From contig NZ_CP146101.1 in assembly GCF_037023745.1 (NCBI RefSeq), positions 434,001 through 498,000 of the forward strand: a stretch of DNA of 64,000 nucleotides, read 5' to 3'. The translations under genes were made by a program, and so were the position numbers. Position 1 is the stretch's first letter. Every line of letters starts with the position of its first letter. This DNA is from Streptomyces sp. SCSIO 30461 (GTDB lineage Bacteria; Actinomycetota; Actinomycetes; Streptomycetales; Streptomycetaceae). This document shows positions 1 to 64,000 of the stretch, piece by piece. Below the pieces are notes generated by a model. That model was not told the origin of the DNA and searched no databases. It saw nothing but the letters and a program-made list of their open reading frames with translations.

Positions 1-2
1 CG

Positions 3-488
3 GCGGACTACGAGGCCTGGCGCGAGGGCCACCCCGACGCCAGGCCGTGGATCAGGACGGCGGTGTGGCAGGTGCCGGTGCGCTGGTTCACCTTGTTCGC
101 CGACGAGGAGCGGGAGTACGAGCCGGGCGAGGTGCCGGGGGAGTCACCTTCGCTGCGCTACCGGACACCGATGGTGCAGGCGCGACGCAGGCTGGCACGG
201 GCGCTGAAGACCCTGCGGGAGGCCATCGACGAGGGGCCGCTCACGGAGGGACTGGTTGACGTGGGGCGCTGGCTCGAGGAGTTCCATCCGCGCTCACTGG
301 TGGAACTCGACTACGGCGGTCTTGTACACGCCCTGCCCCCGGAGCAGCTCGCCGACGACCGGTCGGCGGCGGACGTTGCCGAGGGGATCGCCGCGCTGCG
401 GGACGGGGACGGCGAAGGCGCCGGGGAGGCGTACGGGCGGCTCACCGAGCGGTGGCGGGCGGTCCGGGACCTGCAGTTCGCGAACTGA
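3..488 (+). CDS. Hypothetical protein upstream of bldC, 5' end outside window
   Basis: The frame is open from the first bases of the window and ends with TGA at 488, so the start lies upstream and only the last 161 residues are visible. I recognise no catalytic motif. The visible part is acidic and mostly helical, with two Trp-rich stretches (around WQVPVRWFTLF and WLEEFHPRS) and an acidic tail. High third-position GC supports real coding. It is separated from bldC by a 533-bp gap, so the two are probably not in one operon. Function is unknown. Confidence 0.7.
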   Translation, partial: ADYEAWREGHPDARPWIRTAVWQVPVRWFTLFADEEREYEPGEVPGESPSLRYRTPMVQARRRLARALKTLREAIDEGPLTEGLVDVGRWLEEFHPRSLVELDYGGLVHALPPEQLADDRSAADVAEGIAALRDGDGEGAGEAYGRLTERWRAVRDLQFAN

Positions 489-1021
489 CGGACCCGCATC
501 CCGGGTCGGCGTGAGTGGGCATGCGTGGTCGCGGCCCGGGCTGGGCAGCTATCGACATAGCCCCTATCCGGACCTTTGGGTCAAGCCGCCCAAGGGTGCG
601 AAGAGCGTCAAGGGTGACGGACAGCACTAAGCCGTCCCTTGCGTTCATCGCACGCCCTCGTGCCAAAATAGGACAAGGAGTCCGGGGAGGGTTCCTTCCA
701 CCCGTAAAAAGGTGGATTGCTCTGCATTGCACGCTATGGGGGGTCTGATGACTCCTGATCGCTCTGTGACTGATCGTCACTGTGACGTGACTGTCCGCTA
801 TGCGCGGGTCCATCGGCTTCCGCCGCTGATGAACACCTGAGGGGGCAATTCCATCGGTTTGGCCGACGTGGCTGGACAGATGGTGTAGTTGTAGTGCCGA
901 GGACAAGCCGTTCGTCCTATAACCGACTCGGCCCGCGTCCGCCATTTCGGGCAACGCGGGTCAAGGTGCAGAATTTAGAGGAAAGAACCGAGAAGGTTCG
1001 GTTCTCCCGAGGAGGCCGCTC
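489..1021. other. Intergenic region upstream of bldC
   Basis: There is no convincing gene here; open frames on both strands are short and have poor codon bias. The stretch is less GC-rich than its surroundings and contains short AT-rich patches (for example AAAAATAGG near 665 and CCTATAACC near 917). It should hold the bldC promoter, but I could not pick a confident -35/-10 pair. The last 40 bases carry a hairpin and the bldC ribosome site. Confidence 0.5.
984..1005 (+). promoter_or_regulatory. Hairpin in the bldC leader
   Basis: The arms AGAACCGA (984-991) and TCGGTTCT (998-1005) are perfectly complementary around a six-base loop. The hairpin ends a few bases before the strong ribosome site GAGGAGG, so it could alter access to that site. 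This is seen in sequence only; a regulatory role is inference. Confidence 0.4.
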
Positions 1022-1228
1022 ATGACCGCTCGCACCCCTGATGCCGAGCCGCTGCTGACCCCGGCTGAGGTCGCCACGATGTTCCGCGTGGACCCGAAGA
1101 CGGTCACACGCTGGGCCAAGGCTGGCAAGCTCACGTCCATCCGCACGCTTGGTGGACATCGCCGGTACCGCGAGGCAGAGGTCCGCGCACTGCTTGCGGG
1201 TATTCCGCAGCAGCGCAGCGAGGCCTGA
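1022..1228 (+). CDS. bldC: Developmental regulator BldC (MerR-like DNA-binding protein)
   Basis: This 68-residue protein is a single winged-helix MerR-type domain: LLTPAEVATMFRVDPKTVTR forms the helix-turn-helix and TLGGHRRYREAEV the wing. Size and sequence match BldC of Streptomyces. That small regulator binds head-to-tail on direct repeats, delays the onset of sporulation and affects antibiotic genes; this is family knowledge. The ATG follows GAGGAGG at a good distance. The gene appears monocistronic, with a strong terminator about 95 bp downstream. It anchors this end of the window as conserved Streptomyces core. Confidence 0.97.
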   Translation: MTARTPDAEPLLTPAEVATMFRVDPKTVTRWAKAGKLTSIRTLGGHRRYREAEVRALLAGIPQQRSEA

Positions 1229-1322
1229 CACCCCGAAAGCCGGGCATAGCCGGGGCCCCCACCCCGCAGCCCGCACCGAGCTCGACACGGCGTGCACCTG
1301 CCCCAACAGGACTTCGTCGTCG

Positions 1323-1361
1323 ATCGCGCTGGACTCCGCCGGGTCCAGCGCGATCTTTTTT
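1323..1361 (+). terminator. Intrinsic terminator after bldC
   Basis: A 12-bp perfect stem (ATCGCGCTGGAC / GTCCAGCGCGAT) with an eight-base loop is followed by a run of six T. It lies between bldC and the convergent gene at 1469-1855, in the right orientation for bldC. Confidence 0.8.
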
Positions 1362-1468
1362 GTGCGCGCGAAACCCGTCGGTGGAACGTGCAATTGCACA
1401 TATTAAATTGGCCCGTTGTAGGGGGCGTATAAGTCCACACGTTCGCGAAACTCGCTCGGTGACTCCCG

Positions 1469-1855
1469 TCACATGGGATGGGGGTCGCCGTGTCGCTCGT
1501 CCTCGCCGCTGCCATCCCCGGTCCCCGGCGGTTCGGCCGCCGCGCTTGACCCCGTGGACGGCTCTGCTGCGGTCTCCCTGGTCTGCGCGGTCTCGGGGGC
1601 CCGAACAGGTTCAACGGTCCGAACAGGTTCCACGGGCTCCACGGCGCGCACGGGCTCCACGGCGCGCACGGGCTCCACGGCGCGCACGGGCTCCACGGCG
1701 CGCACGGGCTCGGCGGGTTCGGCCGGCTCCATCGCGAGGCGCAGCAGCCGGTGGCAGACCGGACAGTGCCGGGTGAGGTGCCGATAGCCGGAGACGGCCG
1801 CCAGATGGGCGCGCAGCAGCGCCCGGGTCTCATGCCTCACTGTGGATGCCGCCAT
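1469..1855 (-). CDS. DUF6274-type small protein with a hexapeptide repeat tail
   Basis: Start chosen at 1855 (MAASTVRHETRALLRAHLAAV) because GGAGGTGG stands just upstream; an earlier ATG at 1912 has no ribosome site. The 128-residue product has a conserved-looking N-terminal half with a CPVCHRLLR motif (residues about 31-39, a possible metal or redox Cys pair). A low-complexity tail follows, built from VRAVEP units encoded by an 18-bp tandem DNA repeat. It resembles the DUF6274 proteins often found beside bldC. Function unknown. The repeat tail is likely to vary in length between strains. Confidence 0.7.
   Translation of the reverse strand: MAASTVRHETRALLRAHLAAVSGYRHLTRHCPVCHRLLRLAMEPAEPAEPVRAVEPVRAVEPVRAVEPVRAVEPVEPVRTVEPVRAPETAQTRETAAEPSTGSSAAAEPPGTGDGSGEDERHGDPHPM
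1631..1711. repeat. 18-bp tandem repeat inside the DUF6274-type gene
   Basis: At least four near-identical 18-bp units (CACGGGCTCCACGGCGCG) run in tandem from 1631, with degenerate units on both sides. Each unit encodes one VRAVEP hexapeptide on the minus strand, so the reading frame survives unit gain or loss. Confidence 0.85.
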
Positions 1856-1896
1856 GCGCCACCTCCGCGGTCCGGGTCGCGTGCCCCTGTCATGTC

Positions 1897-1925
1897 TGGG
1901 TACCGGTGGCAAGTGGCCCCGTCAA
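1897..1925 (-). promoter_or_regulatory. Candidate promoter of the DUF6274-type gene
   Basis: On the minus strand TTGACG (1925-1920) and TACCCA (1902-1897) are separated by exactly 17 bp, about 40 bp before the chosen start. The -10 box is weak. The rest of 1926-2160 holds nothing I can name. Confidence 0.4.
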
Positions 1926-2160
1926 TACGGCAGAAGGCGCCAGGGAGGCCGAGAGCGGCTGACGGGATTCGAGAGAACCCGAGTGGGAGTCGAGGAGGGC
2001 CGTGGGAGACCCCGGAAGCGGCAGAAGCCCGGAGGCCGTCTGAGCGGCGGGTGGGTGTCCGGTCCGGGGCGAGGGCGCGCCGGTGGGCCGCCGGGGTGTG
2101 TGATGCGACGCAGGGGATGTCCACTCCGGCACACAGGCGCCGACCCGTGGTGCGGAGACG

Positions 2161-2196
2161 CCGGAAGGCCCGCACCACGGGGTGCGGGCCTTCCGG
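2161..2196 (-). terminator. Terminator of the tRNA-Asp gene
   Basis: A perfect 16-bp inverted repeat (CCGGAAGGCCCGCACC and its complement) around a four-base loop lies directly beyond the 3' end of the tRNA on the minus strand. Confidence 0.75.
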
Positions 2197-2202
2197 CTGC
2201 TG

Positions 2203-2277
2203 CGGTCCTGACGGGATTTGAACCCGCGGCCTCCACCTTGACAGGGTGGCGAGCACTCCAAACTGCTCCACAGGACC
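2203..2277 (-). tRNA. tRNA-Asp (GUC)
   Basis: The minus strand folds as a full cloverleaf: acceptor GGTCCTG/CAGGACC, anticodon stem CCACC/GGTGG with loop CTGTCAA (anticodon GUC), and a GTTCAAATC T-loop. CCA is not encoded. An identical gene lies at 9593-9667. Confidence 0.95.
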
Positions 2278-2367
2278 AGGTTTCGCAGCCGTTCGTTCCT
2301 TGGCTGCGAGAGAGACTGTACAGCAGGTCAGAGGGTCAGGTCGAACTCACTGATGGCGACGGCGATG

Positions 2368-5300
2368 TCACGGCGCAGCGGCGTCGATCGCCTTGATGAT
2401 CCGTTTGTCCGAGACCGGGTGCGCGGTGCCGAGCGCATGCGCGAAGTAGCTCACCCGCAGCTCCTCGATCATCCAGCGGATGTCCAGCACTTCCTGGGGT
2501 ACCGGTCGCCCCTTGGGCAGCTGCTCCAGCAGCCAGGCGTACTCGTCCCGCATCTCGCGGATCTTCTGCATCCGCGTGGTGTCGCGCTGCACGGACGTCG
2601 GCATCTGCTGGAGCCGGCGATCCACCGCCACCAGATAGCGCATCAGGTCGCCCAGCCGCCGCAGCCCCGTGCGGGTGACGAAGCCCGCGGGCATCAGGGC
2701 CGCCAGCTGCTCCCGTACGTCCTGGACGTTGTTGATCAGCACCAGGCTGTTGGTGGCTTTGAGACGGCGCTCACAGGCCTGCCAGGCGGCCAGGATCTGC
2801 CCCACCTGGTCGACGGTCCGCACAGTGGTGTCCACGAGGTCGGCACGCACCTTGTCGAACAGTTTGCGGAACGCCTCCTCGTCCCAGGCCGGACCGCCGT
2901 GTTCGGCGATCAACCGGTCCGCGGCAGCCGCGGCGCAGTCGTCGAACAGCGCCTGGATGGAGCCGTGCGGATTGCGCGAGAGGGCGAGCTTCTGCTGGTT
3001 CGTCAGCCGCTCGGACGCGAACTTCGCCGGATTGACCGGGATGTTCAGCATGATCAGCCGGCGAGTGCCCTGCCACATCGCCTGCTTCTGCTCGGCCTCG
3101 GTGTCGAAGAGGCGCACGGAGACGCTCTCACCGGAGTCCACCAGAGCCGGGTATGCCTTGACGGGCTGGCCGGCGCGGCGGGTTTCGAAGATCTTCGGGA
3201 GGGTCCCGATCGTCCAGTCCTTCAGACCGGAGCGCTCGATCGAGGCGCCCCCGGACCGCTCCGCCGTGGCCGCCGCCGCCTGGGAGAGGGCCTGCCGGGC
3301 CTTGGGCTTGAGCCGCAGCCGCAGGGATTCCAGATCCTTGTCCTCGGCGAGGCTGCGGCGGCGTTCGTCGACGATCCGGAAGGTGATCTTCAGATGGTCC
3401 GGGACCTTGGCGATCTCGAAGTCGTCGGCTGTCACCGGCACGCCAACCATGCGCTGGAGCTCCCGTGCCATCGTCACCGGCAGCGGCTCCTGCAGGGGAA
3501 CGGCCTTCTCCAGGAAGGCCCTCGCGTAGTTCGGAGCGGGCACGTAGTGGCGGCGGATCGGCTTGGGCAGCGAACGGATCAGTTCGGTGACGACTTCCTC
3601 GCGCAGTCCCGGGATCTGCCAGTCGAAGCCCTCGTCCGTCACCTGGTTGAGCACCTGGAGCGGGATGTGGACGGTGACGCCGTCATTCCCCTCGCTCCGC
3701 TGCGGATGCCCGGTATCCGTTCCCGGTTCGAACCGGTAGGTGACCCGGAACTTCAGCGCTCCCTGTCGCCACGAGTCCGGATAGTCGTCCTTGGTGACCG
3801 CCCCGGCCTTCTCGTTGATGAGCATCTCGCGCTCGAAGTCGAGCAGCTCCGGTTGCTCACGGCGCTTGTGCTTCCACCAGGAGTCGAAGTGGGCCCCGGA
3901 CACCACATGCTCGGGCACCCGCTGGTCGTAGAAATCGAACAGCGTCTCGTCGTCCACGAGGATGTCCCGGCGGCGAGCCCGGTGCTCGAGCTCCTCCACC
4001 TCGGTGAGGAGCTTGCGGTTGTCCGCGTAGAACTTGTGGTGCGTACGCCAGTCGCCCTCGACCAGGGCATGGCGGATGAACAGCTCCCGGCTCGTCTCCG
4101 GGTCGATCCGGCCGTAGTTCACCTTGCGCTGGGCGACGATCGGCACGCCGTACAGCGTGACCTTCTCGTAGGCCATCACCGCCGCCTGGTCCTTCTCCCA
4201 GTGCGGCTCGCTGTAGGTGCGCTTGACCAGATGCCCGGCGAGCGGCTCGATCCACTCGGGCTCGATCTTCGCATTGACCCGGGCCCACAGGCGCGAGGTC
4301 TCGACCAGTTCGGCTGACATCACGAAACGCGGCGGTTTCCTGAAGAGCGCGGAACCGGGGAAGACGGCGAACTTGGCGCCGCGTGCTCCCAGGTACTCGT
4401 TCTTCGCCGTGCTCTTCCCGCCGTCCCGACCTGTGCTCTCCTTGATGTCCTTCATTCCGACATGGGAGAGGAGTCCGGCGAGCAGCGAGACATGCACGGC
4501 CTGGTCCGGGGCGGTACTGCCCGCCGAAGGCTCATCCAGATGGAGGCCCATCTGCTTGGCGACCGTACGCAGCTGGGCGTAGATGTCCTGCCACTCGCGG
4601 ATCCGCAGGAAGTTCAGGTATTCCTGCTTGCACATCCTGCGGAAGCTGGACGAACCGCGCTCCTTCTGCTGCTCGCGCACATAGCGCCAGAGGTTGAGGA
4701 GGGCGAGGAAGTCGCTGGTCTCGTCCTTGAAGCGGGCGTGCTGCTGGTCGGCCTGCGCCTGCTTGTCCGAGGGCCGCTCGCGCGGGTCCTGGATGGACAG
4801 CGCGGCGGCGATGACCATGACCTCGCGGACACAGCCGTTCTTGTCGGCTTCGATGACCATCCGGGCCAGCCGGGGGTCGACCGGCAGCTGCGCCAGCTTG
4901 CGGCCCAGCTGCGTCAGCCGCTTCTTCGGGTCCTTTTCCCCTGGGTTCAGCGCGCCCAGCTCCTGGAGGAGCTGCACACCGTCGCGGATGTTGCGGTGGT
5001 CCGGAGGGTCGATGAAGGGGAACTTCTCGATGTCGCCGAGCCCGGCCGCGGTCATCTGGAGGATGACGGACGCCAGGTTGGTACGGAGGATCTCGGCGTC
5101 CGTGAACTCGGGTCGGGACAGAAAGTCGTCCTCGCTGTACAGGCGGATGCAGACGCCGTCGGACGTCCGGCCGCAGCGGCCCTTGCGCTGGTTGGCGCTG
5201 GCCTGGCTGACAGCCTCGATGGGCAGCCGCTGGACCTTGGTGCGATGGCTGTAGCGGGAGATGCGCGCGGTGCCCGGGTCGATCACGTACTTGATGCCGG

Positions 5301-6366
5301 GGACCGTCAGTGAGGTCTCCGCGACGTTCGTGGCGAGGACGACACGGCGACCGCTGTGCGGCTGGAAGACGCGGTGCTGTTCGGCGTGCGAGAGCCGGGC
5401 GTAGAGCGGGAGCACCTCGGTGAAGCGCATGTTCTTCTTGTTCAGCGCTTCCGCGGTGTCGCGGATCTCCCGCTCGCCGGACAGGAAGACCAGGATGTCG
5501 CCCGGCCCTTCCTTCTGGAGTTCGTCGACCGCGTCGCAGATCGCGGTGATCTGGTCCCGGTCGGAATCCTCGGAGTCCTCTTCGAGGAGCGGGCGGTAGC
5601 GCACCTCCACCGGGTAGGTACGCCCGCTGACCTCCACGATCGGGGCGTCCCCGAAGTGCCGCGAGAAGCGCTCGGGGTCGATGGTCGCCGAGGTGATGAC
5701 CACCTTGAGGTCGGGGCGCTTCGGCAGCAGCTGGGCCAGATAGCCGAGCAGGAAGTCGATGTTGAGGGACCGCTCATGGGCCTCATCGATGATGATCGTG
5801 TCGTAGGCGCGCAGCTCGCGGTCCGTCTGGATCTCCGCAAGCAGGATGCCGTCCGTCATCAGCTTCACGAAGGTGGCGTCCGGATTCACCTGGTCGGTGA
5901 ATCTGACCTTCCAGCCCACCGCTTCACCGAGCGGGCTGCGCAGCTCGTAGGCGACCCGCTCGGCGACCGTACGAGCCGCGATCCGGCGGGGCTGGGTGTG
6001 CCCGATCATGCCGCGCACACCACGGCCGAGCTCCAGGCAGATCTTGGGGATCTGGGTGGTCTTCCCGGAACCGGTCTCACCCGCGACGATCACGACCTGG
6101 TGGTCCCGTATCGCCTCGAGGATCTCGTCCTTCTTCTGACTCACCGGGAGCTGTTCGGGGTAGCTCACACCGGGTACCCGTGCCGCACGCTCGGCGGAAC
6201 GGGCGGCGGCCGTGGCGGCCTCCGCCGCGATCTCGTCCAGCACCGCCTGACGGGCTTCGGGCTTGCGGATACGGCGGGTGCCTTCGAGGCGCCGCCCGAG
6301 CCGGTGCGCGTCACGCAGCGAGATCTCGGCCAGCTGGGTCTGGAGATCGGCAAAGGAAGTAGACAT
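2368..6366 (-). CDS. hrpA: HrpA-type ATP-dependent RNA helicase (DEAH box)
   Basis: The 1,332-residue product has the HrpA layout. The DEAH helicase core lies near the N-terminus (GETGSGKTT about residue 85, DEAHERSLN about 195, SATID about 225), followed by a helicase C domain (RISRYSHR, QRKGRCGR), HA2/OB-fold regions and a long C-terminal DUF3418-like part. It is a cytoplasmic 3'-5' RNA helicase; in other bacteria HrpA acts in mRNA processing and rescue of stalled ribosomes. Start taken at 6366 (MSTSFADLQTQLAEISL) because this begins the conserved region; a longer start at 6411 is possible. The next gene is divergent. Confidence 0.92.
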   Translation of the reverse strand: MSTSFADLQTQLAEISLRDAHRLGRRLEGTRRIRKPEARQAVLDEIAAEAATAAARSAERAARVPGVSYPEQLPVSQKKDEILEAIRDHQVVIVAGETGSGKTTQIPKICLELGRGVRGMIGHTQPRRIAARTVAERVAYELRSPLGEAVGWKVRFTDQVNPDATFVKLMTDGILLAEIQTDRELRAYDTIIIDEAHERSLNIDFLLGYLAQLLPKRPDLKVVITSATIDPERFSRHFGDAPIVEVSGRTYPVEVRYRPLLEEDSEDSDRDQITAICDAVDELQKEGPGDILVFLSGEREIRDTAEALNKKNMRFTEVLPLYARLSHAEQHRVFQPHSGRRVVLATNVAETSLTVPGIKYVIDPGTARISRYSHRTKVQRLPIEAVSQASANQRKGRCGRTSDGVCIRLYSEDDFLSRPEFTDAEILRTNLASVILQMTAAGLGDIEKFPFIDPPDHRNIRDGVQLLQELGALNPGEKDPKKRLTQLGRKLAQLPVDPRLARMVIEADKNGCVREVMVIAAALSIQDPRERPSDKQAQADQQHARFKDETSDFLALLNLWRYVREQQKERGSSSFRRMCKQEYLNFLRIREWQDIYAQLRTVAKQMGLHLDEPSAGSTAPDQAVHVSLLAGLLSHVGMKDIKESTGRDGGKSTAKNEYLGARGAKFAVFPGSALFRKPPRFVMSAELVETSRLWARVNAKIEPEWIEPLAGHLVKRTYSEPHWEKDQAAVMAYEKVTLYGVPIVAQRKVNYGRIDPETSRELFIRHALVEGDWRTHHKFYADNRKLLTEVEELEHRARRRDILVDDETLFDFYDQRVPEHVVSGAHFDSWWKHKRREQPELLDFEREMLINEKAGAVTKDDYPDSWRQGALKFRVTYRFEPGTDTGHPQRSEGNDGVTVHIPLQVLNQVTDEGFDWQIPGLREEVVTELIRSLPKPIRRHYVPAPNYARAFLEKAVPLQEPLPVTMARELQRMVGVPVTADDFEIAKVPDHLKITFRIVDERRRSLAEDKDLESLRLRLKPKARQALSQAAAATAERSGGASIERSGLKDWTIGTLPKIFETRRAGQPVKAYPALVDSGESVSVRLFDTEAEQKQAMWQGTRRLIMLNIPVNPAKFASERLTNQQKLALSRNPHGSIQALFDDCAAAAADRLIAEHGGPAWDEEAFRKLFDKVRADLVDTTVRTVDQVGQILAAWQACERRLKATNSLVLINNVQDVREQLAALMPAGFVTRTGLRRLGDLMRYLVAVDRRLQQMPTSVQRDTTRMQKIREMRDEYAWLLEQLPKGRPVPQEVLDIRWMIEELRVSYFAHALGTAHPVSDKRIIKAIDAAAP

Positions 6367-6557
6367 ACGGAATCCAGGATCGCACCCGTGCGAACGGAGT
6401 GGCGAACCCATTTCCGACTGATTCCCGGCGTCGCCCGGGTGGCTGCCGGGCCCGACGGGTTCGGCCCCGTACGATGACGATCACATCAATCCGGATGCAA
6501 CTGGATGAAATCGGCTTAACCGGACAAATTCGACCGGACACGGAGGAACTCCGTCGC

Positions 6558-7391
6558 ATGCCCGATTCCCTCAAGCCCTTCGTGCTCGGTGCCGGGGTTG
6601 CCGCGATCGCGGTGGTGCTGGGTGTCGTCTCGTACACCGCCACTACCCGCTCCGAACCGGCGGCGAGCTCAGGCGACGTCGCGGCCGAGTCCACCGCGCC
6701 CGAGTCCGGGGTCTACCCGGAGCTGGAGAAGCTCGCCAGGCGCGCCCCCGGCGACCCCATGGCGATCGGCCGGGCGGACGCGCCAGTCGTGATGATCGAG
6801 TACGCCGACTTCAAGTGCGGCTACTGCGCCAAGTTCGCCCGTGACACCCAGCCGGCCCTGGTGAAGAGGTATGTCGACGAGGGCATCCTGCGCATCGAGT
6901 GGCGCAACTTCCCGGTCTTCGGCGATGAGTCGCAGACCGCGGCGCGTGCCTCATGGGCGGCGGGGCGACAGGGCCGGTTCTGGCAGTTCCACGACGCGGT
7001 GTACGCCACGGGCGGCAGCGAGAAGGGCTTCGGCACCGAGCGGCTGCGGGAGCTCGCCCGGCAGGCGGGGGTGGAGGATCTGGGCCGCTTCGCGGGCGAC
7101 GCGGACAGCCGGACGGCCCGGCAGGCGGTGGCGAGGGACGAGGAGGAGGCCTATGCGCTGGGTGCGACCTCCACGCCGTCGTTCCTGGTCAATGGGCGCC
7201 CGATCGCCGGGGCGCAGTCGGAGGCCACCTTCGTGGAGCTGATCGAGACGGCGCGGGAGTCCGCCGACCCAGGGATGGCGGCGGGCCCGGACGGCCCCGG
7301 CCCTGCCGCCACGAGCCCGTTCGCGGCGCGCTCAGCCTCTCCGGGCCCGACCACGACGCCGGGGGCCGCACGGCAGGACTCCGCTCGATGA
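6558..7391 (+). CDS. Membrane-anchored DsbA-family thiol oxidoreductase
   Basis: 277 residues. An uncleaved signal or membrane anchor (residues 7-27) leads into a thioredoxin-fold domain with the active site CGYC (87-90) and the cis-Pro loop TSTPSFLVNG (about 210). It is expected to work outside the membrane in forming or isomerising disulfides, or in cytochrome c maturation. The ATG at 6558 follows GGAGGAA; upstream in-frame starts lack ribosome sites. The stop overlaps the start of the ccdA-like gene (ATGA), so the two are translationally coupled and probably act together: CcdA would pass electrons to this protein. The C-terminal 40 residues are Pro/Ala-rich. Confidence 0.9.
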   Translation: MPDSLKPFVLGAGVAAIAVVLGVVSYTATTRSEPAASSGDVAAESTAPESGVYPELEKLARRAPGDPMAIGRADAPVVMIEYADFKCGYCAKFARDTQPALVKRYVDEGILRIEWRNFPVFGDESQTAARASWAAGRQGRFWQFHDAVYATGGSEKGFGTERLRELARQAGVEDLGRFAGDADSRTARQAVARDEEEAYALGATSTPSFLVNGRPIAGAQSEATFVELIETARESADPGMAAGPDGPGPAATSPFAARSASPGPTTTPGAARQDSAR

Positions 7392-8242
7392 CCGGCATCG
7401 GCTATCTCGCCGCCTTCGCCGGCGGTCTGCTCGCGCTGCTCAGTCCGTGCAGCGCCCTCCTGCTTCCCGCGTTCTTCGCGTACTCGATCGACTCCACGAC
7501 CCGGCTCGTCGCCCGTACCGGCGTCTTCTACGCGGGGCTGGCGACCACACTGGTGCCGCTCGGTGCCGCGGGTTCGTTCGCCGGGCGGCTCTTCTACGGG
7601 CACCGCGACCTGCTGGTCGCGACCGGGGGTTGGCTGATCATCGCGCTCGGCGTGGCCCAGGTCCTGGGCCGGGGCTTCGCGCCGCGCCGACTCGCCGAGG
7701 CCGGCGGCCGTATCCGACCCACGACCGCCGTGTCCGTCTACGCGCTCGGCCTGGTCTACGGACTCGCGGGCTTCTGTGCGGGCCCGATCCTCGGGAGCGT
7801 CCTGACGGTGGCCGCGCTGACCGGCAGCCCCGCCTACGGGGGCTTTCTGCTCGCCGTCTACGCCCTCGGCATGGCCGTACCCCTGTTCGTGCTCGCGCTG
7901 CTGTGGGAGCGCTGCCGCCTCGGCAAGCGCGGCTGGCTGCGTGGCCGTGTGGTCCGTCTCGCCGCCGGCCGCTTCGAGTTGCACACTGCATCCGTGCTGT
8001 CCGGGCTTTTCTTCATCACCTTGGGTGTCCTCTTCCTCGTATTCGATGGGACCACCGCGCTGTCCGGGCCGCTGCCGGTCGACATGTCGTACGCGCTGGA
8101 GCATCGGGTGGTCGGTGTCGGGCGGGCGGTCCCCGACTGGGCCCTGGTGTCCGTCGCGGCCATGGCCGCCGGGGCCGTCCCCGCCATGCGGACCTGGCGG
8201 CGCGGCCGAGCCGCCGCACGACCCACCAGGCCGAGTGCCTGA
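7388..8242 (+). CDS. CcdA-like thiol-disulfide transmembrane protein
   Basis: 284 residues with about six membrane helices, in the manner of CcdA/DsbD-beta. The characteristic Cys-Pro region LLSPCSALLLP is near the N-terminus and a second Cys lies in LAGFCAGPILGS (about residue 130). These two Cys form the redox pair that moves electrons from cytosolic thioredoxin to the outside. The start overlaps the dsbA-type stop by four bases. The tail ends in an Arg-rich cytoplasmic segment. Confidence 0.88.
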   Translation: MTGIGYLAAFAGGLLALLSPCSALLLPAFFAYSIDSTTRLVARTGVFYAGLATTLVPLGAAGSFAGRLFYGHRDLLVATGGWLIIALGVAQVLGRGFAPRRLAEAGGRIRPTTAVSVYALGLVYGLAGFCAGPILGSVLTVAALTGSPAYGGFLLAVYALGMAVPLFVLALLWERCRLGKRGWLRGRVVRLAAGRFELHTASVLSGLFFITLGVLFLVFDGTTALSGPLPVDMSYALEHRVVGVGRAVPDWALVSVAAMAAGAVPAMRTWRRGRAAARPTRPSA

Positions 8243-8249
8243 GGCCGTG

Positions 8250-8480
8250 ATCATGAGTCGGGTACGGCGTCGAGGCAGCGGGCGGCGTGGGCCCGCAAGG
8301 CGTCGGCGAGTCCGGGCGGTGCGTCGGCGAGGCTGAGATCGGCGTCGACCGAGGTGATCATCCATGCGAGGTCACGGGGGTCTCGGCGCCGCCAGGTACA
8401 GAAGGCAGCTGCCGTCGTCGACCGGTTCGACGACGCCCAGTTGACCGCGTGCAGGCTTTCTCCGGCGAGACGCGGACCGC
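8250..8480 (-). pseudogene. Fragment of a WYL/HTH regulator, frameshifted
   Basis: On the minus strand one frame ends ...RDPRDLAWMITSVDADLS and continues to RAHAARCLDAVPDS before TGA. This looks like the end of YafY/WYL-type transcription regulators. The preceding homologous-looking stretch (GVVEPVDDGSCLLYL) is in another frame, so at least one indel has occurred. No start or HTH remains. The flank 8481-8722 holds nothing I can name. Family assignment is from memory and tentative. Confidence 0.4.
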
Positions 8481-8722
8481 GGTGAGCGGTGGTGGCCGGC
8501 AGTGCGCTCGCAGGTACCAGGACGGGGCGCGCTCCCGATCCGCTGTGAACCTTCCGGTTTACCAGCGTTGCGGTGCTGGGTAGTTACGGGCAGTCAGGCT
8601 CGCGACATATGCCAGAGATCTCTTTCGGTTCCGATCCTGGGAGATTCGCGTTTCGCTGTAGAAAGTGGCCATCGCCCAAGGGCCTGCACCTATTGCGCCA
8701 TCAGCGACAGGGGGTGCGCACA

Positions 8723-9257
8723 GTGAAGGCACCGCGGAGAGGTTCGGGCTGGAAGAGGTCGAGCGATGCGGCGGGCGTCGGAGGTGTGATTGCGGCTGTC
8801 GCCGTAGGCGTGTCGGTCTGGCAGGCGCTTGGCCAGTCCAAGGCCATTATTTATGCCGTGGTCGCGATGCTTCTGGGGCCCATGTGTTCCTGGGCGGCCC
8901 GTCGAGTGAAGCGGTGCGAGGACGACCGGCGTGGCCGCCCGCCCCGGCTCTCCTTCCCCGATCAGGTCCTGGCCACCGTGCTCCACCTCCACCTCCACCT
9001 CCACCTCGCCCTGGCCGCGGAACCCCTCGCCGTACTCTTCGACAGCAGCCGCACCGCCATGCACCGCACCCTGCTGAAGATCAGGAAACTGCTCGAAGCG
9101 CACGGCATCGTCATCCCGACGGCGACCACCCCACCCGCTGCCCTCGGACCCCTCCAGGCCCGGATCCTCGCCCAGAACAGCGATCCCGAAGGCAAGATCA
9201 AGACAACGTATTTAATGATCTGCAAGCCCTTAAGCTGCGTCGTCATTCCATGGCGGT
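8723..9257 (+). pseudogene. Hybrid relic: two-helix membrane segment joined to a transposase HTH fragment
   Basis: The open frame begins with a short protein with two hydrophobic helices (VGGVIAAVAVGVSVWQALG, AIIYAVVAMLLGPMCS). It then runs into PRLSFPDQVLATVLHLHLHL and LFDSSRTAMHRTLLKIRKLL, which resemble the N-terminal HTH of IS transposases of actinomycetes, then into sequence with poor codon bias. A CTCCAC hexamer is tandemly repeated at 8981-9006. The most likely reading is a transposase fragment fused to an unrelated gene start, not a functional protein. Confidence 0.4.
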
Positions 9258-9296
9258 GAACTCGGCGAAGATCATCCAGTGCCCCACAGGAGCCCG

Positions 9297-9430
9297 GTGC
9301 CGGACAACCCCAGGGGAGTTGGTACCCGCTGTGGAAGCGGGTCGGCTTGGAGGCCCGGTTTCGTGGCCTTCGGCGCTCGGCTGTCTCGCTGCTGCTCGAT
9401 CTCGGAGTGCCACCGCACATCCTCCGGCAG
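9297..9430 (+). pseudogene. Relic of a tyrosine integrase C-terminus
   Basis: One frame reads LWKRVGLEARFRGLRRSAVS then LLLDLGVPPHILRQ, matching the box-II region of tyrosine recombinases, where an HDLRHS motif is expected; here it has decayed to RGLRRS. Upstream homologous-looking residues (PDNPRGVGT) are in a different frame and the Tyr end is missing. It lies beside tRNA-Phe, a usual integration target, so it probably marks a lost element. Confidence 0.5.
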
Positions 9431-9496
9431 ACCAACACGAGAACAGCCCCACCGAATGATCTTCGGTGGGACTGTCTGCCCAGTGGAGGGCTGCGG

Positions 9497-9570
9497 TGGC
9501 TGGGGCCGGGGTCGAACCGGCGACCTTCCGCTTTTCAGGCGGACGCTCGTACCAACTGAGCTACCCAGCC
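9497..9570 (-). tRNA. tRNA-Phe (GAA)
   Basis: Minus-strand cloverleaf with acceptor GGCTGGG/CCCAGCC, anticodon stem TCCGC/GCGGA and loop CTGAAAA (anticodon GAA), and a GTTCGACCC T-loop. First of three minus-strand tRNA genes in this cluster by coordinate. Confidence 0.95.
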
Positions 9571-9592
9571 ACGCGACTCTGACGAGTCGCAG

Positions 9593-9667
9593 CGGTCCTG
9601 ACGGGATTTGAACCCGCGGCCTCCACCTTGACAGGGTGGCGAGCACTCCAAACTGCTCCACAGGACC
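9593..9667 (-). tRNA. tRNA-Asp (GUC), second copy
   Basis: Sequence identical to the gene at 2203-2277: anticodon loop CTGTCAA, acceptor GGTCCTG/CAGGACC. It is separated from tRNA-Phe by about 20 bp, consistent with co-transcription. Confidence 0.95.
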
Positions 9668-9713
9668 AGAGGTCATGCATTGTGCGAGAACCAGTCTCGC
9701 ACACGGTTGTGCG

Positions 9714-9786
9714 TGCCCCCAACGGGATTCGAACCCGTGCTACCGCCTTGAAAGGGCGGCGTCCTGGGCCACTAGACGATGAGGGC
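9714..9786 (-). tRNA. tRNA-Glu (UUC)
   Basis: Minus-strand cloverleaf: acceptor GCCCTCA/TGGGGGC (one G-U pair), anticodon stem CCGCC/GGCGG with loop CTTTCAA (anticodon UUC), T-loop GTTCGAATC. It is the promoter-proximal gene of the Glu-Asp-Phe cluster. Confidence 0.95.
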
Positions 9787-9867
9787 TAAAGGCCCGCCGT
9801 GTGCGCTTCGCAGCGTGTCGGGGACGTGAGAAGCATATGGGATGCGGGGAGCTATCGCCAAAACGGT

Positions 9868-11469
9868 TTACGGTGCAGGTGCGCTCGGGGGTGCCGAGGG
9901 CCCGGATCCCGGGGGTGCGGTGGTCGCCAGATGGCGGCTGACCTCGGCTGTCGTCAGGCCGAGACCGCCCAGAGTGATCTCGTCCCAGGCCTGGAGGCCG
10001 CGAGTGGCGCGGTCGAGGTAGAGGACGGATGCGCGCACCTTCTCAGGCTCGTCGTTCTGGACCGCGCGCAGACCCCCACCGCCCGTGGAGCCCTCGATCT
10101 TGAGCCGGGTGCCGAGGGGGAGCCGTTCGTTCTCGCGGTGGTGGACGTGGCCGGCTAGCGCGAGCGGCACCACGCCGTCGGTCTCGCGTGCAGCGACCGG
10201 GTTGTGGGCGACCGCGATGTCGACGGGTGTGCCCGCCCGCCGCTGATCGCGCAGCGCGGATGCGAGGCGGATGCCGGCCATGCGCTCGGCGGGGTCGCCG
10301 CCCGGCACCGTCGTACGGTCCGGGGTGAACTGGGGGTCGCCCGTCCCGGCCACGCGCAGCCCGCCGACGGTGACCGCGCGGCCCTCGTCGAGCACATGCA
10401 CGTTCTCCAGGCCTTGGAGATAGCGCTGGGTGGCGGGCGAGTCGTGGTTGCCGCGTACCCAGACGTAGGGCGCCCCGAGATCGGGAATCGCGTCCAGGAA
10501 GCTGTTCTCGGCGGTGCTTCCGTGGTCCATCGTGTCGCCGGAGTCGATGATCACATCGATCCGGTACTGCTCCACCAGTGAACCGATGATGTGCCAGGCC
10601 GCGGGGTTGAGGTGGATGTCGGAGACATGCAGCACCCGGACCGTGGCGGGGTCCGGCTGGTAGACAGGCAGCGTGGAGGTCGCGTCGTACAGCTTGGTCA
10701 CGTTGGTGACCAGCCGGGCCAACTCCTTCTGGTAGACGTCGAACTCGGTCACGATCGACCGTGCGTTGCCGACCACGGACGGCGCGCTGCTCAGCAGCCC
10801 GGAGAACTTCGGCTCGAGAACCGAATTCGGATTCCACGTGGCGTACGTGCCGATTCCGGAGGCCGCGAGCAGCGCCAGCGCGAGACCGCCCGCCGCGAGC
10901 GCGCGGCGCGGGCGGCGGTACACGGCCAGGCCGAGGGCGGTGGCGCCGGACACGACGGCGACACAGGAGCGCCACGCCAGCTCACGGGTGCCGTCCCTGA
11001 CGTCCTGGGAGACCTCCTGCTGGAGGCCCGACAGTCGCTCGGGGTGTTTGACCAGGGCCTGGGACCGCACCGGGTCCAGCCGGTCCACGTCGACATCGAG
11101 GCGGATGGGCGCCGAGTGGGAGTCCAACTCCAGAGCCCCCAACGGTGAGACGTTGATCTTCGTGCCGCCGGACAGGGACGGACGCAGGGTCATGGTCGTG
11201 TCCATCGGGCCCACGGGCGTCCGGACCGACCCGACGATCAGCAGTCCCAGCCAGGCACCGACGAGGACCAGCGCGATCAGGCCGACGGCGCGGGCACAGG
11301 GGTGGCGATGCGAGTGGGACGCAGCCTCGGCGGCGAGGAGGCCGGGTGGATCGGTGCGGAGGCGCTTCCCCTGGTGGGTCCCGCGGTGCTTCCCGCCGTG
11401 CTTCCTGAGCGGGTACGGGCGCGGAATGCCGGTGAGGAAGGCGCGGAGCCGTTCACTAGCGCGAGCCAT
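9868..11469 (-). CDS. Membrane metallophosphoesterase
   Basis: 533 residues. A basic, His-rich N-terminus is followed by two hydrophobic segments (GLIALVLVGAWLGLLIVGS; ALAAGGLALALLAASGIG) and a C-terminal calcineurin-like phosphoesterase domain. The metal-binding motifs appear in order: HVSDIHLNP, SGDTMDHG, VRGNHDSP and LAGHVHHRE. The enzyme should hydrolyse phosphoester bonds with two metal ions, with its catalytic domain outside the membrane if the second helix is the anchor. Substrate unknown. Start set at 11469 (MARASERLRAF) because the upstream part of the frame overlaps the metallopeptidase remnant and has no coding character. Confidence 0.85.
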   Translation of the reverse strand: MARASERLRAFLTGIPRPYPLRKHGGKHRGTHQGKRLRTDPPGLLAAEAASHSHRHPCARAVGLIALVLVGAWLGLLIVGSVRTPVGPMDTTMTLRPSLSGGTKINVSPLGALELDSHSAPIRLDVDVDRLDPVRSQALVKHPERLSGLQQEVSQDVRDGTRELAWRSCVAVVSGATALGLAVYRRPRRALAAGGLALALLAASGIGTYATWNPNSVLEPKFSGLLSSAPSVVGNARSIVTEFDVYQKELARLVTNVTKLYDATSTLPVYQPDPATVRVLHVSDIHLNPAAWHIIGSLVEQYRIDVIIDSGDTMDHGSTAENSFLDAIPDLGAPYVWVRGNHDSPATQRYLQGLENVHVLDEGRAVTVGGLRVAGTGDPQFTPDRTTVPGGDPAERMAGIRLASALRDQRRAGTPVDIAVAHNPVAARETDGVVPLALAGHVHHRENERLPLGTRLKIEGSTGGGGLRAVQNDEPEKVRASVLYLDRATRGLQAWDEITLGGLGLTTAEVSRHLATTAPPGSGPSAPPSAPAP

Positions 11470-11544
11470 TGGTCCCGTATGCCCAGGTGCCGGGCCGGGT
11501 ATGCCGCGCGCCGCGCACGCACCGGCTGCGGCCGGGTGCTGGAG

Positions 11545-11877
11545 ATGACGCGGGAAACATTCGAAGAACTGGTGAGCCAGGCCCTGGACCGGATTCCGCC
11601 GGAGCTGACGCGGCTCATGGACAACGTCGCGGTGTTCGTCGGGTACGAACCGCCCGCCGATGACCCGGAGCTGCTCGGGCTCTACGAGGGCACCCCGTTG
11701 ACCGACTCGCGGCGAGTGGTACGCGGGCGTGCTCCCCGACCGGATTTCCATCTACCGGGGGCCGACCCTGCGGATGTGCGAGTCGCGGGAGGACGAGGTG
11801 GCCGAGACCGAGATCACCGTGGCGCACGATGTACGCCGTACACCTCTTCGGGAGCAGGTTCACCCGCTCTGCTGACC
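11545..11877 (+). pseudogene. Degenerate N-terminal part of a zincin-like metallopeptidase gene
   Basis: From ATG 11545 the product closely follows the intact copy at 11889-12248 (MTRETFEELVSQALDRIPPE ... LLGLYEGTPLT). The frame then shifts near 11705, and GEWYAGVLPDRISIY continues in the next frame. It degenerates after ITVAHDV, just where the catalytic HEVAHHFG should be. The missing end lies 600 bp away at 12496-12561 on the same strand. Confidence 0.75.
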
Positions 11878-11888
11878 GAAGCGTGTTC

Positions 11889-12248
11889 CTAGCCCCAGCC
11901 CAGCTCGTGGAGCCGCTCGTCATCGATGCCGAAGTGATGGGCAACCTCATGGACGACCGTCACGGCAACTTCGTGCACGACATCGTCCGGGGTCTCGCAG
12001 TAGCGGAGTGTCGGGCCCATGTAGATGGAAATGCGGTCGGGGAGCACGCCCGCGTACCACTCCCCGCGTTCTGTGAGGGGTGTTCCCTCGTACAGCCCCA
12101 GTAGCTCCGGGTCGGACGGGTCGGGTTCGTCCTCCACGAACACGGCCACGTTGTCCATGACCCGCGTCAGCTCCGGGGGGATCGTGTCCAGGGCCTGGCT
12201 CACCAGTTCTTCGAATGTTTCCCGCGACATCTCCAGCACAGGGCCCAT
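11889..12248 (-). CDS. Zincin-like metallopeptidase family protein
   Basis: 119 residues with the zinc-protease signature HEVAHHFG (residues about 100-107) and the conserved core LLGLYEGTPLTERGEWYAG seen in the small metallopeptidase family (Zincin_1, DUF1025). Family members are short and cytoplasmic with unknown substrates. The start is uncertain: ATG 12248 lacks a ribosome site but lies two bases after the stop of the 57-residue gene upstream, which suggests translational coupling; ATG 12230 is an alternative. It is inverted relative to two remnants of a sister gene that flank it. Confidence 0.85.
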   Translation of the reverse strand: MGPVLEMSRETFEELVSQALDTIPPELTRVMDNVAVFVEDEPDPSDPELLGLYEGTPLTERGEWYAGVLPDRISIYMGPTLRYCETPDDVVHEVAVTVVHEVAHHFGIDDERLHELGWG

Positions 12249-12250
12249 TG

Positions 12251-12424
12251 TCACGGACGGCGGCGATTCACGGGGCGGCACTGGCCCAGGTCTTCCGCCT
12301 TGGTGCGGCCGGCCTTCTCCTGGCGAGGGACGGACGTGGACGTGTCGGTGAGGTCCGAGATCCGCAGGTACGGGATCGCGCGCAGCGGAGAGATCGCGCG
12401 CGAGAATGGCTCCCGTGGTGACAT
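12251..12424 (-). CDS. 57-residue hypothetical protein coupled to the metallopeptidase
   Basis: ATG at 12424 is preceded by AGGGGAAG at good spacing; TGA at 12251-12253 is two bases before the metallopeptidase start. The product (MSPREPFSRAISPLRAIPYL...) is basic and polar and ends in Arg residues; no family recognised. Coupling and ribosome site argue that it is real, but size and lack of homology keep confidence moderate. Confidence 0.45.
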   Translation of the reverse strand: MSPREPFSRAISPLRAIPYLRISDLTDTSTSVPRQEKAGRTKAEDLGQCRPVNRRRP

Positions 12425-12495
12425 GCAGACTTCCCCTATCCCCGCAGACCGACCCCCATCTCTTGATGGTGGAGGTGTCTGACGGGTGTTCCTGC

Positions 12496-12561
12496 GTGCA
12501 TGAGACCGCCCACCATTTCGGTATCGACGACGAACGGCTGCACGCGCTGGGGTACGGATGA
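12496..12561 (+). pseudogene. Orphan C-terminal end of the broken metallopeptidase gene
   Basis: The frame reads VHETAHHFGIDDERLHALGY then G and stop, equivalent to the last 20 residues of the intact copy, including the zinc motif (HETAHHFG). It is on the plus strand, like the N-terminal remnant at 11545, and its stop overlaps the crcB start. Confidence 0.75.
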
Positions 12562-13070
12562 GCCCCGGACCTGATCCCGGATCCGGTCCGCGCCGCGATC
12601 CCGGGCCCGACGAGCCGGTCGACCCCGATATCGATCTGCACTGGCCTGAGCAGCGTGCCGAGACGGCCGGCGCGAGGAAATGGAAGGTTCTTGCGGCCGT
12701 TTCGGCGGGCGGGGTCATCGGGGCGTGCGTCCGCTACGGCGTGTCGCTCGCGTGGGCGTCCCCCTGGGCGACGCTCACCGTGAATGTGTCGGGGTGCGCG
12801 CTCATCGGCGTAGTGATGGTGCTTGTCAGCGAGCACAAGGTGATCACCTGGTCGCTGGCGAGGCCGTTCCTGGGGGTCGGGGTGCTCGGCGGCTACACCA
12901 CGTTCTCCAGTTATGCCCTGGACATCGCGACACTGGCGGACCGTCAGAAATTCGCCATGGCCGCCGGATACACCTTCGCCACCCTGGTCGGGGCGCTGGG
13001 CGCGGTGTGGCTGGCGGCCGTGCTGACGCGCAAGGCGCTGGGGGCGCGGATCGCGGCGGAGGCGCCGTGA
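12558..13070 (+). CDS. crcB: CrcB/Fluc fluoride exporter subunit 1
   Basis: 170 residues. A 45-residue acidic cytoplasmic extension is followed by a four-helix CrcB domain with the hallmarks GACVRYG, VNVSGCALIG (the NxxG region) and GVLGGYTTFSSYALD. Fluc proteins form dual-topology dimers that let fluoride out of the cell. Two adjacent genes with overlapping stop and start (GTGA), as here, usually encode a heterodimer of opposite topology. Confidence 0.92.
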   Translation: MSPGPDPGSGPRRDPGPDEPVDPDIDLHWPEQRAETAGARKWKVLAAVSAGGVIGACVRYGVSLAWASPWATLTVNVSGCALIGVVMVLVSEHKVITWSLARPFLGVGVLGGYTTFSSYALDIATLADRQKFAMAAGYTFATLVGALGAVWLAAVLTRKALGARIAAEAP

Positions 13071-13441
13071 ACTGGCTGCTGGTGGTGGTCGGCGCTGCCT
13101 TCGGGGCGCCACTGCGCTATCTGACGGATCGTGCGCTGCAGGCGTGGTATGGCTCGGAGTTCCCCTGGGGGACGCTGGCGGTGAACATCGCCGGGAGCCT
13201 GGTGCTGGGCCTGGTGGCCGGGGTGTCGGCCGGCGAGGGGCGCTCGTCCGGTCTGTACGCGATGCTCGGTACCGGGTTCTGCGGGGTGCTGACGACGTAT
13301 TCGACCTTCTCGTACGAGACGCTCCGGCTGGTCGAGCACGGACGAGCGCGCTGGGCGGCGGCGAACGCGGGTGTGTCGCTGCTGGTCGGGCTGGGGGCGG
13401 TGGCGCTGGGGGCGGGCTTGGTAGGTGGGCTGGGGCGGTAG
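13067..13441 (+). CDS. crcB: CrcB/Fluc fluoride exporter subunit 2
   Basis: 124 residues starting with GTG that overlaps the stop of the first crcB. Motifs GAPLRYLTDR, VNIAGSLVLGL and GFCGVLTTYSTFSYE define the second Fluc subunit. It lacks the acidic extension of subunit 1. I saw no clear fluoride riboswitch upstream of the pair. Confidence 0.92.
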   Translation: MNWLLVVVGAAFGAPLRYLTDRALQAWYGSEFPWGTLAVNIAGSLVLGLVAGVSAGEGRSSGLYAMLGTGFCGVLTTYSTFSYETLRLVEHGRARWAAANAGVSLLVGLGAVALGAGLVGGLGR

Positions 13442-13557
13442 GCCGCGGGCGTCGGGCGGCGGGTGCGCGGGGCGGGCCCGGTGGGGGGGCGTGTCTCCCA
13501 TGGGGCGGAGGGAGTTGGGCAGGGCGACTGCGCTCTCATGTCCCGGAGGTGCCGCCC

Positions 13558-14208
13558 ATGCGCCGGTTGTCCGCTCCTGGCCGTTGTGCCGTATGGCTCG
13601 TCACCGCTCTCGCCGCGGCCACCACCGCGGGGTGCGTCAGCGTGGGTGATGGCGGTGGAGCGGCCGCGCCGTCGGACGGGCCCCAGCCGCGTGGTGCCGA
13701 TGCCGAACCGGACGGCGGGGGCGCCGGATCCGGTGGCGGACGTTCCCGTACGGGCATGGGCGGCGGCACCGCGCACTCCGAGAGCGCGGGCCACCGGCAC
13801 GAGAGCAGGGACGTGGCGGGCGCCGTCGCTGACGAGGGCCCGAGCGCGTCAGCGACGGCGCCTGCCACGCGTCCGCCCGTTGCGGGCGGAGGCAGGGACG
13901 GCAGCGGGAGCGGTGCGGTCCCGTCCCGGCCGACCGGTCCGCAGGGGCCCACCGGCGCGCCATCCGTCCGGCCGGACCCACCGGCGGATCCGACGCCCTC
14001 GGCGGGAGAGCCGACTCCGCCCGCGGAACCGACTCCGCCCGATACGGACCCCGACCCGACGGAGCAGCCACCGACGGAACCGCCGACCGAGACGCCGGCG
14101 TCCGAGACGCAGCTGGGCAAGCTGCGTGAATCGTCCGACGCCTGGTCGGACGGGCCTTATGCGGATCCGTACGCGGATCCGGAGGGAGGGAGCGGCGCGG
14201 CCGAGTGA
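13558..14208 (+). CDS. Secreted lipoprotein with Pro/Thr/Glu-rich low-complexity body
   Basis: 216 residues. The N-terminus is a lipoprotein signal peptide: basic start MRRLSAPGR, hydrophobic VWLVTALAAATT, lipobox TAGC with lipidated Cys about residue 26. The rest is disordered, rich in Gly, Ser, Pro, Thr and acidic residues, and ends with a short acidic and aromatic tail (SDAWSDGPYADPYADPE). GGAGGT precedes the ATG. Probably a surface-anchored, wall-spanning protein; no enzymatic domain seen. Confidence 0.75.
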   Translation: MRRLSAPGRCAVWLVTALAAATTAGCVSVGDGGGAAAPSDGPQPRGADAEPDGGGAGSGGGRSRTGMGGGTAHSESAGHRHESRDVAGAVADEGPSASATAPATRPPVAGGGRDGSGSGAVPSRPTGPQGPTGAPSVRPDPPADPTPSAGEPTPPAEPTPPDTDPDPTEQPPTEPPTETPASETQLGKLRESSDAWSDGPYADPYADPEGGSGAAE

Positions 14209-14444
14209 TGCGGGGTAGCCGCGACAGCGGGTGTGATGAGCGCCGCATCCTGCTGGTTTGCCTTGGGAGGGGGGAGGTGCGTATGGTGGTAGATCGTTTG
14301 ATCCCATTTGCCCGGCGCCACCACAGAAGCGCGCCGCGTGTGGCGCGTACTCTCCCTTGCCGTGGCTGACCGCATTGAGGCGGTCGAATTGCGAATCACG
14401 GAGTTTGGGCGCGTGCCGAGACTCCGGAAGGTTTCGCATTTCGC

Positions 14445-16583
14445 ATGTCCATTTCCAGTTCTGACCGCGCCGTCCTGCCCGAGAACGAGCTTGAGCTCGA
14501 CCTGGCAATCGAGAACCAGGACGAGAGCGACGCTGCCGCCGACAACGCGGCTGCAGACGCCGAGGCCGATGCTCCCGAGGTGACCTTCGGCGACCTGGGC
14601 CTGCCTGACGGCGTGGTCCGCAAGCTCGCTCAGAACGGTGTGACCGTCCCGTTCCCGATTCAGGCCGCGACCATCCCGGACGCCCTGGCCGGCAAGGACA
14701 TCCTGGGCCGTGGCCGTACCGGCTCCGGAAAGACCCTCTCCTTCGGCCTGCCGCTGCTGGCCACCCTGGCGGGCGGCCACACCGACAAGAAGAAGCCCCG
14801 CGGCGTCATCCTCACACCGACCCGTGAGCTCGCCATGCAGGTCGCCGACGCGCTCCAGCCGTACGGCGACGTTCTCGGCCTGAAGATGAAGGTCGTCTGC
14901 GGCGGTACGTCCATGGGCAACCAGATCTACGCTCTCGAGCGCGGCGTGGACATCCTCGTCGCCACTCCGGGCCGGCTGCGGGATGTCATCAACCGCGGCG
15001 CGTGCTCGCTGGAGCAGGTCCAGGTCGCCGTGCTCGACGAGGCCGACCAGATGGCCGACCTGGGCTTCTTGCCCGAGGTGACCGAGCTGCTCGACCAGGT
15101 CCCGACCGGCGGCCAGCGGATGCTGTTCTCCGCGACGCTCGAGGACGAGATCGGCACCCTGGTGGACCGCTACCTGGTCGACCCGGTCAGCCACGAGGTC
15201 GACGCCGCCCAGGGCGCCGTCACGACCATGACGCACCACGTCCTCGTCGTGAAGCCGAAGGACAAGGCGCCGGTCACCGCCGCGATCGCCGCCCGCAAGG
15301 GCCGCACCATCATCTTCGTCCGCACCCAGCTCGGTGCCGACCGGGTCGCCGAGCAGCTGGTCGAGGCGGGCGTGCGCGCCGACGCTCTGCACGGCGGCAT
15401 GACCCAGGGCGCGCGTACCCGCACCCTGGCCGACTTCAAGGACGGTTACGTCAACGTCCTGGTCGCGACCGATGTCGCCGCCCGCGGTATCCACGTCGAC
15501 GGCATCGACCTGGTGCTGAACGTGGACCCGGCCGGTGACCACAAGGACTATCTGCACCGCTCCGGCCGTACCGCCCGCGCCGGTCAGTCCGGCACGGTCG
15601 TCTCGCTGGCGCTGCCGCACCAGCGCCGGCAGATCTTCCGGCTGATGGAGGACGCGGGTGTGGACGCCTCGCGCCACATCGTCGGCGGTGCCGGTGCGTT
15701 CGACCCGGAGGTCGCCGAGATCACCGGCGCACGCTCGCTGACCGAGGTCCAGGCGGACTCCGCCAACAACTCCGCCAAGCAGGCTGAGCGTGAGGTCGTC
15801 CGGCTCACCAAGGAGCTGGAGCGCGTCCAGCGGCGGGCGGGCGAGCTGCGTGAGGAAGCCGACCGTCTGGTGGCCCGAGCCGCACGCGAGCGTGGCGAGG
15901 ACCCGGAGGCGGCGGTCGCCGAGGTCACGGAGGCGGCGCAGGCCGAGGTCGTGGCGGAGGTCGCGCAGGCCTCGGTGCCTGAGCAGCGCGAGGAGCGCGA
16001 GCCCCGCCAGTCCCGTGACTTCCGCGAGTCGCGTGACGAGCGTCCCTCCTACGAGCGCCGTGAGCGTCGCGACGACCGAGGCAACTTCGAGCGCCGTGAC
16101 CGCCGTGACGGTGACCGTCCGTTCAACCGCGACCGTCGTGACGACCGTCGTGACGGTGACCGCGGTGGATTCCGCCGTGACAACGACCGTCCGTTCAACC
16201 GTGACCGTCGTGACGACCGCCGTGACGGCGACCGCGGTGGATTCCGCCGTGACAACGACCGGTTCGAGCGTCGGGACAACGACCGTCCGTTCAACCGCGA
16301 CCGTCGTGACGACCGTCCCGCGGGCGGCGGCTTCCGCCGTGACGACCGCGGCGGCCGCTCCTTCGAGCGTCGTGACCACCGGGGCGGCGACCGTCCGTTC
16401 AACCGCGACCGTCGTGACGACCGTCCCGCGGGCGGCGGCTTCCGCTCGTCCGGCCACGACCGCCCGTACGGCCGCCGTGACGACCACCGCGACCACCACC
16501 GTGGTTCCGGCTCCGGCTCCGGCTCCGGCTCGTTCGGCGGCGGGCGCCGCGAGGACAAGCCGCGCTGGAAGCGCAACGGCTGA
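14445..16583 (+). CDS. DEAD-box ATP-dependent RNA helicase with RD-rich repeat tail
   Basis: 712 residues. An acidic N-terminus is followed by the DEAD-box core with the Q-motif region, GRTGSGKT (about 90-97), PTRELAMQ, DEADQMADLG (about 196), SATLEDE and the second domain (ARGIHVDG, HRSGRTARAG). After a coiled region the last 190 residues are RRDDRPFNRDRR-type repeats, typical of RNA-binding tails. It is expected to remodel RNA or ribosome precursors and is often cold-induced. The 236-bp upstream region holds no gene; GGAAGG stands before the ATG. Confidence 0.93.
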   Translation: MSISSSDRAVLPENELELDLAIENQDESDAAADNAAADAEADAPEVTFGDLGLPDGVVRKLAQNGVTVPFPIQAATIPDALAGKDILGRGRTGSGKTLSFGLPLLATLAGGHTDKKKPRGVILTPTRELAMQVADALQPYGDVLGLKMKVVCGGTSMGNQIYALERGVDILVATPGRLRDVINRGACSLEQVQVAVLDEADQMADLGFLPEVTELLDQVPTGGQRMLFSATLEDEIGTLVDRYLVDPVSHEVDAAQGAVTTMTHHVLVVKPKDKAPVTAAIAARKGRTIIFVRTQLGADRVAEQLVEAGVRADALHGGMTQGARTRTLADFKDGYVNVLVATDVAARGIHVDGIDLVLNVDPAGDHKDYLHRSGRTARAGQSGTVVSLALPHQRRQIFRLMEDAGVDASRHIVGGAGAFDPEVAEITGARSLTEVQADSANNSAKQAEREVVRLTKELERVQRRAGELREEADRLVARAARERGEDPEAAVAEVTEAAQAEVVAEVAQASVPEQREEREPRQSRDFRESRDERPSYERRERRDDRGNFERRDRRDGDRPFNRDRRDDRRDGDRGGFRRDNDRPFNRDRRDDRRDGDRGGFRRDNDRFERRDNDRPFNRDRRDDRPAGGGFRRDDRGGRSFERRDHRGGDRPFNRDRRDDRPAGGGFRSSGHDRPYGRRDDHRDHHRGSGSGSGSGSFGGGRREDKPRWKRNG

Positions 16584-16604
16584 CAACTGCGGCCATGTGC
16601 CTGA

Positions 16605-16642
16605 GGGCCCGGCGGCACCGTGAACACGGTGCCGCCGGGCCC
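16605..16642 (+). terminator. Strong terminator after the DEAD-box gene
   Basis: A 17-bp perfect GC-rich inverted repeat (GGGCCCGGCGGCACCGT and its complement) with a four-base loop begins 22 bp after the stop. From here to tRNA-Lys (16,643-16,828) I see only the presumed tRNA promoter. Confidence 0.8.
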
Positions 16643-16828
16643 TTCGCCGTAGTTTCGCACCCTTGTCCGTGCGTTGCGCGGACGCGGCCCTGACGAGGGG
16701 TCACCGGCACGAGCTCTCAGCCACCCGGCCGCTGTTCCCCCCGCCCCGGCACCTGCGGCGACTCCCGGGAGCGGATACCCGATCGGATCTTTGCCGCGGT
16801 CCGGCTATGCTCATGGATGACGCGTCGA

Positions 16829-16901
16829 GGGCCGTTAGCTCAATTGGCAGAGCAGCGGACTTTTAATCCGTTGGTTGTGGGTTCGAGTCCCACACGGCCT
16901 A
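16829..16901 (+). tRNA. tRNA-Lys (UUU), integration target
   Basis: Cloverleaf with acceptor GGGCCGT/ACGGCCT, anticodon stem GCGGA/TCCGT and loop CTTTTAA (anticodon UUU), T-loop GTTCGAGTC. The last 44 bases of the gene are part of a 45-bp block that recurs exactly at 52,732 and 63,466. Integration has therefore kept the gene whole and left its 3' end duplicated. Confidence 0.97.
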
Positions 16902-16902
16902 C
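16858..16902 (+). repeat. att core 1 (attL of element A, inside tRNA-Lys)
   Basis: 45-bp block from the anticodon arm to just past the tRNA 3' end (begins GACTTTTAATCCG, ends CACACGGCCTAC). Exact copies lie at 52,732-52,776 and 63,466-63,510. The match to core 2 extends by one base on the left and two on the right. Confidence 0.95.
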
Positions 16903-16937
16903 CGCTGGCAGGGAGGGGATACCCTCTCTGACCTGCT

Positions 16938-16979
16938 ACGGAGCGCCCCGATCGGTCTCAGCCGGTCGGGGCGCTCCGT
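16938..16979. terminator. Hairpin just inside the left end of element A
   Basis: An 18-bp near-perfect inverted repeat (ACGGAGCGCCCCGATCGG, with its complement after a six-base loop) sits 36 bp after the att core. A similar hairpin follows core 2. It could terminate the tRNA and the inward-facing cargo transcripts. Confidence 0.65.
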
Positions 16980-16993
16980 CGTTCCCGGCCTCG

Positions 16994-17017
16994 TGCGTGA
17001 GCGATGCGTGAGCGGAC
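16994..17017 (+). repeat. Arm-site-like repeat pair, left end of element A
   Basis: Two copies of TGCGTGAGCG, 11 bp apart start to start, followed by GAC. The same 24 bp occur at 52,597-52,620 near the right end. They are placed like integrase arm sites flanking an attP core. Confidence 0.75.
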
Positions 17018-17043
17018 GGTCCGAGACAGAGCCCCATCCAGCG

Positions 17044-18273
17044 CTACTGCGCGGGGCCGACGGGCACGGAAGGTGCTTCCAGAGTCTCCTCGATGGCCGC
17101 TACAGCGTCGGCAAGCCGGCGGTAGACCTGTGCCGAACGCCCCATGCGCTTCAGGCCGTGCTGCAACGGATCGCGCATGTGCTTCTCACAGACGACGAAG
17201 TCCGCGTACCCGGCTGCGCAGGACAGGTAGATCATGTCCGTCAGGTCATTAGGTCGCCACGTCGTGCCCTTGTTGAGGTGCCGACTGTGGAGCATCTCCC
17301 GGAAGAGGCCGACGGCCGGGGACCCGCCGATGGCGCGCACCAGTCCCTTGAAGCCCCATTGCCGGAACAGCTCTGTCGAAACCCCCGCCGCAGCCGCCTC
17401 CTCAGCAAGGTCCTGCTGCAGATCCTTCACGATGTGGATGTCGATGGCCCTCCGCTTCTGCTGCGAGTCCTGATCCAGCTTGTCCAGCCAGTCACTGAAC
17501 CGTTGGCTCGCCGCCGTCCAGCCGGTGCCCGGCCCCTCCTCGACCCGCTCGGTGTCGAGCATGGTGTCGATGGAAGAGGCGGCAGCGATCAATGCCTTGG
17601 TCTGGAATGCCAACTGGCTCGGCAACGTCCGCGGCAGCTCGGAGCCAGTCCACCGGGTGGGCGAATAGAGGGCGTCCGGGTCGAGGGTGAAGACCGGAGC
17701 GGAGCGTACGTTGCGGGGTCGGTCTAGTCGGTGGCAGAAGGCATCGTGAAGCTCGTTCCGCCGGACCTGCAAGGGGTCGCGCATCTGCCATCCCCGGCTG
17801 TACTGCAAGACCGTGAGCCCAAGGTCGTAGCGCTTGTCCGTGCTGAACCGCTTGCCGGTCTCGTAGTAGTGGCCGGCAGAAGCAGGCAGGACAATCCGGC
17901 GTTGCTCAACCCATTCCATGAGCTTTCGGCCAGCAGCCTGGTTCTCCCCGCTGCTCTTCTGCTCGTCGTGGCAGGCGTTGCTCAGCGTGCTCCACTGGTT
18001 CTGGTCGAGGTACACGACGAGCCGTCCTGCCAGCTGATCACCGGCCCCTTCCAGCGGCATCTCGAAGAGAATCTGGTCGCCCGTCAGGGTGGTAGCGAGG
18101 AGGGCCCCGAAAGCCGGGCTGAAGTCCAGTCTGGCCACGACGCTCGTGTCCTCGAACGGGGAGGGGTCCAGCGGAAGCCGGGCCTCCTTCCCATCCGAGC
18201 GGGTGAAGACCGTGCACGACGCCGCGCGGTCCATCGTGATCAGCGTTATGGACAGCCTGCTCTCGTTTTCCAC
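17044..18273 (-). CDS. PIN-like domain protein, cargo beside the integrase
   Basis: About 409 residues from GTG 18273, chosen because upstream sequence in the same open frame is a duplicated integrase tail; the frame stays open to 18432. A variable N-terminal third is followed by VVYLDQNQWSTL (acidic residue at about 90), a motif of PIN-like nuclease domains. The far end reads NDLTDMIYLSCAAGYADFVV, the second acidic cluster of such domains. Proteins with this YLDQNxWS pattern are presumed RNases linked to phage defence or toxin functions; this is inference. It lies between integrase and att site, where no gene is required for integration. Confidence 0.65.
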   Translation of the reverse strand: MENESRLSITLITMDRAASCTVFTRSDGKEARLPLDPSPFEDTSVVARLDFSPAFGALLATTLTGDQILFEMPLEGAGDQLAGRLVVYLDQNQWSTLSNACHDEQKSSGENQAAGRKLMEWVEQRRIVLPASAGHYYETGKRFSTDKRYDLGLTVLQYSRGWQMRDPLQVRRNELHDAFCHRLDRPRNVRSAPVFTLDPDALYSPTRWTGSELPRTLPSQLAFQTKALIAAASSIDTMLDTERVEEGPGTGWTAASQRFSDWLDKLDQDSQQKRRAIDIHIVKDLQQDLAEEAAAAGVSTELFRQWGFKGLVRAIGGSPAVGLFREMLHSRHLNKGTTWRPNDLTDMIYLSCAAGYADFVVCEKHMRDPLQHGLKRMGRSAQVYRRLADAVAAIEETLEAPSVPVGPAQ

Positions 18274-18336
18274 GACAGCAATCTTGCGGTGCTTTTCGGC
18301 AGGGTGAAACCTGGTTGTTTCCTCGGTCTTCTCCTG

Positions 18337-18429
18337 GCGGGCGCGGGGCGCCAGCTGGGCCGCCGCTTCGGCGGCTGCCTGGTCGACCTCGGGGAGCATG
18401 CTCGTGTGCGTGTCCGAGGTCAACGTGAT
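18337..18429 (-). repeat. Duplicated 3' end of the integrase gene
   Basis: These 93 bp encode ITLTSDTHTSMLPEVDQAA and the following residues to PRAR. They are an imperfect copy (about 80% at DNA level) of 18,474-18,566 in the integrase gene, 137 bp away in the same direction. The copy runs without a stop into the PIN-like frame, which marks a recombination scar. Confidence 0.8.
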
Positions 18430-18443
18430 CACATCGGGTGCTA

Positions 18444-19973
18444 CTACGTCGCAGGGCCTACGGAGGCGGCCCTGCGGGCACGAGGTACCAGCTTGGCCGC
18501 GGCTTCTGCTGCGGCTTTATCGACCTCGGGGAGCAGGCTCGTATACGTGTCCGAGGTCAACGTGATCGTGGAGTGGCGCAGCGTCTCCTTGATCGTGTGG
18601 AGGTCACCCCCGCCGCCGTGGGTGAGGGTCGCGGAGACGTGCCGCAGGTCCCGAAGAGTGATGGGCGGCAGGCCGGTGCGCGCGAGGATGCGGCGGAAGG
18701 TCTCCGAGACGGTTTCGGGGTGGAGCCAGGAACCGTCCTCCTGGGTGAACACCTTTCCGGTGTCCTTCCACGCCGTGCCCCATTTCTTCCTCTCCTTGAG
18801 CTGGCGTTCGCGGTGCTCGCGGAGGACAGCCACGTTCAGGCTGTCGAGGGCGATGGTGGTGGCGCTTCCGTCGGTCTTGGGTGCGGACTCGTAGGGGTCC
18901 CAGCCGTCGACCACGATCTCCTTGGCTGGGGTGATCAACCCGGCGTCCAGGTCGACGTCGGCCCAGTCCTGGCCGACCGCTTCTCCCCGCCGAAGGCCGC
19001 GGGTGCCCGACAGATGGAAGAACGCATACAGTCGCTCACTCTCGGCCGCGTCGAGGAAGGCGCCGAACTGCTCCGGCGTCCACACCATGACGGCGGAGGG
19101 CTTCTCCCCGGTGGCACGCCATCGCGCGACGCGCTGCTCGGTCCACAGCAGCGGCTTTGGCCGCTTGCCGGACTCCAATTCGACGTGGGATGCCGGGTTG
19201 AACGTGATGAGCTGCTGGCTGATCGCTGCGTTCAGCGCCGCTCGTAGCGTCCGCCGGATGCTTTGCCGGGTGGCCGGCCCTGTCGGCTTCCGGAACGGCT
19301 TCATCTCGGCGAGCTTCGCCCGCTCGACGGCCAGCCGCGCCCGCTCGGCTGCGACTGGGCGCCCTGGCTTGCTGGGCTTGCACCGCGCGATCTGTTCGAG
19401 ACGGGCACGGTTCTCGGCCTCGACCACCTCATTCGCGTCGGCGATGGCGTCGAACATCTCCACCAGGTGGCCGACGGTGAGCCGGTCGAGGCGTATGTGG
19501 CCGATGCGCGGCTTGAGATGGACGCGGATATGGGAGGCGTAGCCGTTGGTCGTCGTTTTGCGCGTTTTCTTGGACGCTAGCCACTGGTCAAGCCATTCGC
19601 CCACGGTCCGGCGTCCTGTGAGGTCCAGACCGGCCCTGAGGCGGCGGCGGGTCTCCTCGACGTCGGGGAGGGGAGTCTTCTCGTCAGCGACCTGTTCAAG
19701 CAAGGACACGAGTCGTGCCACGTCGTCCGGATCCTCGGCGTCCGGGAGATTCATCAGCGCGCGGACGTGGTCGAGGTCGGCTTGCGCATCCTTGAGGCTT
19801 TCGTAGCCAGCCCGGCTGAAGGAGCGGCGGGTGCCGTCCTCGCGGGGCGGGAGTTCCTGGCGTATGGAGTACGAGCCGTGCTTACGGTTGGTGAGCTTGG
19901 GGCAGGACTTGCCGAGCGGTTTGCCGGTCCTGGGGTCGCGGCAGTAGCAGCGGCGGTGGGTGGAGCCCTTCAA
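18444..19973 (-). CDS. int: Tyrosine site-specific integrase of element A
   Basis: 509 residues starting with TTG, preceded by GAGGAA. An N-terminal zinc-ribbon-like region (CYCRDP...KSCPKL) is followed by a SAM-like core-binding domain and a catalytic domain with Arg in GTRGLRRGEAVG, LRDLRHVSATLTHGGGG (the usual His before DLRH is Arg here), HSTITLTSD and the nucleophile Tyr in SDTYTSLLPEV. It should catalyse integration into and, with an excisionase, excision from tRNA-Lys. The TTG overlaps the TGA of the upstream regulator, so both are coupled. It is transcribed towards attL, as usual for such elements. Confidence 0.92.
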   Translation of the reverse strand: MKGSTHRRCYCRDPRTGKPLGKSCPKLTNRKHGSYSIRQELPPREDGTRRSFSRAGYESLKDAQADLDHVRALMNLPDAEDPDDVARLVSLLEQVADEKTPLPDVEETRRRLRAGLDLTGRRTVGEWLDQWLASKKTRKTTTNGYASHIRVHLKPRIGHIRLDRLTVGHLVEMFDAIADANEVVEAENRARLEQIARCKPSKPGRPVAAERARLAVERAKLAEMKPFRKPTGPATRQSIRRTLRAALNAAISQQLITFNPASHVELESGKRPKPLLWTEQRVARWRATGEKPSAVMVWTPEQFGAFLDAAESERLYAFFHLSGTRGLRRGEAVGQDWADVDLDAGLITPAKEIVVDGWDPYESAPKTDGSATTIALDSLNVAVLREHRERQLKERKKWGTAWKDTGKVFTQEDGSWLHPETVSETFRRILARTGLPPITLRDLRHVSATLTHGGGGDLHTIKETLRHSTITLTSDTYTSLLPEVDKAAAEAAAKLVPRARRAASVGPAT

Positions 19974-20653
19974 AGGCGTTCCTCCGGGGTGGTGTCGGTA
20001 TCAGGTGCGGGCGGGTCGACGTCGCCCAGTACGGGTGGCAGGTCGGGTGGGGTGGCTCCCTCGTCGCGGATGTCCCGGCGGAGATGGCGGAGGTTGTACT
20101 TGGCGGAGATGGCCTGGTCGCCGTATTCGGTCCGCCTGCGCTCGGCTTCTTCCTGCTGGGCGCGGCTGGTGGCCGTCTTGGCGGTGAACCGTGCCCGTTC
20201 TTCCTCTTCGAGCGCGACGAGCGCGGTGCGCACGAGGCTTGCGTGAAGCTCGAAGTCGGGTACCAAGCCCGCGTCGTATTCGGGCACCTCCTGCTCGCCG
20301 GTGAAGCGCCGTAGGGCGTCCCAGGTGGGCACGAGGCGTTGGAACGGGAGTTCCTGGGTCTGATCGACGTATCCGACCGGGAAGATCAGGCAGACCGGGT
20401 ACGTCTCCAGGGCGGCGGCGAGGACCATGATGTCCACCAGCGGAAGGCTGGCCCGGCGTCCGGACTCCATGTTGGCGATCACGTTGCGCGGGATCGGGTG
20501 CCCGAGCCTCTCGCACTGGTCCGCCAGCTCCTGTGCGCTCCACCCCATCTCCTTCCTCCGTCGCCGGACTTCGCCGGCCACGTTGGCCTTGATCCGGTCC
20601 ACCCACTCCGGGAAGTCGTCGTCCTCTTCATCATCCAAACCGCGTTGTGTCAT
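19970..20653 (-). CDS. Cro/CI-family (XRE) regulator coupled to the integrase
   Basis: 227 residues. HTH_3-type DNA-binding domain at residues about 25-85 (VRRRRKEMGWSAQELADQCE ... VIANMESGRR), followed by a charged helical C-terminal region. It overlaps the integrase start, so it is likely the element's maintenance repressor controlling integration and the divergent xis-DUF3631 operon. There is no ribosome site before the ATG, and a TACTGT box ends about 8 bp upstream, suggesting a leaderless transcript. Confidence 0.82.
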   Translation of the reverse strand: MTQRGLDDEEDDDFPEWVDRIKANVAGEVRRRRKEMGWSAQELADQCERLGHPIPRNVIANMESGRRASLPLVDIMVLAAALETYPVCLIFPVGYVDQTQELPFQRLVPTWDALRRFTGEQEVPEYDAGLVPDFELHASLVRTALVALEEEERARFTAKTATSRAQQEEAERRRTEYGDQAISAKYNLRHLRRDIRDEGATPPDLPPVLGDVDPPAPDTDTTPEERL

Positions 20654-20747
20654 GCAGACACAGTAGCTCGCCCATGATGGTTACTAGACGCCTGGAGCCG
20701 GACGTGATGCGCATGTTCGCCGAGGGCTGTGACGAGAGGAGCGCTGC

Positions 20748-20978
20748 GTGCGCGATGACGCGATGGCCGACGAGTCGAAGGGGATGAGCCGCGAGGAGCT
20801 GTTGGCCCTTCCTGTCGCAGTTGACCTGGACACAGGCAACCGCGCGCTGGGTCTGGGGCGGAGCAAGGGCTACGAGCTGGCCAAGCGGGGCGAGTATCCG
20901 TGCAAGGTGCTGCGCCTGGGCAAGGCGTACCGCGTGGTGACCGCGGATCTGCTGAACCTGTTGGGGCTGGCAGCGTGA
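20748..20978 (+). CDS. Excisionase-like small DNA-binding protein
   Basis: 76 residues. GTG start chosen because GAGAGGAG stands seven bases before it; later ATGs have no ribosome site. A compact winged-helix pattern, ALGLGRSKGYELAKRGEYPC followed by KVLRLGKAYRVV, matches excise/MerR-like recombination directionality factors. It diverges from the regulator and integrase genes, so the intergenic 94 bp should hold both promoters. Predicted role: bend att DNA for excision; this is inference from family and position. Confidence 0.7.
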   Translation: MRDDAMADESKGMSREELLALPVAVDLDTGNRALGLGRSKGYELAKRGEYPCKVLRLGKAYRVVTADLLNLLGLAA

Positions 20979-21101
20979 GGGCGAAGCAAGGTAGCAGGCG
21001 GTTCTGCGCTGGGCTGACACAGAAGCGCTGGACTGTGGCACGGCGTGGACGTACTGTCCGTGGTCGCTCGCGGTGCCAACACTCCCGCGAGAAAGGGGAG
21101 A

Positions 21102-21127
21102 GCCTCCGGCGGTGCAACGCCGGAGGC
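21102..21127 (+). promoter_or_regulatory. Leader hairpin with GTGCAA loop before the DUF3631 gene
   Basis: A perfect 10-bp stem (GCCTCCGGCG / CGCCGGAGGC) encloses the loop GTGCAA. Flanking GGGGAG and CTCCCC could extend it. It stands 85 bp before the DUF3631 start, where the region 20,979-21,211 shows no gene. It could be an attenuator or RNA-binding site; this is inference. Confidence 0.45.
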
Positions 21128-21211
21128 CCTGAGACTCCCCAGCAATCCCATGAGAACCGACCCGGCGGCAGGGGCGTGCAAGCCCGACACCGCCAGACGA
21201 GGAGCCGCCCA

Positions 21212-22516
21212 GTGCAACCCGAGAATCCCGAGTCCTATTCCGCCTCTGCCCGGGCGGCCTGGCCCGCCACAGCCGTCCCCGGCCAGCCCGGGGCCCACCT
21301 GTGCCCCGCGCAGGCCGACGGTGCCGCAGCGGACCTGATCGACGGTACGTCCGATGGCAGCGCCGGCGCGGCGTATCCGGCGAGGGGCCTGGAGCCCATC
21401 CCCGACGCGGAGCCGACACCGGGCTCGGAGCTGCTGGACGAACTGCGCTCTCAGATGGCCCAGTTCGTGATCCCGCCCTCATCCGAGGCGCTGGACGCGA
21501 TCACCCTGTGGGTGGCGGCGACGCAGCTCCAGCCCGCGTGGCAGCACGCCCCACGGCTGGCGGTGGTGGGGCCGGCGAAGCGGTGCGGGAAGTCGCGGCT
21601 GCTGGACGTGCTGACCGAGACGGTCCATGAGCCGATGCTCACCATCAACACCACACCAGCGGCCATCTTCCGCTCGATCAAAGAGGAGGAGCCGCCGACG
21701 CTGCTGGTGGACGAGGCCGACACCATCTTCGGCCCCAAGGTCGCGGAGAAGAACGAGGAGACGCGCGGGCTTCTCAACGCCGGTCATCAGCGCGGCCGGT
21801 ACGTCACACGGGTCGTCGGCAACGACCACACCCCGCACAAGTTCGCCACCTTCGCCATGGCGGCCATCGCGGGCATCGGGGATCTGCCGGACACGATCAT
21901 GGACCGGTCGGTGGTGATCCGCATGCGGCGCCGGGCCGAGGGCGAGAAGGTCAAGCCCTTCCGCTCCCGCCGGGACATCCCGGCCCTGCGCGAGCTGCGC
22001 GACCGCATCCGTACCTGGGCCCTCCCGCTGCTGGAGGACGCCGCGAGCCTGGAGCCGGAGATGCCGGTCGAGGACCGGGCTGCCGACACCTGGGAGCCTC
22101 TGGTGATCGTCGCCGACCTGGCCGGCGGTCGCTGGCCACGGATCGCGCGGATCGCGTGCGCGCGGATGGTCGCCGCCGAAGTGGCGGCCGAGGAGGACCA
22201 CCCCAGCGGGGCGCGCATCCTCGCCGACATCCGGCGGGTCTTCTTCGCCCAGCGGGAGGCGGACAGCCTCTCCACCGAGGACCTCCTGCACTACCTGAAC
22301 GCCGACGCCGAAGCCCCGTGGGGAGAGCGAGGGCGCTACGGCCTGACATCCCGGGAACTCAGCGCGATGCTGCGCGACTACGACATCCGGCCCGGCAACG
22401 TGCGCATGGCCGACCGGACGCAGCGCAAGGGCTACACGCGCAACAAGTTCCTCGACGCGTGGCGGCGGTACTGCCCCACCGTCCACCCGGTCGACGCTCC
22501 TCGCGGCGAAGTCTGA
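21212..22516 (+). CDS. DUF3631 P-loop ATPase of the element
   Basis: 434 residues from GTG 21212, chosen because GAGGAG precedes it by seven bases; the frame is open far upstream but without coding character. A disordered start is followed by an ATPase part with VVGPAKRCGKSRLLDVL (Walker A about residue 125), PTLLVDEADTIFG (Walker B) and DRSVVIRMRRR (sensor/arginine finger region). The C-terminal DUF3631 part ends in a winged-helix-like stretch (GLTSRELSAMLRDYDIRPGN). Such proteins are common in actinomycete integrative elements and plasmids and may drive replication initiation or DNA unwinding; exact role unknown. Confidence 0.82.
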   Translation: MQPENPESYSASARAAWPATAVPGQPGAHLCPAQADGAAADLIDGTSDGSAGAAYPARGLEPIPDAEPTPGSELLDELRSQMAQFVIPPSSEALDAITLWVAATQLQPAWQHAPRLAVVGPAKRCGKSRLLDVLTETVHEPMLTINTTPAAIFRSIKEEEPPTLLVDEADTIFGPKVAEKNEETRGLLNAGHQRGRYVTRVVGNDHTPHKFATFAMAAIAGIGDLPDTIMDRSVVIRMRRRAEGEKVKPFRSRRDIPALRELRDRIRTWALPLLEDAASLEPEMPVEDRAADTWEPLVIVADLAGGRWPRIARIACARMVAAEVAAEEDHPSGARILADIRRVFFAQREADSLSTEDLLHYLNADAEAPWGERGRYGLTSRELSAMLRDYDIRPGNVRMADRTQRKGYTRNKFLDAWRRYCPTVHPVDAPRGEV

Positions 22517-22531
22517 CCCCACCTCCCAGGT

Positions 22532-22612
22532 TTGCCGTACTTGCCGTCCCTGCCGTGATCTCGCAGGTCAGAGCACACACCGGCAAGACGGCAGCCGAGG
22601 GCAAGACGGCAA
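22532..22612. repeat. Iteron-like TTGCCGT / ACGGCAA repeats after the DUF3631 gene
   Basis: TTGCCGT at 22,532 and 22,541 and CTGCCGT at 22,550 form a 9-bp-period array; inverted copies ACGGCAG (22,588) and ACGGCAA (22,606) follow. The cluster begins 15 bp after the DUF3631 stop. It resembles binding arrays of replication proteins. The remaining gap up to 22,956 holds no gene. Confidence 0.5.
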
Positions 22613-22796
22613 CGCAAACGTCTCCGCACGTGTAGCCAGCCAAAGACAGCGTCCAGATCCGTCTTGCCCCGTCCCAGGCGTCCTCGCCGTATCGCCGCAG
22701 GTCACAGTCCTGCTCGCCGGGACGGCTTCCGTAACGCAGCCGTCCCGGCAGGGGCAAGCCGCCCCCGGACAGAGCCCGGACCGGGAGCTGCCACTA

Positions 22797-22817
22797 CTTG
22801 TCCCGAGTCGGGACAAG
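22797..22817. promoter_or_regulatory. 21-bp interrupted palindrome
   Basis: Perfect 10-bp arms (CTTGTCCCGA / TCGGGACAAG) around a single G in the gap between the DUF3631 gene and the IS110 transposase. It could be an operator or short hairpin; no gene starts close by. Confidence 0.4.
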
Positions 22818-22956
22818 ACGCTGGCGCTGCCCGCCGAGACGGCACGTTCGGATCGCTGCCGTCCCGCGCTGACCGGAAAACTCGGGGGTTCGACGGGCAT
22901 GGCGATGTGGCCCCTGGGGCTGTGCCGACGGGGTTGAGGGGCGGTGCGGTGGTGTG

Positions 22957-24306
22957 TCAGGCGCCTGCCGGGGTGAGGGTGACGTCGTGGCCGAGGGCGG
23001 TGAGCTGGCGGACGAGGTCGCGGGTCTTGCGGGCGGGATCGAGGTTCTTGGTGTGCCAGTCGGGGCCGAGGTCGCGGTAGCGGGCGGTGGGGTCGTTCAG
23101 GAGGTGCCAGACCGTGACCAGGATGGAGCGGGCGACGGCGACCAGTGCTTTGAGGTGGCCTCGGCGTTTGACGATGCGGCGGTAGCGGGCGCCGAGGAAG
23201 GTGTCGGTGCGGGCGGCGGAGATGGCGGCTTCGCCGAGTGCTCCGCGCAGCCAGGGGTTGCCTTTGCCGGCGGGTCCGGAGGTGTTCTTCGGGCCGGACT
23301 GGAAGGTGCGTGGGGATAGGCGGGCCCAGGAGGCCAGGTGGTCGGCGGTGGGGAACACGCTCATGTCGGTGCCGATCTCGGCGAGGATGACCTGGGCGGT
23401 GGCCGGTCCCACCCCGGGGATCTCGTCCAGGCGCTCGACGTCGGTCAGCGGCATCAGCATGCCCTGACCGGGCCGGTCGTCGTCCCTGTCACCGTCCCTG
23501 TCGTCGTGGGTCGTGGACAGCTCGGTGAGACGGGTGGTGATGCGGGCGGTGAGCTTGTCGATCTGCATGGTGAGGTAGTCGACGGTGTCCAGCAGCATCC
23601 GCAGCATGAACGCGTGGTGTTCCTCGAACCCGCCCGCCAGTGCCTCTTGAAGGGCCTGGGGGCTGGCTTTGATGGTGCCGTGTGCCAGGTCGGCCAGGGC
23701 CCTGGGGCTGCGTTCGCCCGCGATCAGCGCCTCGAGCATCGCGCGGCCGGAGACGCCGAAGATGTCGGAGATCACCGAGGACAGCTTGATCTGCGCGTCC
23801 TCCAGGAGCTTCTCCGCGCGCTGCTTGTGCCGGGTGCGCTCGTGGGTGAGGACCGCGCGGGAACGGGTCAGGTCCCGCAGCTCCCGCACCGGCTTTGGCG
23901 GCACGAACGAGGCTCTGAGCATGCCGCGTTCGGCGAGCTTGGCCAGCCACACCGCATCGAGCCTGTCGGTCTTCGGGCGGCCAGGCACGTTCTTCACGTC
24001 ACGCGCGTTGACCAGCCAGCATTCAAGCCCCCGCGCCTCCAGGAGAAAGAAGAACGGCTTCCAGTACGTCGAGGTCGCTTCCATGACCACCCGGGTGACG
24101 CCCTGGCATATCAGGTGGTCCGCGAGATCCAGGATGGCGCCGCTGGTCGCGGCCACGTGCCACACACGCTGTACTCTCCGGCCGGGCTTGTCCTCGTGCG
24201 GCACCCGGGTGCACACCATCCCGGATGCCTTGGCGATATCGATCGCCGCGACCCGCTCCACCAGCTCCGGTCCCTGCTCGCTCTCCTCGGCATCCGTCTC
24301 CGCCAC
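22957..24306 (-). CDS. IS110-family transposase (DEDD)
   Basis: 449 residues. The N-terminal RuvC-like DEDD domain has VAAIDIAKASG (first D), VVMEATSTYWKP (E) and KNVPGRPKTDRLDAVWLAK (last D pair). The C-terminal Tnp_20 domain contains DEIPGVGPATAQVILAEIG and a serine in NTSGPAGKGNPWLR. IS110 elements lack long inverted repeats and transpose with a bridge RNA made from their non-coding end. The element's limits cannot be fixed here; the insertion lies between the DUF3631 and DUF2637 genes. An acidic run (HDDRDGDRDDDRPG) is an internal expansion. Confidence 0.93.
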   Translation of the reverse strand: MAETDAEESEQGPELVERVAAIDIAKASGMVCTRVPHEDKPGRRVQRVWHVAATSGAILDLADHLICQGVTRVVMEATSTYWKPFFFLLEARGLECWLVNARDVKNVPGRPKTDRLDAVWLAKLAERGMLRASFVPPKPVRELRDLTRSRAVLTHERTRHKQRAEKLLEDAQIKLSSVISDIFGVSGRAMLEALIAGERSPRALADLAHGTIKASPQALQEALAGGFEEHHAFMLRMLLDTVDYLTMQIDKLTARITTRLTELSTTHDDRDGDRDDDRPGQGMLMPLTDVERLDEIPGVGPATAQVILAEIGTDMSVFPTADHLASWARLSPRTFQSGPKNTSGPAGKGNPWLRGALGEAAISAARTDTFLGARYRRIVKRRGHLKALVAVARSILVTVWHLLNDPTARYRDLGPDWHTKNLDPARKTRDLVRQLTALGHDVTLTPAGA

Positions 24307-24498
24307 GGGCGCGTGCCCCTTCCCCCTCGTTCCGTTCGTACAGGCGGCGCCCGCCCCAAGGGGCCACGGGGAAGACGAAATCTGACCGGCGTGCTCTACG
24401 GCAACAAGGCAAGGCCCCGCAGCGGCCCCTGCACCAGACTGACCTACGGGCTTGGTGTCCCAACGAGCAACCGGAGTCGGCGAGCGGGCGCCGCGATC

Positions 24499-24615
24499 AT
24501 GTTTTCACGCCGGCAAGGCGTTCCCCGACAGGGACCAGAAGGGCTGACCTGCACGTGCAACGGCCGAGACGGCAAAGACGCCCCACACCACTACCCCCAG
24601 GAGCTTCCCGCTTGA
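24499..24615 (+). CDS. Possible 38-residue protein coupled to the DUF2637 gene
   Basis: A short frame (MFSRRQGVPRQGPEG ... PHHYPQELPA) ends in TGA that overlaps the TTG start of the DUF2637 gene. Two Cys lie in TCTCNGRDGK. Overlap supports coupling, but there is no clear ribosome site and the IS110 end may have disturbed the region. Low confidence. Confidence 0.3.
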   Translation: MFSRRQGVPRQGPEGLTCTCNGRDGKDAPHHYPQELPA

Positions 24616-25466
24616 CCGCCCCGCACCTCGCCGCGCAAGCACCGCAGCCACGAGACGACGCCCGTAGCGAAGGGCAGCCGAAGAAGCGTGCTGACGCCGA
24701 GCAGCTCGCGCTTGGCGCGGCCGGCATCGTCATCGTCGCCCTGACAGCTGGAGCGTTCTGGCTTTCCTACGCGCACCTCGCCGACGTCGCCGGCCAGCAT
24801 GGGCTCGGCGCATCCCCGATCCGCCGGTGGGCTTGGCCCGCCACCCTGGACGCGTTCATCGTCGCGGGCGAACTACTCATGCTGCGCGCAGCGCTGCGCC
24901 GCACAACCGACCTCTGGGCGATCGCCGTGACCGCTGCCGGATCGGTCGGCTCCATCGCGTTGAACGTCGCCGGGGTCAGCGGCACGGACAACGCGCGCAG
25001 CGTCCCGCTCCTCGACTACGTGGTCGCGGCCGTTCCTCCAGCCGCCGCGATGGTCGCCTTCGGCGTCCTGATGCGACAGATTCACCAGCTCGTCGCACCA
25101 GCCGCCGACCCCTCGGACACCGATTCCGTACACGCGCGGAAACAGCCGGTCGATGACTTCAGCGTCAGCCGTCAGCCGGACGCCGCTGCTGACGGTCCGC
25201 AAGCCTTCGGTGACGAGCGGACGGAACCTACGTCCCAGGTGCCAGAAGCCAAACCGACCGGTGGCCGTCCGCCCAAGGCGACCATCGCGGAGCTGGCGGA
25301 CATCGGCCGGGCCACCGGTCACCAGCACGGCAAACTCACGCGTGGCCTTCTCCGAGCGGCCGTCAAGGACCGAGACCTGACGATCGGCAGTGAGCGGCAG
25401 ACCGAGGTCATGGAGCTGCTTCGGCCGGAACTCGAAGCCGCAGGCGTCGAGGTCTCCAAGCGCTGA
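24612..25466 (+). CDS. DUF2637 membrane protein (element transfer/spread type)
   Basis: 284 residues from TTG 24612, preceded by CAGGAG at eight bases. Four hydrophobic segments between residues about 35 and 160 (IVIVALTAGAFWLSYAHLA; WPATLDAFIVAGELLMLRAA; IAVTAAGSVGSIALNVAG; YVVAAVPPAAAMVAFGVLM) are followed by a charged cytoplasmic tail with a winged-helix-like C-terminus (GGRPPKATIAELADIGRATG). DUF2637 proteins are usual in actinomycete conjugative plasmids and elements near spread or transfer genes. Confidence 0.82.
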   Translation: MTAPHLAAQAPQPRDDARSEGQPKKRADAEQLALGAAGIVIVALTAGAFWLSYAHLADVAGQHGLGASPIRRWAWPATLDAFIVAGELLMLRAALRRTTDLWAIAVTAAGSVGSIALNVAGVSGTDNARSVPLLDYVVAAVPPAAAMVAFGVLMRQIHQLVAPAADPSDTDSVHARKQPVDDFSVSRQPDAAADGPQAFGDERTEPTSQVPEAKPTGGRPPKATIAELADIGRATGHQHGKLTRGLLRAAVKDRDLTIGSERQTEVMELLRPELEAAGVEVSKR

Positions 25467-25480
25467 CGCCGGACCCGTTC

Positions 25481-25507
25481 GGGTGACCGGAACCCTTCCG
25501 GTCACCC
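25481..25507. promoter_or_regulatory. Perfect hairpin before mobC, candidate oriT inverted repeat
   Basis: The arms GGGTGACCGGAA and TTCCGGTCACCC are fully complementary with a three-base loop. They lie 14 bp after the DUF2637 stop and 37 bp before the MobC start. Relaxase target sites usually carry such a repeat beside the nick; a plain terminator is the alternative because no T-run follows. Confidence 0.45.
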
Positions 25508-25543
25508 GCGCACCCGCCAACCGCCCAGCAGATTTGCACACCT

Positions 25544-26329
25544 GTGGACAACGTGATGGCCGCACCGCGTAGACGCCGTAGCCCTGTTCGCAGAGTCGTA
25601 CCTGGAGCATCTTCCTTGCAGCAAAGCCAGCACCTGCCTGACGACACCCCCGCTGAGCCACCTGTCTCGCCGCAGTCCCCTACGCTGCTGGGGCGTCTGC
25701 GGCGGGCGTTCGGACGGACTGCCCCTGGCGGAGCCAGTAGTACCCCGAGTCCGACTCACGGCCGGTCTTCGGGGATCTCCGCCCCGGGGGTGGCGGAGAC
25801 GGCCCAGCGCCAGGGGGCGCCGGACCAGGAGCTCGGGGCCGAGGACAGTCCCGAGCCGGACGAACTCCACGCCATGCAGCAAGCCGTCCTGCATCCCGCT
25901 CCCTCAGACGACGTCCCGCGTGCTCAACCCACGATCCGCCGTTTCACCGGCGACAAGCGCATGGAACGCGTCGGTCCTCTGCGGTTCCTCGGCGACGAGC
26001 GCGCCCGCCTCCAGAAGGCCGCCGCCGAACACGGATACAAGGGCGAATCCGGCTTCGCCGCGGACGTCGTCCTGGCCTTCATGAACGGGCGGTTCACTGC
26101 GAATCTCCCGCTGTCCGAGGATCGCCGCCGCCTCCACGAGTTCCGCTCACAAGTACTGCGCCAGCTCAACCGCATCGGCGTCAACATCAACCAGATCGCC
26201 CGCGCTCTCAACAGCGACCTCACCCCACCGGACATCCGCCGGAATCTCGCCGAGCTCCACCACCTGCTGGAACTGATCGCCGAGGCCCTGCGCGAACCTG
26301 CCGACACCACGAAGGACATGTCCGCATGA
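25544..26329 (+). CDS. mobC: MobC-like relaxosome accessory protein
   Basis: 261 residues from GTG. The first 125 residues are disordered. The C-terminal half has a ribbon-helix-helix-like segment and the MobC signature QVLRQLNRIGVNINQIARAL. MobC proteins bind oriT and help the relaxase reach the nick. The stop overlaps the relaxase start (ATGA). No clear ribosome site is seen before the GTG. Confidence 0.85.
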   Translation: MDNVMAAPRRRRSPVRRVVPGASSLQQSQHLPDDTPAEPPVSPQSPTLLGRLRRAFGRTAPGGASSTPSPTHGRSSGISAPGVAETAQRQGAPDQELGAEDSPEPDELHAMQQAVLHPAPSDDVPRAQPTIRRFTGDKRMERVGPLRFLGDERARLQKAAAEHGYKGESGFAADVVLAFMNGRFTANLPLSEDRRRLHEFRSQVLRQLNRIGVNINQIARALNSDLTPPDIRRNLAELHHLLELIAEALREPADTTKDMSA

Positions 26330-28038
26330 TCGCCGCTATCAAGCCGAATGGATCCAACACTCGCGGCCTGCTCGCCTACCTCTACGGCCCGGGCCGGCAC
26401 GACGAGCACCTCGACCCGCACATTGTTGCCGGTTTCGCCATGCTCGGCATGCCCGACCCCGGCCGCGACGAGAACGCCACTCTTACCGACCTCGCCCGAC
26501 ACCTCGACGAGCCGGTCCGGCTGCGGAACAGCGAGTTCGGCAAGAAGGTCACCAACCACGTCTGGCACTGCCCCGTCCGCGCCGCACCAGAGGACCGCCA
26601 GCTCTCCGACGCCGAGTGGGGCGAGATCGCCCAACGCATCGTCCAGGCCGCCGGCATTGCCCCCGACGGCGACGACCTGGCGTGCCGCTGGATCGCCGTA
26701 CGCCATGCCGACGACCACATCCACATCCTCGCCACCACTGTTCGTGAGGACGGACGCCGCCCCAAGCTCCACGACAGCGGCGTCCGCGTCGGCGACGCCT
26801 GCCGCGAGATCGAGAAGGAATACGGTCTTCGACAGCTGAAGAAGGGCGACCGTACCGGCACCCGCCGACCCACCCAGGCCGAGATGCACAAGGCCGATCG
26901 CCTCGGCTGGGAGCAGACCAGCCGCGAGTGGCTCCAGGACCGCATCCGCGCTGCCATTCCGCACGCCACCAGCGCCGAGGAACTCATCGCATACCTCGAA
27001 GCAGGCGACATCCTGGTCAAGCCACGCCGGGGGCCATCCGGGGATCTCCTCGGCTACGCAGTCGGCCGCCCTGGCGACCTGAACAACGACGGCGAGCAGA
27101 TCTACCACCCCGGCGGGAAGATCGCCCCCGACCTGTCCCTGCCCAAACTGAAAGCCCGCCTCGAAAACAGCGTCCCTGAGGAACACCCCACGGCCCGCCG
27201 CAACCGGTCGGCTACCCCCTGGGACCAGGCCACTGACGCCCTCGACACGCTCCACACCGGCCTCGGCAACGACACTCATGCCCAAGCGCACATCACCGCC
27301 CTTGGCGAACTACTCGAAGCCACAGCCCAGAAAGCCCCAGACAACCTGCGCGCCGAACTCCAAGGAGCTGCGACGGCGTTCGCGCGCGCCCAGCGCTCCC
27401 AGATCCGGGCCGAAGACCGAGCCGCCCAGACCCTGCGCAAGGCCGCCCGCGACATCGCCCACACCGCAACCGGTCCCGACGGCGGTACCCTCGCCGCCCT
27501 GCTCGCAGCCCTCGTATGGGCCGCGATCATCGCCACCCGCTGGCACGAAGCGAAAAACCACGCCCACCAAACCGACGCCGCCCGGCAAGCCGTCCAACAC
27601 CTCCAGGCCGCCGCCGACGACGCCCTCGCCCCCGCGCTCACCGAACTCGAACACCGCCAGCCCAGGGCGCAGACCCGCCTCGTCCTCGCCAACGACGTAC
27701 GCGCCGCCGTCCCCGACCACGCCACCCGCATCCTCGCCGACTCCAGCTGGCCGGCCCTCGCCACCGTCCTCGCCGACGCCGAAGCCCGCGGCCACAAACC
27801 CCACCAACTCCTCAAGGAAGCCGCCGCCCAACGCGAACTGACCACCGCCCGCCAACCCGCCCGCGTCCTGATCACCCGCATCCAGCACACCAGCCGCAAC
27901 CCCGCACCCAACCGCCGCGCCGAAGCCGCCCGCCGACGCTCCACCACGGGTACGCCGCCGTTCGCTCAGCCGAGGCATCCCTCGCACAGCCCGTCACCAG
28001 CCACGCCGACTGGCCAACAAGGCCCACGTCGGCGCTGA
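26326..28038 (+). CDS. Relaxase (MobA/VirD2-type, MOBP-like)
   Basis: 570 residues. The N-terminal nuclease domain begins MIAAIKPNGSNTRGLLAYL, has NHVWHCPVRA and the metal-binding motif VRHADDHIHILATTV. The catalytic Tyr is probably in the LLAYLYGPGR segment near the start. The rest is helical with one membrane-like segment near residue 390 (LAALLAALVWAAIIATRW) and a Pro/Arg-rich tail. It should nick oriT and lead the strand into the recipient. It is the last gene of the mob operon. The 3' third is unusually C-rich on the coding strand. Confidence 0.88.
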   Translation: MIAAIKPNGSNTRGLLAYLYGPGRHDEHLDPHIVAGFAMLGMPDPGRDENATLTDLARHLDEPVRLRNSEFGKKVTNHVWHCPVRAAPEDRQLSDAEWGEIAQRIVQAAGIAPDGDDLACRWIAVRHADDHIHILATTVREDGRRPKLHDSGVRVGDACREIEKEYGLRQLKKGDRTGTRRPTQAEMHKADRLGWEQTSREWLQDRIRAAIPHATSAEELIAYLEAGDILVKPRRGPSGDLLGYAVGRPGDLNNDGEQIYHPGGKIAPDLSLPKLKARLENSVPEEHPTARRNRSATPWDQATDALDTLHTGLGNDTHAQAHITALGELLEATAQKAPDNLRAELQGAATAFARAQRSQIRAEDRAAQTLRKAARDIAHTATGPDGGTLAALLAALVWAAIIATRWHEAKNHAHQTDAARQAVQHLQAAADDALAPALTELEHRQPRAQTRLVLANDVRAAVPDHATRILADSSWPALATVLADAEARGHKPHQLLKEAAAQRELTTARQPARVLITRIQHTSRNPAPNRRAEAARRRSTTGTPPFAQPRHPSHSPSPATPTGQQGPRRR

Positions 28039-28044
28039 CCTTGC

Positions 28045-28090
28045 CCATGGCCGGACCGTTCGGGACCGGATCTCGAACGTCCGGCCATGG
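28045..28090 (+). terminator. Terminator after the relaxase gene
   Basis: A near-perfect 20-bp stem (CCATGGCCGGAC ... GTCCGGCCATGG) starts seven bases after the stop. Its right arm contains CGGATCTCGAACGTCCG, which recurs at 36,334-36,350. Confidence 0.75.
28067..28083 (+). repeat. 17-bp direct repeat, left copy
   Basis: CGGATCTCGAACGTCCG lies in the relaxase terminator; the exact copy at 36,334 stands after the NUDIX/HD end of the cargo. The 8.3 kb between them contains the ImmA/IrrE pair and the radical SAM cluster. Confidence 0.6.
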
Positions 28091-28160
28091 CCACCTCCGA
28101 GTCTGCTCCGTTCCAGGACCACGAGGGTCTGTGTGCGAATCGCAGGACACGCAGTAGCGG

Positions 28161-28190
28161 TTGTGCAAAAACTTCGACATCAACTAAAGT
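28161..28190 (+). promoter_or_regulatory. Candidate promoter of the 28,244 operon
   Basis: TTGTGC (28,161) and TAAAGT (28,185) are 18 bp apart, about 55 bp before the start codon, in an AT-richer patch. Confidence 0.45.
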
Positions 28191-28243
28191 GCTCGGCGTA
28201 ATGGAATGCTCCGATGCGAAGTCCGACACCAGGAGTCGCCCGC

Positions 28244-29050
28244 ATGAGTGTGTCTCTTTCGCCTTGGGCGACCGATGTGTTCGGCGAGCAGGCGCCGGCA
28301 GTCCGCATGTTCCTTGGACAGGCGCTTCGGAACATGCAGGCCAACGCTCAGGCAGCGCATGAGCAGACCAACTCCCGTACCAACCACACGTACGGGACGT
28401 CTCGCTGGCAGAACCAGTTCGAGCGTGTCCAAGACGAGCTGAAGGAGCTCCCGGGAGCCACTCCCGTGAAGCCGTTCGGGTTCCCGTTCGAGCTCATGCT
28501 CGTCGGCCGCGGCCTGATCTATCCGTTCCTCTACTCGAAGACCAAGGCGGACGTGCGCAAGGCGCGCATCCCCAGCGAGTCCCAGCTGGTGAAGGAACTC
28601 TTCACCTTCGCCCCTGAGCCGAAGCACGTGCAGGACACGTTCGACTTCGGCTTCGGAGGAACCGCCCTCGCCGTGGAACCGCGAGGTGGCCTGGCGGCCC
28701 TCCCTCAAGGTACCCGTCTGATTCTGGTGCCCTTCGCCTGTAACGCCTCCGAACTCCTGGAGGCGCACTGGGGCATCGCAGCACTCGGGGAGAGCCGTCG
28801 TCTGGAGTGGGCGACCGTTCCCGAGCCCCTTGCCTTGCCCCAAACCGTCACCTCATACGGCACGCGGTTGGCCAGCGTCCCCGAGCAGACTGCGGCATCA
28901 GAACGGAAGCACACCAGCTTCGCCGAAGGAAGCGAGCCCACGCTTACGCTGTCCTCGCGTGCGACCTCGGACCGAGCGCGAGACGTCCCGCCGCAGACCG
29001 AAGCACAACCAGTCGAGGACCAGACCAGCGAAGACGATGCGACCCACTAA
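28244..29050 (+). CDS. Unknown protein paired with an XRE-ImmA/IrrE protein
   Basis: 268 residues from ATG 28244 (MSVSLSPWATDVFGEQAP), preceded by AGGAG. I recognise no family. The first 190 residues look globular (FPFELMLVGRGLIYPFLYSK; FDFGFGGTALAVEPRGGL), and the last 60 are disordered and charged. It overlaps the next gene by 14 bases. In ImmA/IrrE systems the protease usually cuts a partner protein, so this could be substrate, toxin or sensor; that is inference from position only. Confidence 0.7.
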   Translation: MSVSLSPWATDVFGEQAPAVRMFLGQALRNMQANAQAAHEQTNSRTNHTYGTSRWQNQFERVQDELKELPGATPVKPFGFPFELMLVGRGLIYPFLYSKTKADVRKARIPSESQLVKELFTFAPEPKHVQDTFDFGFGGTALAVEPRGGLAALPQGTRLILVPFACNASELLEAHWGIAALGESRRLEWATVPEPLALPQTVTSYGTRLASVPEQTAASERKHTSFAEGSEPTLTLSSRATSDRARDVPPQTEAQPVEDQTSEDDATH

Positions 29051-30206
29051 GCAAGACTTTATTCCGGGCCTGGAAGAGCGGGGAACGACGCCCCGTGCCA
29101 TCTCCGACGGCTTCGACCCCGCTCGGTTGACGCAAGCGCGGCGACTGGCGGAGATGACGAAGAAGGACGTGGCAGCGAGCCTCGGAGTGACTCCGGCCGC
29201 CGTGGGCCAGTACGAGACGGGGGTTTCGCGGCCGCGCCCTGACCTGATCCCCCGGCTCGCCGAGACCCTCGGAGTACCCGCGACCTTCTTCCTACTCGGA
29301 CGTCCGGTCAACCGGCTCGACGCCTCGATGGCCCACTTCCGGAGCTTGCGCAGTACGCCAAAGTCTCAGCGGGAGCGGGCACTGGCCTTCGCCGAGCAGG
29401 TCTGGGAACTCACGTACGCCCTTGAGCAGCGGATCCAGCTGCCACTCGTGGACCTGCCGGGCTTCGCCGGCGGAGAAGTTCACCCAGGGGCGGAGCTGCC
29501 CACTGACCCAGCCGCCGCCGCGCGTGAGCTTCGGCGGCGCTGGGGGTTGGGAGACGGACCCGTGACCCATCTGGTGAGGCGTATGGAAGCTCACGGCATC
29601 GTCGTAGTGATGCCCCCCGCGAGCGATCCCTCAGCCGCCACCGTGGACGCATTCTCGACCCGCGCTGCCCGGCCGCTCGTTATCCTCACCGCTAACCGCG
29701 CGGATGACGTCTACCGGCATCGGTTCACAGCAGCCCACGAACTCGGTCACCTCGTTCTTCACGGCGACGCCACCGGCGACAGTCGGCAGGAGAAGGAAGC
29801 TGATGCCTTCGCTGCGGAGTTCCTGACCCCCCGGGCCAGCATCTTGCCCTTGCTGCCCAAGCGAATGGACTTTGCACGGCTCGCAGAACTCAGGCAGATC
29901 TGGGGGGTTTCCATCCACTCCCTCGTCTACCGCTGCCGCGAACTGGGACTGACTTCAGACGCCACCACCAGTCGGACGTACCAGCGCCTCCGCGCACTGG
30001 AAGGCCAGCCCGGATTCGCGGCGGAGTCCGTGTCCAACTTCTCCGGTGAACAGCCCTCGCTTCTACGGCAAGCGTTCGAGCTGGCTTCCCAGGAAGCGGA
30101 TCTGTCCGTTGCCCGATTGGCGCATGAACTTGCCTGGACTACCAAGCGTGTGCGAGAACTCCTCGGAGTCCAGGAGCAGCGCCCCGTGCTGCGCCTGGTC
30201 CAGTAG
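29037..30206 (+). CDS. XRE-family protein with ImmA/IrrE metallopeptidase domain
   Basis: 389 residues. An N-terminal Cro/CI helix-turn-helix (residues about 30-85: RLAEMTKKDVAASLGVTPAA) is joined to an ImmA/IrrE zinc-peptidase domain with TAAHELGHLVLHGD (HELGH) and the downstream KEADAFAAEFLTP helix. The C-terminal 100 residues add a second helical part (VARLAHELAWTTKRVRELLG). Such fusions cleave and lift repressors after DNA damage, or act with toxin-like partners. ATG 29037 overlaps the preceding gene, so they are co-translated. Confidence 0.87.
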   Translation: MRPTKQDFIPGLEERGTTPRAISDGFDPARLTQARRLAEMTKKDVAASLGVTPAAVGQYETGVSRPRPDLIPRLAETLGVPATFFLLGRPVNRLDASMAHFRSLRSTPKSQRERALAFAEQVWELTYALEQRIQLPLVDLPGFAGGEVHPGAELPTDPAAAARELRRRWGLGDGPVTHLVRRMEAHGIVVVMPPASDPSAATVDAFSTRAARPLVILTANRADDVYRHRFTAAHELGHLVLHGDATGDSRQEKEADAFAAEFLTPRASILPLLPKRMDFARLAELRQIWGVSIHSLVYRCRELGLTSDATTSRTYQRLRALEGQPGFAAESVSNFSGEQPSLLRQAFELASQEADLSVARLAHELAWTTKRVRELLGVQEQRPVLRLVQ

Positions 30207-30441
30207 CTGAGCCATGCACCGCGGGTTGAGGCCCTGCATATCCATGTCAGTGGGAGTCCCGCACGGCGGCGTCTTCGCGCGCCTTACCCGTCTCGACCTC
30301 GCCAGCAGGAAATCTTTCTCCTGCGTCACGCCTGCTCCTGGACGGCCAGGACGGGTGGCAAGGCCCGTATCGACGGGAGGAATGGGGGCACCGTCCCTGG
30401 CGTCGACATTGATAGCGCCTGCCGACTACTCGTACAGAGTG

Positions 30442-30512
30442 AAGCCCGCCCTGGCCGCAGGGCTCATGCCGCGGGGGACGGCAGGCACTTCCGTGGCCAG
30501 GGCGGGGGCTTA
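30442..30512. terminator. Long stem bidirectional terminator
   Basis: AAGCCCGCCCTGGCC (30,442-30,456) pairs with GGCCAGGGCGGGGGCTT (30,495-30,511) across a 38-base loop that can fold itself. It lies between the plus-strand ImmA/IrrE gene and the minus-strand operon, overlapping the end of the latter. The rest of 30,207-30,441 shows no gene. Confidence 0.55.
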
Positions 30513-30881
30513 ACTTCGGCGTAGGAACCTGCTCTGTCCTCGGTGCCTGCCGGTACGCCGGGCGGGGGATGGTTCCATTTCGGCGGTCTCGCTCGACCGA
30601 TGAGGCAGAGCCGGTTCGTCCTTGCTGAGGATGGACTGCCAGACCCGTTCCTGAAGCTCGCGGATGCAGGGGCCGCATGCGTACATGGGTGCCTGGGCGC
30701 CGGCGACTCTGGCGGGGCCGATCCACAGGACGCGCGTCCATCGCTGCCCGCAGTAGAGCCAGCAGAATCCGTCGACCCATTCGTTGCCGTCGTCGGTGGC
30801 CGCCGGTGTGGGCAGTCCTCCGCGGGCGAACTCGGCGATCCCGGGGATCACCCTGTGCTGTAAGGCGACTTCCGTCAGCAT
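30510..30881 (-). CDS. Small Cys4 protein, last gene of the radical SAM operon
   Basis: 123 residues from ATG 30881. Two Cys pairs (GFCWLYCGQRW, about residues 40-44; YACGPCIREL, about 69-72) are spaced like a zinc ribbon. Between them is the conserved-looking RVLWIGPARVAGAQAPMYA. The last 35 residues are basic and disordered. I recall similar short proteins in other Streptomyces elements but know no function. It is 19 bp after the CYTH gene, in the same direction. Confidence 0.65.
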   Translation of the reverse strand: MLTEVALQHRVIPGIAEFARGGLPTPAATDDGNEWVDGFCWLYCGQRWTRVLWIGPARVAGAQAPMYACGPCIRELQERVWQSILSKDEPALPHRSSETAEMEPSPARRTGRHRGQSRFLRRS

Positions 30882-30900
30882 TGCTCGTCCGCCTCCGCGA

Positions 30901-31488
30901 TTAACGGGTCTGGGCCGTCGTAGCAGCGTCCTCCTGCTTCTCGGCGTCGGAGAACAGGAGGGTGGGTTCGGCGAGGATGTCGCGGCCAGCCTCGCTCTTG
31001 TAGATCTCATCGACGCTGCCGAAGCGGGCTTCGGAGTAGTCGAGGTCAAGCAGCGCGGCGGCTTGCCGCACCGACGCCTCGTCGGGTCCCTCGATCTCCA
31101 GGAAGGTGGGGAGGTCGGGCCAGGTGTCGAAGTCGAAGGCGACCTCGCCCAGGCGCCACTCCTCCCGGTAGTTCTCCTGGTAGCGCACCTCGGTGAGGCC
31201 GACCCGGCGCAGGATGTCGGCCATGGCGTGCAGGTCGGTGACCTCGGTCTCGATCTCCTTGGTGCCGTCGATCGTCGTGGCGTCGGTGACCTGCTTGAGC
31301 GTGAGCGTCGAACGGGTGCCCTCGTCACGCAGCCGAATCCAGGCCCCGCCATCCAGGGAGTCGTTCTCGAAGATCTTGCGGGTGAGGAGCGTGCGGGGGA
31401 ACGCCTGAACGGCGCCGAGGGCAGTCAGCTTGGCCTGGAGGCCGGCGGCGTCGACGGCCAGGAACTTCGCCTCGTACTCGTGCTTCAT
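30901..31488 (-). CDS. CYTH-domain protein (class IV adenylate cyclase/thiamine triphosphatase type)
   Basis: 195 residues beginning MKHEYEAKFLAVD, which contains the ExExK signature of CYTH enzymes. Further acidic and basic tunnel residues follow (TRKIFENDS, WIRLRDEG, TLTLKQV, EIETEV, FDFDTWPDLPTFLEIEG). CYTH enzymes bind triphosphates inside a beta-barrel and either cyclise ATP or hydrolyse organic triphosphates; which one applies cannot be told from sequence. It lies 12 bp after the methyltransferase gene in the operon. Confidence 0.85.
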   Translation of the reverse strand: MKHEYEAKFLAVDAAGLQAKLTALGAVQAFPRTLLTRKIFENDSLDGGAWIRLRDEGTRSTLTLKQVTDATTIDGTKEIETEVTDLHAMADILRRVGLTEVRYQENYREEWRLGEVAFDFDTWPDLPTFLEIEGPDEASVRQAAALLDLDYSEARFGSVDEIYKSEAGRDILAEPTLLFSDAEKQEDAATTAQTR

Positions 31489-31499
31489 GGGTCCTTCTC

Positions 31500-32162
31500 T
31501 CAGAAGTGGTCGGTGAGGGTGGACGTCCGGGCCGCAATGAGCAGGCCCATGCGGTGGGTGTGGTCGTGCAGCTGGCCGACGTGGGGCCGCTCGGTGAACT
31601 CGGTCGTGCGCAGGGTGAGCAGGACCTCCCAGTCGCCGAGGAAGTGGTGGCGAAGGCGCTCAGGAGAGGTGTAGTGCTCGATCATGTGGTGGCGTCTCTC
31701 GACGGGCATCATGAACTCCGCGCCGAACACACCGCCCGGGCGGACCAGGCGCTGCATGCGGTCGACGAACTCGGCGAGCGGGCGGTGGTGGTTGGCACTG
31801 TAGTGCCACGAGCAGCTCGTCCAGACCGCCTCGCACTGCAGGCCCAGGGGTTCGCCGTCGAGGAAGTCGTCCTCAACGACCTGTACGCGTTCGTGGAGTT
31901 CTTCGAGCTTCAGTCGATCGATCAGGCCCAACGCGTGTGCCTGGCTGTCACCCGGGAGGTGGACGTCGCCCCCGTGGAGGGCGACCGCGTCGCGTTCGAC
32001 GGCGACGACGTGGTAGCCGGCGGCGGCGAGGGGCAAGACGAACTTGCCGTCGCTCGCGCCGACAACCGCGACGGTGGAGTCAGGGGCGACACGTTCCCGC
32101 AACGTGGCGAGGAACTGCGGGAAGAAGGTGAGGGTGTGCTCCCACAGGCTCTGTGTCTGCAT
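31500..32162 (-). CDS. SAM-dependent methyltransferase
   Basis: 220 residues. The Rossmann fold is clear: TVAVVGASDGKFVLPLAAAG (motif I), VVAVERD (motif II, acidic ribose ligand) and VRPGGVFGAEFMM. His-rich stretches (WHYSANHHRP, RRHHMIEHY) may form the substrate pocket. Substrate unknown. The start at 32162 has AGGAG upstream but lies 83 bp inside the preceding kinase frame, an unusually long overlap. Confidence 0.8.
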   Translation of the reverse strand: MQTQSLWEHTLTFFPQFLATLRERVAPDSTVAVVGASDGKFVLPLAAAGYHVVAVERDAVALHGGDVHLPGDSQAHALGLIDRLKLEELHERVQVVEDDFLDGEPLGLQCEAVWTSCSWHYSANHHRPLAEFVDRMQRLVRPGGVFGAEFMMPVERRHHMIEHYTSPERLRHHFLGDWEVLLTLRTTEFTERPHVGQLHDHTHRMGLLIAARTSTLTDHF

Positions 32163-32721
32163 GGGAGTGCGCTCCTAACGTATCGGGGTCCGTGATCACG
32201 CGGAGGACCTCGGCGGGGCTGCGCCCCGTGGTGTCGACGCGATGCATCGGGAACGAGGCGTAGGCGTCCGTCACCCGGTCCGTAACGGTCTCGATCAGTG
32301 CGTCCCATCGCGATGCCGGCTTGTTCCGTCCAGCGAGCCGACGCTGTCGTTCGTCGTCGTCGCAGACGAGGTGGTACGTGACGGGTGTCGGCAGCCAGCT
32401 CGGTAGGGTGATACCGAGCCGGGAGCCCAGGGCCCGGTGGGTAGCGAGGCACCGGGCGAAGTAGCTCTCGACGACGACCGGGACGCCGGCGTCGAGATGG
32501 TGCTGGATCTCCTCGGCCGCGGTGAACAGAGCGGAAAGGTAGAGGCACATCCGCGCCTCGACGCTCGTCCGCCCGTCCACCGCATGTCTGAGCGGCTGGT
32601 AGAGGGACGGGACTGTGGCGACAAGGACGGCTTGTCGGGCGGCGGCGAGCATCGGCGCCAGGGTGGACTTACCGGTGCCGCGTAATCCCTCCAGGCTCTC
32701 GAAACGCGGGTGATCAGGCAC
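32080..32721 (-). CDS. P-loop kinase (thymidylate-kinase-like)
   Basis: 213 residues with a Walker A loop at the start (LEGLRGTGKSTLAPML, residues about 9-24), a VVESYFARCLATHR segment like the DR-type base-binding region and a lid RRLAGRNKPASRWDAL. It resembles dTMP kinase or other deoxynucleotide kinases, but the substrate is not given by sequence. The start overlaps the radical SAM stop by eight bases; the C-terminal 28 residues overlap the methyltransferase gene and may be an overrun. Confidence 0.75.
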   Translation of the reverse strand: MPDHPRFESLEGLRGTGKSTLAPMLAAARQAVLVATVPSLYQPLRHAVDGRTSVEARMCLYLSALFTAAEEIQHHLDAGVPVVVESYFARCLATHRALGSRLGITLPSWLPTPVTYHLVCDDDERQRRLAGRNKPASRWDALIETVTDRVTDAYASFPMHRVDTTGRSPAEVLRVITDPDTLGAHSHADTEPVGAHPHLLPAVPRHVAGTCRP

Positions 32722-33616
32722 GGCCGTACACCACGTCCGGCACCGCGAGAGTGAGCTCGTCGGCGGACGAGGGCTTGTGGACGATGCGTCCTGCCGCCTT
32801 CTCGTACCAGAAGGCGTGCGAGTCCTTGCCCACGGCCTTGCAGGACATGGTCAGCGCACCGCGCGGGTCGGCCTCGATGCGGTCGATCTCGCGAGGACCG
32901 TCGGACGGTGCGCACACCTGCGGGGCGCCGTGCTCGGAGAGGTCCTCGTCGACGATCACCTCCAAGGGCAGGTCGGCCGACGCGAGCTCTTCGCGTAGCC
33001 GGCCGTAGGCGGAGGGGGCGGTGACCAGCAGTTCAGGGTGGTCGGCGGCGTTGCCGACCGGCCGCAGGTGGTGGAGCTTGAGTTGCCGGACCCCTAGCTG
33101 CGCCAAGACTCTTGCGAGAGGGATGACCTCGTCGATGTTCCGCGAGGTGACGGTCATGGTCGCGCCCGTCGAAACGCCGAGGTCCCGCGCCAGAGTGAGC
33201 GAGTCGAGGGCGCTTTGGTAACTGCCCTGCCTGCGGATGCCGTCGTTGGTCGATCCGACGCCCTCCAGCGAGACCCTGAGCAGGTCCAGGTGCGGAGCGA
33301 TCTCGGTCAGGCGGCGCTCGATCCGGTACCCGTTGGTGCAGATCTCGACGCGCTGGCCCAGCTCCTCCTTGGCGTGGCGGACGACCTGCGCGAGGTCCCG
33401 GTGGACGAACGGCTCTCCGCCGAGCAGGGTCACGGCCTCCGTGCCGTACTCGTCCCGCATCAGAGTGAGGAGGCTCGCGGCTTCCTCGGCGGTGAACGCG
33501 TCCGCGTACTGGAGCCGCTCGCCGTGGAAGCAGTGCAGGCATGTGAAGTTGCAGCGGTAGAGCAGCTGCAGGTACAGCATTCGGATCTTCCTGATCCCGG
33601 TGACTTCCCCGATCAC
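32714..33616 (-). CDS. Radical SAM enzyme
   Basis: 300 residues. The 4Fe-4S motif CNFTCLHC (22-29) is followed by TLLGGEPFVHRDL (GGEP motif), VEICTNGYRI, LLRVSLEGVG and LKLHHLRPVGNAADH, the usual barrel strands. Two further Cys near the end (VCAPSDG, MSCKAVG) could bind an auxiliary cluster, but a full SPASM set is not visible. Its position as first gene of a five-gene operon, with a kinase, methyltransferase and CYTH protein, suggests action on a nucleotide or small metabolite; no precursor-peptide gene was seen. Confidence 0.88.
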   Translation of the reverse strand: MIGEVTGIRKIRMLYLQLLYRCNFTCLHCFHGERLQYADAFTAEEAASLLTLMRDEYGTEAVTLLGGEPFVHRDLAQVVRHAKEELGQRVEICTNGYRIERRLTEIAPHLDLLRVSLEGVGSTNDGIRRQGSYQSALDSLTLARDLGVSTGATMTVTSRNIDEVIPLARVLAQLGVRQLKLHHLRPVGNAADHPELLVTAPSAYGRLREELASADLPLEVIVDEDLSEHGAPQVCAPSDGPREIDRIEADPRGALTMSCKAVGKDSHAFWYEKAAGRIVHKPSSADELTLAVPDVVYGRA

Positions 33617-33697
33617 ATCGGCTCCTTCGGCTGACTGCCTGTTGGGAGCCCGATCGTGGCCTTCTGCCCGGGGACCTCGTCACCGCGTTCAGGGACG

Positions 33698-33717
33698 GTC
33701 CCAGGACGTCCTGGGAC
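33698..33717. promoter_or_regulatory. 20-bp perfect palindrome upstream of the radical SAM operon
   Basis: GTCCCAGGAC followed by its exact complement, 82 bp before the radical SAM start and just after the HAD stop. The related GTCCCAAAACGTCC lies at 34,459 between the HAD and XRE genes. Probably an operator, perhaps for the XRE-DUF5919 protein. Confidence 0.6.
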
Positions 33718-33721
33718 GTTT

Positions 33722-34414
33722 TCAGTGACCTGCGAAGGACTCCACCATGCTGAGGACGCGCTTCGTGTCCGACAGGTCGGGCAGGACGTCAGCAGCGCCG
33801 GCCGCGGTCAGTTCCTCCGGCGTGTGGATGCCAGAGGCGACGGCGAGGATCCCGGAGCCCGTGGTCAGAGCTGCTTCGACGTCGCGCGGGGTGTCCCCCA
33901 CAAGGACGGTGGGGACGTCGGCCGAAACACCGCGAAGTCGCTGCGCGCGCTCGCGGGCGACAGCGACCAGATGGGGACGGAGCTCGGCGTCCGCTCCGTA
34001 GGCGCCCACTGTCAGGTCCAGCAGCGATTCGAGGCCGAACGCCGACAGTTTCACACGGGCGTTGGCGGCGATGTTGCCGGTGAGGACGGAGGAGACCCAA
34101 CCGCTCTGAGCGGAGGCGGCCTTCAGCGCCTCATGGACACCGGGCAGGGCAGTCCCGCGCCTGCGCAGCTCCTCCAGGCGCGCTTCCCCCGCCTGGGCGA
34201 GCGCGGTCTCGATGAAGTGCCAGGCAGGTACGGGCAGCCCTTCGCGGACGAACATGTCGCGCATGATCAGTCGATCGGTACGCCCCTCAGTACGCGCCGC
34301 CTCCGTGGGCTCGCGTCCCGAGAGCTCTGAGAAGGCAGCGGCGTAGATCTCCTTGCTCACCCCCGCGTTCTCGATGAGAGTGTGGTCGATGTCCCACAGG
34401 ACGAAGAGCTCCAT
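33722..34414 (-). CDS. HAD-superfamily phosphatase
   Basis: 230 residues. The catalytic DIDHT (residues 8-12, nucleophile Asp) is near the start, SSVLTGNIAANARVKL gives motif II (Thr) and VLVGDTPRDVEAALTTGS motif IV. The cap is helical and lies between motif I and II (C1 type), as in phosphoglycolate phosphatases and nucleotidases. It diverges from the XRE-DUF5919 gene and runs towards the radical SAM operon. Confidence 0.87.
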   Translation of the reverse strand: MELFVLWDIDHTLIENAGVSKEIYAAAFSELSGREPTEAARTEGRTDRLIMRDMFVREGLPVPAWHFIETALAQAGEARLEELRRRGTALPGVHEALKAASAQSGWVSSVLTGNIAANARVKLSAFGLESLLDLTVGAYGADAELRPHLVAVARERAQRLRGVSADVPTVLVGDTPRDVEAALTTGSGILAVASGIHTPEELTAAGAADVLPDLSDTKRVLSMVESFAGH

Positions 34415-34458
34415 GCCGCCAGAGTAGGCAGTCGGCGGGGCTGCGCTTCAGCCACCGC

Positions 34459-34472
34459 GTCCCAAAACGTCC
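34459..34472. promoter_or_regulatory. Second operator-like site GTCCCAAAACGTCC
   Basis: It matches 12 of 14 positions of the left part of the palindrome at 33,698 and lies in the 95-bp space between the divergent HAD and XRE genes, where both promoters must be. Confidence 0.5.
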
Positions 34473-34509
34473 TTGCGCGATCACGCGGTGCGCCGATTCG
34501 ATATCTGCT

Positions 34510-35283
34510 GTGAACGACCGACTGCGCACCGTGCTCGGCCAACGCGGCGTCTCGCCCGACTCGCTGGCCGAAATCTGCGAAGTAGATCCCAAAACGGTGA
34601 GCCGGTGGCTAGGCGGGCGAGTTCCCCATGCCCGGCACCGCTTCCGCGTCGCGCGACACCTGCGCGTGGAAGAGACCTTCCTCTGGCCCGAGCCGTCCAA
34701 GCGCCCCGGCCGGCCGCAGGACGGGTTAGGCACCGAGCTGGTCGGCACCTACCAGAACAGGGCCAGCGTGCCCCGGGACGTCTGGCTCGCGCTGCTGCGA
34801 GAGGCTCGCCACGAGATCGGCGTCCTCGTCTTCTCCGGTACCTTCTTCGCCCAGTCCAATCCCCACGTCGCCAAGATGCTCTCCGAACGTGCCGCCGATG
34901 GAGTGCGGGTGCGCCTGTGCTTCGGCGACCCGGACGGGCAGGCAGTCGCCATCCGGGGCCGCGAGGAGGGAATCGGCGACACCCTCGCCGCCAAGATCCG
35001 CGCCTCGCTGACGTACTACCGGCCCCTGCTGGGCGAGGCCGGGTGCGCCGTACGGCTCCATGACACCACCCTCTACACGTCCATGTTCCGCTACGACGAC
35101 AACCTGCTCGTCAACCCCCACATCTGGGGACAACCGGCCAGCGCCAACCCCCTCCTCCACCTCAAGAGGACGGACGGCACAGGGTGGTTCGACAATTACG
35201 CTCAGAGCTTCGACGCCGTCTGGGCCGCCGCGCGGCCATGGGCACCCGACCAGGAGAGGACCGCCGACCATGGGCAGGACTGA
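34510..35283 (+). CDS. XRE-type DNA-binding protein with DUF5919 domain
   Basis: 257 residues from GTG 34510; no ribosome site is visible, so a leaderless message is possible. An N-terminal HTH (LRTVLGQRGVSPDSLAEICE ... KTVSRWLGG) is followed by a C-terminal domain with YQNRASVPRDVWLALLREA, GVLVFSGTFFAQSN and GVRVRLCFGDPDG. This has the look of the DUF5919 domain, which I believe is related to phospholipase-D-like folds. It probably regulates the neighbouring genes in response to a ligand. It overlaps the NUDIX gene by 14 bases. Confidence 0.82.
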   Translation: MNDRLRTVLGQRGVSPDSLAEICEVDPKTVSRWLGGRVPHARHRFRVARHLRVEETFLWPEPSKRPGRPQDGLGTELVGTYQNRASVPRDVWLALLREARHEIGVLVFSGTFFAQSNPHVAKMLSERAADGVRVRLCFGDPDGQAVAIRGREEGIGDTLAAKIRASLTYYRPLLGEAGCAVRLHDTTLYTSMFRYDDNLLVNPHIWGQPASANPLLHLKRTDGTGWFDNYAQSFDAVWAAARPWAPDQERTADHGQD

Positions 35284-35737
35284 GTACTACAACGACCCCA
35301 CCGCCCCGAAGGCGAACACCCTCATTCCGGCCAGCAACCTGCTCGTCGTTGACGAGACCGGCGCCATCCTCCTCCAGCGCCGCCGCGACACCGGCCAATG
35401 GGCGCTCCCCGGCGGGGCCCAGGACATCGGCGAGACCGCGGCCGAGTGCGCCGTCCGCGAGTGCTTGGAGGAGACCGGGATCATCGCGGAGATCACAGGC
35501 TTTCTCGGCGTCTACACCAACCCGAACCACATCGTCGCCTACACCGACGGCGAGATCCGCCAGCAGTACGAGAACACCTACATCGGCCGCCCCGTCGGCG
35601 GAGCACCCACGGTCAACGACGAGGCCGACGGCGTCCGCTTCGTCCAGCCCACTGCCCTGGACCGGTACGACATCCACCCCAGCATGCGCCAGCAGATCGG
35701 CGACTACCTCGCCGGCACCTACCCCTACCTTGGCTGA
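35270..35737 (+). CDS. NUDIX hydrolase coupled to the XRE-DUF5919 gene
   Basis: 155 residues from ATG 35270 with GGAGAGGA upstream. The Nudix box is complete: GGAQDIGETAAECAVREC then LEETGI. Nudix enzymes hydrolyse nucleoside diphosphates linked to another group; the substrate is unknown. The C-terminus overlaps the convergent HD gene by 13 bases. Confidence 0.9.
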   Translation: MGRTEYYNDPTAPKANTLIPASNLLVVDETGAILLQRRRDTGQWALPGGAQDIGETAAECAVRECLEETGIIAEITGFLGVYTNPNHIVAYTDGEIRQQYENTYIGRPVGGAPTVNDEADGVRFVQPTALDRYDIHPSMRQQIGDYLAGTYPYLG

Positions 35738-36288
35738 GCCGCTAAGGCGGCCTCGATCCTCTCGACCGAGGAGAAGATCTCCGGCGCCGCCCGCCGGATG
35801 AACCGCCCGACCACGCTGTTGTCTCCGTAGCGGCCGACGATCTCCGTGACCCGGTTTTGTGCGGTAGTCCGGTCGCCATCGGGTGTCGTCGTCATGTCGC
35901 AATACACGAGGGCGTCCACCAGCAGCGGGTCGTCCAGCAGCGGGAACTCTGACGCCAATTCATCCCGCAGCCCGCGCTCCTTGGCCTCCAACAGGGCAAA
36001 AGAGTGGTTCGCGACCAGCCGCACGAGCCGCTCGTCGGCCCCGTGCTCGTCACGAAGAAACCTAGCCCCGTCCAGCGGGTGGAACCCGGTCACGGCCAGT
36101 CGAGGTGCGTACCCGACGTCGTGCAGTGTGGCGGAAGCGACGAGCAGGCCAGTGTTCTTGCCGAGGGCCGGCCCGACCTCGGCCGCACGTTCAGCCACTC
36201 CTTGTGTGTGCGCCCACCGACGTGGAAGCGCAGTGCTGAGTTCGGCTTCTGCTACTTGAATCGCCCAGCCGACCATAGCTTCATCCAT
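35725..36288 (-). CDS. HD-domain phosphohydrolase
   Basis: 187 residues from ATG 36288 (MDEAMVGWAIQVAEAEL). Metal ligands appear as RRWAHTQGV, ASATLHDVGYAP (the HD pair), NHSFALLEA and DALVYCDMTT. HD proteins hydrolyse nucleotides or cyclic nucleotides. Together with NUDIX, HAD and CYTH genes this makes four phosphate-ester enzymes in 6 kb. It is convergent with the NUDIX gene. Confidence 0.85.
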   Translation of the reverse strand: MDEAMVGWAIQVAEAELSTALPRRWAHTQGVAERAAEVGPALGKNTGLLVASATLHDVGYAPRLAVTGFHPLDGARFLRDEHGADERLVRLVANHSFALLEAKERGLRDELASEFPLLDDPLLVDALVYCDMTTTPDGDRTTAQNRVTEIVGRYGDNSVVGRFIRRAAPEIFSSVERIEAALAAQPR

Positions 36289-36816
36289 GGCCTGGTAATG
36301 CCCAGTGGCCCGACAGTCACTCTCCAAGCACCTCGGATCTCGAACGTCCGAAACGGCTCGGCGCCGCCGGCTACGGACTCGACGCGACCGCCCTGGCGCG
36401 GAACCTGATCGCCCACATCGCCGACTGGAGCACCAACCGCACCGCGGCACCGCGGCACCGCGGCACCGCTCAGGAGCATGCATCCGGTAGGTACCTCAGA
36501 CAGCGAACTTCCGAAGGGGCATGTCATTGACAAGCGACAGCCGCATGGTGCTGCTCTTTACCGGCACGAACGCCTAGCCACATGACGAGCTCGCCTCCTG
36601 AGGGCACGGCTTGAACGATCCGTGCCCGGGGGGCCGACGCTCACCGTGCCTTCGGCCGACAAAGGGATTTCTGTGCCCAGCCGGAGCAGCGACGAGAGTG
36701 AGCGCTGAGCGGGGTGCTGAGACTGGTGTGTCGGCCTGTCTGCCTGAATAATTGTCGCACTCGGGGGGTTTCGAGGTGCGTTGCCTCCTGCGCGTTCATG
36801 CCGGAGGTACGTCTGC
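36289..36816. other. Non-coding scar between the HD gene and the Hhe-like gene
   Basis: No intact gene. A plus-strand frame (RLGAAGYGLDATALARNLIA ..., about 36,350-36,480) looks like a relic of an unrecognised protein. It ends in three and a half tandem copies of the 8-mer ACCGCGGC (about 36,438-36,467). The 17-bp repeat at 36,334 lies at its start. The promoter of the large helicase gene should lie within 36,500-36,800. Confidence 0.4.
36334..36350 (+). repeat. 17-bp direct repeat, right copy
   Basis: Exact copy of CGGATCTCGAACGTCCG at 28,067-28,083. The two copies bracket an 8.3-kb cargo block. Confidence 0.6.
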
Positions 36817-39800
36817 ATGCCCAGTTCAGGAACGACCCGAGCCGCGCACTGGGGCAGCAGTGGCAGTGCAAGCGGCAGTGACCCTGCGCTCGATCGGTTG
36901 AAGGCTGTTCTGGGCGACTGGCGCAGCTCCTTGCTCGACCTCGGCGGGCGCAACCGGCTGCTGAACTTCAGGCATACGCGGACCGCAACCCTTGAAATCA
37001 CGGCGCCCGACCCCTTCACTGTGCTGTCCGGGCTCGCCCGCGGTTGGTTCTTCGCCCCCATCTCGGGCGGTGAAACCGAGGGGAACGCGGCCGGCGAGGT
37101 GGGGGAGGCGGAGGCTCCGGGCACCTTGGCGTTCTACGACTCGCCCTCCGCGGCTGGCCGACCCGGTGCCGCCTCGGGCCTGGTGACACAGAAGAGCACG
37201 CAGGCGGGGCTGGACGCGTCGCTCTACCAACTGCGGCAGAAGTCAGGCCAGATGTACAACGACTACGGTCTGTGGGTGCTCTGGCTCGGCGTCGGCATGC
37301 TGGACTGGCGGGAGGAGGGTGCCGAGGAGACGAGTTCCGCTCCGCTGCTGCTTGTACCTGTCGAGCTTCGCCGAGACGGGCGACGGCAGACGCGTCTGCA
37401 CCTGGCGGAGGACCAGGACCGGATCCACAACCCTGCGCTCGCGGTCAAGCTGGAACGGCTCGGAGTCGACTGGAGCTCCGTCGCCGACTGCGACGTGGCC
37501 GATCCGAGCGCGGTTCTCGCCGCCGCCCGGGATGTCGCGCGTGCGCAGGACGGCTGGTCGGTTGACGAGCGGGTGGTACTCGGCCTCTTCGCCTCGCACA
37601 AGGAGGCCATGTACCAGGACCTCCAGCAGAACGAGGAGCGCATCCTCGCTCATCCGCTGGTCCGGGCCGTCGGCCTCGGACCCGACGCGGGGCTGCCCGA
37701 CGATCTGATCGGCTTCGAGCCGCCCGAGCTGGACCGCATCGACGAGATCCAGCTGCCTGAGCGAACCCCACTCGTGCTGGACGCGGATTCCTCACAGCGG
37801 CAGTGCATCGCGGCCGCGTTGGACGGCGGCCCCTTCGTGATGAGCGGCCCGCCCGGTACGGGCAAGAGCCAGACGATCACCAACATGATCGCCGCCCTCA
37901 TGCACGCCGGCCGGTCCGTCCTCTTCGTCAGTGAGAAGGCCGCAGCGCTCGACGTGGTCCGCAACAGGCTGCGAGGCGTCGGCCTCGGCGACTTCGTGAT
38001 GGCCCTGCACAGCGGCGACACCAGCAAGAAGGCTGTGGCGACGGAGCTCGAGCGGGTGCTGACCACCGAAGTGCGGATCACCGGAGCGGCTGAGCACGAA
38101 CTGGACAGGGCACGCCGGCTGCGGGAGGAACTGTCGGCCTACGCGGCGGCCATGAACCAGACCCGCGAACCGCTCGGCCGTACCCTCCACGACGTCCTGG
38201 GCCGCCTGGTCCTCCTGGAGCAGGCCGACACCCCGCAGCTCACCCTCGGCGCAAGGAGCACCGCCACGGTCCGGCGGCTTGGCGCCGGGGAGCTGCAGGC
38301 GCTCATGGAAGCGGCCGGCACCGTCAGCCGGGCCTGGCGCCCGGCAGCGGAGGGCGAAGCGTTCGTCTGGCGTTGGCTGAAGCTGAAGGGGAGCTCCGTC
38401 CCCACCACAGTCCTCGCGGAGGCCACCGACGCGCTCGCGGACCTGCGCGCGGCTGCCGAGCGTCGACCGTTTGCGGTCACGACTCCCGAACCGCGTACTG
38501 TGCACGACGTACGGCAGACCGTACGGACCCTGGAAGCGTGCCTGCCAGACCGGGACCCAGCCACGGTCGGCACGGTCGGCGGCGGACTGTCGGACGACTT
38601 CTCCGGAAGCCTCGCCCAGCTGGCCGAGCTGTTCGGACTGCCTAAGCCGGAAACCTCCCAGGAAGCGTTCGGCCTACTGGAACTCGCCGATCTGGCCTCC
38701 GTGGTGAAACGGCCACCTGCGCGATGGTTCGACGAGGAAGGTCTGCGCGAGGCACATCGAGCGGCTCAGGAGGTGCGGGACGCGCTTGCAGCCCGCGCGG
38801 CAGCCCGCGCTGCAGCGGGAGATGTCTTTGGTGAGCAGGTGCTTGAAGCTGAAGAGTTGCCCGCCCTGGCCGAGAGGTTTACTGAACAGCATCGGGGTGT
38901 GTTCGCGCGTCTGGCTGGCCAGTATCGGGAGGATCGCGCGGCGGTGGCCGCGCTCACGCGCGACGGTGCCTGGGACAAGACACTGCCCCACCGCCTCAAC
39001 GACGCCCTGGCCTGGCAGAACACTGCGGCTGAGTTCGCTCGGTCGGTGGCACGTCACAAGGAGGCGCTGGGCGGCTACGTCCCCCGCGACGAAAGCGAAC
39101 TGCCCGCCATGGACGCAGCGCTGGCTGCTGCGGACCGCATCGCGGAACTCACCCGCGGGACGGCTCACCGGGACCCGCTCACTGCCCGCCTGGCCGACGG
39201 CACCGAGCCCGACCCGCTGCCGGGGTTGTTGGCCCGTGGCATTCGTAGCGCGCTGACCAGCTGGTGCGACACGGTGGCGCGCCGTGCCGCTCGCTGGTCG
39301 GAGTCATCGACCGCGCTACACGATCTCTTCGAGGAGCCCCGCCAGGCTCAGTTGTCCTTCGCCCTGTTCGGTACCTTCGACCAGGCCCAGCTGGCCGTCG
39401 ACGAACTCCGGGCCGACCCGCGTGGCTCGGAGGAATGGCAGGCATACCGCTCTGGAGTCGACGTCCTGGCGCGTCACGGTATCGATGACCTCGTCCCCCG
39501 TGCCGTCGAACGAGGCGTCCTGCCCGAACAGTTGCCTGCGGTGTTGGAGCAGGCCGTGCTGAAGTGCTGGGCCGACGACCTCCTGGCCACGGACACCCGT
39601 CTCGCCACCACCCGCTCCGCGGACCTGGACGCCCGGGTGGCCGACTTCCGGGAGGCCGACCGCCGACTGGTCGCCGCCGCGAGCGGTGCCGTGATCGAAG
39701 CGTGCAACAAGCGTCGGCCGCGCCGATTCAGCGGCGGGGCGGCCTTGGTGATCAAGAAGCAAGCGGAGCTGAAGCGACGCCACATGCCAGTGCGGGAACT

Positions 39801-41874
39801 ACTCGGCCGGACCCGCGAAGTCGTCCGGCTGATCAAGCCGTGCTTCATGATGAGCCCTCTGACGGTAAGCCAGTTCCTGCCCGCGGATTATCACTTCGAC
39901 GTGGTGATCTTCGACGAGGCATCACAGGTTCGCCCGGCCGACGCGATCAACTGCGTATACCGGGCAGACTCTCTGATCGTGGCCGGCGACGAAAAGCAGC
40001 TGCCGCCCACATCCTTCTTCGACTCGGCCGTCGAGGACGACTCCGACCAGTACGACGAGGACGTTCCGGACAGCTTCGAGTCGCTGCTGCACGCATGCAA
40101 GGCGGGCGCCCTGCGCGAGCTGTCCCTGCGCTGGCACTACCGCAGCCGTCACGAGGAACTGATCACGTTCAGCAACAGGTCCTTCTACGGCAACTCCATG
40201 GTGACCTTCCCCGGAGCGCTGGACCACGGCAACGACATCGGCGTCGACTTCTTCCACACACAGGGTGTGTACGACCGTGGCGGCCGACGCGACAACCGCG
40301 TGGAAGCGGAGTTCGTCGCCCGGCGGGTGATCCATCACTTCGACACCCGCCCTGGCCGCACTCTGGGTGTTGTCGCCCTCTCTCAGGCGCAGGCGGCGGC
40401 CATCGACCAGGCTGTCCAGCAGGCCCGGCTGCTCCGCCCCGACCTGGACCACTGCTTCACCGAGGACCGGCTCGACGGGTTCTTCGTCAAGAACCTCGAG
40501 TCCGTCCAGGGCGACGAGCGCGACGTCATGATCATGTCGATCGGGTACGGACCCGACGAGCACGGCAAATTCGGCACGAACTTCGGGCCCATCAACAAGG
40601 GCGGCGGCTGGCGGCGCCTGAATGTCGCCGTGACCCGGGCACGCTTCCGCATGGAGGTCGTCGCCTCGTTCCGGGGCAGCGGCCTGACCGACAGCGCCAA
40701 CGAGAGCGTTCAGCACCTGAAGCGGTATCTGGAGTACGCCGAGAACGGACCGGCAGTCCTCGCGCAGGCCGTGACACAGGCTGACGCCGAACCGGACAGC
40801 CCTTTCGAGGAGTCGGTCCTGCAGGTGCTACGCGACTGGGGCTACCGCGTGCAGCCGCAGGTTGGCGTGGCCGGATACCGCATCGACATCGGCGTGCGCC
40901 ATCCGCAGTTCCCCGGTGCCTACGCACTCGGTATCGAGTGCGACGGTGCGATGTACCACTCGTCCAGGACGGCTCGGGATCGCGACCGGCTGCGGGAGGA
41001 AGTGCTCGCCGGGCTGGGCTGGCGGCTGCACCGCATCTGGGGCACCGACTGGTATCGCGGCCGGGCTGCCGCCGAGCTGAGATTGCGTGAGGCGGTCGAG
41101 CTGGCGGTCGAGCGGGGACCGATGTCGGACTCCGACTCCACCTCGGTAGATCCGACGGTGGCCGCCGAGGATGAGGCGGAGGAGACCTCGCGCACGAGGC
41201 CGACCGCTCCGTTCTCTGGCGCTTCGGACTGGCCTGATGCTCCGGGACCGGGGGACGGAGCGACGCCTACGACCCTGGCGCCCCCGGACCATGAGCGCGT
41301 TCCTGTCGACACCGAGCCCGACCGGCCGTGGAGCTGCATGTACGAGACGTGCGAGATGACCGTGTCCTCACCGTACGAACTGCACACCCCGGAAGCCCGG
41401 CCCGCGCTGCGCAACGTCCTGACCAGGGTCATCGGGATCGAGGGACCCATTCACGAGGAACTCTTGGTACAGCGCGCCAGGGAGGCGTGGGGCGTTGCCC
41501 GGGCGGGCAACAGGATCCGCGACAACGTGCGGGAAGTAGTGCGCGGCCTCGTCCGTTCGGGGAAGGTCACCGTCGACGGGCAGTTCCTGGACGTGGCCGG
41601 CCGAGAGGACTTGGACGCTCGCGTTCCGGGAGAGGGCGACACCCCTCGCAAGGCCGCGCACATCGCCCCGGCCGAGCGGCAGCTGGCGCTGTACGAACTT
41701 GCCGCGGAGTGCCCAGGCATGTCACGGGACGAACTGGTCCGGCACGCAGGCGAGTTCTTTGGCTGGCGTCGTATGGGTCGGGACATCCGCAGCTTCCTGG
41801 ACTCCGACGTCGATGAGCTGCACCGCCGAGGCAGGTTGAGGGAGGCGGACGGTCATATCACGGCGGTCGGGTGA
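36817..41874 (+). CDS. hhe: DUF4011-helicase-Vsr-DUF3320 protein, Hhe-like anti-phage protein
   Basis: 1,685 residues from ATG 36817, which has GGAGGT nine bases before it. Order of domains: DUF4011 (RSSLLDLGGRNRLLNFRHTR, about residue 32), SF1 helicase with GPPGTGKSQTITNM (about 345) and VVIFDEASQVRPAD (about 1,028), then GDEKQLPPTSFF and VTRARFRMEVVAS, a Vsr/MTES_1575-like nuclease domain (about 1,330-1,420; FEESVLQVLRDWGYRV, IECDGAMYHSS) and a C-terminal DUF3320 (about 1,510-1,610). This architecture matches the single-gene Hhe defence protein reported among predicted anti-phage systems. It should bind, unwind and cut invading DNA. Confidence 0.85.
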   Translation: MPSSGTTRAAHWGSSGSASGSDPALDRLKAVLGDWRSSLLDLGGRNRLLNFRHTRTATLEITAPDPFTVLSGLARGWFFAPISGGETEGNAAGEVGEAEAPGTLAFYDSPSAAGRPGAASGLVTQKSTQAGLDASLYQLRQKSGQMYNDYGLWVLWLGVGMLDWREEGAEETSSAPLLLVPVELRRDGRRQTRLHLAEDQDRIHNPALAVKLERLGVDWSSVADCDVADPSAVLAAARDVARAQDGWSVDERVVLGLFASHKEAMYQDLQQNEERILAHPLVRAVGLGPDAGLPDDLIGFEPPELDRIDEIQLPERTPLVLDADSSQRQCIAAALDGGPFVMSGPPGTGKSQTITNMIAALMHAGRSVLFVSEKAAALDVVRNRLRGVGLGDFVMALHSGDTSKKAVATELERVLTTEVRITGAAEHELDRARRLREELSAYAAAMNQTREPLGRTLHDVLGRLVLLEQADTPQLTLGARSTATVRRLGAGELQALMEAAGTVSRAWRPAAEGEAFVWRWLKLKGSSVPTTVLAEATDALADLRAAAERRPFAVTTPEPRTVHDVRQTVRTLEACLPDRDPATVGTVGGGLSDDFSGSLAQLAELFGLPKPETSQEAFGLLELADLASVVKRPPARWFDEEGLREAHRAAQEVRDALAARAAARAAAGDVFGEQVLEAEELPALAERFTEQHRGVFARLAGQYREDRAAVAALTRDGAWDKTLPHRLNDALAWQNTAAEFARSVARHKEALGGYVPRDESELPAMDAALAAADRIAELTRGTAHRDPLTARLADGTEPDPLPGLLARGIRSALTSWCDTVARRAARWSESSTALHDLFEEPRQAQLSFALFGTFDQAQLAVDELRADPRGSEEWQAYRSGVDVLARHGIDDLVPRAVERGVLPEQLPAVLEQAVLKCWADDLLATDTRLATTRSADLDARVADFREADRRLVAAASGAVIEACNKRRPRRFSGGAALVIKKQAELKRRHMPVRELLGRTREVVRLIKPCFMMSPLTVSQFLPADYHFDVVIFDEASQVRPADAINCVYRADSLIVAGDEKQLPPTSFFDSAVEDDSDQYDEDVPDSFESLLHACKAGALRELSLRWHYRSRHEELITFSNRSFYGNSMVTFPGALDHGNDIGVDFFHTQGVYDRGGRRDNRVEAEFVARRVIHHFDTRPGRTLGVVALSQAQAAAIDQAVQQARLLRPDLDHCFTEDRLDGFFVKNLESVQGDERDVMIMSIGYGPDEHGKFGTNFGPINKGGGWRRLNVAVTRARFRMEVVASFRGSGLTDSANESVQHLKRYLEYAENGPAVLAQAVTQADAEPDSPFEESVLQVLRDWGYRVQPQVGVAGYRIDIGVRHPQFPGAYALGIECDGAMYHSSRTARDRDRLREEVLAGLGWRLHRIWGTDWYRGRAAAELRLREAVELAVERGPMSDSDSTSVDPTVAAEDEAEETSRTRPTAPFSGASDWPDAPGPGDGATPTTLAPPDHERVPVDTEPDRPWSCMYETCEMTVSSPYELHTPEARPALRNVLTRVIGIEGPIHEELLVQRAREAWGVARAGNRIRDNVREVVRGLVRSGKVTVDGQFLDVAGREDLDARVPGEGDTPRKAAHIAPAERQLALYELAAECPGMSRDELVRHAGEFFGWRRMGRDIRSFLDSDVDELHRRGRLREADGHITAVG

Positions 41875-41879
41875 TGGAA

Positions 41880-41903
41880 CCGCCGCGGACCGGATCGCGG
41901 CGG
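41880..41903 (+). terminator. Short hairpin after the Hhe-like gene
   Basis: The arms CCGCCGCG and CGCGGCGG with an eight-base loop start six bases after the stop. No T-run follows, so termination may be weak. Confidence 0.45.
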
Positions 41904-41974
41904 ATCGTAAGTGAACAAGGCGCACTGGTGTCAGCAGAAGGACATCATCACGCACACTACTGCAAAGCCGCGCG

Positions 41975-41980
41975 TAGTAT
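41975..41980 (+). promoter_or_regulatory. -10 box TAGTAT of a probable leaderless transcript
   Basis: TAGTAT ends eight bases before the GTG start at 41,989, which places the transcription start on or next to the start codon; no ribosome site is present. No good -35 box is seen. Confidence 0.5.
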
Positions 41981-41988
41981 AAACATTC

Positions 41989-44900
41989 GTGGATCTCGTG
42001 GCGCGGGTGCGTCAGGCACTCAGAGAACAGGTCATTCACCCGACGGAGTTCGAGCGGTGTGCGTGCGCTCTCCTGCAATCGCAGTACCCGGGACTGGCTG
42101 CAGTGGAGGGCGGCCATGACTTCGGCCGTGATGCCGACATCTACTTTCCCCTCGGCACCGACGACGTGGACGCCCGAGGGCGCCTACTCGTCACCACTGG
42201 CGACCCTGTGGCAAACCTGCGCACGGGTCTGCGAAGAATGCGCGAGGAGGGTGTGCGAGCCGACCTGATTGTGATGGCCTGCTCGCGAGCCGTCGACGCG
42301 AATACACGCGCGGCCATGGACCGGTTGTGTGAGAGGCGCAGCCTCCCAGCAGCGCATATCTACGCCCAGGAATGGTTCGTTGACCACCTCGTGCGTGAGC
42401 CGGCTTGGCGATGGAACCTTCTGCGCATCGCGGCGGACTTGGGTGCCCTGCTTGACCGTCCGCTCGAGGCACCGGACCACGTGACAGACCAGACCCCGCT
42501 CGTGGGCCGGGAGAGCACCATTGCAATGCTCGACAGTGAGGTTGATGCCGGTCGCGACACTGTTGTGGTCGGTGTCCCCGGTGTGGGTAAGACACGGCTC
42601 ACCGCTGAGCTGGATCGCCGCGTTGTCTACCTTGAGCAGACGCAACTCGACCGACTCATCGACGAACTGTTGCAGGCCCGGCCTGATGCCGTCGTGGTGG
42701 ACGAAGCCCATGTTCGCCTCGACGACATCCGCGTTCTCCGGCGGGCCCGCCGTCAGGCAGACCTCTCATTCGTTATCGTCGCGCCGACCTGGCCTGACAG
42801 GGCCGACGAGGTGATGTCAGCTCTTCCGGGGGCCGTCCGCGTCGACGTCGACTTGCTGGAGCGGGCCGACATGAACAGGTTGGTCACCTCAGTCGGTGTG
42901 ACCGGCCACCGGGCACGTGCTGTGGTTCTCGCTCAAGCGGACGGCAGACCGGGCTGGGCCCTTACGCTCTGTGAGTTGCTTGCCACGGGGGAGGGCGACA
43001 GGGTTGTAACTGGTAGGGCGCACCTGGCGAACGTGGAACGACATCTCCGGCGCGTCACTGAGTCTGAGACGGCTGTGGACACCCTGGCTTGCGTAGCGGC
43101 CCTTGGAGGTGCGTCCACTGAGACGCTGTACGCACTGGCGCCCCTCGTCGGCGAGCCGCCAGCCAGCATGTCCGGGCTGATGGAGCGCCTCGCGCGCAAC
43201 GGCCTCGTGGAAACCGTTGGCGATGTCTGGAGCTTGCAGCCAGCACTGCGCGCGCCACTCGTAGCTCGGTGGTTCTTCACCACTCCTGCCGGCAGGCCAT
43301 GGTCCACCGTTTGTGATGCCTTTCCCGAACGGGCTTCAGACCTCGCGTTGGCGGTGATGTCTGCTGCTCGGGTCTCTGACTCCCCCGCTGCTCGCGCGGC
43401 GGCGGAAGCCTGGGTCCGTGCGCTGCCCGCGCCGACTGATTGGGATACCGATATTTTCGCCGTGGTGTCGGAATTCGCCCACCTGGACCGACGGGCAGCT
43501 GAATTTGCCGTCGCGGCCGCCCACGCCGTTCTTGACGGGCCGCGCGATGTTCATCAGCTATCTGGAGTTTCCGTTGACCTTGCTGGTGACGCTGCGGTTC
43601 GACAACTGATCCAATCTGCAGAACAGTTTCTGCTGCCCGAGGCTGTCGCCGGGCTTCTCGACCTTGCTGTGGGTGACCACCGTCCGCGTCACTCCACTCC
43701 GCAGCACCCGTTGCGCGTGTTGAGTGACTTGGCCGGCATCATCGACCCTGACTTCGGCACCGAGATCGAGATTCGCAGGCTCCTTCTGCGGTCTGCACTG
43801 GACTGGCTGCGTACTCATCGCGAAGCGTCGCATTGGGCCGTGGCGACCGAGATGTTGGCGAGCATCTTTACCGTGGAAGTGTCGGGAAACTGGACTGATC
43901 CCGGCGCACCGAACACCGTTACCATGAGCCGGGGCATCGACAGGGCGGAGAATCTGGCCCAGCTCATTTCCTTGTGGGAGCAGGTTGCGGCAGTTCTCGA
44001 CGCAGCGGACGAGTGGGAGAGCCCCTACGGATGCCCTCCGAGCGCGCTTGTTCCGCTGCTCGACCTCGCGCTCACCTGGCTGCGGCTCGGCGAGGGGCAC
44101 GCAACTGGCCATGCGGGACCCTCAGATGAGCAGAAGCGCTTGGGGGTTGAAGGAGGCAGCCGCATCCTTGCCACGCTGTATCCCCTGCTCCAAGCCTCTC
44201 CCGGCTTGGTTCTACGAGCTCAACGCATGCTCGACTCACTGCGCGAGCGCGACGGCACCGGGCGTGAACTTCCATCGTTCAATGTTGATCCGGACCTGGA
44301 AGCCTTCGCAGGTCGGGGGTGGTGGAGTCACCTCGACGCTGCCGACGCCGCTGAGCCGGACCAGCCCCTCTCTGTGGAGGCCCTCGCACAGAAGATCGCA
44401 GAGCTAGGACCGTACGACGGAGTGGCGCGATTCGGTGAGCTGGCCGAGCAATCGGCGCTGGCCGGTGACCAGACTGGTGGGATCTGGGTTGCTGAGCAGA
44501 TGACACCACTCCTGAGCGACCCAAGTGCCTGGTATGAGGCCGCTGCGGCGGCCGGGAACCCGCTCCTGCTTCGCAGCGCACTGGGACAGTGGCTCAAGAC
44601 CGATCCGACTACGGTCCCGAGGGACATCCTCGCCAGGTGTCTGGATAATCCGGACTTTCGTTCCGGTGTTATCAGCGTTGTGCTCGGACGTGCGGAGATC
44701 GATGAGTCCGCCGAGTTCGTGATCGCAGCGATGAGGAAGGAGGACGTCGGCCTACTCGACTCGTTGTTCCTACACGATGAGCCGGAAGAGGTGCTGCAGC
44801 GGCTGCTGCTGCATCCGATCGCCGCGATCGCCAGTAGCGCCGCCGTTAGCTTCGCCATAGGCCAGCGTCATGGCCCCTCGCTGCCCGAGGCATGGCGACC

Positions 44901-45441
44901 GGCCTGGCGAGAGGCCGTACAGCACATGAGGGTGGAGGACCTGCCCCAGCACAGCCAATGGCGGGCCGGTCAGTTGCTCGGGCACCTAGCCGAGAGCGAT
45001 CCCGATCTCTTCGAGGCGTGGTTCACCGAACGGCTCGACGAGATGACCGACCGGGGCTTCTTCACTCCGCTCGAACCCCGTGGCTGCGAGGCTCACCTGG
45101 CAACTCTTTCCCAAACACACCGATATCGGCTCGCCATCCGTTGTGCTGGCCTCCCCCGAATCGGGCCCAGCCCTCTCATCCAGTTGGTTGGCCCTGACCG
45201 AGACCTGGCTGAACGATTGCTTCACGAAGGTGAAGTCACCGCCGACCAGCTTCTCGAAGCCCTCTCCGGCCAGCGCAACGAAATCCTGGAGAGCCTCGGC
45301 CCTCTGCTGCTTGACCACGGCGTTCCTGCTGCTCACATTGCCGCCACAGCTGCGTGGTACGACACTTGGTGGGGCCCTGCTTCTGCGAGGCACCAAGAAC
45401 TCATCGACTACTTCACCACCCTCTCTGATGGCGCTTCTTGA
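41989..45441 (+). CDS. REase-STAND NTPase protein, Avs-like candidate defence sensor
   Basis: 1,150 residues. The N-terminal 110 residues look like a PD-(D/E)xK (Mrr-like) nuclease: helix with FERCACALL, then GGHDFGRDADIYFP and RLLVTTGDP; the usual Lys of the ExK is not obvious. A STAND-type ATPase follows: GVPGVGKT (195-202), AVVVDEAHV (about 238), a winged-helix-like part to about 430, then 700 residues of helical repeats with no recognised name. Nuclease-STAND-repeat order is that of Avs-type sensors, in which the repeats bind a phage protein and trigger the nuclease. It sits directly after the Hhe-like gene. Start is GTG, apparently leaderless. Confidence 0.75.
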   Translation: MDLVARVRQALREQVIHPTEFERCACALLQSQYPGLAAVEGGHDFGRDADIYFPLGTDDVDARGRLLVTTGDPVANLRTGLRRMREEGVRADLIVMACSRAVDANTRAAMDRLCERRSLPAAHIYAQEWFVDHLVREPAWRWNLLRIAADLGALLDRPLEAPDHVTDQTPLVGRESTIAMLDSEVDAGRDTVVVGVPGVGKTRLTAELDRRVVYLEQTQLDRLIDELLQARPDAVVVDEAHVRLDDIRVLRRARRQADLSFVIVAPTWPDRADEVMSALPGAVRVDVDLLERADMNRLVTSVGVTGHRARAVVLAQADGRPGWALTLCELLATGEGDRVVTGRAHLANVERHLRRVTESETAVDTLACVAALGGASTETLYALAPLVGEPPASMSGLMERLARNGLVETVGDVWSLQPALRAPLVARWFFTTPAGRPWSTVCDAFPERASDLALAVMSAARVSDSPAARAAAEAWVRALPAPTDWDTDIFAVVSEFAHLDRRAAEFAVAAAHAVLDGPRDVHQLSGVSVDLAGDAAVRQLIQSAEQFLLPEAVAGLLDLAVGDHRPRHSTPQHPLRVLSDLAGIIDPDFGTEIEIRRLLLRSALDWLRTHREASHWAVATEMLASIFTVEVSGNWTDPGAPNTVTMSRGIDRAENLAQLISLWEQVAAVLDAADEWESPYGCPPSALVPLLDLALTWLRLGEGHATGHAGPSDEQKRLGVEGGSRILATLYPLLQASPGLVLRAQRMLDSLRERDGTGRELPSFNVDPDLEAFAGRGWWSHLDAADAAEPDQPLSVEALAQKIAELGPYDGVARFGELAEQSALAGDQTGGIWVAEQMTPLLSDPSAWYEAAAAAGNPLLLRSALGQWLKTDPTTVPRDILARCLDNPDFRSGVISVVLGRAEIDESAEFVIAAMRKEDVGLLDSLFLHDEPEEVLQRLLLHPIAAIASSAAVSFAIGQRHGPSLPEAWRPAWREAVQHMRVEDLPQHSQWRAGQLLGHLAESDPDLFEAWFTERLDEMTDRGFFTPLEPRGCEAHLATLSQTHRYRLAIRCAGLPRIGPSPLIQLVGPDRDLAERLLHEGEVTADQLLEALSGQRNEILESLGPLLLDHGVPAAHIAATAAWYDTWWGPASARHQELIDYFTTLSDGAS

Positions 45442-45532
45442 ATCTCCCCACTTGCTGCTAAGGGGTGGGGCAAACCTGCTCTGTTGATCTCCCCACCCAT
45501 TGTGTGATCTTGCCCGGCGTGTCGTCGTATAT

Positions 45533-47054
45533 GGGGTCTTCGAATTTAGTGGGGGTGCGCCTGCCGTCGGCTCCGGCGGGTGGTCGCACAGCGTGAGCGT
45601 AGGCGCTGGTTGGCGCGGTTGCGGAAGCCGAAGGCGTTACGCGCTTCGAGCTTGATGAGGCGGTTGTTGCCTTCGGAGGCGGCGTTGGTGATGCCGGTGG
45701 TCAGGTAGGTCTCGATGCCGTCCCACCACTGCTCGATGGTCTCGGCGAGGGTGAGGAGTTCGTGCAGGTGGGCGTGGTCGGCGACGTGGGTGAAGAAGCG
45801 GTGGCGGGCGGCGGAGATCGCGGAGCGGTCGGGGGCGTGGTGGGTGCGGCTGACGGCCAGGCCGAGGAGGTCGCGCAGGAGTTCCTTGGCCTGCCAGGCC
45901 GCGTGGATCTGCCGGCCGTAGGTGCCCATGTACTCCAACTCGGTCTTCAGGAGGAGGCGTTGGTCTTCGGTGAGGTCTTCTTTGTTGCGGCGCAGGAGTT
46001 TGCGGACGGTGTAGATGCCGTCGCCCTTGCGGGCCCGGCGGCCGTGCTGCCGCCAGGTGAGGCGTCGGCGCAGGTCGGCGAGGTGGCGCTGGGCGAGTTG
46101 CACGATGTGGAAGCAGTCGACGACCACGGTCGCGTGCGGCAGGGCACGGTGGACGGCGGCGCGGAAGGTGGAACACAGGTCGATGGCGACGTAGCGCACC
46201 TGTGCCCGCCAGGATGCGGGCTGGGAGCTGAGCCAGTCGGCGACCGAGGTGGCGTTGCGGCCTTCGACCTGCCCGAACAGTCCTTGCCCGCCGATCACGT
46301 CGACGAAGCCGATGTGCCAGGCGTCCGCGACCAGTTCCCACTTCTGCGTGGCCGGGTTCTGGGCCCAGACCGGCTTGCCCCGCCGGGTCTCGTCGATCCC
46401 GACCGCCTCGGTCGCGGGCGGCGTCTCGGGCAGGACCGTCGCGGCGTAGTCCTCGAAGCATCGCTGCACGATGGGCCAGCTCAAGGACAGGTCGCGGCCG
46501 GCCTGCACGACGGTGCGGGATCCGTCGCAGACCGCGGCCCCCGCCGCCCGGCGCAGGGCGGTGGTGGTGCGCATCCCGGCGGGCACCGCGTGGATCGCCT
46601 CGGTGAACGAGCCGCGCTCGCACGCGGGTTCGGCGCAGTACCAGCGTGCCTTGCGCCACCGGATACTCACAGGGCGTCCACCGCAGGGCAGGTGCCGGGG
46701 CCGGGTGGTGCGGTAGTCCTTCAGCCGGGTGGCGAAGACCCCGCACGAGGGGCAGGCCCGGGCGGAGTCCTCGCTCGTGACCACGTACACCGTCGAACCG
46801 CCCGCCCCGTCGTCCTTGACCTGCGTCACACTCACCCCCTCCAGCCCCAGAAGTCGCGTTGCCGCTTCGTTGATGCCGGTATCGTCGCTGTTCAAGCCCG
46901 TGGGGTTTCATGATCGGTTGCCTAGACAACAACCATGATCACGAAGGCCCGCGGGCTCCTTGCGTCCAGGGCGCCCGCACCCCAACCACCTCACACAGCG
47001 TGACCGGCGAGCGCGCCCGTCACCGCCGCACCCCCCACTAAATTCGAAGACCCC
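45533..47054. mobile_element. Complete ISL3-family insertion sequence
   Basis: Perfect 23-bp terminal inverted repeats (GGGGTCTTCGAATTTAG... at 45,533-45,555 and its complement at 47,032-47,054), flanked on both sides by GTATAT, the likely target duplication. Length 1,522 bp with a single intact transposase; it looks recent and possibly active. Confidence 0.93.
45546..46895 (-). CDS. ISL3-family transposase
   Basis: 449 residues. An N-terminal zinc ribbon (ACPSCGVFATRLKDY; CAEPACERGSF) is followed by an HTH and the DDE domain with VGIDETRRGKPVWAQ, YVAIDLCSTFRAAV and VVVDCFHIVQLAQRHL. The end has the ISL3 motif GITNAASEGNNRLIKLEARN. The stop lies within the left inverted repeat. Confidence 0.95.
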   Translation of the reverse strand: MNSDDTGINEAATRLLGLEGVSVTQVKDDGAGGSTVYVVTSEDSARACPSCGVFATRLKDYRTTRPRHLPCGGRPVSIRWRKARWYCAEPACERGSFTEAIHAVPAGMRTTTALRRAAGAAVCDGSRTVVQAGRDLSLSWPIVQRCFEDYAATVLPETPPATEAVGIDETRRGKPVWAQNPATQKWELVADAWHIGFVDVIGGQGLFGQVEGRNATSVADWLSSQPASWRAQVRYVAIDLCSTFRAAVHRALPHATVVVDCFHIVQLAQRHLADLRRRLTWRQHGRRARKGDGIYTVRKLLRRNKEDLTEDQRLLLKTELEYMGTYGRQIHAAWQAKELLRDLLGLAVSRTHHAPDRSAISAARHRFFTHVADHAHLHELLTLAETIEQWWDGIETYLTTGITNAASEGNNRLIKLEARNAFGFRNRANQRLRSRCATTRRSRRQAHPH

Positions 47055-47114
47055 GTATATGGCGGTTAGTCCGGAAAGCCTGCGTGCGCAAGTTCGGCCT
47101 GTCCGGGGGCCTGG

Positions 47115-48476
47115 ATGCTGACGCGGGAGGAAGACGTGGATGCTCATGCACTGCGTCGGCAGGGATGGACGATCTCAGCGATCGCCCGGCATCTGGGCCG
47201 GGACCGCAAGACGATCCGGGCCTATCTGAACGGTGAGCGGACCGCCGGCCAGCGGCGTCAGGCGCCTGACGCGTTCGTGCCGTTCCTTCCGTACTGCCGC
47301 CAGCGCCTCGCTGACGACCCGCACCTGTGGGCGTCCACGCTGTTCGACGAGGTGGTGGGGCTCGGCTATGAGGGTGCGTACTCGACGTTCACCCGCGCCC
47401 TTCGCCGCTATCGGGCCCGGCCGCACTGCGAGCCCTGTCATGCCTCGACCGGCCGCAACGTCGCGTTGATCGAGCATCCACCGGGTGAAGAGATCCAGTT
47501 CGACTGGCTGGAGTTGCCCGATCCGCCCGAAGGGTGGGGGGTGGGTGGGCATGCGCATCTGCTGGTCGGGGCTCTCGCGCATTCGGGCCGGTGGAGGGCG
47601 GTGCTGGCGGAGTCGGAGGACTTCCCCCATCTGGTCCAGGCCCTGGACGATGTCGTGCGCAAGCTGGGCGGGACTGCCCGCCGGTGGCGCTTCGACCGGA
47701 TGGCCACCGTCTGCTATCCCTCCAGCGGCCAGGTCACCGCGGCGTTCGCCGCCGTCGCCAAGTACTACGGGGTTGGGGTGGACATCTGCCCGCCCCGTCG
47801 CGGCAACCGCAAGGGAGTGGTGGAGAAGGCCAACCACTCGGCCGCGCAGCGCTGGTGGCGCACGGTTCCCGACGGGCTCACGGTCGTGCAGGCCCAGTCC
47901 GGGGTCGACAAGCTCTCGATTCGGATGGACGACCGTCGCCGGCGGATCGACGGAGCGGTCACCACCGTCGGCGAGCTCGCCGCGGCCGAGCCCCTGCTCG
48001 ACATCCCGGTGCGGCCGTTCCCGGCCGAGCTGGAGGCCGAGCGGACCGTCAGTCCGCAGAGCCTGGTCGCCTTCGACGGCAACTTCTACTCCGTTCCGCC
48101 CGGCCTGCCCGGCGTCACGGTCAAAGTCCTGCACCGGCTCGGCGAGGACGACCTGCGGATCGTCACCGCTGGCCGGGCCGTCGTGGCCTGCCACCGCCGG
48201 GCCCCGCGAGGCGCCGGGCAGATCGTCCGGGACGACGGACATGTCATCGCCCTGGAGAGGGCGGTGCTGTCCTCCTTCTCCGACCGGGCTCCCTGCAAGA
48301 CCAAGGTCCGCAAACCGCCGTCAGCCGCAGCCCTGGCCGAAGCCGAGCGTCTGCGCGAAGGGCCGACCGCCGGCAGTTCAGCCGAACGGGTCGTGATCGA
48401 CCTGACCCACTATGCCGCCGTGGCCGACCGGCTGCGGAGTGTCCCCTCACCGAAGCAGGAGGAGAGCCCGGAGTGA
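47115..48476 (+). CDS. istA: IS21-family transposase IstA
   Basis: 453 residues. An N-terminal HTH (LRRQGWTISAIARHLGRDRK TIRAYL region) is followed by an integrase-type DDE domain starting at EEIQFDWLELPDP (first D), with VDICPPRRGNRKGVVEKANH holding the catalytic end (NRKGVVE). It overlaps istB (GTGA). It starts only 60 bp after the ISL3 end; the left terminus of this IS could not be fixed. Confidence 0.95.
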   Translation: MLTREEDVDAHALRRQGWTISAIARHLGRDRKTIRAYLNGERTAGQRRQAPDAFVPFLPYCRQRLADDPHLWASTLFDEVVGLGYEGAYSTFTRALRRYRARPHCEPCHASTGRNVALIEHPPGEEIQFDWLELPDPPEGWGVGGHAHLLVGALAHSGRWRAVLAESEDFPHLVQALDDVVRKLGGTARRWRFDRMATVCYPSSGQVTAAFAAVAKYYGVGVDICPPRRGNRKGVVEKANHSAAQRWWRTVPDGLTVVQAQSGVDKLSIRMDDRRRRIDGAVTTVGELAAAEPLLDIPVRPFPAELEAERTVSPQSLVAFDGNFYSVPPGLPGVTVKVLHRLGEDDLRIVTAGRAVVACHRRAPRGAGQIVRDDGHVIALERAVLSSFSDRAPCKTKVRKPPSAAALAEAERLREGPTAGSSAERVVIDLTHYAAVADRLRSVPSPKQEESPE

Positions 48477-49282
48477 GTACGTCACCGATGCAGGTGAGCG
48501 AAGCCCGCCGATTCCAGCAGCTCAGAGGCCACCTGTCCTACCTCAAACTCAACGACGCAGCTGAGGCGTTGAACAGGGTCCTGGACCAGGCCCGCACCGA
48601 GCGGATGTCACTGACCGCAGCCCTGGAACGGCTCCTGGAGATCGAGGTCGAGGCCACCGAAGCCCGCAAGCTCGCCGCCCGGGAACGGTTCGCCTGCCTG
48701 CCCGAGCCCTGGACCCTGGCCGACTTCGACTTCGCCGCCCAGCCCGGCGTCGACGAGAAGCTGATCCGCGACCTGGCCACCTTGCGCTTCCTCGACGACG
48801 CCTCCAACGTGCTGTTCGTCGGCCCTCCCGGAGTGGGCAAGACCATGCTGTCGGTCGCCCTCGGACGAGCAGCCGTCGACGCCGGCCACCGCGTCTACTT
48901 CACCACCGCCGCGGAACTCGCCGCCAAGTGCCACAAGGCCGCCCTTGAAGGCCGCTGGAAGACCTGCATGCGCTTCTTCGCAGGTCCGAGGCTTTTGATC
49001 ATCGACGAGCTCGGCTACCTGCCGCTGCCCGAGGACGGCGCCTCGGCCCTGTTCCAGGTGATCAACCAGAGGTATCTCAAGTCCAGCACGATCCTGACGA
49101 CCAACGTCGGAATCGCCGACTGGGCCAGAGCCTTCGGCGACGCCACCGTCGCTGCCGCCATGCTCGACCGGCTCCTGCACCGGGCTGCCGTCGCCGGCAT
49201 CGACGGACCCTCCTACCGGCTCCGAGGCCACCAGAACCAGGCCGACGCCATGCGCAAGGGAGTCAACGCCCGTGTCTCCTGA
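48473..49282 (+). CDS. istB: IS21-family helper ATPase IstB
   Basis: 269 residues from GTG 48473. AAA+ domain with VLFVGPPGVGKTMLSVAL (Walker A), LLIIDELGYLPLPEDG (Walker B) and STILTTNVGIADWARAFGD. IstB selects target DNA and activates IstA. It overlaps a third frame in the same IS. Confidence 0.95.
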   Translation: MSTSPMQVSEARRFQQLRGHLSYLKLNDAAEALNRVLDQARTERMSLTAALERLLEIEVEATEARKLAARERFACLPEPWTLADFDFAAQPGVDEKLIRDLATLRFLDDASNVLFVGPPGVGKTMLSVALGRAAVDAGHRVYFTTAAELAAKCHKAALEGRWKTCMRFFAGPRLLIIDELGYLPLPEDGASALFQVINQRYLKSSTILTTNVGIADWARAFGDATVAAAMLDRLLHRAAVAGIDGPSYRLRGHQNQADAMRKGVNARVS

Positions 49283-49769
49283 CCTCACTCACAACGACGA
49301 ACAGCTCACCCCCAGAACCGCCAACTGCCCTGTCTGCGAGGCCGAGTTCATGCCGAGCCCGAGGCAGATCTACTGCTCTCCCCGCTGCAAGAGCGCCGCC
49401 CACCGACGCGCTCCCGCCGGCCTGGCGGCACACACCTGCCCGGTCTGCGACGGCGTCTTCACTGCCAACCCCCGACTCCGGCAGGTCTACTGCTCGCCCG
49501 AATGCCGTCGCGAGTCGGAAAGGCAACGCAACCGGACCCGCGACGAAGAACGAGCACGACGCCTCGGCGAACATCCCCGACCCCTTCCGCCCGGCCCGCA
49601 GCCGGCAGCCCCCGGCCCCATTGACCCACTGGCCCCGACAGCAGTCCGGAACTGCCCGCACTGCGACCAGCCCGTCACGATCGTCGCCCTGCTCGCCACT
49701 CAGGAAGCCGCCCGCCCCACGATCACCAACCGCGTCACCGACATCGTCCCGCTCAGACGCCTCCAGTGA
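49272..49769 (+). CDS. Zinc-finger protein overlapping istB, IS21 accessory gene
   Basis: 165 residues from GTG 49272, overlapping the istB end by 11 bases. Three Cys motifs: NCPVCEAEFMPSPRQIYCSP (with RCKSAAHRR), TCPVCDGVFTANPRLRQVYC (with SPECRRESERQR) and NCPHCDQPVT. Two are MYND/TRASH-like zinc knuckles. Some IS21 elements carry such a third frame; its role in transposition is unknown. Confidence 0.7.
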   Translation: MSPDLTHNDEQLTPRTANCPVCEAEFMPSPRQIYCSPRCKSAAHRRAPAGLAAHTCPVCDGVFTANPRLRQVYCSPECRRESERQRNRTRDEERARRLGEHPRPLPPGPQPAAPGPIDPLAPTAVRNCPHCDQPVTIVALLATQEAARPTITNRVTDIVPLRRLQ

Positions 49770-49795
49770 GCCACGGCTGACCGTCACCGATCACC

Positions 49796-49825
49796 GGGCC
49801 CGCCGACCTGACGGTCGGCGGGCCC
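49796..49825. terminator. Bidirectional terminator between the IS21 genes and the HIT gene
   Basis: A perfect 13-bp GC-rich stem (GGGCCCGCCGACC / GGTCGGCGGGCCC) with loop TGAC sits between convergent genes. Confidence 0.7.
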
Positions 49826-49832
49826 ACAACAC

Positions 49833-50312
49833 TCAGGCCACCGAGCGCAGTTGGTCCAGCTCACTGCCGATCGCCTCCCGCAGCACGTCATGCTGCGGAC
49901 CGAGCCTGAACGGCTCGTCGCTCCACCGCTCACGCGGATAGAGCCACACCGGAGCACCCACCACATCGGCTGGCTCCCACTCGAACCGCGGCCAGACATG
50001 CGCATGCAGGAACGGGTCCGTGTTCCCCAGGATCTCCAGGTTCACCCGGCGGAATGCCGGATCCAGCCGCCGACAAGCACGCTCGACCGCTTCGCCGAGC
50101 TGGTCCATGTCAGACAGGAACGACAGCCGCTTCGCCCTCGGCAGGTCCGACAGCCGCTGCACATCCGGCTCGTCCACAAGCAGGACCGAGTAGCCGGGCA
50201 GGAACTGAACGTCCCCGATCACCGCGAACCCTGACGTCAGCCGTCGCATCACGGTCGGGTTCTCGCCCCTCAGCGCAGTCCCGATCCGGTCCATCCGCCA
50301 GTCACCAGTCAT
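49833..50312 (-). CDS. HIT-family nucleotide hydrolase or transferase
   Basis: 159 residues from ATG 50312 (MTGDWRMDRIGTALRGENPT). The HIT triad HAHVWPR appears at about 103-109, preceded by NLEILGNTDPF, a substrate-binding helix. HIT enzymes act on dinucleoside polyphosphates or nucleoside phosphoramidates. A TAGGTT box ends seven bases before the ATG, so the message may be leaderless. Confidence 0.82.
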   Translation of the reverse strand: MTGDWRMDRIGTALRGENPTVMRRLTSGFAVIGDVQFLPGYSVLLVDEPDVQRLSDLPRAKRLSFLSDMDQLGEAVERACRRLDPAFRRVNLEILGNTDPFLHAHVWPRFEWEPADVVGAPVWLYPRERWSDEPFRLGPQHDVLREAIGSELDQLRSVA

Positions 50313-50812
50313 AGCCAAAACCTACATTCTGGTGATCAAGGACCGCTCTTCGATCCCCATTCTCCTCACACAGTTCAAAGACCAAGCAAGTGGGGCGAGG
50401 AGCGGCCCCGGCCGTTTTCAAAGATCCCCATCATCTCGACCCGTGTGCCCGCTCTCACCGCTGTGGCGGCCGCCGGCCGCGCTCAGCAGGAGTCGTTGCT
50501 GGGGGAGGCGATGCAGAAAGAGCGGGCCGAGCGGGTGCGGGGAGACTGAGCGAACGGGTAGTCCCCTCTGCGGGGAGGGCGATCTCCACGGGGCAACGTG
50601 GGCGCGATGTTCACCATGGGTGGTTCGGGGCTGGTCAGCGCAGTGTCCAGCGTGAGCGGACGGCTCAGCACCAGATGGATCGAGCATCACGCTGGCGAGT
50701 CCGGCAAGCCTCTGACCAGGGAAAACCGGATTAAGCATGATCGCGGATCACCATTCGTCACGATCTTGCAGGCCCTCGTAATGCGCAGGGGAGCGATGGG
50801 GCTTCGCAACCT
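50313..50812. other. Gene-poor 500 bp with a possible C-terminal relic
   Basis: No intact gene. A plus-strand frame reading STRVPALTAVAAAGRAQQES then LLGEAMQKERAERVRGD (about 50,436-50,550) has helical, coding-like character but no start, so it may be the end of a deleted gene. A 76-codon frame at 50,598 has poor codon bias. Confidence 0.35.
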
Positions 50813-51253
50813 TTACCGGGGCCAATAACTTGGTGGCGACTTTGCCGGGTCAACCAGGTCGAAACGATGCTTGGTTGCTGGATTCAGGCCCTTGATGTGC
50901 ACCAGCCGCTGCTCATCTGTTTCCTCCAGCTCGCGGACTATCAGTGGCATGGCGGCGATCACTGCCCCCATGGCCAGGCCCAGCCCTGCCATGCCCTTGT
51001 GGCCGTGGCTGAACCTGATGTGATGCATTCCAGACTTCTTGATCGCAGCGGATTCCGACGGGATCTCCAGCTGGCGTCCGTCCTTAGTGAGGAAGGCTTG
51101 AAACCCCCTGCGCGCGGCGTCAGGGAGCAGCGCGAGGTCCTTCTTGCCGGCCCACTTGATTTCGCTGACGTGACGAACCTCGTGCTCAGGGAGGAGCCGC
51201 CTGAGCATTTCGAGCATCTGCACCGGGACGTTCTCGTCGATGAGAATTCGCAT
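50813..51253 (-). CDS. DUF5615 PIN-like toxin
   Basis: 146 residues beginning MRILIDENVPVQMLEMLRRL, the DUF5615 start with the first PIN acidic residues (DEN), then FLTKDGRQLE for the next acidic position. PIN-like folds are usually RNases of toxin-antitoxin modules. The ATG overlaps the stop of the DUF433 gene by one base, the normal order for this pair (antitoxin first). Confidence 0.82.
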   Translation of the reverse strand: MRILIDENVPVQMLEMLRRLLPEHEVRHVSEIKWAGKKDLALLPDAARRGFQAFLTKDGRQLEIPSESAAIKKSGMHHIRFSHGHKGMAGLGLAMGAVIAAMPLIVRELEETDEQRLVHIKGLNPATKHRFDLVDPAKSPPSYWPR

Positions 51254-51891
51254 CAGGCAGCGCGTGGTCCGAGGCTGTAGCTGTCAACGTAGAGGGCAAA
51301 CGACACGGCGTCGCGGGCTGCGTCTGGTGTCACGCCTGGGTAGTAATCGCGGATCTTTTCGGGAAGGACGCCGTCCTCCACCAGTTCTGCTACGGCATCG
51401 AAAGGGACCCGGGTTCCAGTGATGACCGGCTGCCCGCCCTGCGTCTCGGGGTCGACGCTGACGTTCAGTTTGGGCTGCAGGAGGTGCGGGACCACCACAC
51501 CAGGTCGGGGGGCGAACTCCTGGAGAATGTCGGCCATGGTGGCGATCACTCGCTGGCCAGGATGCTTGACCAGGTCTGTCGCGTGTTCGTGTTCATGGCC
51601 GACAAGGACGATCGAGTCGCCGTCGGCCACAAGGGAGTAACTCGACAGGTGCTCGACTTCGCCGAACTTCTTCAGCGTGACCAGGGCTTTGCGGATCTTC
51701 TGGAGTGACACGTCCTGGCGGAGGTGAGCGAAGGCGCGGAGAGCCAGCACGTCACGGAATGAGTAGAGGGCTGGCTTGGCTGCCAGCTCCGGGCGGAGGA
51801 TCGGCCCATGGCCACGGTCTTGGCGCCAAGACCGAAGTTGACCCATGGTCGCACCGGACAGGGCGGCAGCCATGCGCGTTGAGTAGGCCAT
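51253..51891 (-). CDS. DUF433 antitoxin with MerR-like N-terminus
   Basis: 212 residues from ATG 51891 with GGAGGG upstream. An N-terminal MerR-like DNA-binding half (MAAALSGATMGQLRSWRQDR; ALYSFRDVLALRAFAHLRQD) and a C-terminal DUF433 domain (GGQPVITGTRVPFDAVAELV; VTPDAARDAVSFAL). DUF433 is the usual partner of DUF5615; the extra DNA-binding half would let it autoregulate. Confidence 0.82.
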   Translation of the reverse strand: MAYSTRMAAALSGATMGQLRSWRQDRGHGPILRPELAAKPALYSFRDVLALRAFAHLRQDVSLQKIRKALVTLKKFGEVEHLSSYSLVADGDSIVLVGHEHEHATDLVKHPGQRVIATMADILQEFAPRPGVVVPHLLQPKLNVSVDPETQGGQPVITGTRVPFDAVAELVEDGVLPEKIRDYYPGVTPDAARDAVSFALYVDSYSLGPRAA

Positions 51892-52203
51892 GGGGGTACG
51901 CCTCCCTCCGGTTCCTGAATCCTCTGCTTTCCCGCACAAGCATCCCAGCTTCGCCTTCGGCGTCGCTACCCAGCGGTCGGATCAGGCGCTCGGTACGCCC
52001 TCATGGGTGACCCCGTCGCCTGCCCATGGCAGCGCTGGCCGGGTACCGCAGGACGCGTGGAGCAGCCTACGCGGATCACTCAAGGCCGTCTGGTGATCAT
52101 CGAAGCTTCATAACGCGGGGCCACGTCTAGATGCGCTGTCTGACGACCTGCAGCTGATCGAAAATTCCGTAGGCAAGCCGAGAGGTCTGGCTACCCTCGC
52201 CAG
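51892..52203. other. 312 bp without a recognised gene
   Basis: Moderate GC and no coding bias in any frame. It should contain the promoter of the antitoxin operon (leftward). TACCCT at about 52,190 could be the -10 box of a leaderless message for the next gene. Confidence 0.4.
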
Positions 52204-52614
52204 GTGAGCTTCAACAACATTGCGCGGAAGGTCCGCGATGCGGCGTTTCCTCACGGTCTCCGTGTGGCGCAGCTCCGATCTTGCGTGCAGTTGTATCGGC
52301 CGATCGGCTTTCATGCGTCGCTGAGCTTTCTCGAAGCCAAGGCGGGTCCCTACAGCACAGATGAACGTGCCTTGCTTCGCGCGTTGGCTGTGCTGGAGGC
52401 CAGCAGGGAGGCGTGGCACGCAGAGCTTCGGGCGTTCGACGGGACGCGAAGGCTCGCCAAGGGGCAGGGGGCACGTCAACCTCGTAAGGCTGCGCGGAAT
52501 CCGTATCGGGAGATGTGGTGGTCGGGAGCGCCGTGGGAGGGGGCCCCGGACGCAACCCTCCGGGCCGCCCGTCACGTGGAGGTCGCAGCGGCTGAATGCG
52601 TGAGCGATGCGTGA
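52204..52614 (+). CDS. Hypothetical protein at the right end of element A
   Basis: 136 residues from GTG 52204 (MSFNNIARKVRDAAFPHGLR). It is basic; the central part (FHASLSFLEAKAGPYSTDER) may be globular and the rest charged. No family recognised. Its last codons lie in the arm-site repeat, so the stop codon is part of the TGCGTGAGCG pair. Confidence 0.5.
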   Translation: MSFNNIARKVRDAAFPHGLRVAQLRSCVQLYRPIGFHASLSFLEAKAGPYSTDERALLRALAVLEASREAWHAELRAFDGTRRLAKGQGARQPRKAARNPYREMWWSGAPWEGAPDATLRAARHVEVAAAECVSDA

Positions 52615-52620
52615 GCGGAC
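52597..52620 (+). repeat. Arm-site-like repeat pair, right end of element A
   Basis: Same 24 bp as 16,994-17,017 (two TGCGTGAGCG at 11-bp period, then GAC), 135 bp from its start to the att core 2 start. Confidence 0.75.
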
Positions 52621-52731
52621 GTACTGGGATAACGCCACCGGATCTGGATGGGACACCACAGTGCGTCTCTCTGACCAGGCCCTTCTGGACGAGAGGGGTA
52701 GTCAGCGGAAGTCCCGGCAGGAACCTGCCGG

Positions 52732-52776
52732 GACTTTTAATCCGTTGGTTGTGGGTTCGAGTCCCACACGGCCTAC
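52732..52776 (+). repeat. att core 2 (junction of elements A and B)
   Basis: Exact 45-bp copy of the tRNA-Lys 3' end. It serves as right end of A and left end of B. There is no acceptor or D-arm here, so it is not a tRNA gene. Confidence 0.95.
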
Positions 52777-52816
52777 CGCATGCGGGGACCGGGAACTATC
52801 CCCTGACCTGCGCTTT

Positions 52817-52849
52817 AGTGCCCCATCCGAGTGCTTCGGGTGGGGCACT
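52817..52849. terminator. Hairpin just inside the left end of element B
   Basis: A 14-bp stem (AGTGCCCCATCCGA / TCGGGTGGGGCACT) with a five-base loop, in the same relative place as the hairpin after att core 1. Confidence 0.65.
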
Positions 52850-52880
52850 TTGCTGTGCCGGGGGCGGTCGTTGGCCTGAT

Positions 52881-52900
52881 GTGAGCCCGAGGTGAGCCCG
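52881..52900 (+). repeat. Arm-site-like repeat pair, left end of element B
   Basis: Two GTGAGCCCG at 11-bp period, 104 bp after att core 2. The right-end pair is at 63,330-63,349. They fall inside the 3' end of the element B integrase frame. Confidence 0.7.
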
Positions 52901-53953
52901 GCGGTACGAGCGGCCTGCCTCGGCACCAGCCTCACGGCTGCCTCGGCGGCCTTTCGCGCCACCTCGGGAAGGACGCTGGTGTACGTGTCCGAAGTGATCG
53001 TGATGGAGGAGTGGCCGAGCATCTCCTGCACGACCTTCATCTCGGCGCCGGCCGCCAGCGCGAGCGTCGCCGCGCCGTGGCGCAGGTCGTGCAGCCGGAT
53101 CGGAGGAAGGCCCGCCTCAGCGGCCAGCCGCCGGAACTGGTCTGTCACCCACGCTGGGTGGAGCCACTCGCCGTTCTCCTGCGCGAACACGCGACCGGTG
53201 TCGACGTATGCCTCGCCCCACGTGAGGCGCTCCTGCATCTGGCGCTTGCGGTGCTTCTTGAGCACCTTCACGGTCTCGGAGTCGAGGGCGACGACGCGCT
53301 CGCCGCTGTCCGTCTTGGGCGCGGACTCCTCGACCTTCCAGCCGCGCTGTACGAGCTGCTTGGTGATCGTGAGATGCCCGGCCCCGAGGTCGGTGTCCGA
53401 CCACTGCTGTCCGCATGCCTCGCCACGGCGCAGGCCGCGGAACGCGATCAGGTGAAACAGGGCATAGAGGCGGTGCTTCGACGCGCGGTCGAGGAAGGCG
53501 CCTGTCTGCTCGGGAGTCCAGACCATGACGGGCGACGGCTTGTCCCCCGTTCGCCGCCACTGGGCGATTCGTTCGGCGGTCCATACGAGCGCCTTGGGTC
53601 GCTTCCCGGTCTCCTGTTTCTAAGGACGTTTTTGGGCTCCAGTCGACGGAAGTGTTTTGGCTCCATGGCTTGGCTGGAGGGGGCGTGAGGCGGTGTGATT
53701 CACGCCCTTGTAGCAAGGTGATTTGGCCCCGCTTCGATCGAGTGATTCGGGTGGCCCCTCCCGTGCTGCCTAGTACTCCAGCTGTAGATCGTGATCTTGC
53801 TGGGGGCGTGATCGAGAGCCTCAGCTGGCCGATGTGCGTGTTGTGCTGAGGGGTCTGGGGCGTTGGGCCAGTCTTGAGCCCGTCGGGACCGTAGCAGTGG
53901 GCCCGCGCCCCAGGTGTCGGTGGCTGCACGTACGGTCTGCGCATGACTGATCA

Positions 53954-54619
53954 GTGGTGGGCGTGCGTCAGCGGCTCGAGGCGGCGGGTGCAGGGCCTTC
54001 CGGCAGCAAGGTGTTTGGGGCATTGGGGCACAGGTGGATCGTGGAGGACCCGCTTACCCAGGGTGAGCTTGCCGAACTCGAGGCGCAGACGGGCGTGCGG
54101 CTGCCGGAGGAGTACCGGACATTCCTGCTCCACGTCGGTGCGGGTGGCGCCGGCCCCGCGTACGGCCTGTTCCCAGTTCGGCGCGTGCAAGGCCGCTGGC
54201 GTTGGGAAGGCGACGGCGCGGACCTGGCCGACCTGACGAGACTTGCCGCGCCGTTTCCCGACCAGGGCCCGGACCCGAAACTGCTCGACGACCTTCTTGC
54301 CCAACGCCCCGAGGAAGAGGACTTCGACGACATCGAGGACTTCGACGACGCCATCGAGGCTTGGGACGAGCGGTGGGAGGCCATCATGTTCGCCCCGGAG
54401 CGCACCGCCGGCGCCATCGTGATCTCCCACCTGGGCTGCGCCCAGAGAGAATGGCTGATCATCAACGGCAGCCACCGTGGCACGATCTGGTCCGATTGCC
54501 GGGTGGACGACGTCGACCTCGCCCCGCTGCTCGACGACGACGGTACGCCGGTGACGTTCGCCCGCTGGTACACCGACTGGCTGGAGAAAGCCGAGCGCAC
54601 AGCCCTGTCGGCACCGTAG
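53954..54619 (+). CDS. SMI1/KNR4 (SUKH) family protein, passenger of an IS701-like element
   Basis: 221 residues. The SUKH core is plain: LTQGELAELEAQTGVRLPEE, YRTFLLHVGAGGAGPAYGLF and the later TFARWYTDWLEKAE. SUKH proteins often neutralise contact-dependent or polymorphic toxins; others have unknown roles. Start uncertain: an ATG at 53,943 (MTDQWWA) looks like the normal family start but is out of frame by one base, so the gene may have lost a base and may now use GTG 53954 or be impaired. Confidence 0.7.
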   Translation: MVGVRQRLEAAGAGPSGSKVFGALGHRWIVEDPLTQGELAELEAQTGVRLPEEYRTFLLHVGAGGAGPAYGLFPVRRVQGRWRWEGDGADLADLTRLAAPFPDQGPDPKLLDDLLAQRPEEEDFDDIEDFDDAIEAWDERWEAIMFAPERTAGAIVISHLGCAQREWLIINGSHRGTIWSDCRVDDVDLAPLLDDDGTPVTFARWYTDWLEKAERTALSAP

Positions 54620-54729
54620 GCCCATCGGCCTGTGCTGTTGAGCGTTACGGTGAAACGGGCTAAGCAGGGCCCTCAGCCAAGGTGGGCCGGTGTGGAGACG
54701 GGTGCGGCCACCGTTGATCATCGTGACTT

Positions 54730-56046
54730 GTGTGGAGTAACGATGAGACGGTGGCCGCAGGTCACAGCATAGATCCCGTCCGTTGGCGGGATGCGTTCGA
54801 GGTGGCCATGGGCCGGATCGCGGGCCGGTTCGTCCGGGTCGAACCACGGATGCGGGCCGGGCGGTTGGTGCTGGGCCTGCTGGCGGACCTGCCGCGCAAG
54901 AACTGCTGGACGATCGCGGAGTGGGCCGGGGAGGCCAGCCCGCACGGCATGCAGCATCTGCTGTGCCGAGCCGTTTGGGATGCCGACGGCATCCGTGACG
55001 ACGTGCGCGAATACGTCGTCGAGCACCTCTATGACGAGGCCGCGGTCCTGGTTGTCGACGAGACCGGCGACGTGAAGAAGGGCACCCACACGGTTGGGGT
55101 CCAGCGCCAGTACACCGGAACGGCTGGACGGATCGAGAACTCCCAGGTTGCGGTCTACCTCGTCTACGCCGGGATGCGCGGGCACGCGGCGGTCGACCGG
55201 GAGCTGTACATCCCGCGCTCCTGGACGTGCGACCCGGACCGCTGCCGGGCAGCCGGACTCGGCCAGGACACCGTCTTCGCGACCAAGCCGGAACTGGCCC
55301 GCACGATGATCGAACGGTTCCTGGACGCCGGACACCACGTCGGCTGGGTCACCGGGGACGAGGTCTACGGCGGCAACCCAAGACTCCGTACGGCTCTGGA
55401 GGAACGCGGCATCGGCTATGTCCTCGCGGTGGCCTGCTCGGCCGAAGTGCCCACCGGCGCAGGCAAGTTCCGCGCCGATGCCCTGGCGGCGAAGGTGCCG
55501 AAGCGGGCCTGGCAGAAGCTCTCGGCCGGACACGGCGCGAAGGGGCAGCGATTCTACGACTGGGCCGTCATCGACCTCGCCGAGGCAGCCCCGGGCCACC
55601 ACCAGCTGCTGATCCGCCGCAACCGCAGCACCGGTGAACTCGCCTACTACCGCTGTCACTCCACCACGCCGGCATCCCTGGCCACCCTGGTCAAGGTCGC
55701 AGGTTCCAGATGGCGGGTGGAGGAGACCTTCCAAACAGAGAAGGGACTGGCCGGGCTGGATGAGCACCAGGTCCGCCGCTACCCCTCGTGGGCCCGCTGG
55801 GTCACCCTCGCGATGCTGGCCCACGCCTTCCTCGCCGTCGTCCGCGCCGACGAACACGCACACCGACCCACGCCGGACGACCTGATCCCGCTGTCCTGCA
55901 ACGAGATCTGCCGCCTGTTCATCGCGCTCGTCGTCCGGCCCGTCCTCGACGCGGCCCACCGGCTTGCCTGGTCCGACTGGCGCCGCCGCCACCAGGCACG
56001 ATCACGCACCAGTCACTACCGGCGGCAAGCCGCATCCCAGACATGA
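54730..56046 (+). CDS. IS701-like DDE transposase
   Basis: 438 residues from GTG. DDE motifs: AVLVVDETGDVKKG (first D), VTGDEVYGGNPRLR (second D) and WRVEETFQTEKGLAGLDEHQ (E). The frame ends at the right inverted repeat. Intact, so it could still move the SUKH-bearing unit. Confidence 0.92.
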   Translation: MWSNDETVAAGHSIDPVRWRDAFEVAMGRIAGRFVRVEPRMRAGRLVLGLLADLPRKNCWTIAEWAGEASPHGMQHLLCRAVWDADGIRDDVREYVVEHLYDEAAVLVVDETGDVKKGTHTVGVQRQYTGTAGRIENSQVAVYLVYAGMRGHAAVDRELYIPRSWTCDPDRCRAAGLGQDTVFATKPELARTMIERFLDAGHHVGWVTGDEVYGGNPRLRTALEERGIGYVLAVACSAEVPTGAGKFRADALAAKVPKRAWQKLSAGHGAKGQRFYDWAVIDLAEAAPGHHQLLIRRNRSTGELAYYRCHSTTPASLATLVKVAGSRWRVEETFQTEKGLAGLDEHQVRRYPSWARWVTLAMLAHAFLAVVRADEHAHRPTPDDLIPLSCNEICRLFIALVVRPVLDAAHRLAWSDWRRRHQARSRTSHYRRQAASQT

Positions 56047-56075
56047 AGATCACGATCTACAGCTGGAGTACTAGT

Positions 56076-57653
56076 CCATTCAGTCGTAGATCGGGGTGCT
56101 CGCTGTAGTTCGTCGATCCCCTGTGGCGGGTAACTGCCCTTTATGAAGGCGGAGTTACTGGACATCCCGCCGGTCGTCACGGACCGGGAGTGCGCCGAAG
56201 GCGTCGCCGATCGGCTTGAGGACCTGTTGCTAGAGGTCAACGGGATCTTCCCGCGCGTGGATTTGTGGGGCCGGGCCGCCGCGTGCGTCCGTGGCCTGCT
56301 GGCCCCGCTGTCGCGCAAGAACGGCTGGCAGATCTCCGAGTACATCGGTGAACCCTCCCCCTGGGGACAGCAGCACCTGCTGGACCGTGCCGTGTGGGAT
56401 GCGGACCAGCTGCGGGACTTCACCCGCCGCTATGTGGTAGCGGGGCTGGAGGACGGCGGGGTCGGGGCCGGTCCGGGTGGGGCAGGGGTGCTGGTGGTCG
56501 ACGAGACCGGGTTCGCCAAGCGGGGCCGGGCCTCGGCCGGGGTGGCGAGGCAGTACTCCGGTGCGCTGGGCGGGGTCTTCCCCTGTCAGATCGGGGTGAT
56601 GGCAGCGTGGGCCACCGGCGCGGGGCAGGCGTTGATCGATCGGGAGCTGTACCTCCCGCGGGAGTGGACGGAGGACCGGCCCCGCTGCCGCGTGGCCAAA
56701 ATTCCCGACGAGGTCGGCTTCGCGGTCAAGCCACGCCTGGCCGAGCGGATGATCGCCCGGATCCTGCCGGACCTGCCGGCCGGGCGGGTGTGGGTGGCCG
56801 CGGACGAGGTCTACGGACGCGACGGCACCTTCCGCCGCACCCTTGAAGAGCACGGACTGCCGTACGTGGTCAATGTCCAGGCCAACCAGAGCGTGCTGCC
56901 CCGCCCCGGTTGGCGCCATCTGGCCCGACTCGTGGAGCGGTACGCAGTCGAGGATGAGTGGGTCGACCTGCCCGCCGGCCCCTCCCAGCTGGAGTCGCGG
57001 ACCTGGCAGTGGTGGGTGCGCAGGATCCCCGCCCCGGACGCCGAGCCCGGAAGCGGCCTCGCTCGCTGGCTGCTGGCCCGGCGCCGCCCCGAGAGTCCCC
57101 AGGAGAAGGACTACTACCTGGGCTGGGGGCCGGAGGAGGTACCGGTGGAGGAGCTGGTGCTGGTCCCCGGCGCCCGCTGGCGGGTGGAGGATGCGATCAA
57201 ACTGGCGAAGTCCGCGGCGGGCATGGCCGACTACGAGGTACGCCACTTCCACGGGTGGTACCGGCATGTGAGCCTGGCCCAGCTGGCCGCCGCGTTCCTG
57301 GCGGTGCAGGCCGCCGACCAGCAACGAGGTGACCAGGGCGAGGAAGCCGACGAGGCCCACACAGGGGGTGCGGGCTGACCTCACCAGCCCCGTCGGCTTC
57401 GCGGGCATCGTCCCGATCACGCTGACGGCCTTCGAGATCGCCCGCCTCGTGGCGCTGATGACTCCTCGGATTCCGGAGGCGGAGCGGATCCGGCGCGGCC
57501 TGCACTGGTCATGGTGGCGACGCTGCCACCAGGCCCTCGCCCGGGCCTGCCACCGGCGCCGCAACCAAGCCCGGGCAAGCGAGAGTACGGCGGCCCGGCC
57601 ACCACCAATCCCACCCCGAACTACAGCGAGCACCCCGATCTACGACTGAATGG
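56076..57653. mobile_element. Second IS701-like insertion sequence
   Basis: Perfect 37-bp inverted ends (CCATTCAGTCGTAGATCGG... at 56,076-56,112 and its complement at 57,617-57,653), flanked by CTAGT on both sides. It stands in the CTAG at the right edge of the first IS701-like element, so it arrived later. Confidence 0.9.
56143..57378 (+). CDS. IS701-like transposase, frameshifted near its end
   Basis: 411 residues in this frame. VLVVDETGFAKRGRASAG, VAADEVYGRDGTFRR and WRVEDAIKLAKSAAGMADYE give the DDE set. The frame ends at 57,378 in GEEADEAHTGGAG. The expected C-terminus (RADLTSPVGFAGIVPITLTA ... LHWSWWRRCHQALARACHRR) continues in another frame to 57,649. The switch lies near a run of five G (57,363), so either a mutation or slippage joins the two parts. 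Confidence 0.85.
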   Translation: MKAELLDIPPVVTDRECAEGVADRLEDLLLEVNGIFPRVDLWGRAAACVRGLLAPLSRKNGWQISEYIGEPSPWGQQHLLDRAVWDADQLRDFTRRYVVAGLEDGGVGAGPGGAGVLVVDETGFAKRGRASAGVARQYSGALGGVFPCQIGVMAAWATGAGQALIDRELYLPREWTEDRPRCRVAKIPDEVGFAVKPRLAERMIARILPDLPAGRVWVAADEVYGRDGTFRRTLEEHGLPYVVNVQANQSVLPRPGWRHLARLVERYAVEDEWVDLPAGPSQLESRTWQWWVRRIPAPDAEPGSGLARWLLARRRPESPQEKDYYLGWGPEEVPVEELVLVPGARWRVEDAIKLAKSAAGMADYEVRHFHGWYRHVSLAQLAAAFLAVQAADQQRGDQGEEADEAHTGGAG

Positions 57654-58121
57654 CTAGTGCTGGATGAGGCCGCCGACCGGGACAGGGGCGACGTGGCCTG
57701 TCGCTGGAAGTACCTGGGCCAGGGAGAGGCCGACGTCGACCAGCGATGACCGGCGCAGGCCGGAGACGTCGGAGAGGTCCGTCCAGACCGATTCGGTGAT
57801 CTCGCCGGTCGGCTCCGGCCGGAGCCGACCGCCGGTGATGTCGGCGCGGTAGAAGACGCCAACATTCTGATGCTCAACTCCCGCACGGGCTTCGGCCGCA
57901 GGGATGACCCGTGAGTCCACGCCCAGCAGGCGATCGACCACCGCGACGCAGCCCGTCTCCTCGGCGACCTCCCGGATCACCGCATCAAACGGATCTTCGC
58001 CGTGCTCGACCCTGCCGCCCGGCAGAGTCCAGACGCTCTCGCCAGTCGGTGGCACGTATCGGGCGAGCAGCACCCGTCCGTCCTCGATGCACACGGCATA
58101 CGCCGCCAACCGGAAACTCAT
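57654..58121 (-). CDS. NUDIX hydrolase in element B
   Basis: 155 residues from ATG 58121 (MSFRLAAYAVCIEDGRVLLA). Nudix box GGRVEHGEDPFDAVIREVAE then ETGC is complete. The stop TAG is part of the CTAGT target of the second IS701-like element, so insertions stopped exactly at the end of the gene without damage. Substrate unknown. Confidence 0.88.
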   Translation of the reverse strand: MSFRLAAYAVCIEDGRVLLARYVPPTGESVWTLPGGRVEHGEDPFDAVIREVAEETGCVAVVDRLLGVDSRVIPAAEARAGVEHQNVGVFYRADITGGRLRPEPTGEITESVWTDLSDVSGLRRSSLVDVGLSLAQVLPATGHVAPVPVGGLIQH

Positions 58122-58275
58122 GTGCGCACCTCTCACTCGGACCCCGTGCAACGCCCAAAGAATCGAGCATCGTCCGGAGAGTGGAGCCAGATCAACTTCT
58201 TACGCCGTGGAGCCACATTCCGTCCGTGCGGTGGAGCCCAAAGAAGTGCTTACAAACACCTCCCAAGGGCAGCCG

Positions 58276-58731
58276 GTGAAGGTCCCGGGCGGTCTGACCG
58301 CGGACATGTTCCAACGCGCGCTCGACGCCCTGCTGCCCGCATGCCCCCCGAAGCGGCGCGCCATCCTGGCTGGACCGGGACAGCCCTCCCCGGACGCAGG
58401 GGTCGACATTCTCCTCGTACCGGTCCATCCCCAGACAGGTCAGACCTGGACCCCCGCCAGCCCGACTGCGTCCGCATACCTGGTACCCCTACCGCTGGGG
58501 GTATGGCTGTGGCTGGCCTCCCCCCAGCCCTACTTGCCGGTCCCCGCATCAGGCCGCATACCCCAAGACGTCCTCCGCGACGACCCGCTCCCGCTGCTCC
58601 CCACCTACCTGTTCCGAGCCGACCGGGATACGTTCCAGCACACCTTGGTCCGGCTACCAGCCGTGCGTAGCCCGTGGCTGCGCACGATTCTCGAGAACCT
58701 CACTCGGGGCACCTCGGCCAGCCTCTTCTAG
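58276..58731 (+). CDS. Hypothetical protein after the IS21-like end
   Basis: 151 residues from GTG 58276, chosen because AAGGG precedes it by six bases; the frame is open further upstream through the transposon end. Pro-rich, with MFQRALDALLPACPPKRRAI, GVWLWLASPQPYLPV and YLFRADRDTFQHTLVRLPAV. No family recognised and no membrane helix long enough. Confidence 0.5.
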   Translation: MKVPGGLTADMFQRALDALLPACPPKRRAILAGPGQPSPDAGVDILLVPVHPQTGQTWTPASPTASAYLVPLPLGVWLWLASPQPYLPVPASGRIPQDVLRDDPLPLLPTYLFRADRDTFQHTLVRLPAVRSPWLRTILENLTRGTSASLF

Positions 58732-58912
58732 CCGTCTGGCAATCGAACAGCGCCAGACTCTCGTGCCTCCCAAAGTGGTCGACATCTGCTGTGCACTCTC
58801 GGTTCTGGCCCAGATCTTGGGGAGCCGTCGCGGAAGGTGATTGGCGCTGTTCGACTGAGAGGGGGGCAACCCCGGTTGCTCGACGTGAATGCTCACCTCG
58901 TACTCTCCGCAC

Positions 58913-59461
58913 ATGGCTGACGATCCGTTCCAGTGCCGCTGTGTCCTCTGCCATGACTACGGCGACCGGGACGAGGCGGACCGCATGGATCTGACGGTCA
59001 TCGAGCATGTGCAGCAGCACGGATGGCACGTCGTGATGGTTCCCGAAGACGAGATCGGTCCTGGATTCGCCTACACGATCGGCCTTGCGCACACGTACGG
59101 CGGGCCTGAGCTCGCCATGTTCGGGCTCGAAGTCCATGCCATGCATCGAATGCTCAACACGCTCGGAGAGAAGTCTGCAGCGGGCAAGGTACTGGCGGAC
59201 GGCCAGAGCCATCCTGATGTTGTCGACGGGTATCAAATCGCGCTCAGGCAGGTTGATCGCGGCTGGTACCGGACCTTCTTCGGACAGGCCATCGGCTTCT
59301 ACCGGCGGCCGCCTCTCCCCGTGTTGCAAGTCGCGTGGCCTGACGCCGAGGGCCGTTTCCACTGGGATGAGCAGGCTGACGAGAGGCATCGCGAGTCACA
59401 GCCTCAGTTGTGGCTGCCTCCGAGTGACCATCCTGTCGGGATCTGGACGGCCGAACTCTGA
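58913..59461 (+). CDS. DUF4262 protein
   Basis: 182 residues from ATG 58913. The middle matches the DUF4262 pattern: HGWHVVMVPEDEIGPGFAYT then IGLAHTYGGPELAMFGLE. It begins with a Cys/His cluster (CRCVLCHDYGD) that may bind metal. DUF4262 proteins are of unknown function and common in Streptomyces. Confidence 0.8.
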   Translation: MADDPFQCRCVLCHDYGDRDEADRMDLTVIEHVQQHGWHVVMVPEDEIGPGFAYTIGLAHTYGGPELAMFGLEVHAMHRMLNTLGEKSAAGKVLADGQSHPDVVDGYQIALRQVDRGWYRTFFGQAIGFYRRPPLPVLQVAWPDAEGRFHWDEQADERHRESQPQLWLPPSDHPVGIWTAEL

Positions 59462-59505
59462 TCTCAAGGGGCCGGGAAGCGGCGAGTCGGCACCAGGGCG
59501 ACGCG

Positions 59506-59709
59506 CTACTGAAGCAAGATCATCTTGCGTAGGAGTTCGAATCCGGCTCGTCCGTAGAGCTGTCTCTTGATCTTCTTGATGCGGTTCACGGCGCCCTTGA
59601 TGCTGCCCGAGCTCCAGTCCAGGGTGAGGCCGGCGGTCACAGCGTCGAGGTCTCGGAGCAGGTGGAGTGCGAAGCCGGTGAGCCCGGGCAGCTGGCTGGC
59701 GCTGGCCCT
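59506..59709 (-). pseudogene. C-terminal remnant of an ISL3-family transposase
   Basis: The minus strand reads GFALHLLRDLDAVTAGLTLD, WSSGSIKGAVNRIKKIKRQL and YGRAGFELLRKMILLQ before TAG, the characteristic end of ISL3 transposases. Everything upstream is unrelated. It is distinct from the intact ISL3 copy at 45.5-47.1 kb. Confidence 0.75.
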
Positions 59710-59809
59710 CCCCGTCGTTCGCCGACCTGGGGCGTCAGGTTCGGCGTCTACCGCAAGCCTACTGACGCCGAAGACCGCCAGAACAGTGCCTAGCCCCGGG
59801 GCAGCCGCA

Positions 59810-59999
59810 GGGGACGCACCGGGGACGACGGGGACGCATGACCCCCGGCCAGTCGTCCCCCTTACTTCGCGGTCGAGCACGCTGCGTCCGACCGTGCGGG
59901 GGACGTGGGGGACGACTCCACACCCTCACTCCTCTGTCTCACTTAGAGGAAGAGGGGAGGAGGAGAGGGGAGAGCGGCAACAGCGTCCCCCGCGTCCCC
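59810..59999. repeat. Array of GGGGACG heptamers in both orientations
   Basis: Five forward copies (59,810; 59,821; 59,830; 59,899; 59,908) and three inverted copies (59,854; 59,984; 59,993) lie within 190 bp, around a purine-rich strand-biased stretch (59,943-59,977). There is no gene between 59,710 and 60,192, so the array is not codon-driven. It may be a former replication or partition site. Confidence 0.5.
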
Positions 60000-60192
60000 G
60001 TCGTCTCCCAGAGGCACGGACACATTCGCATCGCGACCGGTCGCACCTTGTGCGCGGGCGCGCGCGAGTACCGCAAGGCACTGACAGCGGCTCGAACCTG
60101 GGTGCTTAACCGGATACCTGTCCCATTGCGCGCAAAGGCTGCCGGTTCGGGCTCACGACCGGTCGATGCCTTTCCCGCGCGCGGGAGGCTAT

Positions 60193-60747
60193 TCAGCGCA
60201 GGTCCAGCAGCATCACGCTGTGCAGGTCGGCGCCGGCCCAGGGCCGTGTATCGCCGACCTTCCGATACCCCCATGCTCGGTAGGCAGCCATGGCCGCCTT
60301 GCTGTCCGGGTGGACGTTGAGCAGCACCCGCTCCGCCTCGGTGCCGTCGAGCAGAGCATCGTGCAGGCGGCGGGCGATGCCCTGCCTGCGCCATCCGGCG
60401 CGTACGGCGAGTTCCATCAGGCCGAACGTCCGCCGGCCGTCCTCGTGGCGCATCTCGTTGGACACGGGCACGGTCAGTTGGTCCCACCAGCCCGTCTGAG
60501 GCCCGAGGGGGTAGCCGTAGGCCATACCGACAGCCTCACCGTCCGAGGTGCTTGCCAGGGCGCCGAGGAATGCGGCCTTGCGGGTCTGCGAGCGGAAGCG
60601 ACGGAACGCGGCAGCGACGTCGGTCTCGGTCTCGTCGTAGGGAGGCTCGGCGAACGCCTCGGCGTAGACCAGACGGAACGCTCCCTCAGCCTTGGCGGCG
60701 GCCAGCCCGTCGAACTGCTCGATGCTGACCTGTGCTGGCGGACTCAT
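60193..60747 (-). CDS. GNAT-family N-acetyltransferase
   Basis: 184 residues. The acetyl-CoA-binding motif A is clear: LMELAVRAGWRRQGIARRLH (R/Q-x-x-G-x-A/G). Then LNVHPDSKAAMAAYRAWGY (motif B) and a beta-strand end LHSVMLLDLR. Substrate unknown. It starts 12 bp after the stop of the XRE-TPR regulator, so both are in one transcript. Confidence 0.87.
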   Translation of the reverse strand: MSPPAQVSIEQFDGLAAAKAEGAFRLVYAEAFAEPPYDETETDVAAAFRRFRSQTRKAAFLGALASTSDGEAVGMAYGYPLGPQTGWWDQLTVPVSNEMRHEDGRRTFGLMELAVRAGWRRQGIARRLHDALLDGTEAERVLLNVHPDSKAAMAAYRAWGYRKVGDTRPWAGADLHSVMLLDLR

Positions 60748-60759
60748 CCGGCGCCCCTC

Positions 60760-62022
60760 TCACACGGTTTCGCGGATACGTGCCACGCATTCGCGGGCGG
60801 TTGGGCTATCGACTTCCCCGGCCGCCCGCTGGAAATCGTGCACCTTGCCCAGCAGGCGGGGCGACGCGATGCCGCCCCAGGTATCCAGCACGCGGCCCAC
60901 CTCGGCACACGCCTCGTCGACCTCCCCCGCGGCGAGGAGAACACCGGCGAGCTTGACGCGGTACGAGGCGCTGTTACGGGCGAGCCCGCCGCCGATTCCG
61001 CGCACGGCCGCGCGGAGAAACGGCACGGCGCGCTTGGGCTGATCTGCCCGTACGTACATGTCCGCCGTGGCGTAGTCGACCTCGAACGGACCGACGAACT
61101 TTGCCCAGTTGGGCACGTCCGCGTCGGAGTCCGCGCGCCCCTGGTAGCTGACTGCGCGAGTCAGGGCGCGGCGGGCGCCCGACAGGTCTCCGGCGTGCGT
61201 GGCAACGTTGGCATCGCGGAGCGCGATCACGAGGTGAACGGTCGCACCCGCCCCTGCCCGGGTCGCGAGGCGGTAGGCGTTCTCCACGGCGCTCGCGGCC
61301 TCCCATGACCGGCCGGCCTTCACCGCGAGGAGTACGAGGGTCTCCAGCACGGAGACCTGTAGCAGTGCGTCATCGACGAGCTGCGCCGTGGTCAGCGCTT
61401 CCATACAGGCGGCACGGCCCTCCGCGATGCGTCCGCCGTCGTAGCCGTACCAGGCCCGGTGTCCGTGCAGCTCGGCGAGCATTGTCTGTAACTCCCGGCC
61501 GACACGGGAGGTGTACGAGCTGCTGCCCAGGGCGCGCGTGATCTCCGCTTCGATGCACTCGGCCTGCGTGCTCGCCGGCACACTGCCCGCGGTGTGGTCC
61601 GTCTCGTAGAGCCCGTCGAGCCGCTCTCTCAGCCGCCCGAGATCGGCCGTGCCGATGCGAGGCCCCGGCGCGGCAGGCAGCAGGGTCGCGGCAGCGAGGG
61701 CGCCCGCGTCAGCGACGAACGTTCTCCTCTTCACCTCTCCAGCGTCGCTGATGGGCGCTGCGACCGTCACGCGATGCTGCGGAACCTCGAACCCCATCTC
61801 GACGAGGGGCACGCCGAACAGCGCTTCCAATACGGTCTGCTGACTCGGATGGGGCAAGGGTGGGGGCGTCTCGCTCTCCCACCGTCGGGCCTGCCGCACG
61901 CTGACTGACGCGGCGACGCCCAAACGCCCTGCCTCCTGGGCGAAGGCTTTCACGAACGACTCTTGCGTATATCCGGCCGCGCGCCGTAACTGCGCCAGTC
62001 TGCTCACGACCCTGCCTGCCAT
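60760..62022 (-). CDS. XRE-family regulator with TPR-like helical repeats
   Basis: 420 residues. An N-terminal HTH (RLAQLRRAAGYTQESFVKAF ... VSVRQARRWES) is followed by about 300 residues of helical pairs (AWYGYDGGRIAEGRAACMEA; VSVLETLVLLAVKAGRSWEA; GDLSGARRALTRAVSYQG). This build is common among Streptomyces regulators encoded next to small secreted or enzyme genes. It diverges from a tiny Cys-protein gene 169 bp away; the space must contain both promoters. Confidence 0.85.
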   Translation of the reverse strand: MAGRVVSRLAQLRRAAGYTQESFVKAFAQEAGRLGVAASVSVRQARRWESETPPPLPHPSQQTVLEALFGVPLVEMGFEVPQHRVTVAAPISDAGEVKRRTFVADAGALAAATLLPAAPGPRIGTADLGRLRERLDGLYETDHTAGSVPASTQAECIEAEITRALGSSSYTSRVGRELQTMLAELHGHRAWYGYDGGRIAEGRAACMEALTTAQLVDDALLQVSVLETLVLLAVKAGRSWEAASAVENAYRLATRAGAGATVHLVIALRDANVATHAGDLSGARRALTRAVSYQGRADSDADVPNWAKFVGPFEVDYATADMYVRADQPKRAVPFLRAAVRGIGGGLARNSASYRVKLAGVLLAAGEVDEACAEVGRVLDTWGGIASPRLLGKVHDFQRAAGEVDSPTARECVARIRETV

Positions 62023-62190
62023 CCGTGCGGCTGTCTTTTGGTTCCCACCGTAGTGATTTGGCCGCGTGGCGGAAGGCGAAAACGTCCGCCCAAACGTCCG
62101 GTCCCTCTTTGCCCGTCGAGCGCTCCGAAACTGTGCACTGGTTCAGCACCGATGCGACGCCCGTACTGAGCTGCGGAAAGGACCCGTGCT

Positions 62191-62358
62191 GTGGGTATGA
62201 CGATTCGTGTCTACGACGTCGACAGAAAGACCGGCCAAGTCGTACGGGAGCGGGGCCGCCTGGCCGTCCCGCTCGGCGATCAGGACGAGCCCCTACTGAC
62301 CAGTGCCTATCCTCCGTGCGGATGCCCCCGCTGCCGTGAGAAGGCGGACAGCCAGTGA
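62191..62358 (+). CDS. Small Cys-motif protein divergent from the XRE-TPR gene
   Basis: 55 residues from GTG 62191, with AAGGA eight bases upstream. Begins MGMTIRVYDVDRKTGQVVRE and ends PPCGCPRCREKADSQ, a CxCxxC cluster that could bind metal. Similar tiny proteins accompany regulator genes in other Streptomyces; role unknown. The stop overlaps the next start (GTGA). Confidence 0.65.
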   Translation: MGMTIRVYDVDRKTGQVVRERGRLAVPLGDQDEPLLTSAYPPCGCPRCREKADSQ

Positions 62359-62444
62359 GACAACGGTTAGCGGTGCTGCTGTGGGTCTGCCTGTGCGTCG
62401 CCGTGGTCGTCCCCCTCGCAGTCGTCGGCGCCCCCGGCCCGTAG
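62355..62444 (+). CDS. 29-residue single-helix membrane peptide
   Basis: The frame MRQRLAVLLWVCLCVAVVVP then LAVVGAPGP is one membrane helix with a basic N-terminus. It overlaps the preceding gene by four bases, which supports translation. It is too short for domain assignment; possible toxin-like or membrane-tether role is speculation. Confidence 0.5.
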   Translation: MRQRLAVLLWVCLCVAVVVPLAVVGAPGP

Positions 62445-62551
62445 CCGTGTCACAGGCCCGATCAGCGGCGTTGGACAGTCCCCAGGACCGGCCGAAAGAG
62501 TGGCCGCCCCGGGCCGTGCCCGTGGCCCAATTCACCCGAGAGAGACACACC

Positions 62552-63010
62552 ATGAAACGACTGATCGCACGGCTGTGGCGCATCATCCGAGGCCCGATGC
62601 AATGGCGGGTCCTGTGGATCGCTCACGCGAAGTTCATGGTCGGCGTGACCGGCGTCGTCCGCGACGACGCAGGCCGAGTCCTGCTCCTGCGCCATCGCAT
62701 GTGGCCGGAGGGCCGCCAATGGGGGCTGCCGACCGGATACGCCATCAAGGGCGAGGAATTCGGCTCAACCGTCGTCCGCGAGGTGCGCGAGGAAACCGGC
62801 CTCGACGTGAAGGCCGGCCCGCTCGTCCACCTCAAGAGCGGTTACAAACTGCGGATCGAAGTCGCATACGAAGCGGCATTGACCGGCGGTGATCTCAAGA
62901 TCGACTCGTTCGAGATCCTGGAGGCACGATGGTTCTCCCCGGACGACCTGCCAGACGGCATTCAAGAATCACATCGGGCGCTGATCCTGGGACAGATGCC
63001 CGCCGCCTGA
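62552..63010 (+). CDS. NUDIX hydrolase, membrane-proximal type
   Basis: 152 residues from ATG 62552, GAGAGAG upstream. An N-terminal amphipathic, Trp-rich stretch (MKRLIARLWRIIRGPMQWRV) precedes the Nudix fold, with box GYAIKGEEFGSTVVREVREE then TGL. The N-terminus may touch the membrane. Last firm gene of the XRE-TPR module. Confidence 0.88.
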   Translation: MKRLIARLWRIIRGPMQWRVLWIAHAKFMVGVTGVVRDDAGRVLLLRHRMWPEGRQWGLPTGYAIKGEEFGSTVVREVREETGLDVKAGPLVHLKSGYKLRIEVAYEAALTGGDLKIDSFEILEARWFSPDDLPDGIQESHRALILGQMPAA

Positions 63011-63066
63011 CCGGCATCCCCCGGTTGCTTGCCCCCAATGAGCACCTGTCCGGCGACGCTGACGCC

Positions 63067-63306
63067 GTGACGCTCGCCGCCAAACTGGCCGAGTTGCGAG
63101 ACAGTGCAGACGGCCTCGCCAGTCAGCACCCTCAAGTGACATTCCAGCCGCTTCCCCGCGTCCTGACCGAATGGGGCGCGGCGGGGCTGGATGCCCGTCC
63201 GTCTGAACCCCGGCTACGTGGCTGCGAGACGACCTATGCCATGACGCATGAAGGAACCTCGGCCGCACCCCGGCCTAGTCCAAGGGTGCCCGCTCAGAGT
63301 CCATAA
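63067..63306 (+). CDS. Possible 79-residue protein
   Basis: A frame from GTG 63067 (MTLAAKLAELRDSADGLASQ) has fair codon bias and a helical start but no ribosome site or family. It stops shortly before the element B right-end repeats. Low confidence. Confidence 0.25.
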   Translation: MTLAAKLAELRDSADGLASQHPQVTFQPLPRVLTEWGAAGLDARPSEPRLRGCETTYAMTHEGTSAAPRPSPRVPAQSP

Positions 63307-63329
63307 GCGCAGGTGAAACGACGCGTGGG

Positions 63330-63349
63330 GTGAGCCCGCTGTGAGCCCG
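63330..63349 (+). repeat. Arm-site-like repeat pair, right end of element B
   Basis: Two GTGAGCCCG at 11-bp period, 136 bp from its start to the att core 3 start, nearly the same distance as in element A (135 bp). Confidence 0.7.
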
Positions 63350-63465
63350 GACGCCTGCGGACGGGGCATCACGGGTCGGTGGTCGGGTGGCTGGGGCACC
63401 CAGCCTGACCAGCCGGAACGGCATGGACAGGAACGGAGCCCCAGCCGACATCACTCGGGCTCCTC

Positions 63466-63510
63466 GACTTTTAATCCGTTGGTTGTGGGTTCGAGTCCCA
63501 CACGGCCTAC
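63466..63510 (+). repeat. att core 3 (right end of element B)
   Basis: Third exact 45-bp copy of the tRNA-Lys 3' end. The sequence after it differs from that after cores 1 and 2. Confidence 0.95.
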
Positions 63511-63580
63511 TCGCTCAGCACCTGGTCAGGGACCACCCGGCCGGGTGCTGCTCTCGTTGAAGTAGGGCACATCGGGCTCC

Positions 63581-63600
63581 TGCTCAGCCAATGCTCAGCC
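63581..63600 (+). repeat. Arm-site-like repeat pair after att core 3
   Basis: Two TGCTCAGCC at 11-bp period, 70 bp after core 3. Position and period match the left-end pairs of A and B but the word differs, which suggests a third element begins here. Confidence 0.55.
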
Positions 63601-63641
63601 GAAGTGTTAGTGATCATGCGTCTGATGGCAGGCATGAAGAA

Positions 63642-63684
63642 GCCCCGACCAGCCTTCGTTGGGACGGGGAGGGCTGACCGGGGC
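63642..63684 (-). terminator. Terminator of the last gene
   Basis: GCCCCGACCAGCC pairs with GGCTGACCGGGGC (one weak pair, one mismatch) across a 17-base loop, beginning 11 bp beyond the stop of the leftward gene at 63,695. No gene is seen in 63,511-63,641. Confidence 0.6.
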
Positions 63685-63694
63685 GGTCGGGGGG

Positions 63695-64000
63695 CTACGC
63701 GCGGGCGGCGAGGAGGTCCTGCGCCTGGTGCAGCTGCTCGGCGTCGTCGAGGGTGAGCCGGCCGACGTGGAGCCGGTCGTAGCCGTACATGGTCTTGCCG
63801 AGCTCGACTGTGCGGTCGACGTCCAGCTGCCAGGCTGCGGCCTTCAACTCGAGCGTGCCCGGCTTGGGCATACCGCGGCCGGACCAGCCCGTGCAGATGA
63901 GCCAGCGCGCCTCGGCGAAGTCGGAACCGTTCGACGAGCCGTACAGGCGCTGCGGCTCGTGTCGGGCGGCCACGTCCATCAGGGACACGTCGGGGATTCC
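63695..64000 (-). CDS. Hypothetical protein, 5' end outside window
   Basis: The frame is open to the window edge, so the start lies beyond. The visible 101 residues end HVGRLTLDDAEQLHQAQDLL and include SDFAEARWLICTGWSGRGMP and GTLELKAAAWQLDVDRT. No family recognised. If a third integrated element starts at 63,511, this is its first gene. Confidence 0.6.
   Translation of the reverse strand, partial: GIPDVSLMDVAARHEPQRLYGSSNGSDFAEARWLICTGWSGRGMPKPGTLELKAAAWQLDVDRTVELGKTMYGYDRLHVGRLTLDDAEQLHQAQDLLAARA

Follow-up and report, generated by a model that had tools for sequence, protein, structure and literature searches.

A conserved radical SAM gene cassette with a predicted switch module on a Streptomyces mobile element

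A nine-gene block in the window, the 64,000-nucleotide stretch of Streptomyces DNA analysed here, is likely a cassette of two parts: a predicted switch (HAD, XRE-DUF5919, NUDIX and HD) and an exchangeable biosynthetic operon. We tentatively propose that this switch governs a radical SAM–kinase–methyltransferase–CYTH operon that makes a modified, probably pyrimidine-derived nucleotide for defence or exclusion. What the sequences themselves show is gene content, order and geometry, conservation, catalytic motifs, the setting of the window copy on a mobile element, a shared promoter site and the swapping of operons behind one module.

Gene order, mobile setting and conservation

All nine genes named in an earlier sequence-only reading were found where it had placed them. 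The operon runs leftward on the minus strand and encodes a 300-residue radical SAM enzyme (positions 32714–33616), a P-loop nucleotide-type kinase (32080–32721), a SAM-dependent methyltransferase (31500–32162), a CYTH (triphosphate tunnel) enzyme (30901–31488) and a 123-residue Cys4 protein with a CxxxC...CxxC motif and no Pfam or NCBIfam match (30510–30881). The tight spacing that had been claimed for these five genes holds, with successive junctions of an 8-nt overlap, an 83-nt overlap, 11 nt and 19 nt. The other four genes encode a HAD phosphatase (33722–34414, minus strand), an XRE regulator with a DUF5919 (degenerate PLD-like) domain (34510–35283, plus strand), a NUDIX hydrolase (35270–35737, plus strand) and an HD phosphohydrolase (35725–36288, minus strand). 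The HD and NUDIX genes are convergent and overlap by 13 nt in the window, and the same overlap is present in most relatives.

The cassette rides a 36-kb tRNA-Lys element in the window. Its left border (attL, 16858–16903, plus strand) is the 3′ end of tRNA-Lys (ttt), and an identical copy of this 46-bp repeat forms the right border (attR, 52732–52777, plus strand). The element carries a tyrosine-type integrase (18444–19973, minus strand; Pfam Phage_integrase 46.0 bits, cut-off 27.1) and MobC with a MobA-type relaxase (25544–28038, plus strand; Pfam MobC 37.7 bits, Relaxase 43.7 bits). No TraB/FtsK was found among the open frames scanned, which are a subset of all frames.

A search for these gene families elsewhere, the check that the sequence-only reading had proposed, recovered the block in fixed order in dozens of genomes, which excludes chance assembly. 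Among 63 named actinobacterial loci carrying the radical SAM gene, 57 show HD–NUDIX–XRE/radical SAM–kinase–methyltransferase–CYTH in the same order and orientation; the HAD gene is also present in 53 of these 57, and the Cys4 gene was found in 41 of the 63. These seven core genes are kept together in Streptomyces, Kitasatospora, Nocardia and other genera, with NUDIX the most conserved cassette gene (median identity 92%). The element also holds insertion sequences and unrelated cargo, as would be expected if the nine genes were mere neighbours on a mobile element, but the conserved order across 57/63 loci in several genera refutes that reading and leaves it virtually no chance. No phage-borne copies were detected among the viral contigs searched, and no radical SAM copy above 60% identity was found on plasmids.

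The biosynthetic operon and its predicted product

The radical SAM protein matches Pfam Radical_SAM with 76.6 bits (cut-off 29.5). The folds nearest to its AlphaFold2 model (pLDDT 83.7) are SkfB, BlsE, SuiB and viperin-like, with the BlsE- and viperin-like folds tied with peptide-modifying enzymes as matches. The protein scores 56.9 bits against the NCBIfam viperin model NF038283 (curated cut-off 180) and 64.1 bits against the BlsE family model TIGR04466 (cut-off 400), below the cut-off in both cases. Relatives of the enzyme adjoin a gene for cytidine deaminase, for an OMP-decarboxylase domain or for a member of the thymidylate-synthase family. Given these neighbours, the product of the operon is probably a pyrimidine-nucleotide derivative.

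The kinase retains its P-loop, which is present in 60/61 copies, and scores 26.7 bits against AAA_18, under the Pfam cut-off of 29.4; it also matches the PADLOC models PDC-M51B (67.2 bits) and VakA (35.1 bits) and, weakly, thymidylate and shikimate kinases. Similarly, the methyltransferase matches Methyltransf_25/12/11 weakly (best Pfam score 19.6 bits, under the cut-off) and retains a SAM-binding-type motif, with GxSxG in 56 of 61 copies. The CYTH protein belongs to the CYTH superfamily by its score against PF01928 (39.2 bits, cut-off 23.2), and a strict ExExK motif, EYEAK in the window protein, occurs in 55/62 copies. Its only solved relative by profile is the Saci_0718 TTM (43.6 bits), and its score against the class IV adenylate cyclase model CyaB TIGR00318 is 37.2 bits, under the cut-off of 57.95. 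The Cys4 motif is kept in all 38 copies with at least 60% covered. Together, these families support the earlier view that the enzymes are suited to nucleotide-like small-molecule chemistry.

This operon can be distinguished from several known systems. Prokaryotic viperins (pVips), which have associated kinases, differ in that the window enzyme falls far under the NCBIfam viperin cut-off, is joined by methyltransferase and CYTH genes and is preceded by an XRE module. BlsE, the cytosylglucuronate decarboxylase of blasticidin S, differs in that the remaining genes of the block come from other families. The kinase resembles the PADLOC candidate PDC-M51 through its match to PDC-M51B; identity with that system was rejected, as PDC-M51A is not adjacent and its only match in the genome (26.9 bits) lies at 6.52 Mb.

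The switch module and its promoter site

The XRE protein matches DUF5919 (PF19319) with 23.9 bits, barely over the cut-off of 23.5. Its C-terminal domain has weak PLD matches, and the HKD motif (HxK....D) occurs in none of 58 copies, so that an active phospholipase D superfamily enzyme was rejected. The role of sensor that the sequence-only reading had suggested for this protein is supported as a prediction, and the XRE-DUF5919 protein is likely the sensor and repressor of the module. The three hydrolases are assigned with more ample scores: NUDIX with 69.3 bits (cut-off 21.1) and a complete Nudix box in 60/60 copies, HD with 35.1 bits (cut-off 22), and HAD with 46.3 bits (cut-off 27) and DxDxT in 56/56 copies. 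They had been read, together with CYTH, as enzymes of one system that can cyclise or destroy phosphorylated compounds. However, HAD accompanies the XRE–NUDIX–HD module without the radical SAM operon at six loci, and a different operon stands behind the same module in three genomes. Because NUDIX, HD and HAD recur with XRE both free of the radical SAM operon and beside another one, they seem to be separate from the pathway proper.

The 105 nt between the HAD and radical SAM genes hold a conserved repeated site, the operator-like repeat AAAACGTCCCAGGACGTCCTGGGACCGTCC (33690–33721, minus strand), which lies 5′ of the radical SAM operon and is conserved in relatives; its core occurs once in the 8.05-Mb genome. 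A CGTCC pair with a 10-nt period lies 5′ of the XRE gene (34458–34472, plus strand). Since the conserved repeat lies in this gap, two or more promoters probably serve the block. A single operon including HAD was rejected, both on account of this repeat and because HAD accompanies the XRE module at loci that lack the operon. The sequence ACGTCCCRGGACGTC is found at the promoters of both operon types, that of the radical SAM operon and that of the second operon, a close copy of which occurs by itself at 6.70 Mb of the host chromosome. The module likely switches the operon on and off through a repeated site common to both promoters in the cassette. Operator matches at five further genome sites were set aside as chance or unrelated, with no cassette or second-operon gene within the surrounding 20 kb. 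In a third context of the module (three loci), a conserved glycerol-3-phosphate dehydrogenase gene, which may be a host gene, is present, and the genes next to the module could not be resolved into a biosynthetic operon. At distant XRE promoters the two-site pattern is weak (3/18), and the single-site pattern used for them was chosen after inspecting the data.

In the proposed mechanism, the C-terminal PLD-like domain of the XRE protein, which lacks the catalytic HKD residues, would bind a small phosphorylated ligand. Through CGTCC repeats spaced by roughly one turn of the helix, the protein would repress both the XRE promoter and the operon. Infection or incoming DNA would shift the level of the ligand and induce the operon. 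The kinase would then phosphorylate a nucleoside or nucleotide whose sugar or side chain would be rearranged by the radical SAM enzyme; the methyltransferase would cap the resulting compound and the CYTH enzyme would finish or trim a triphosphate. Removal of the ligand or product by NUDIX, HD and HAD could limit self-harm and reset the switch.

Relation to conjugative elements and alternative readings

The sequence-only reading had put the system forward as a candidate undescribed one. This stands for the full gene set, for which no description was found, and no characterised pathway matching the cluster turned up in the family libraries or open-access literature searched. It does not stand for the XRE–NUDIX–HD part, which, by the published description of an HD phosphohydrolase gene adjacent to those for a NUDIX hydrolase and an XRE regulator, corresponds to the 'mdp-nud-xre' cluster known from integrative and conjugative elements of actinomycetes, carried by pSE211, pMEA100, Sco5349 and Frankia elements (PMC3218068). 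These named elements were matched by description, and the sequence comparison covers three trio loci (L214, L216 and L237), whose members share 39–52% identity with the window proteins: 39–43% for XRE, 47–48% for NUDIX and, in L214 and L216, 51–52% for HD. The L214 trio adjoins an FtsK/SpoIIIE gene (FtsK_SpoIIIE 158.7 bits) and L237 has an annotated FtsK; the 13-nt convergent HD/NUDIX overlap also occurs on the FtsK-bearing plasmid NZ_CP107792.1, and CGTCC repeats are present at the XRE promoters of the trio loci. The window cassette differs in its additional HAD gene, in a biosynthetic operon with a common promoter site, and in that its element has a relaxase.

These likenesses raise the alternative that the operon makes a diffusible or transferred signal for conjugal immunity, which NUDIX and HD would destroy in the element-bearing cell, so that only element-free partners respond, and which XRE would read. 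In the published account, Pif of pSAM2, a NUDIX-domain protein from a Streptomyces integrative element, gives conjugal immunity and acts in the recipient by an unexplained mechanism (PMC3218068). Pif, however, is likened to the window protein by domain and not by sequence, and the passages of that account describing Pif mention no biosynthetic operon. In addition, the three trio loci show no such operon, so a conjugal signal would need another source, and the window element combines a relaxase with the absence of TraB/FtsK among the frames scanned. We consider this reading quite unlikely.

An ordinary natural-product cluster for a nucleoside-type antibiotic or hormone, carried as mobile cargo with the XRE module as pathway regulator and the hydrolases as self-resistance, would have no role in defence or in the element. 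The BlsE-like character of the radical SAM enzyme, the second operon behind the same module with its solitary chromosomal copy, and a larger nucleoside-type cluster containing a radical SAM relative, in another family, are all consistent with it. However, none of the nine genes matches a transporter family in Pfam, the genes are few and fixed across genera, and the cassette adjoins variable restriction-type genes, all features in which typical antibiotic clusters differ; on balance this account appears somewhat unlikely. If the target were a macromolecule, tRNA or element DNA, and not a free metabolite, a base would be the substrate of the radical SAM enzyme and the methyltransferase, with kinase and CYTH as accessories. 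Both enzyme types are known RNA modifiers, and the Cys4 protein, with its motif in all 38 copies examined, could bind nucleic acid as a zinc protein, but Pfam detects no RNA-binding domain in the operon's proteins, and the kinase and CYTH families represented here use small phosphorylated molecules, which makes this reading very unlikely.

Returning to the switch and its nucleotide-forming operon, a broader and more speculative extension, which we regard as rather unlikely in its full form, is that actinomycete mobile elements have in common an exchangeable circuit for immunity or exclusion. Here, the XRE-PLD/NUDIX/HD/HAD switch would read and erase a nucleotide signal at CGTCC repeats, the swappable operons would be effectors, and a new nucleotide made by the radical SAM operon would block incoming phage and plasmid DNA or underlie Pif-type NUDIX conjugal immunity. 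The findings link a gene trio of conjugative elements, published but unexplained, with defined biosynthetic operons and a specific DNA site. They make testable the ligand of XRE-DUF5919 regulators, the substrates of the accompanying NUDIX and HD enzymes, and hence a possible basis of Pif-type immunity, and the question of whether mobile elements, like viperins, produce modified nucleotides of their own in defence or exclusion.

Outside the cassette, its neighbour on the HD side is a DUF4011-helicase-nuclease (MTES_1575; 36781–41874, plus strand; Pfam). In relatives, the HD-side neighbours match many restriction-modification models in PADLOC. This comparison set 49 deduplicated HD-side genes (53 loci) against 49 of 60 sampled control genes and counts models matched, not matched proteins (79 models, 25 of them listed). 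At 1e-60 the HD side still matched 28 models, 25 of them listed and the majority restriction-modification, together with PbeA, Orf5, MzaB and others.

Conservation of the element-borne cassette

Gene positions and family matches in the window bore out the coordinates that the sequence-only reading had given for the nine genes of the cassette (30510–36288). The cassette lies on an integrative element of ~35.9 kb: the final 46 bp of tRNA-Lys, at 16858–16903, recur without change at 52732–52777. An integrase gene is found close to the left border, and the interior includes MobC and relaxase genes. The genome, a single contig of 8.05 Mb, is of the Streptomyces type according to its closest relatives. 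The element also contains IS110, ISL3 and Mu/rve-type transposase genes (22957–24306 and 45546–48476) and encodes an XRE-ImmA/IrrE (Peptidase_M78) protein (29037–30206) with a weak likeness to the spr1629 antitoxin family (109.9 of 335 bits). Tandem PIN_10 and DUF433 proteins encoded close to attR (50813–51939) are possibly a toxin-antitoxin pair.

Within the genus, the radical SAM protein was found in 17 of 199 genomes, its own included, and showed 74–92% identity at 17 places besides its own. All of the 18–20 kb stretches fetched around these 17 places contained the radical SAM, kinase, methyltransferase and CYTH genes, and HD, NUDIX, XRE and HAD kept the same arrangement except in L037 (HAD absent), L029 (HAD split into two pieces) and L022 (XRE truncated, NUDIX and HD missing). 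Cys4 was undetected in six of these stretches (L024–L026, L029, L036 and L037). Scanning a single genome for each species yielded 65 named loci, of which 63 were counted after a remnant with short radical SAM and HAD pieces (L101) and a 24% partial match (L102) were left out. Radical SAM and kinase were present in all 63, methyltransferase and CYTH in 62 each, NUDIX and XRE in 60 each, HD in 58, HAD in 56 and Cys4 in 41. With HAD and Cys4 set aside, the remaining seven genes occurred in a single order and orientation in 57 loci, accompanied by HAD in 53; the four without HAD are all from Nocardia (L088, L090, L092 and L094). The six loci short of seven genes were cut off at a contig end (L061, L089 and L091), had a truncated radical SAM gene (L098), lacked HD (L074) or represented a Nocardiopsis variant (L097). 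Most loci retained the 83-nt overlap between kinase and methyltransferase and the 13-nt convergent overlap between HD and NUDIX. NUDIX was the most conserved gene (median identity 92%) and the kinase the least (68%). A relative of the window relaxase lay within reach of the cassette in 20 of the 63 loci.

At greater distance, the radical SAM profile (E 1e-35) matched five of 394 class-wide genomes, namely the own genome, two others with full-length genes, then G743, and lastly G909, whose locus (L244) lacks HAD and has its radical SAM gene split over two frames. The CYTH profile (E 1e-25) matched three of 396 phylum-wide genomes, none from outside the genus. One match was the window's cassette itself, one a remnant (G056) in which CYTH and half of a methyltransferase are left, and one a 38%-identical CYTH adjoining another radical SAM gene (G088). 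At L106 (8019–9834), from another genome of the genus than the window's, a 38%-identical CYTH gene overlaps a different radical SAM gene; the pairing of CYTH with radical SAM recurs.

The Nocardiopsis locus L097 has, divergent from its kinase-radical SAM-methyltransferase-CYTH operon, a single 1059-aa frame (4180–7359) combining a weak XRE match, an NPHP3_N/NACHT-like NTPase, HEAT repeats and an OMP-decarboxylase-family domain. In Sphaerimonospora (L082, 4234–9079), a NUDIX gene is flanked by three XRE-DUF5919-type genes. A locus from another actinobacterial family (L243, 5124–13732) is a nucleoside-type biosynthetic cluster with thymidylate-synthase-family, carbamoyltransferase, glycosyltransferase-like, radical SAM, P-loop kinase, methyltransferase, APH-like, sulfotransferase and NUDIX genes. 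The open-access papers searched, a collection that takes in only a minority of subscription journals, yielded no description of the operon and nothing on DUF5919 or PDC-M51.

One module and one promoter site for two operons

A NUDIX search matched 105 of the 199 genus genomes at E 1e-40, with identities falling into groups of at least 80%, 70–72% and at most 51%. We fetched 14 loci with close NUDIX copies away from radical SAM cassettes. Six contained the HAD-XRE-NUDIX-HD unit (L145, L147, L149, L151, L152 and L153), L143 was a cassette without its radical SAM-to-CYTH part, and the remainder were partial or lone NUDIX genes. Because the module also precedes a different operon in L145, L147 and L149, HAD-XRE-NUDIX-HD behaves as a unit with an exchangeable operon behind it. 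The first protein of this second operon resembles radical SAM enzymes through a CxxCxxC stretch and has no Pfam match; enolase-superfamily (a short match in L149), YdeI-like, second HAD, methyltransferase and PhyH-dioxygenase genes are common to all three loci, while phosphoketolase occurs in L145 and L147 only and creatininase in L145 and L149 only. Its first gene was found in nine of the 199 genomes, three of which have the HAD-XRE-NUDIX-HD unit there. The own genome carries, far from the window, a full second-operon copy (L189, G000:C1:6697001-6716000) with radical SAM-like, phosphoketolase, enolase-family, creatininase and PhyH genes (75–91% identity); the 19 kb fetched there held neither a module-gene match nor the exact promoter site.

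HAD and radical SAM are separated by 100–115 nt in 41 of 56 loci. Read in the window and in 25 of the 63 loci picked for diversity, this gap contains the site AAAACGTCCC[AG]GGACGTCC and then a third CGTCC, spaced at 10 and 11 nt; Nocardia, lacking HAD, has a similar site between XRE and radical SAM. In 22 gap sequences CGTCC was counted 63 times, where shuffling led to an expectation of 5.0 (largest 15). The XRE strand of 26 upstream sequences held 44 copies, with 8.8 expected (largest 16). These figures are not probabilities, the sequences being related by ancestry. A relaxed pattern was found in 57 of 63 loci, directly upstream of radical SAM in 56 and elsewhere in L082, and the same site preceded the second operon in all three loci. 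The exact AACGTCCCRGGACGTC occurred at 26 sites in 25 of the 199 genomes: 17 at the radical SAM cassette (18 places, that of G096 excepted), three at the second operon, one at the deleted cassette L143 and five with no cassette or second-operon gene within the surrounding 20 kb. Reversed, it had no site in these 199 genomes, and the window's genome has a single copy of the core when one mismatch is allowed. Twenty loci with NUDIX genes at most 51% identical were also fetched, 18 with a recognisable XRE relative. AACGTCCC lay within 250 nt upstream of XRE in 12 of 18 against 0 of 245 control genes, a count made after the sequences had been seen; the stricter two-site pattern was found at 3 of 18 distant XRE promoters and at 7 of 245 controls. 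The Nocardiopsis variant, which lacks the XRE-DUF5919 protein, had no such site by the patterns applied. Our strongest result is structural: a single module and a single promoter site serve two unrelated operons.

Conjugative relatives, flanking genes and possible function

A survey of integrative and conjugative elements in actinomycetes describes an mdp-nud-xre cluster (HD phosphohydrolase, NUDIX and XRE) common to four Frankia elements, Sco5349, pMEA100 and pSE211, and states that Pif, a NUDIX-domain protein of pSAM2, blocks redundant exchange by an unknown mechanism (PMC3218068). Two further papers report reg, nud and mdp genes on an Actinoplanes element (PMC3364876) and again name NUDIX as an exclusion function (PMC9513070). 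In gene content, the XRE-NUDIX-HD part of the cassette resembles the mdp-nud-xre cluster of these elements. The 18.5-kb plasmid NZ_CP107792.1 carries XRE, NUDIX and HD, again with the 13-nt overlap between HD and NUDIX, and its record includes FtsK and a primase-polymerase; in L214, the trio adjoins an FtsK/SpoIIIE gene.

For 49 loci, left from 53 after deduplication, the nearest called genes past HD matched 79 PADLOC models at 1e-25. At 1e-60 they matched 28, and restriction-modification models are the majority among the 25 of these that were listed. By comparison, 49 control genes drawn from 17 of the 20 stretches placed arbitrarily matched three models at 1e-25.

We tentatively read the cassette as a switch-controlled, element-borne pathway that may make a modified nucleotide serving defence or exclusion. 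The weakest point of this reading is function, which is predicted for both product and phenotype. Much of the same evidence would also be accounted for if an ordinary small natural-product cluster had been captured as cargo, which we regard as somewhat unlikely, or if the operon made a signal on which conjugal immunity depends, which we consider improbable.

The window's own neighbour past HD, adjoining the cassette, encodes a 1697-aa DUF4011/AAA_11-AAA_12/MTES_1575/DUF3320 helicase-nuclease (36781–41874). Together with a 1150-aa protein bearing a weak AAA_16 match (41989–45441), it may form a defence system of its own on the element.
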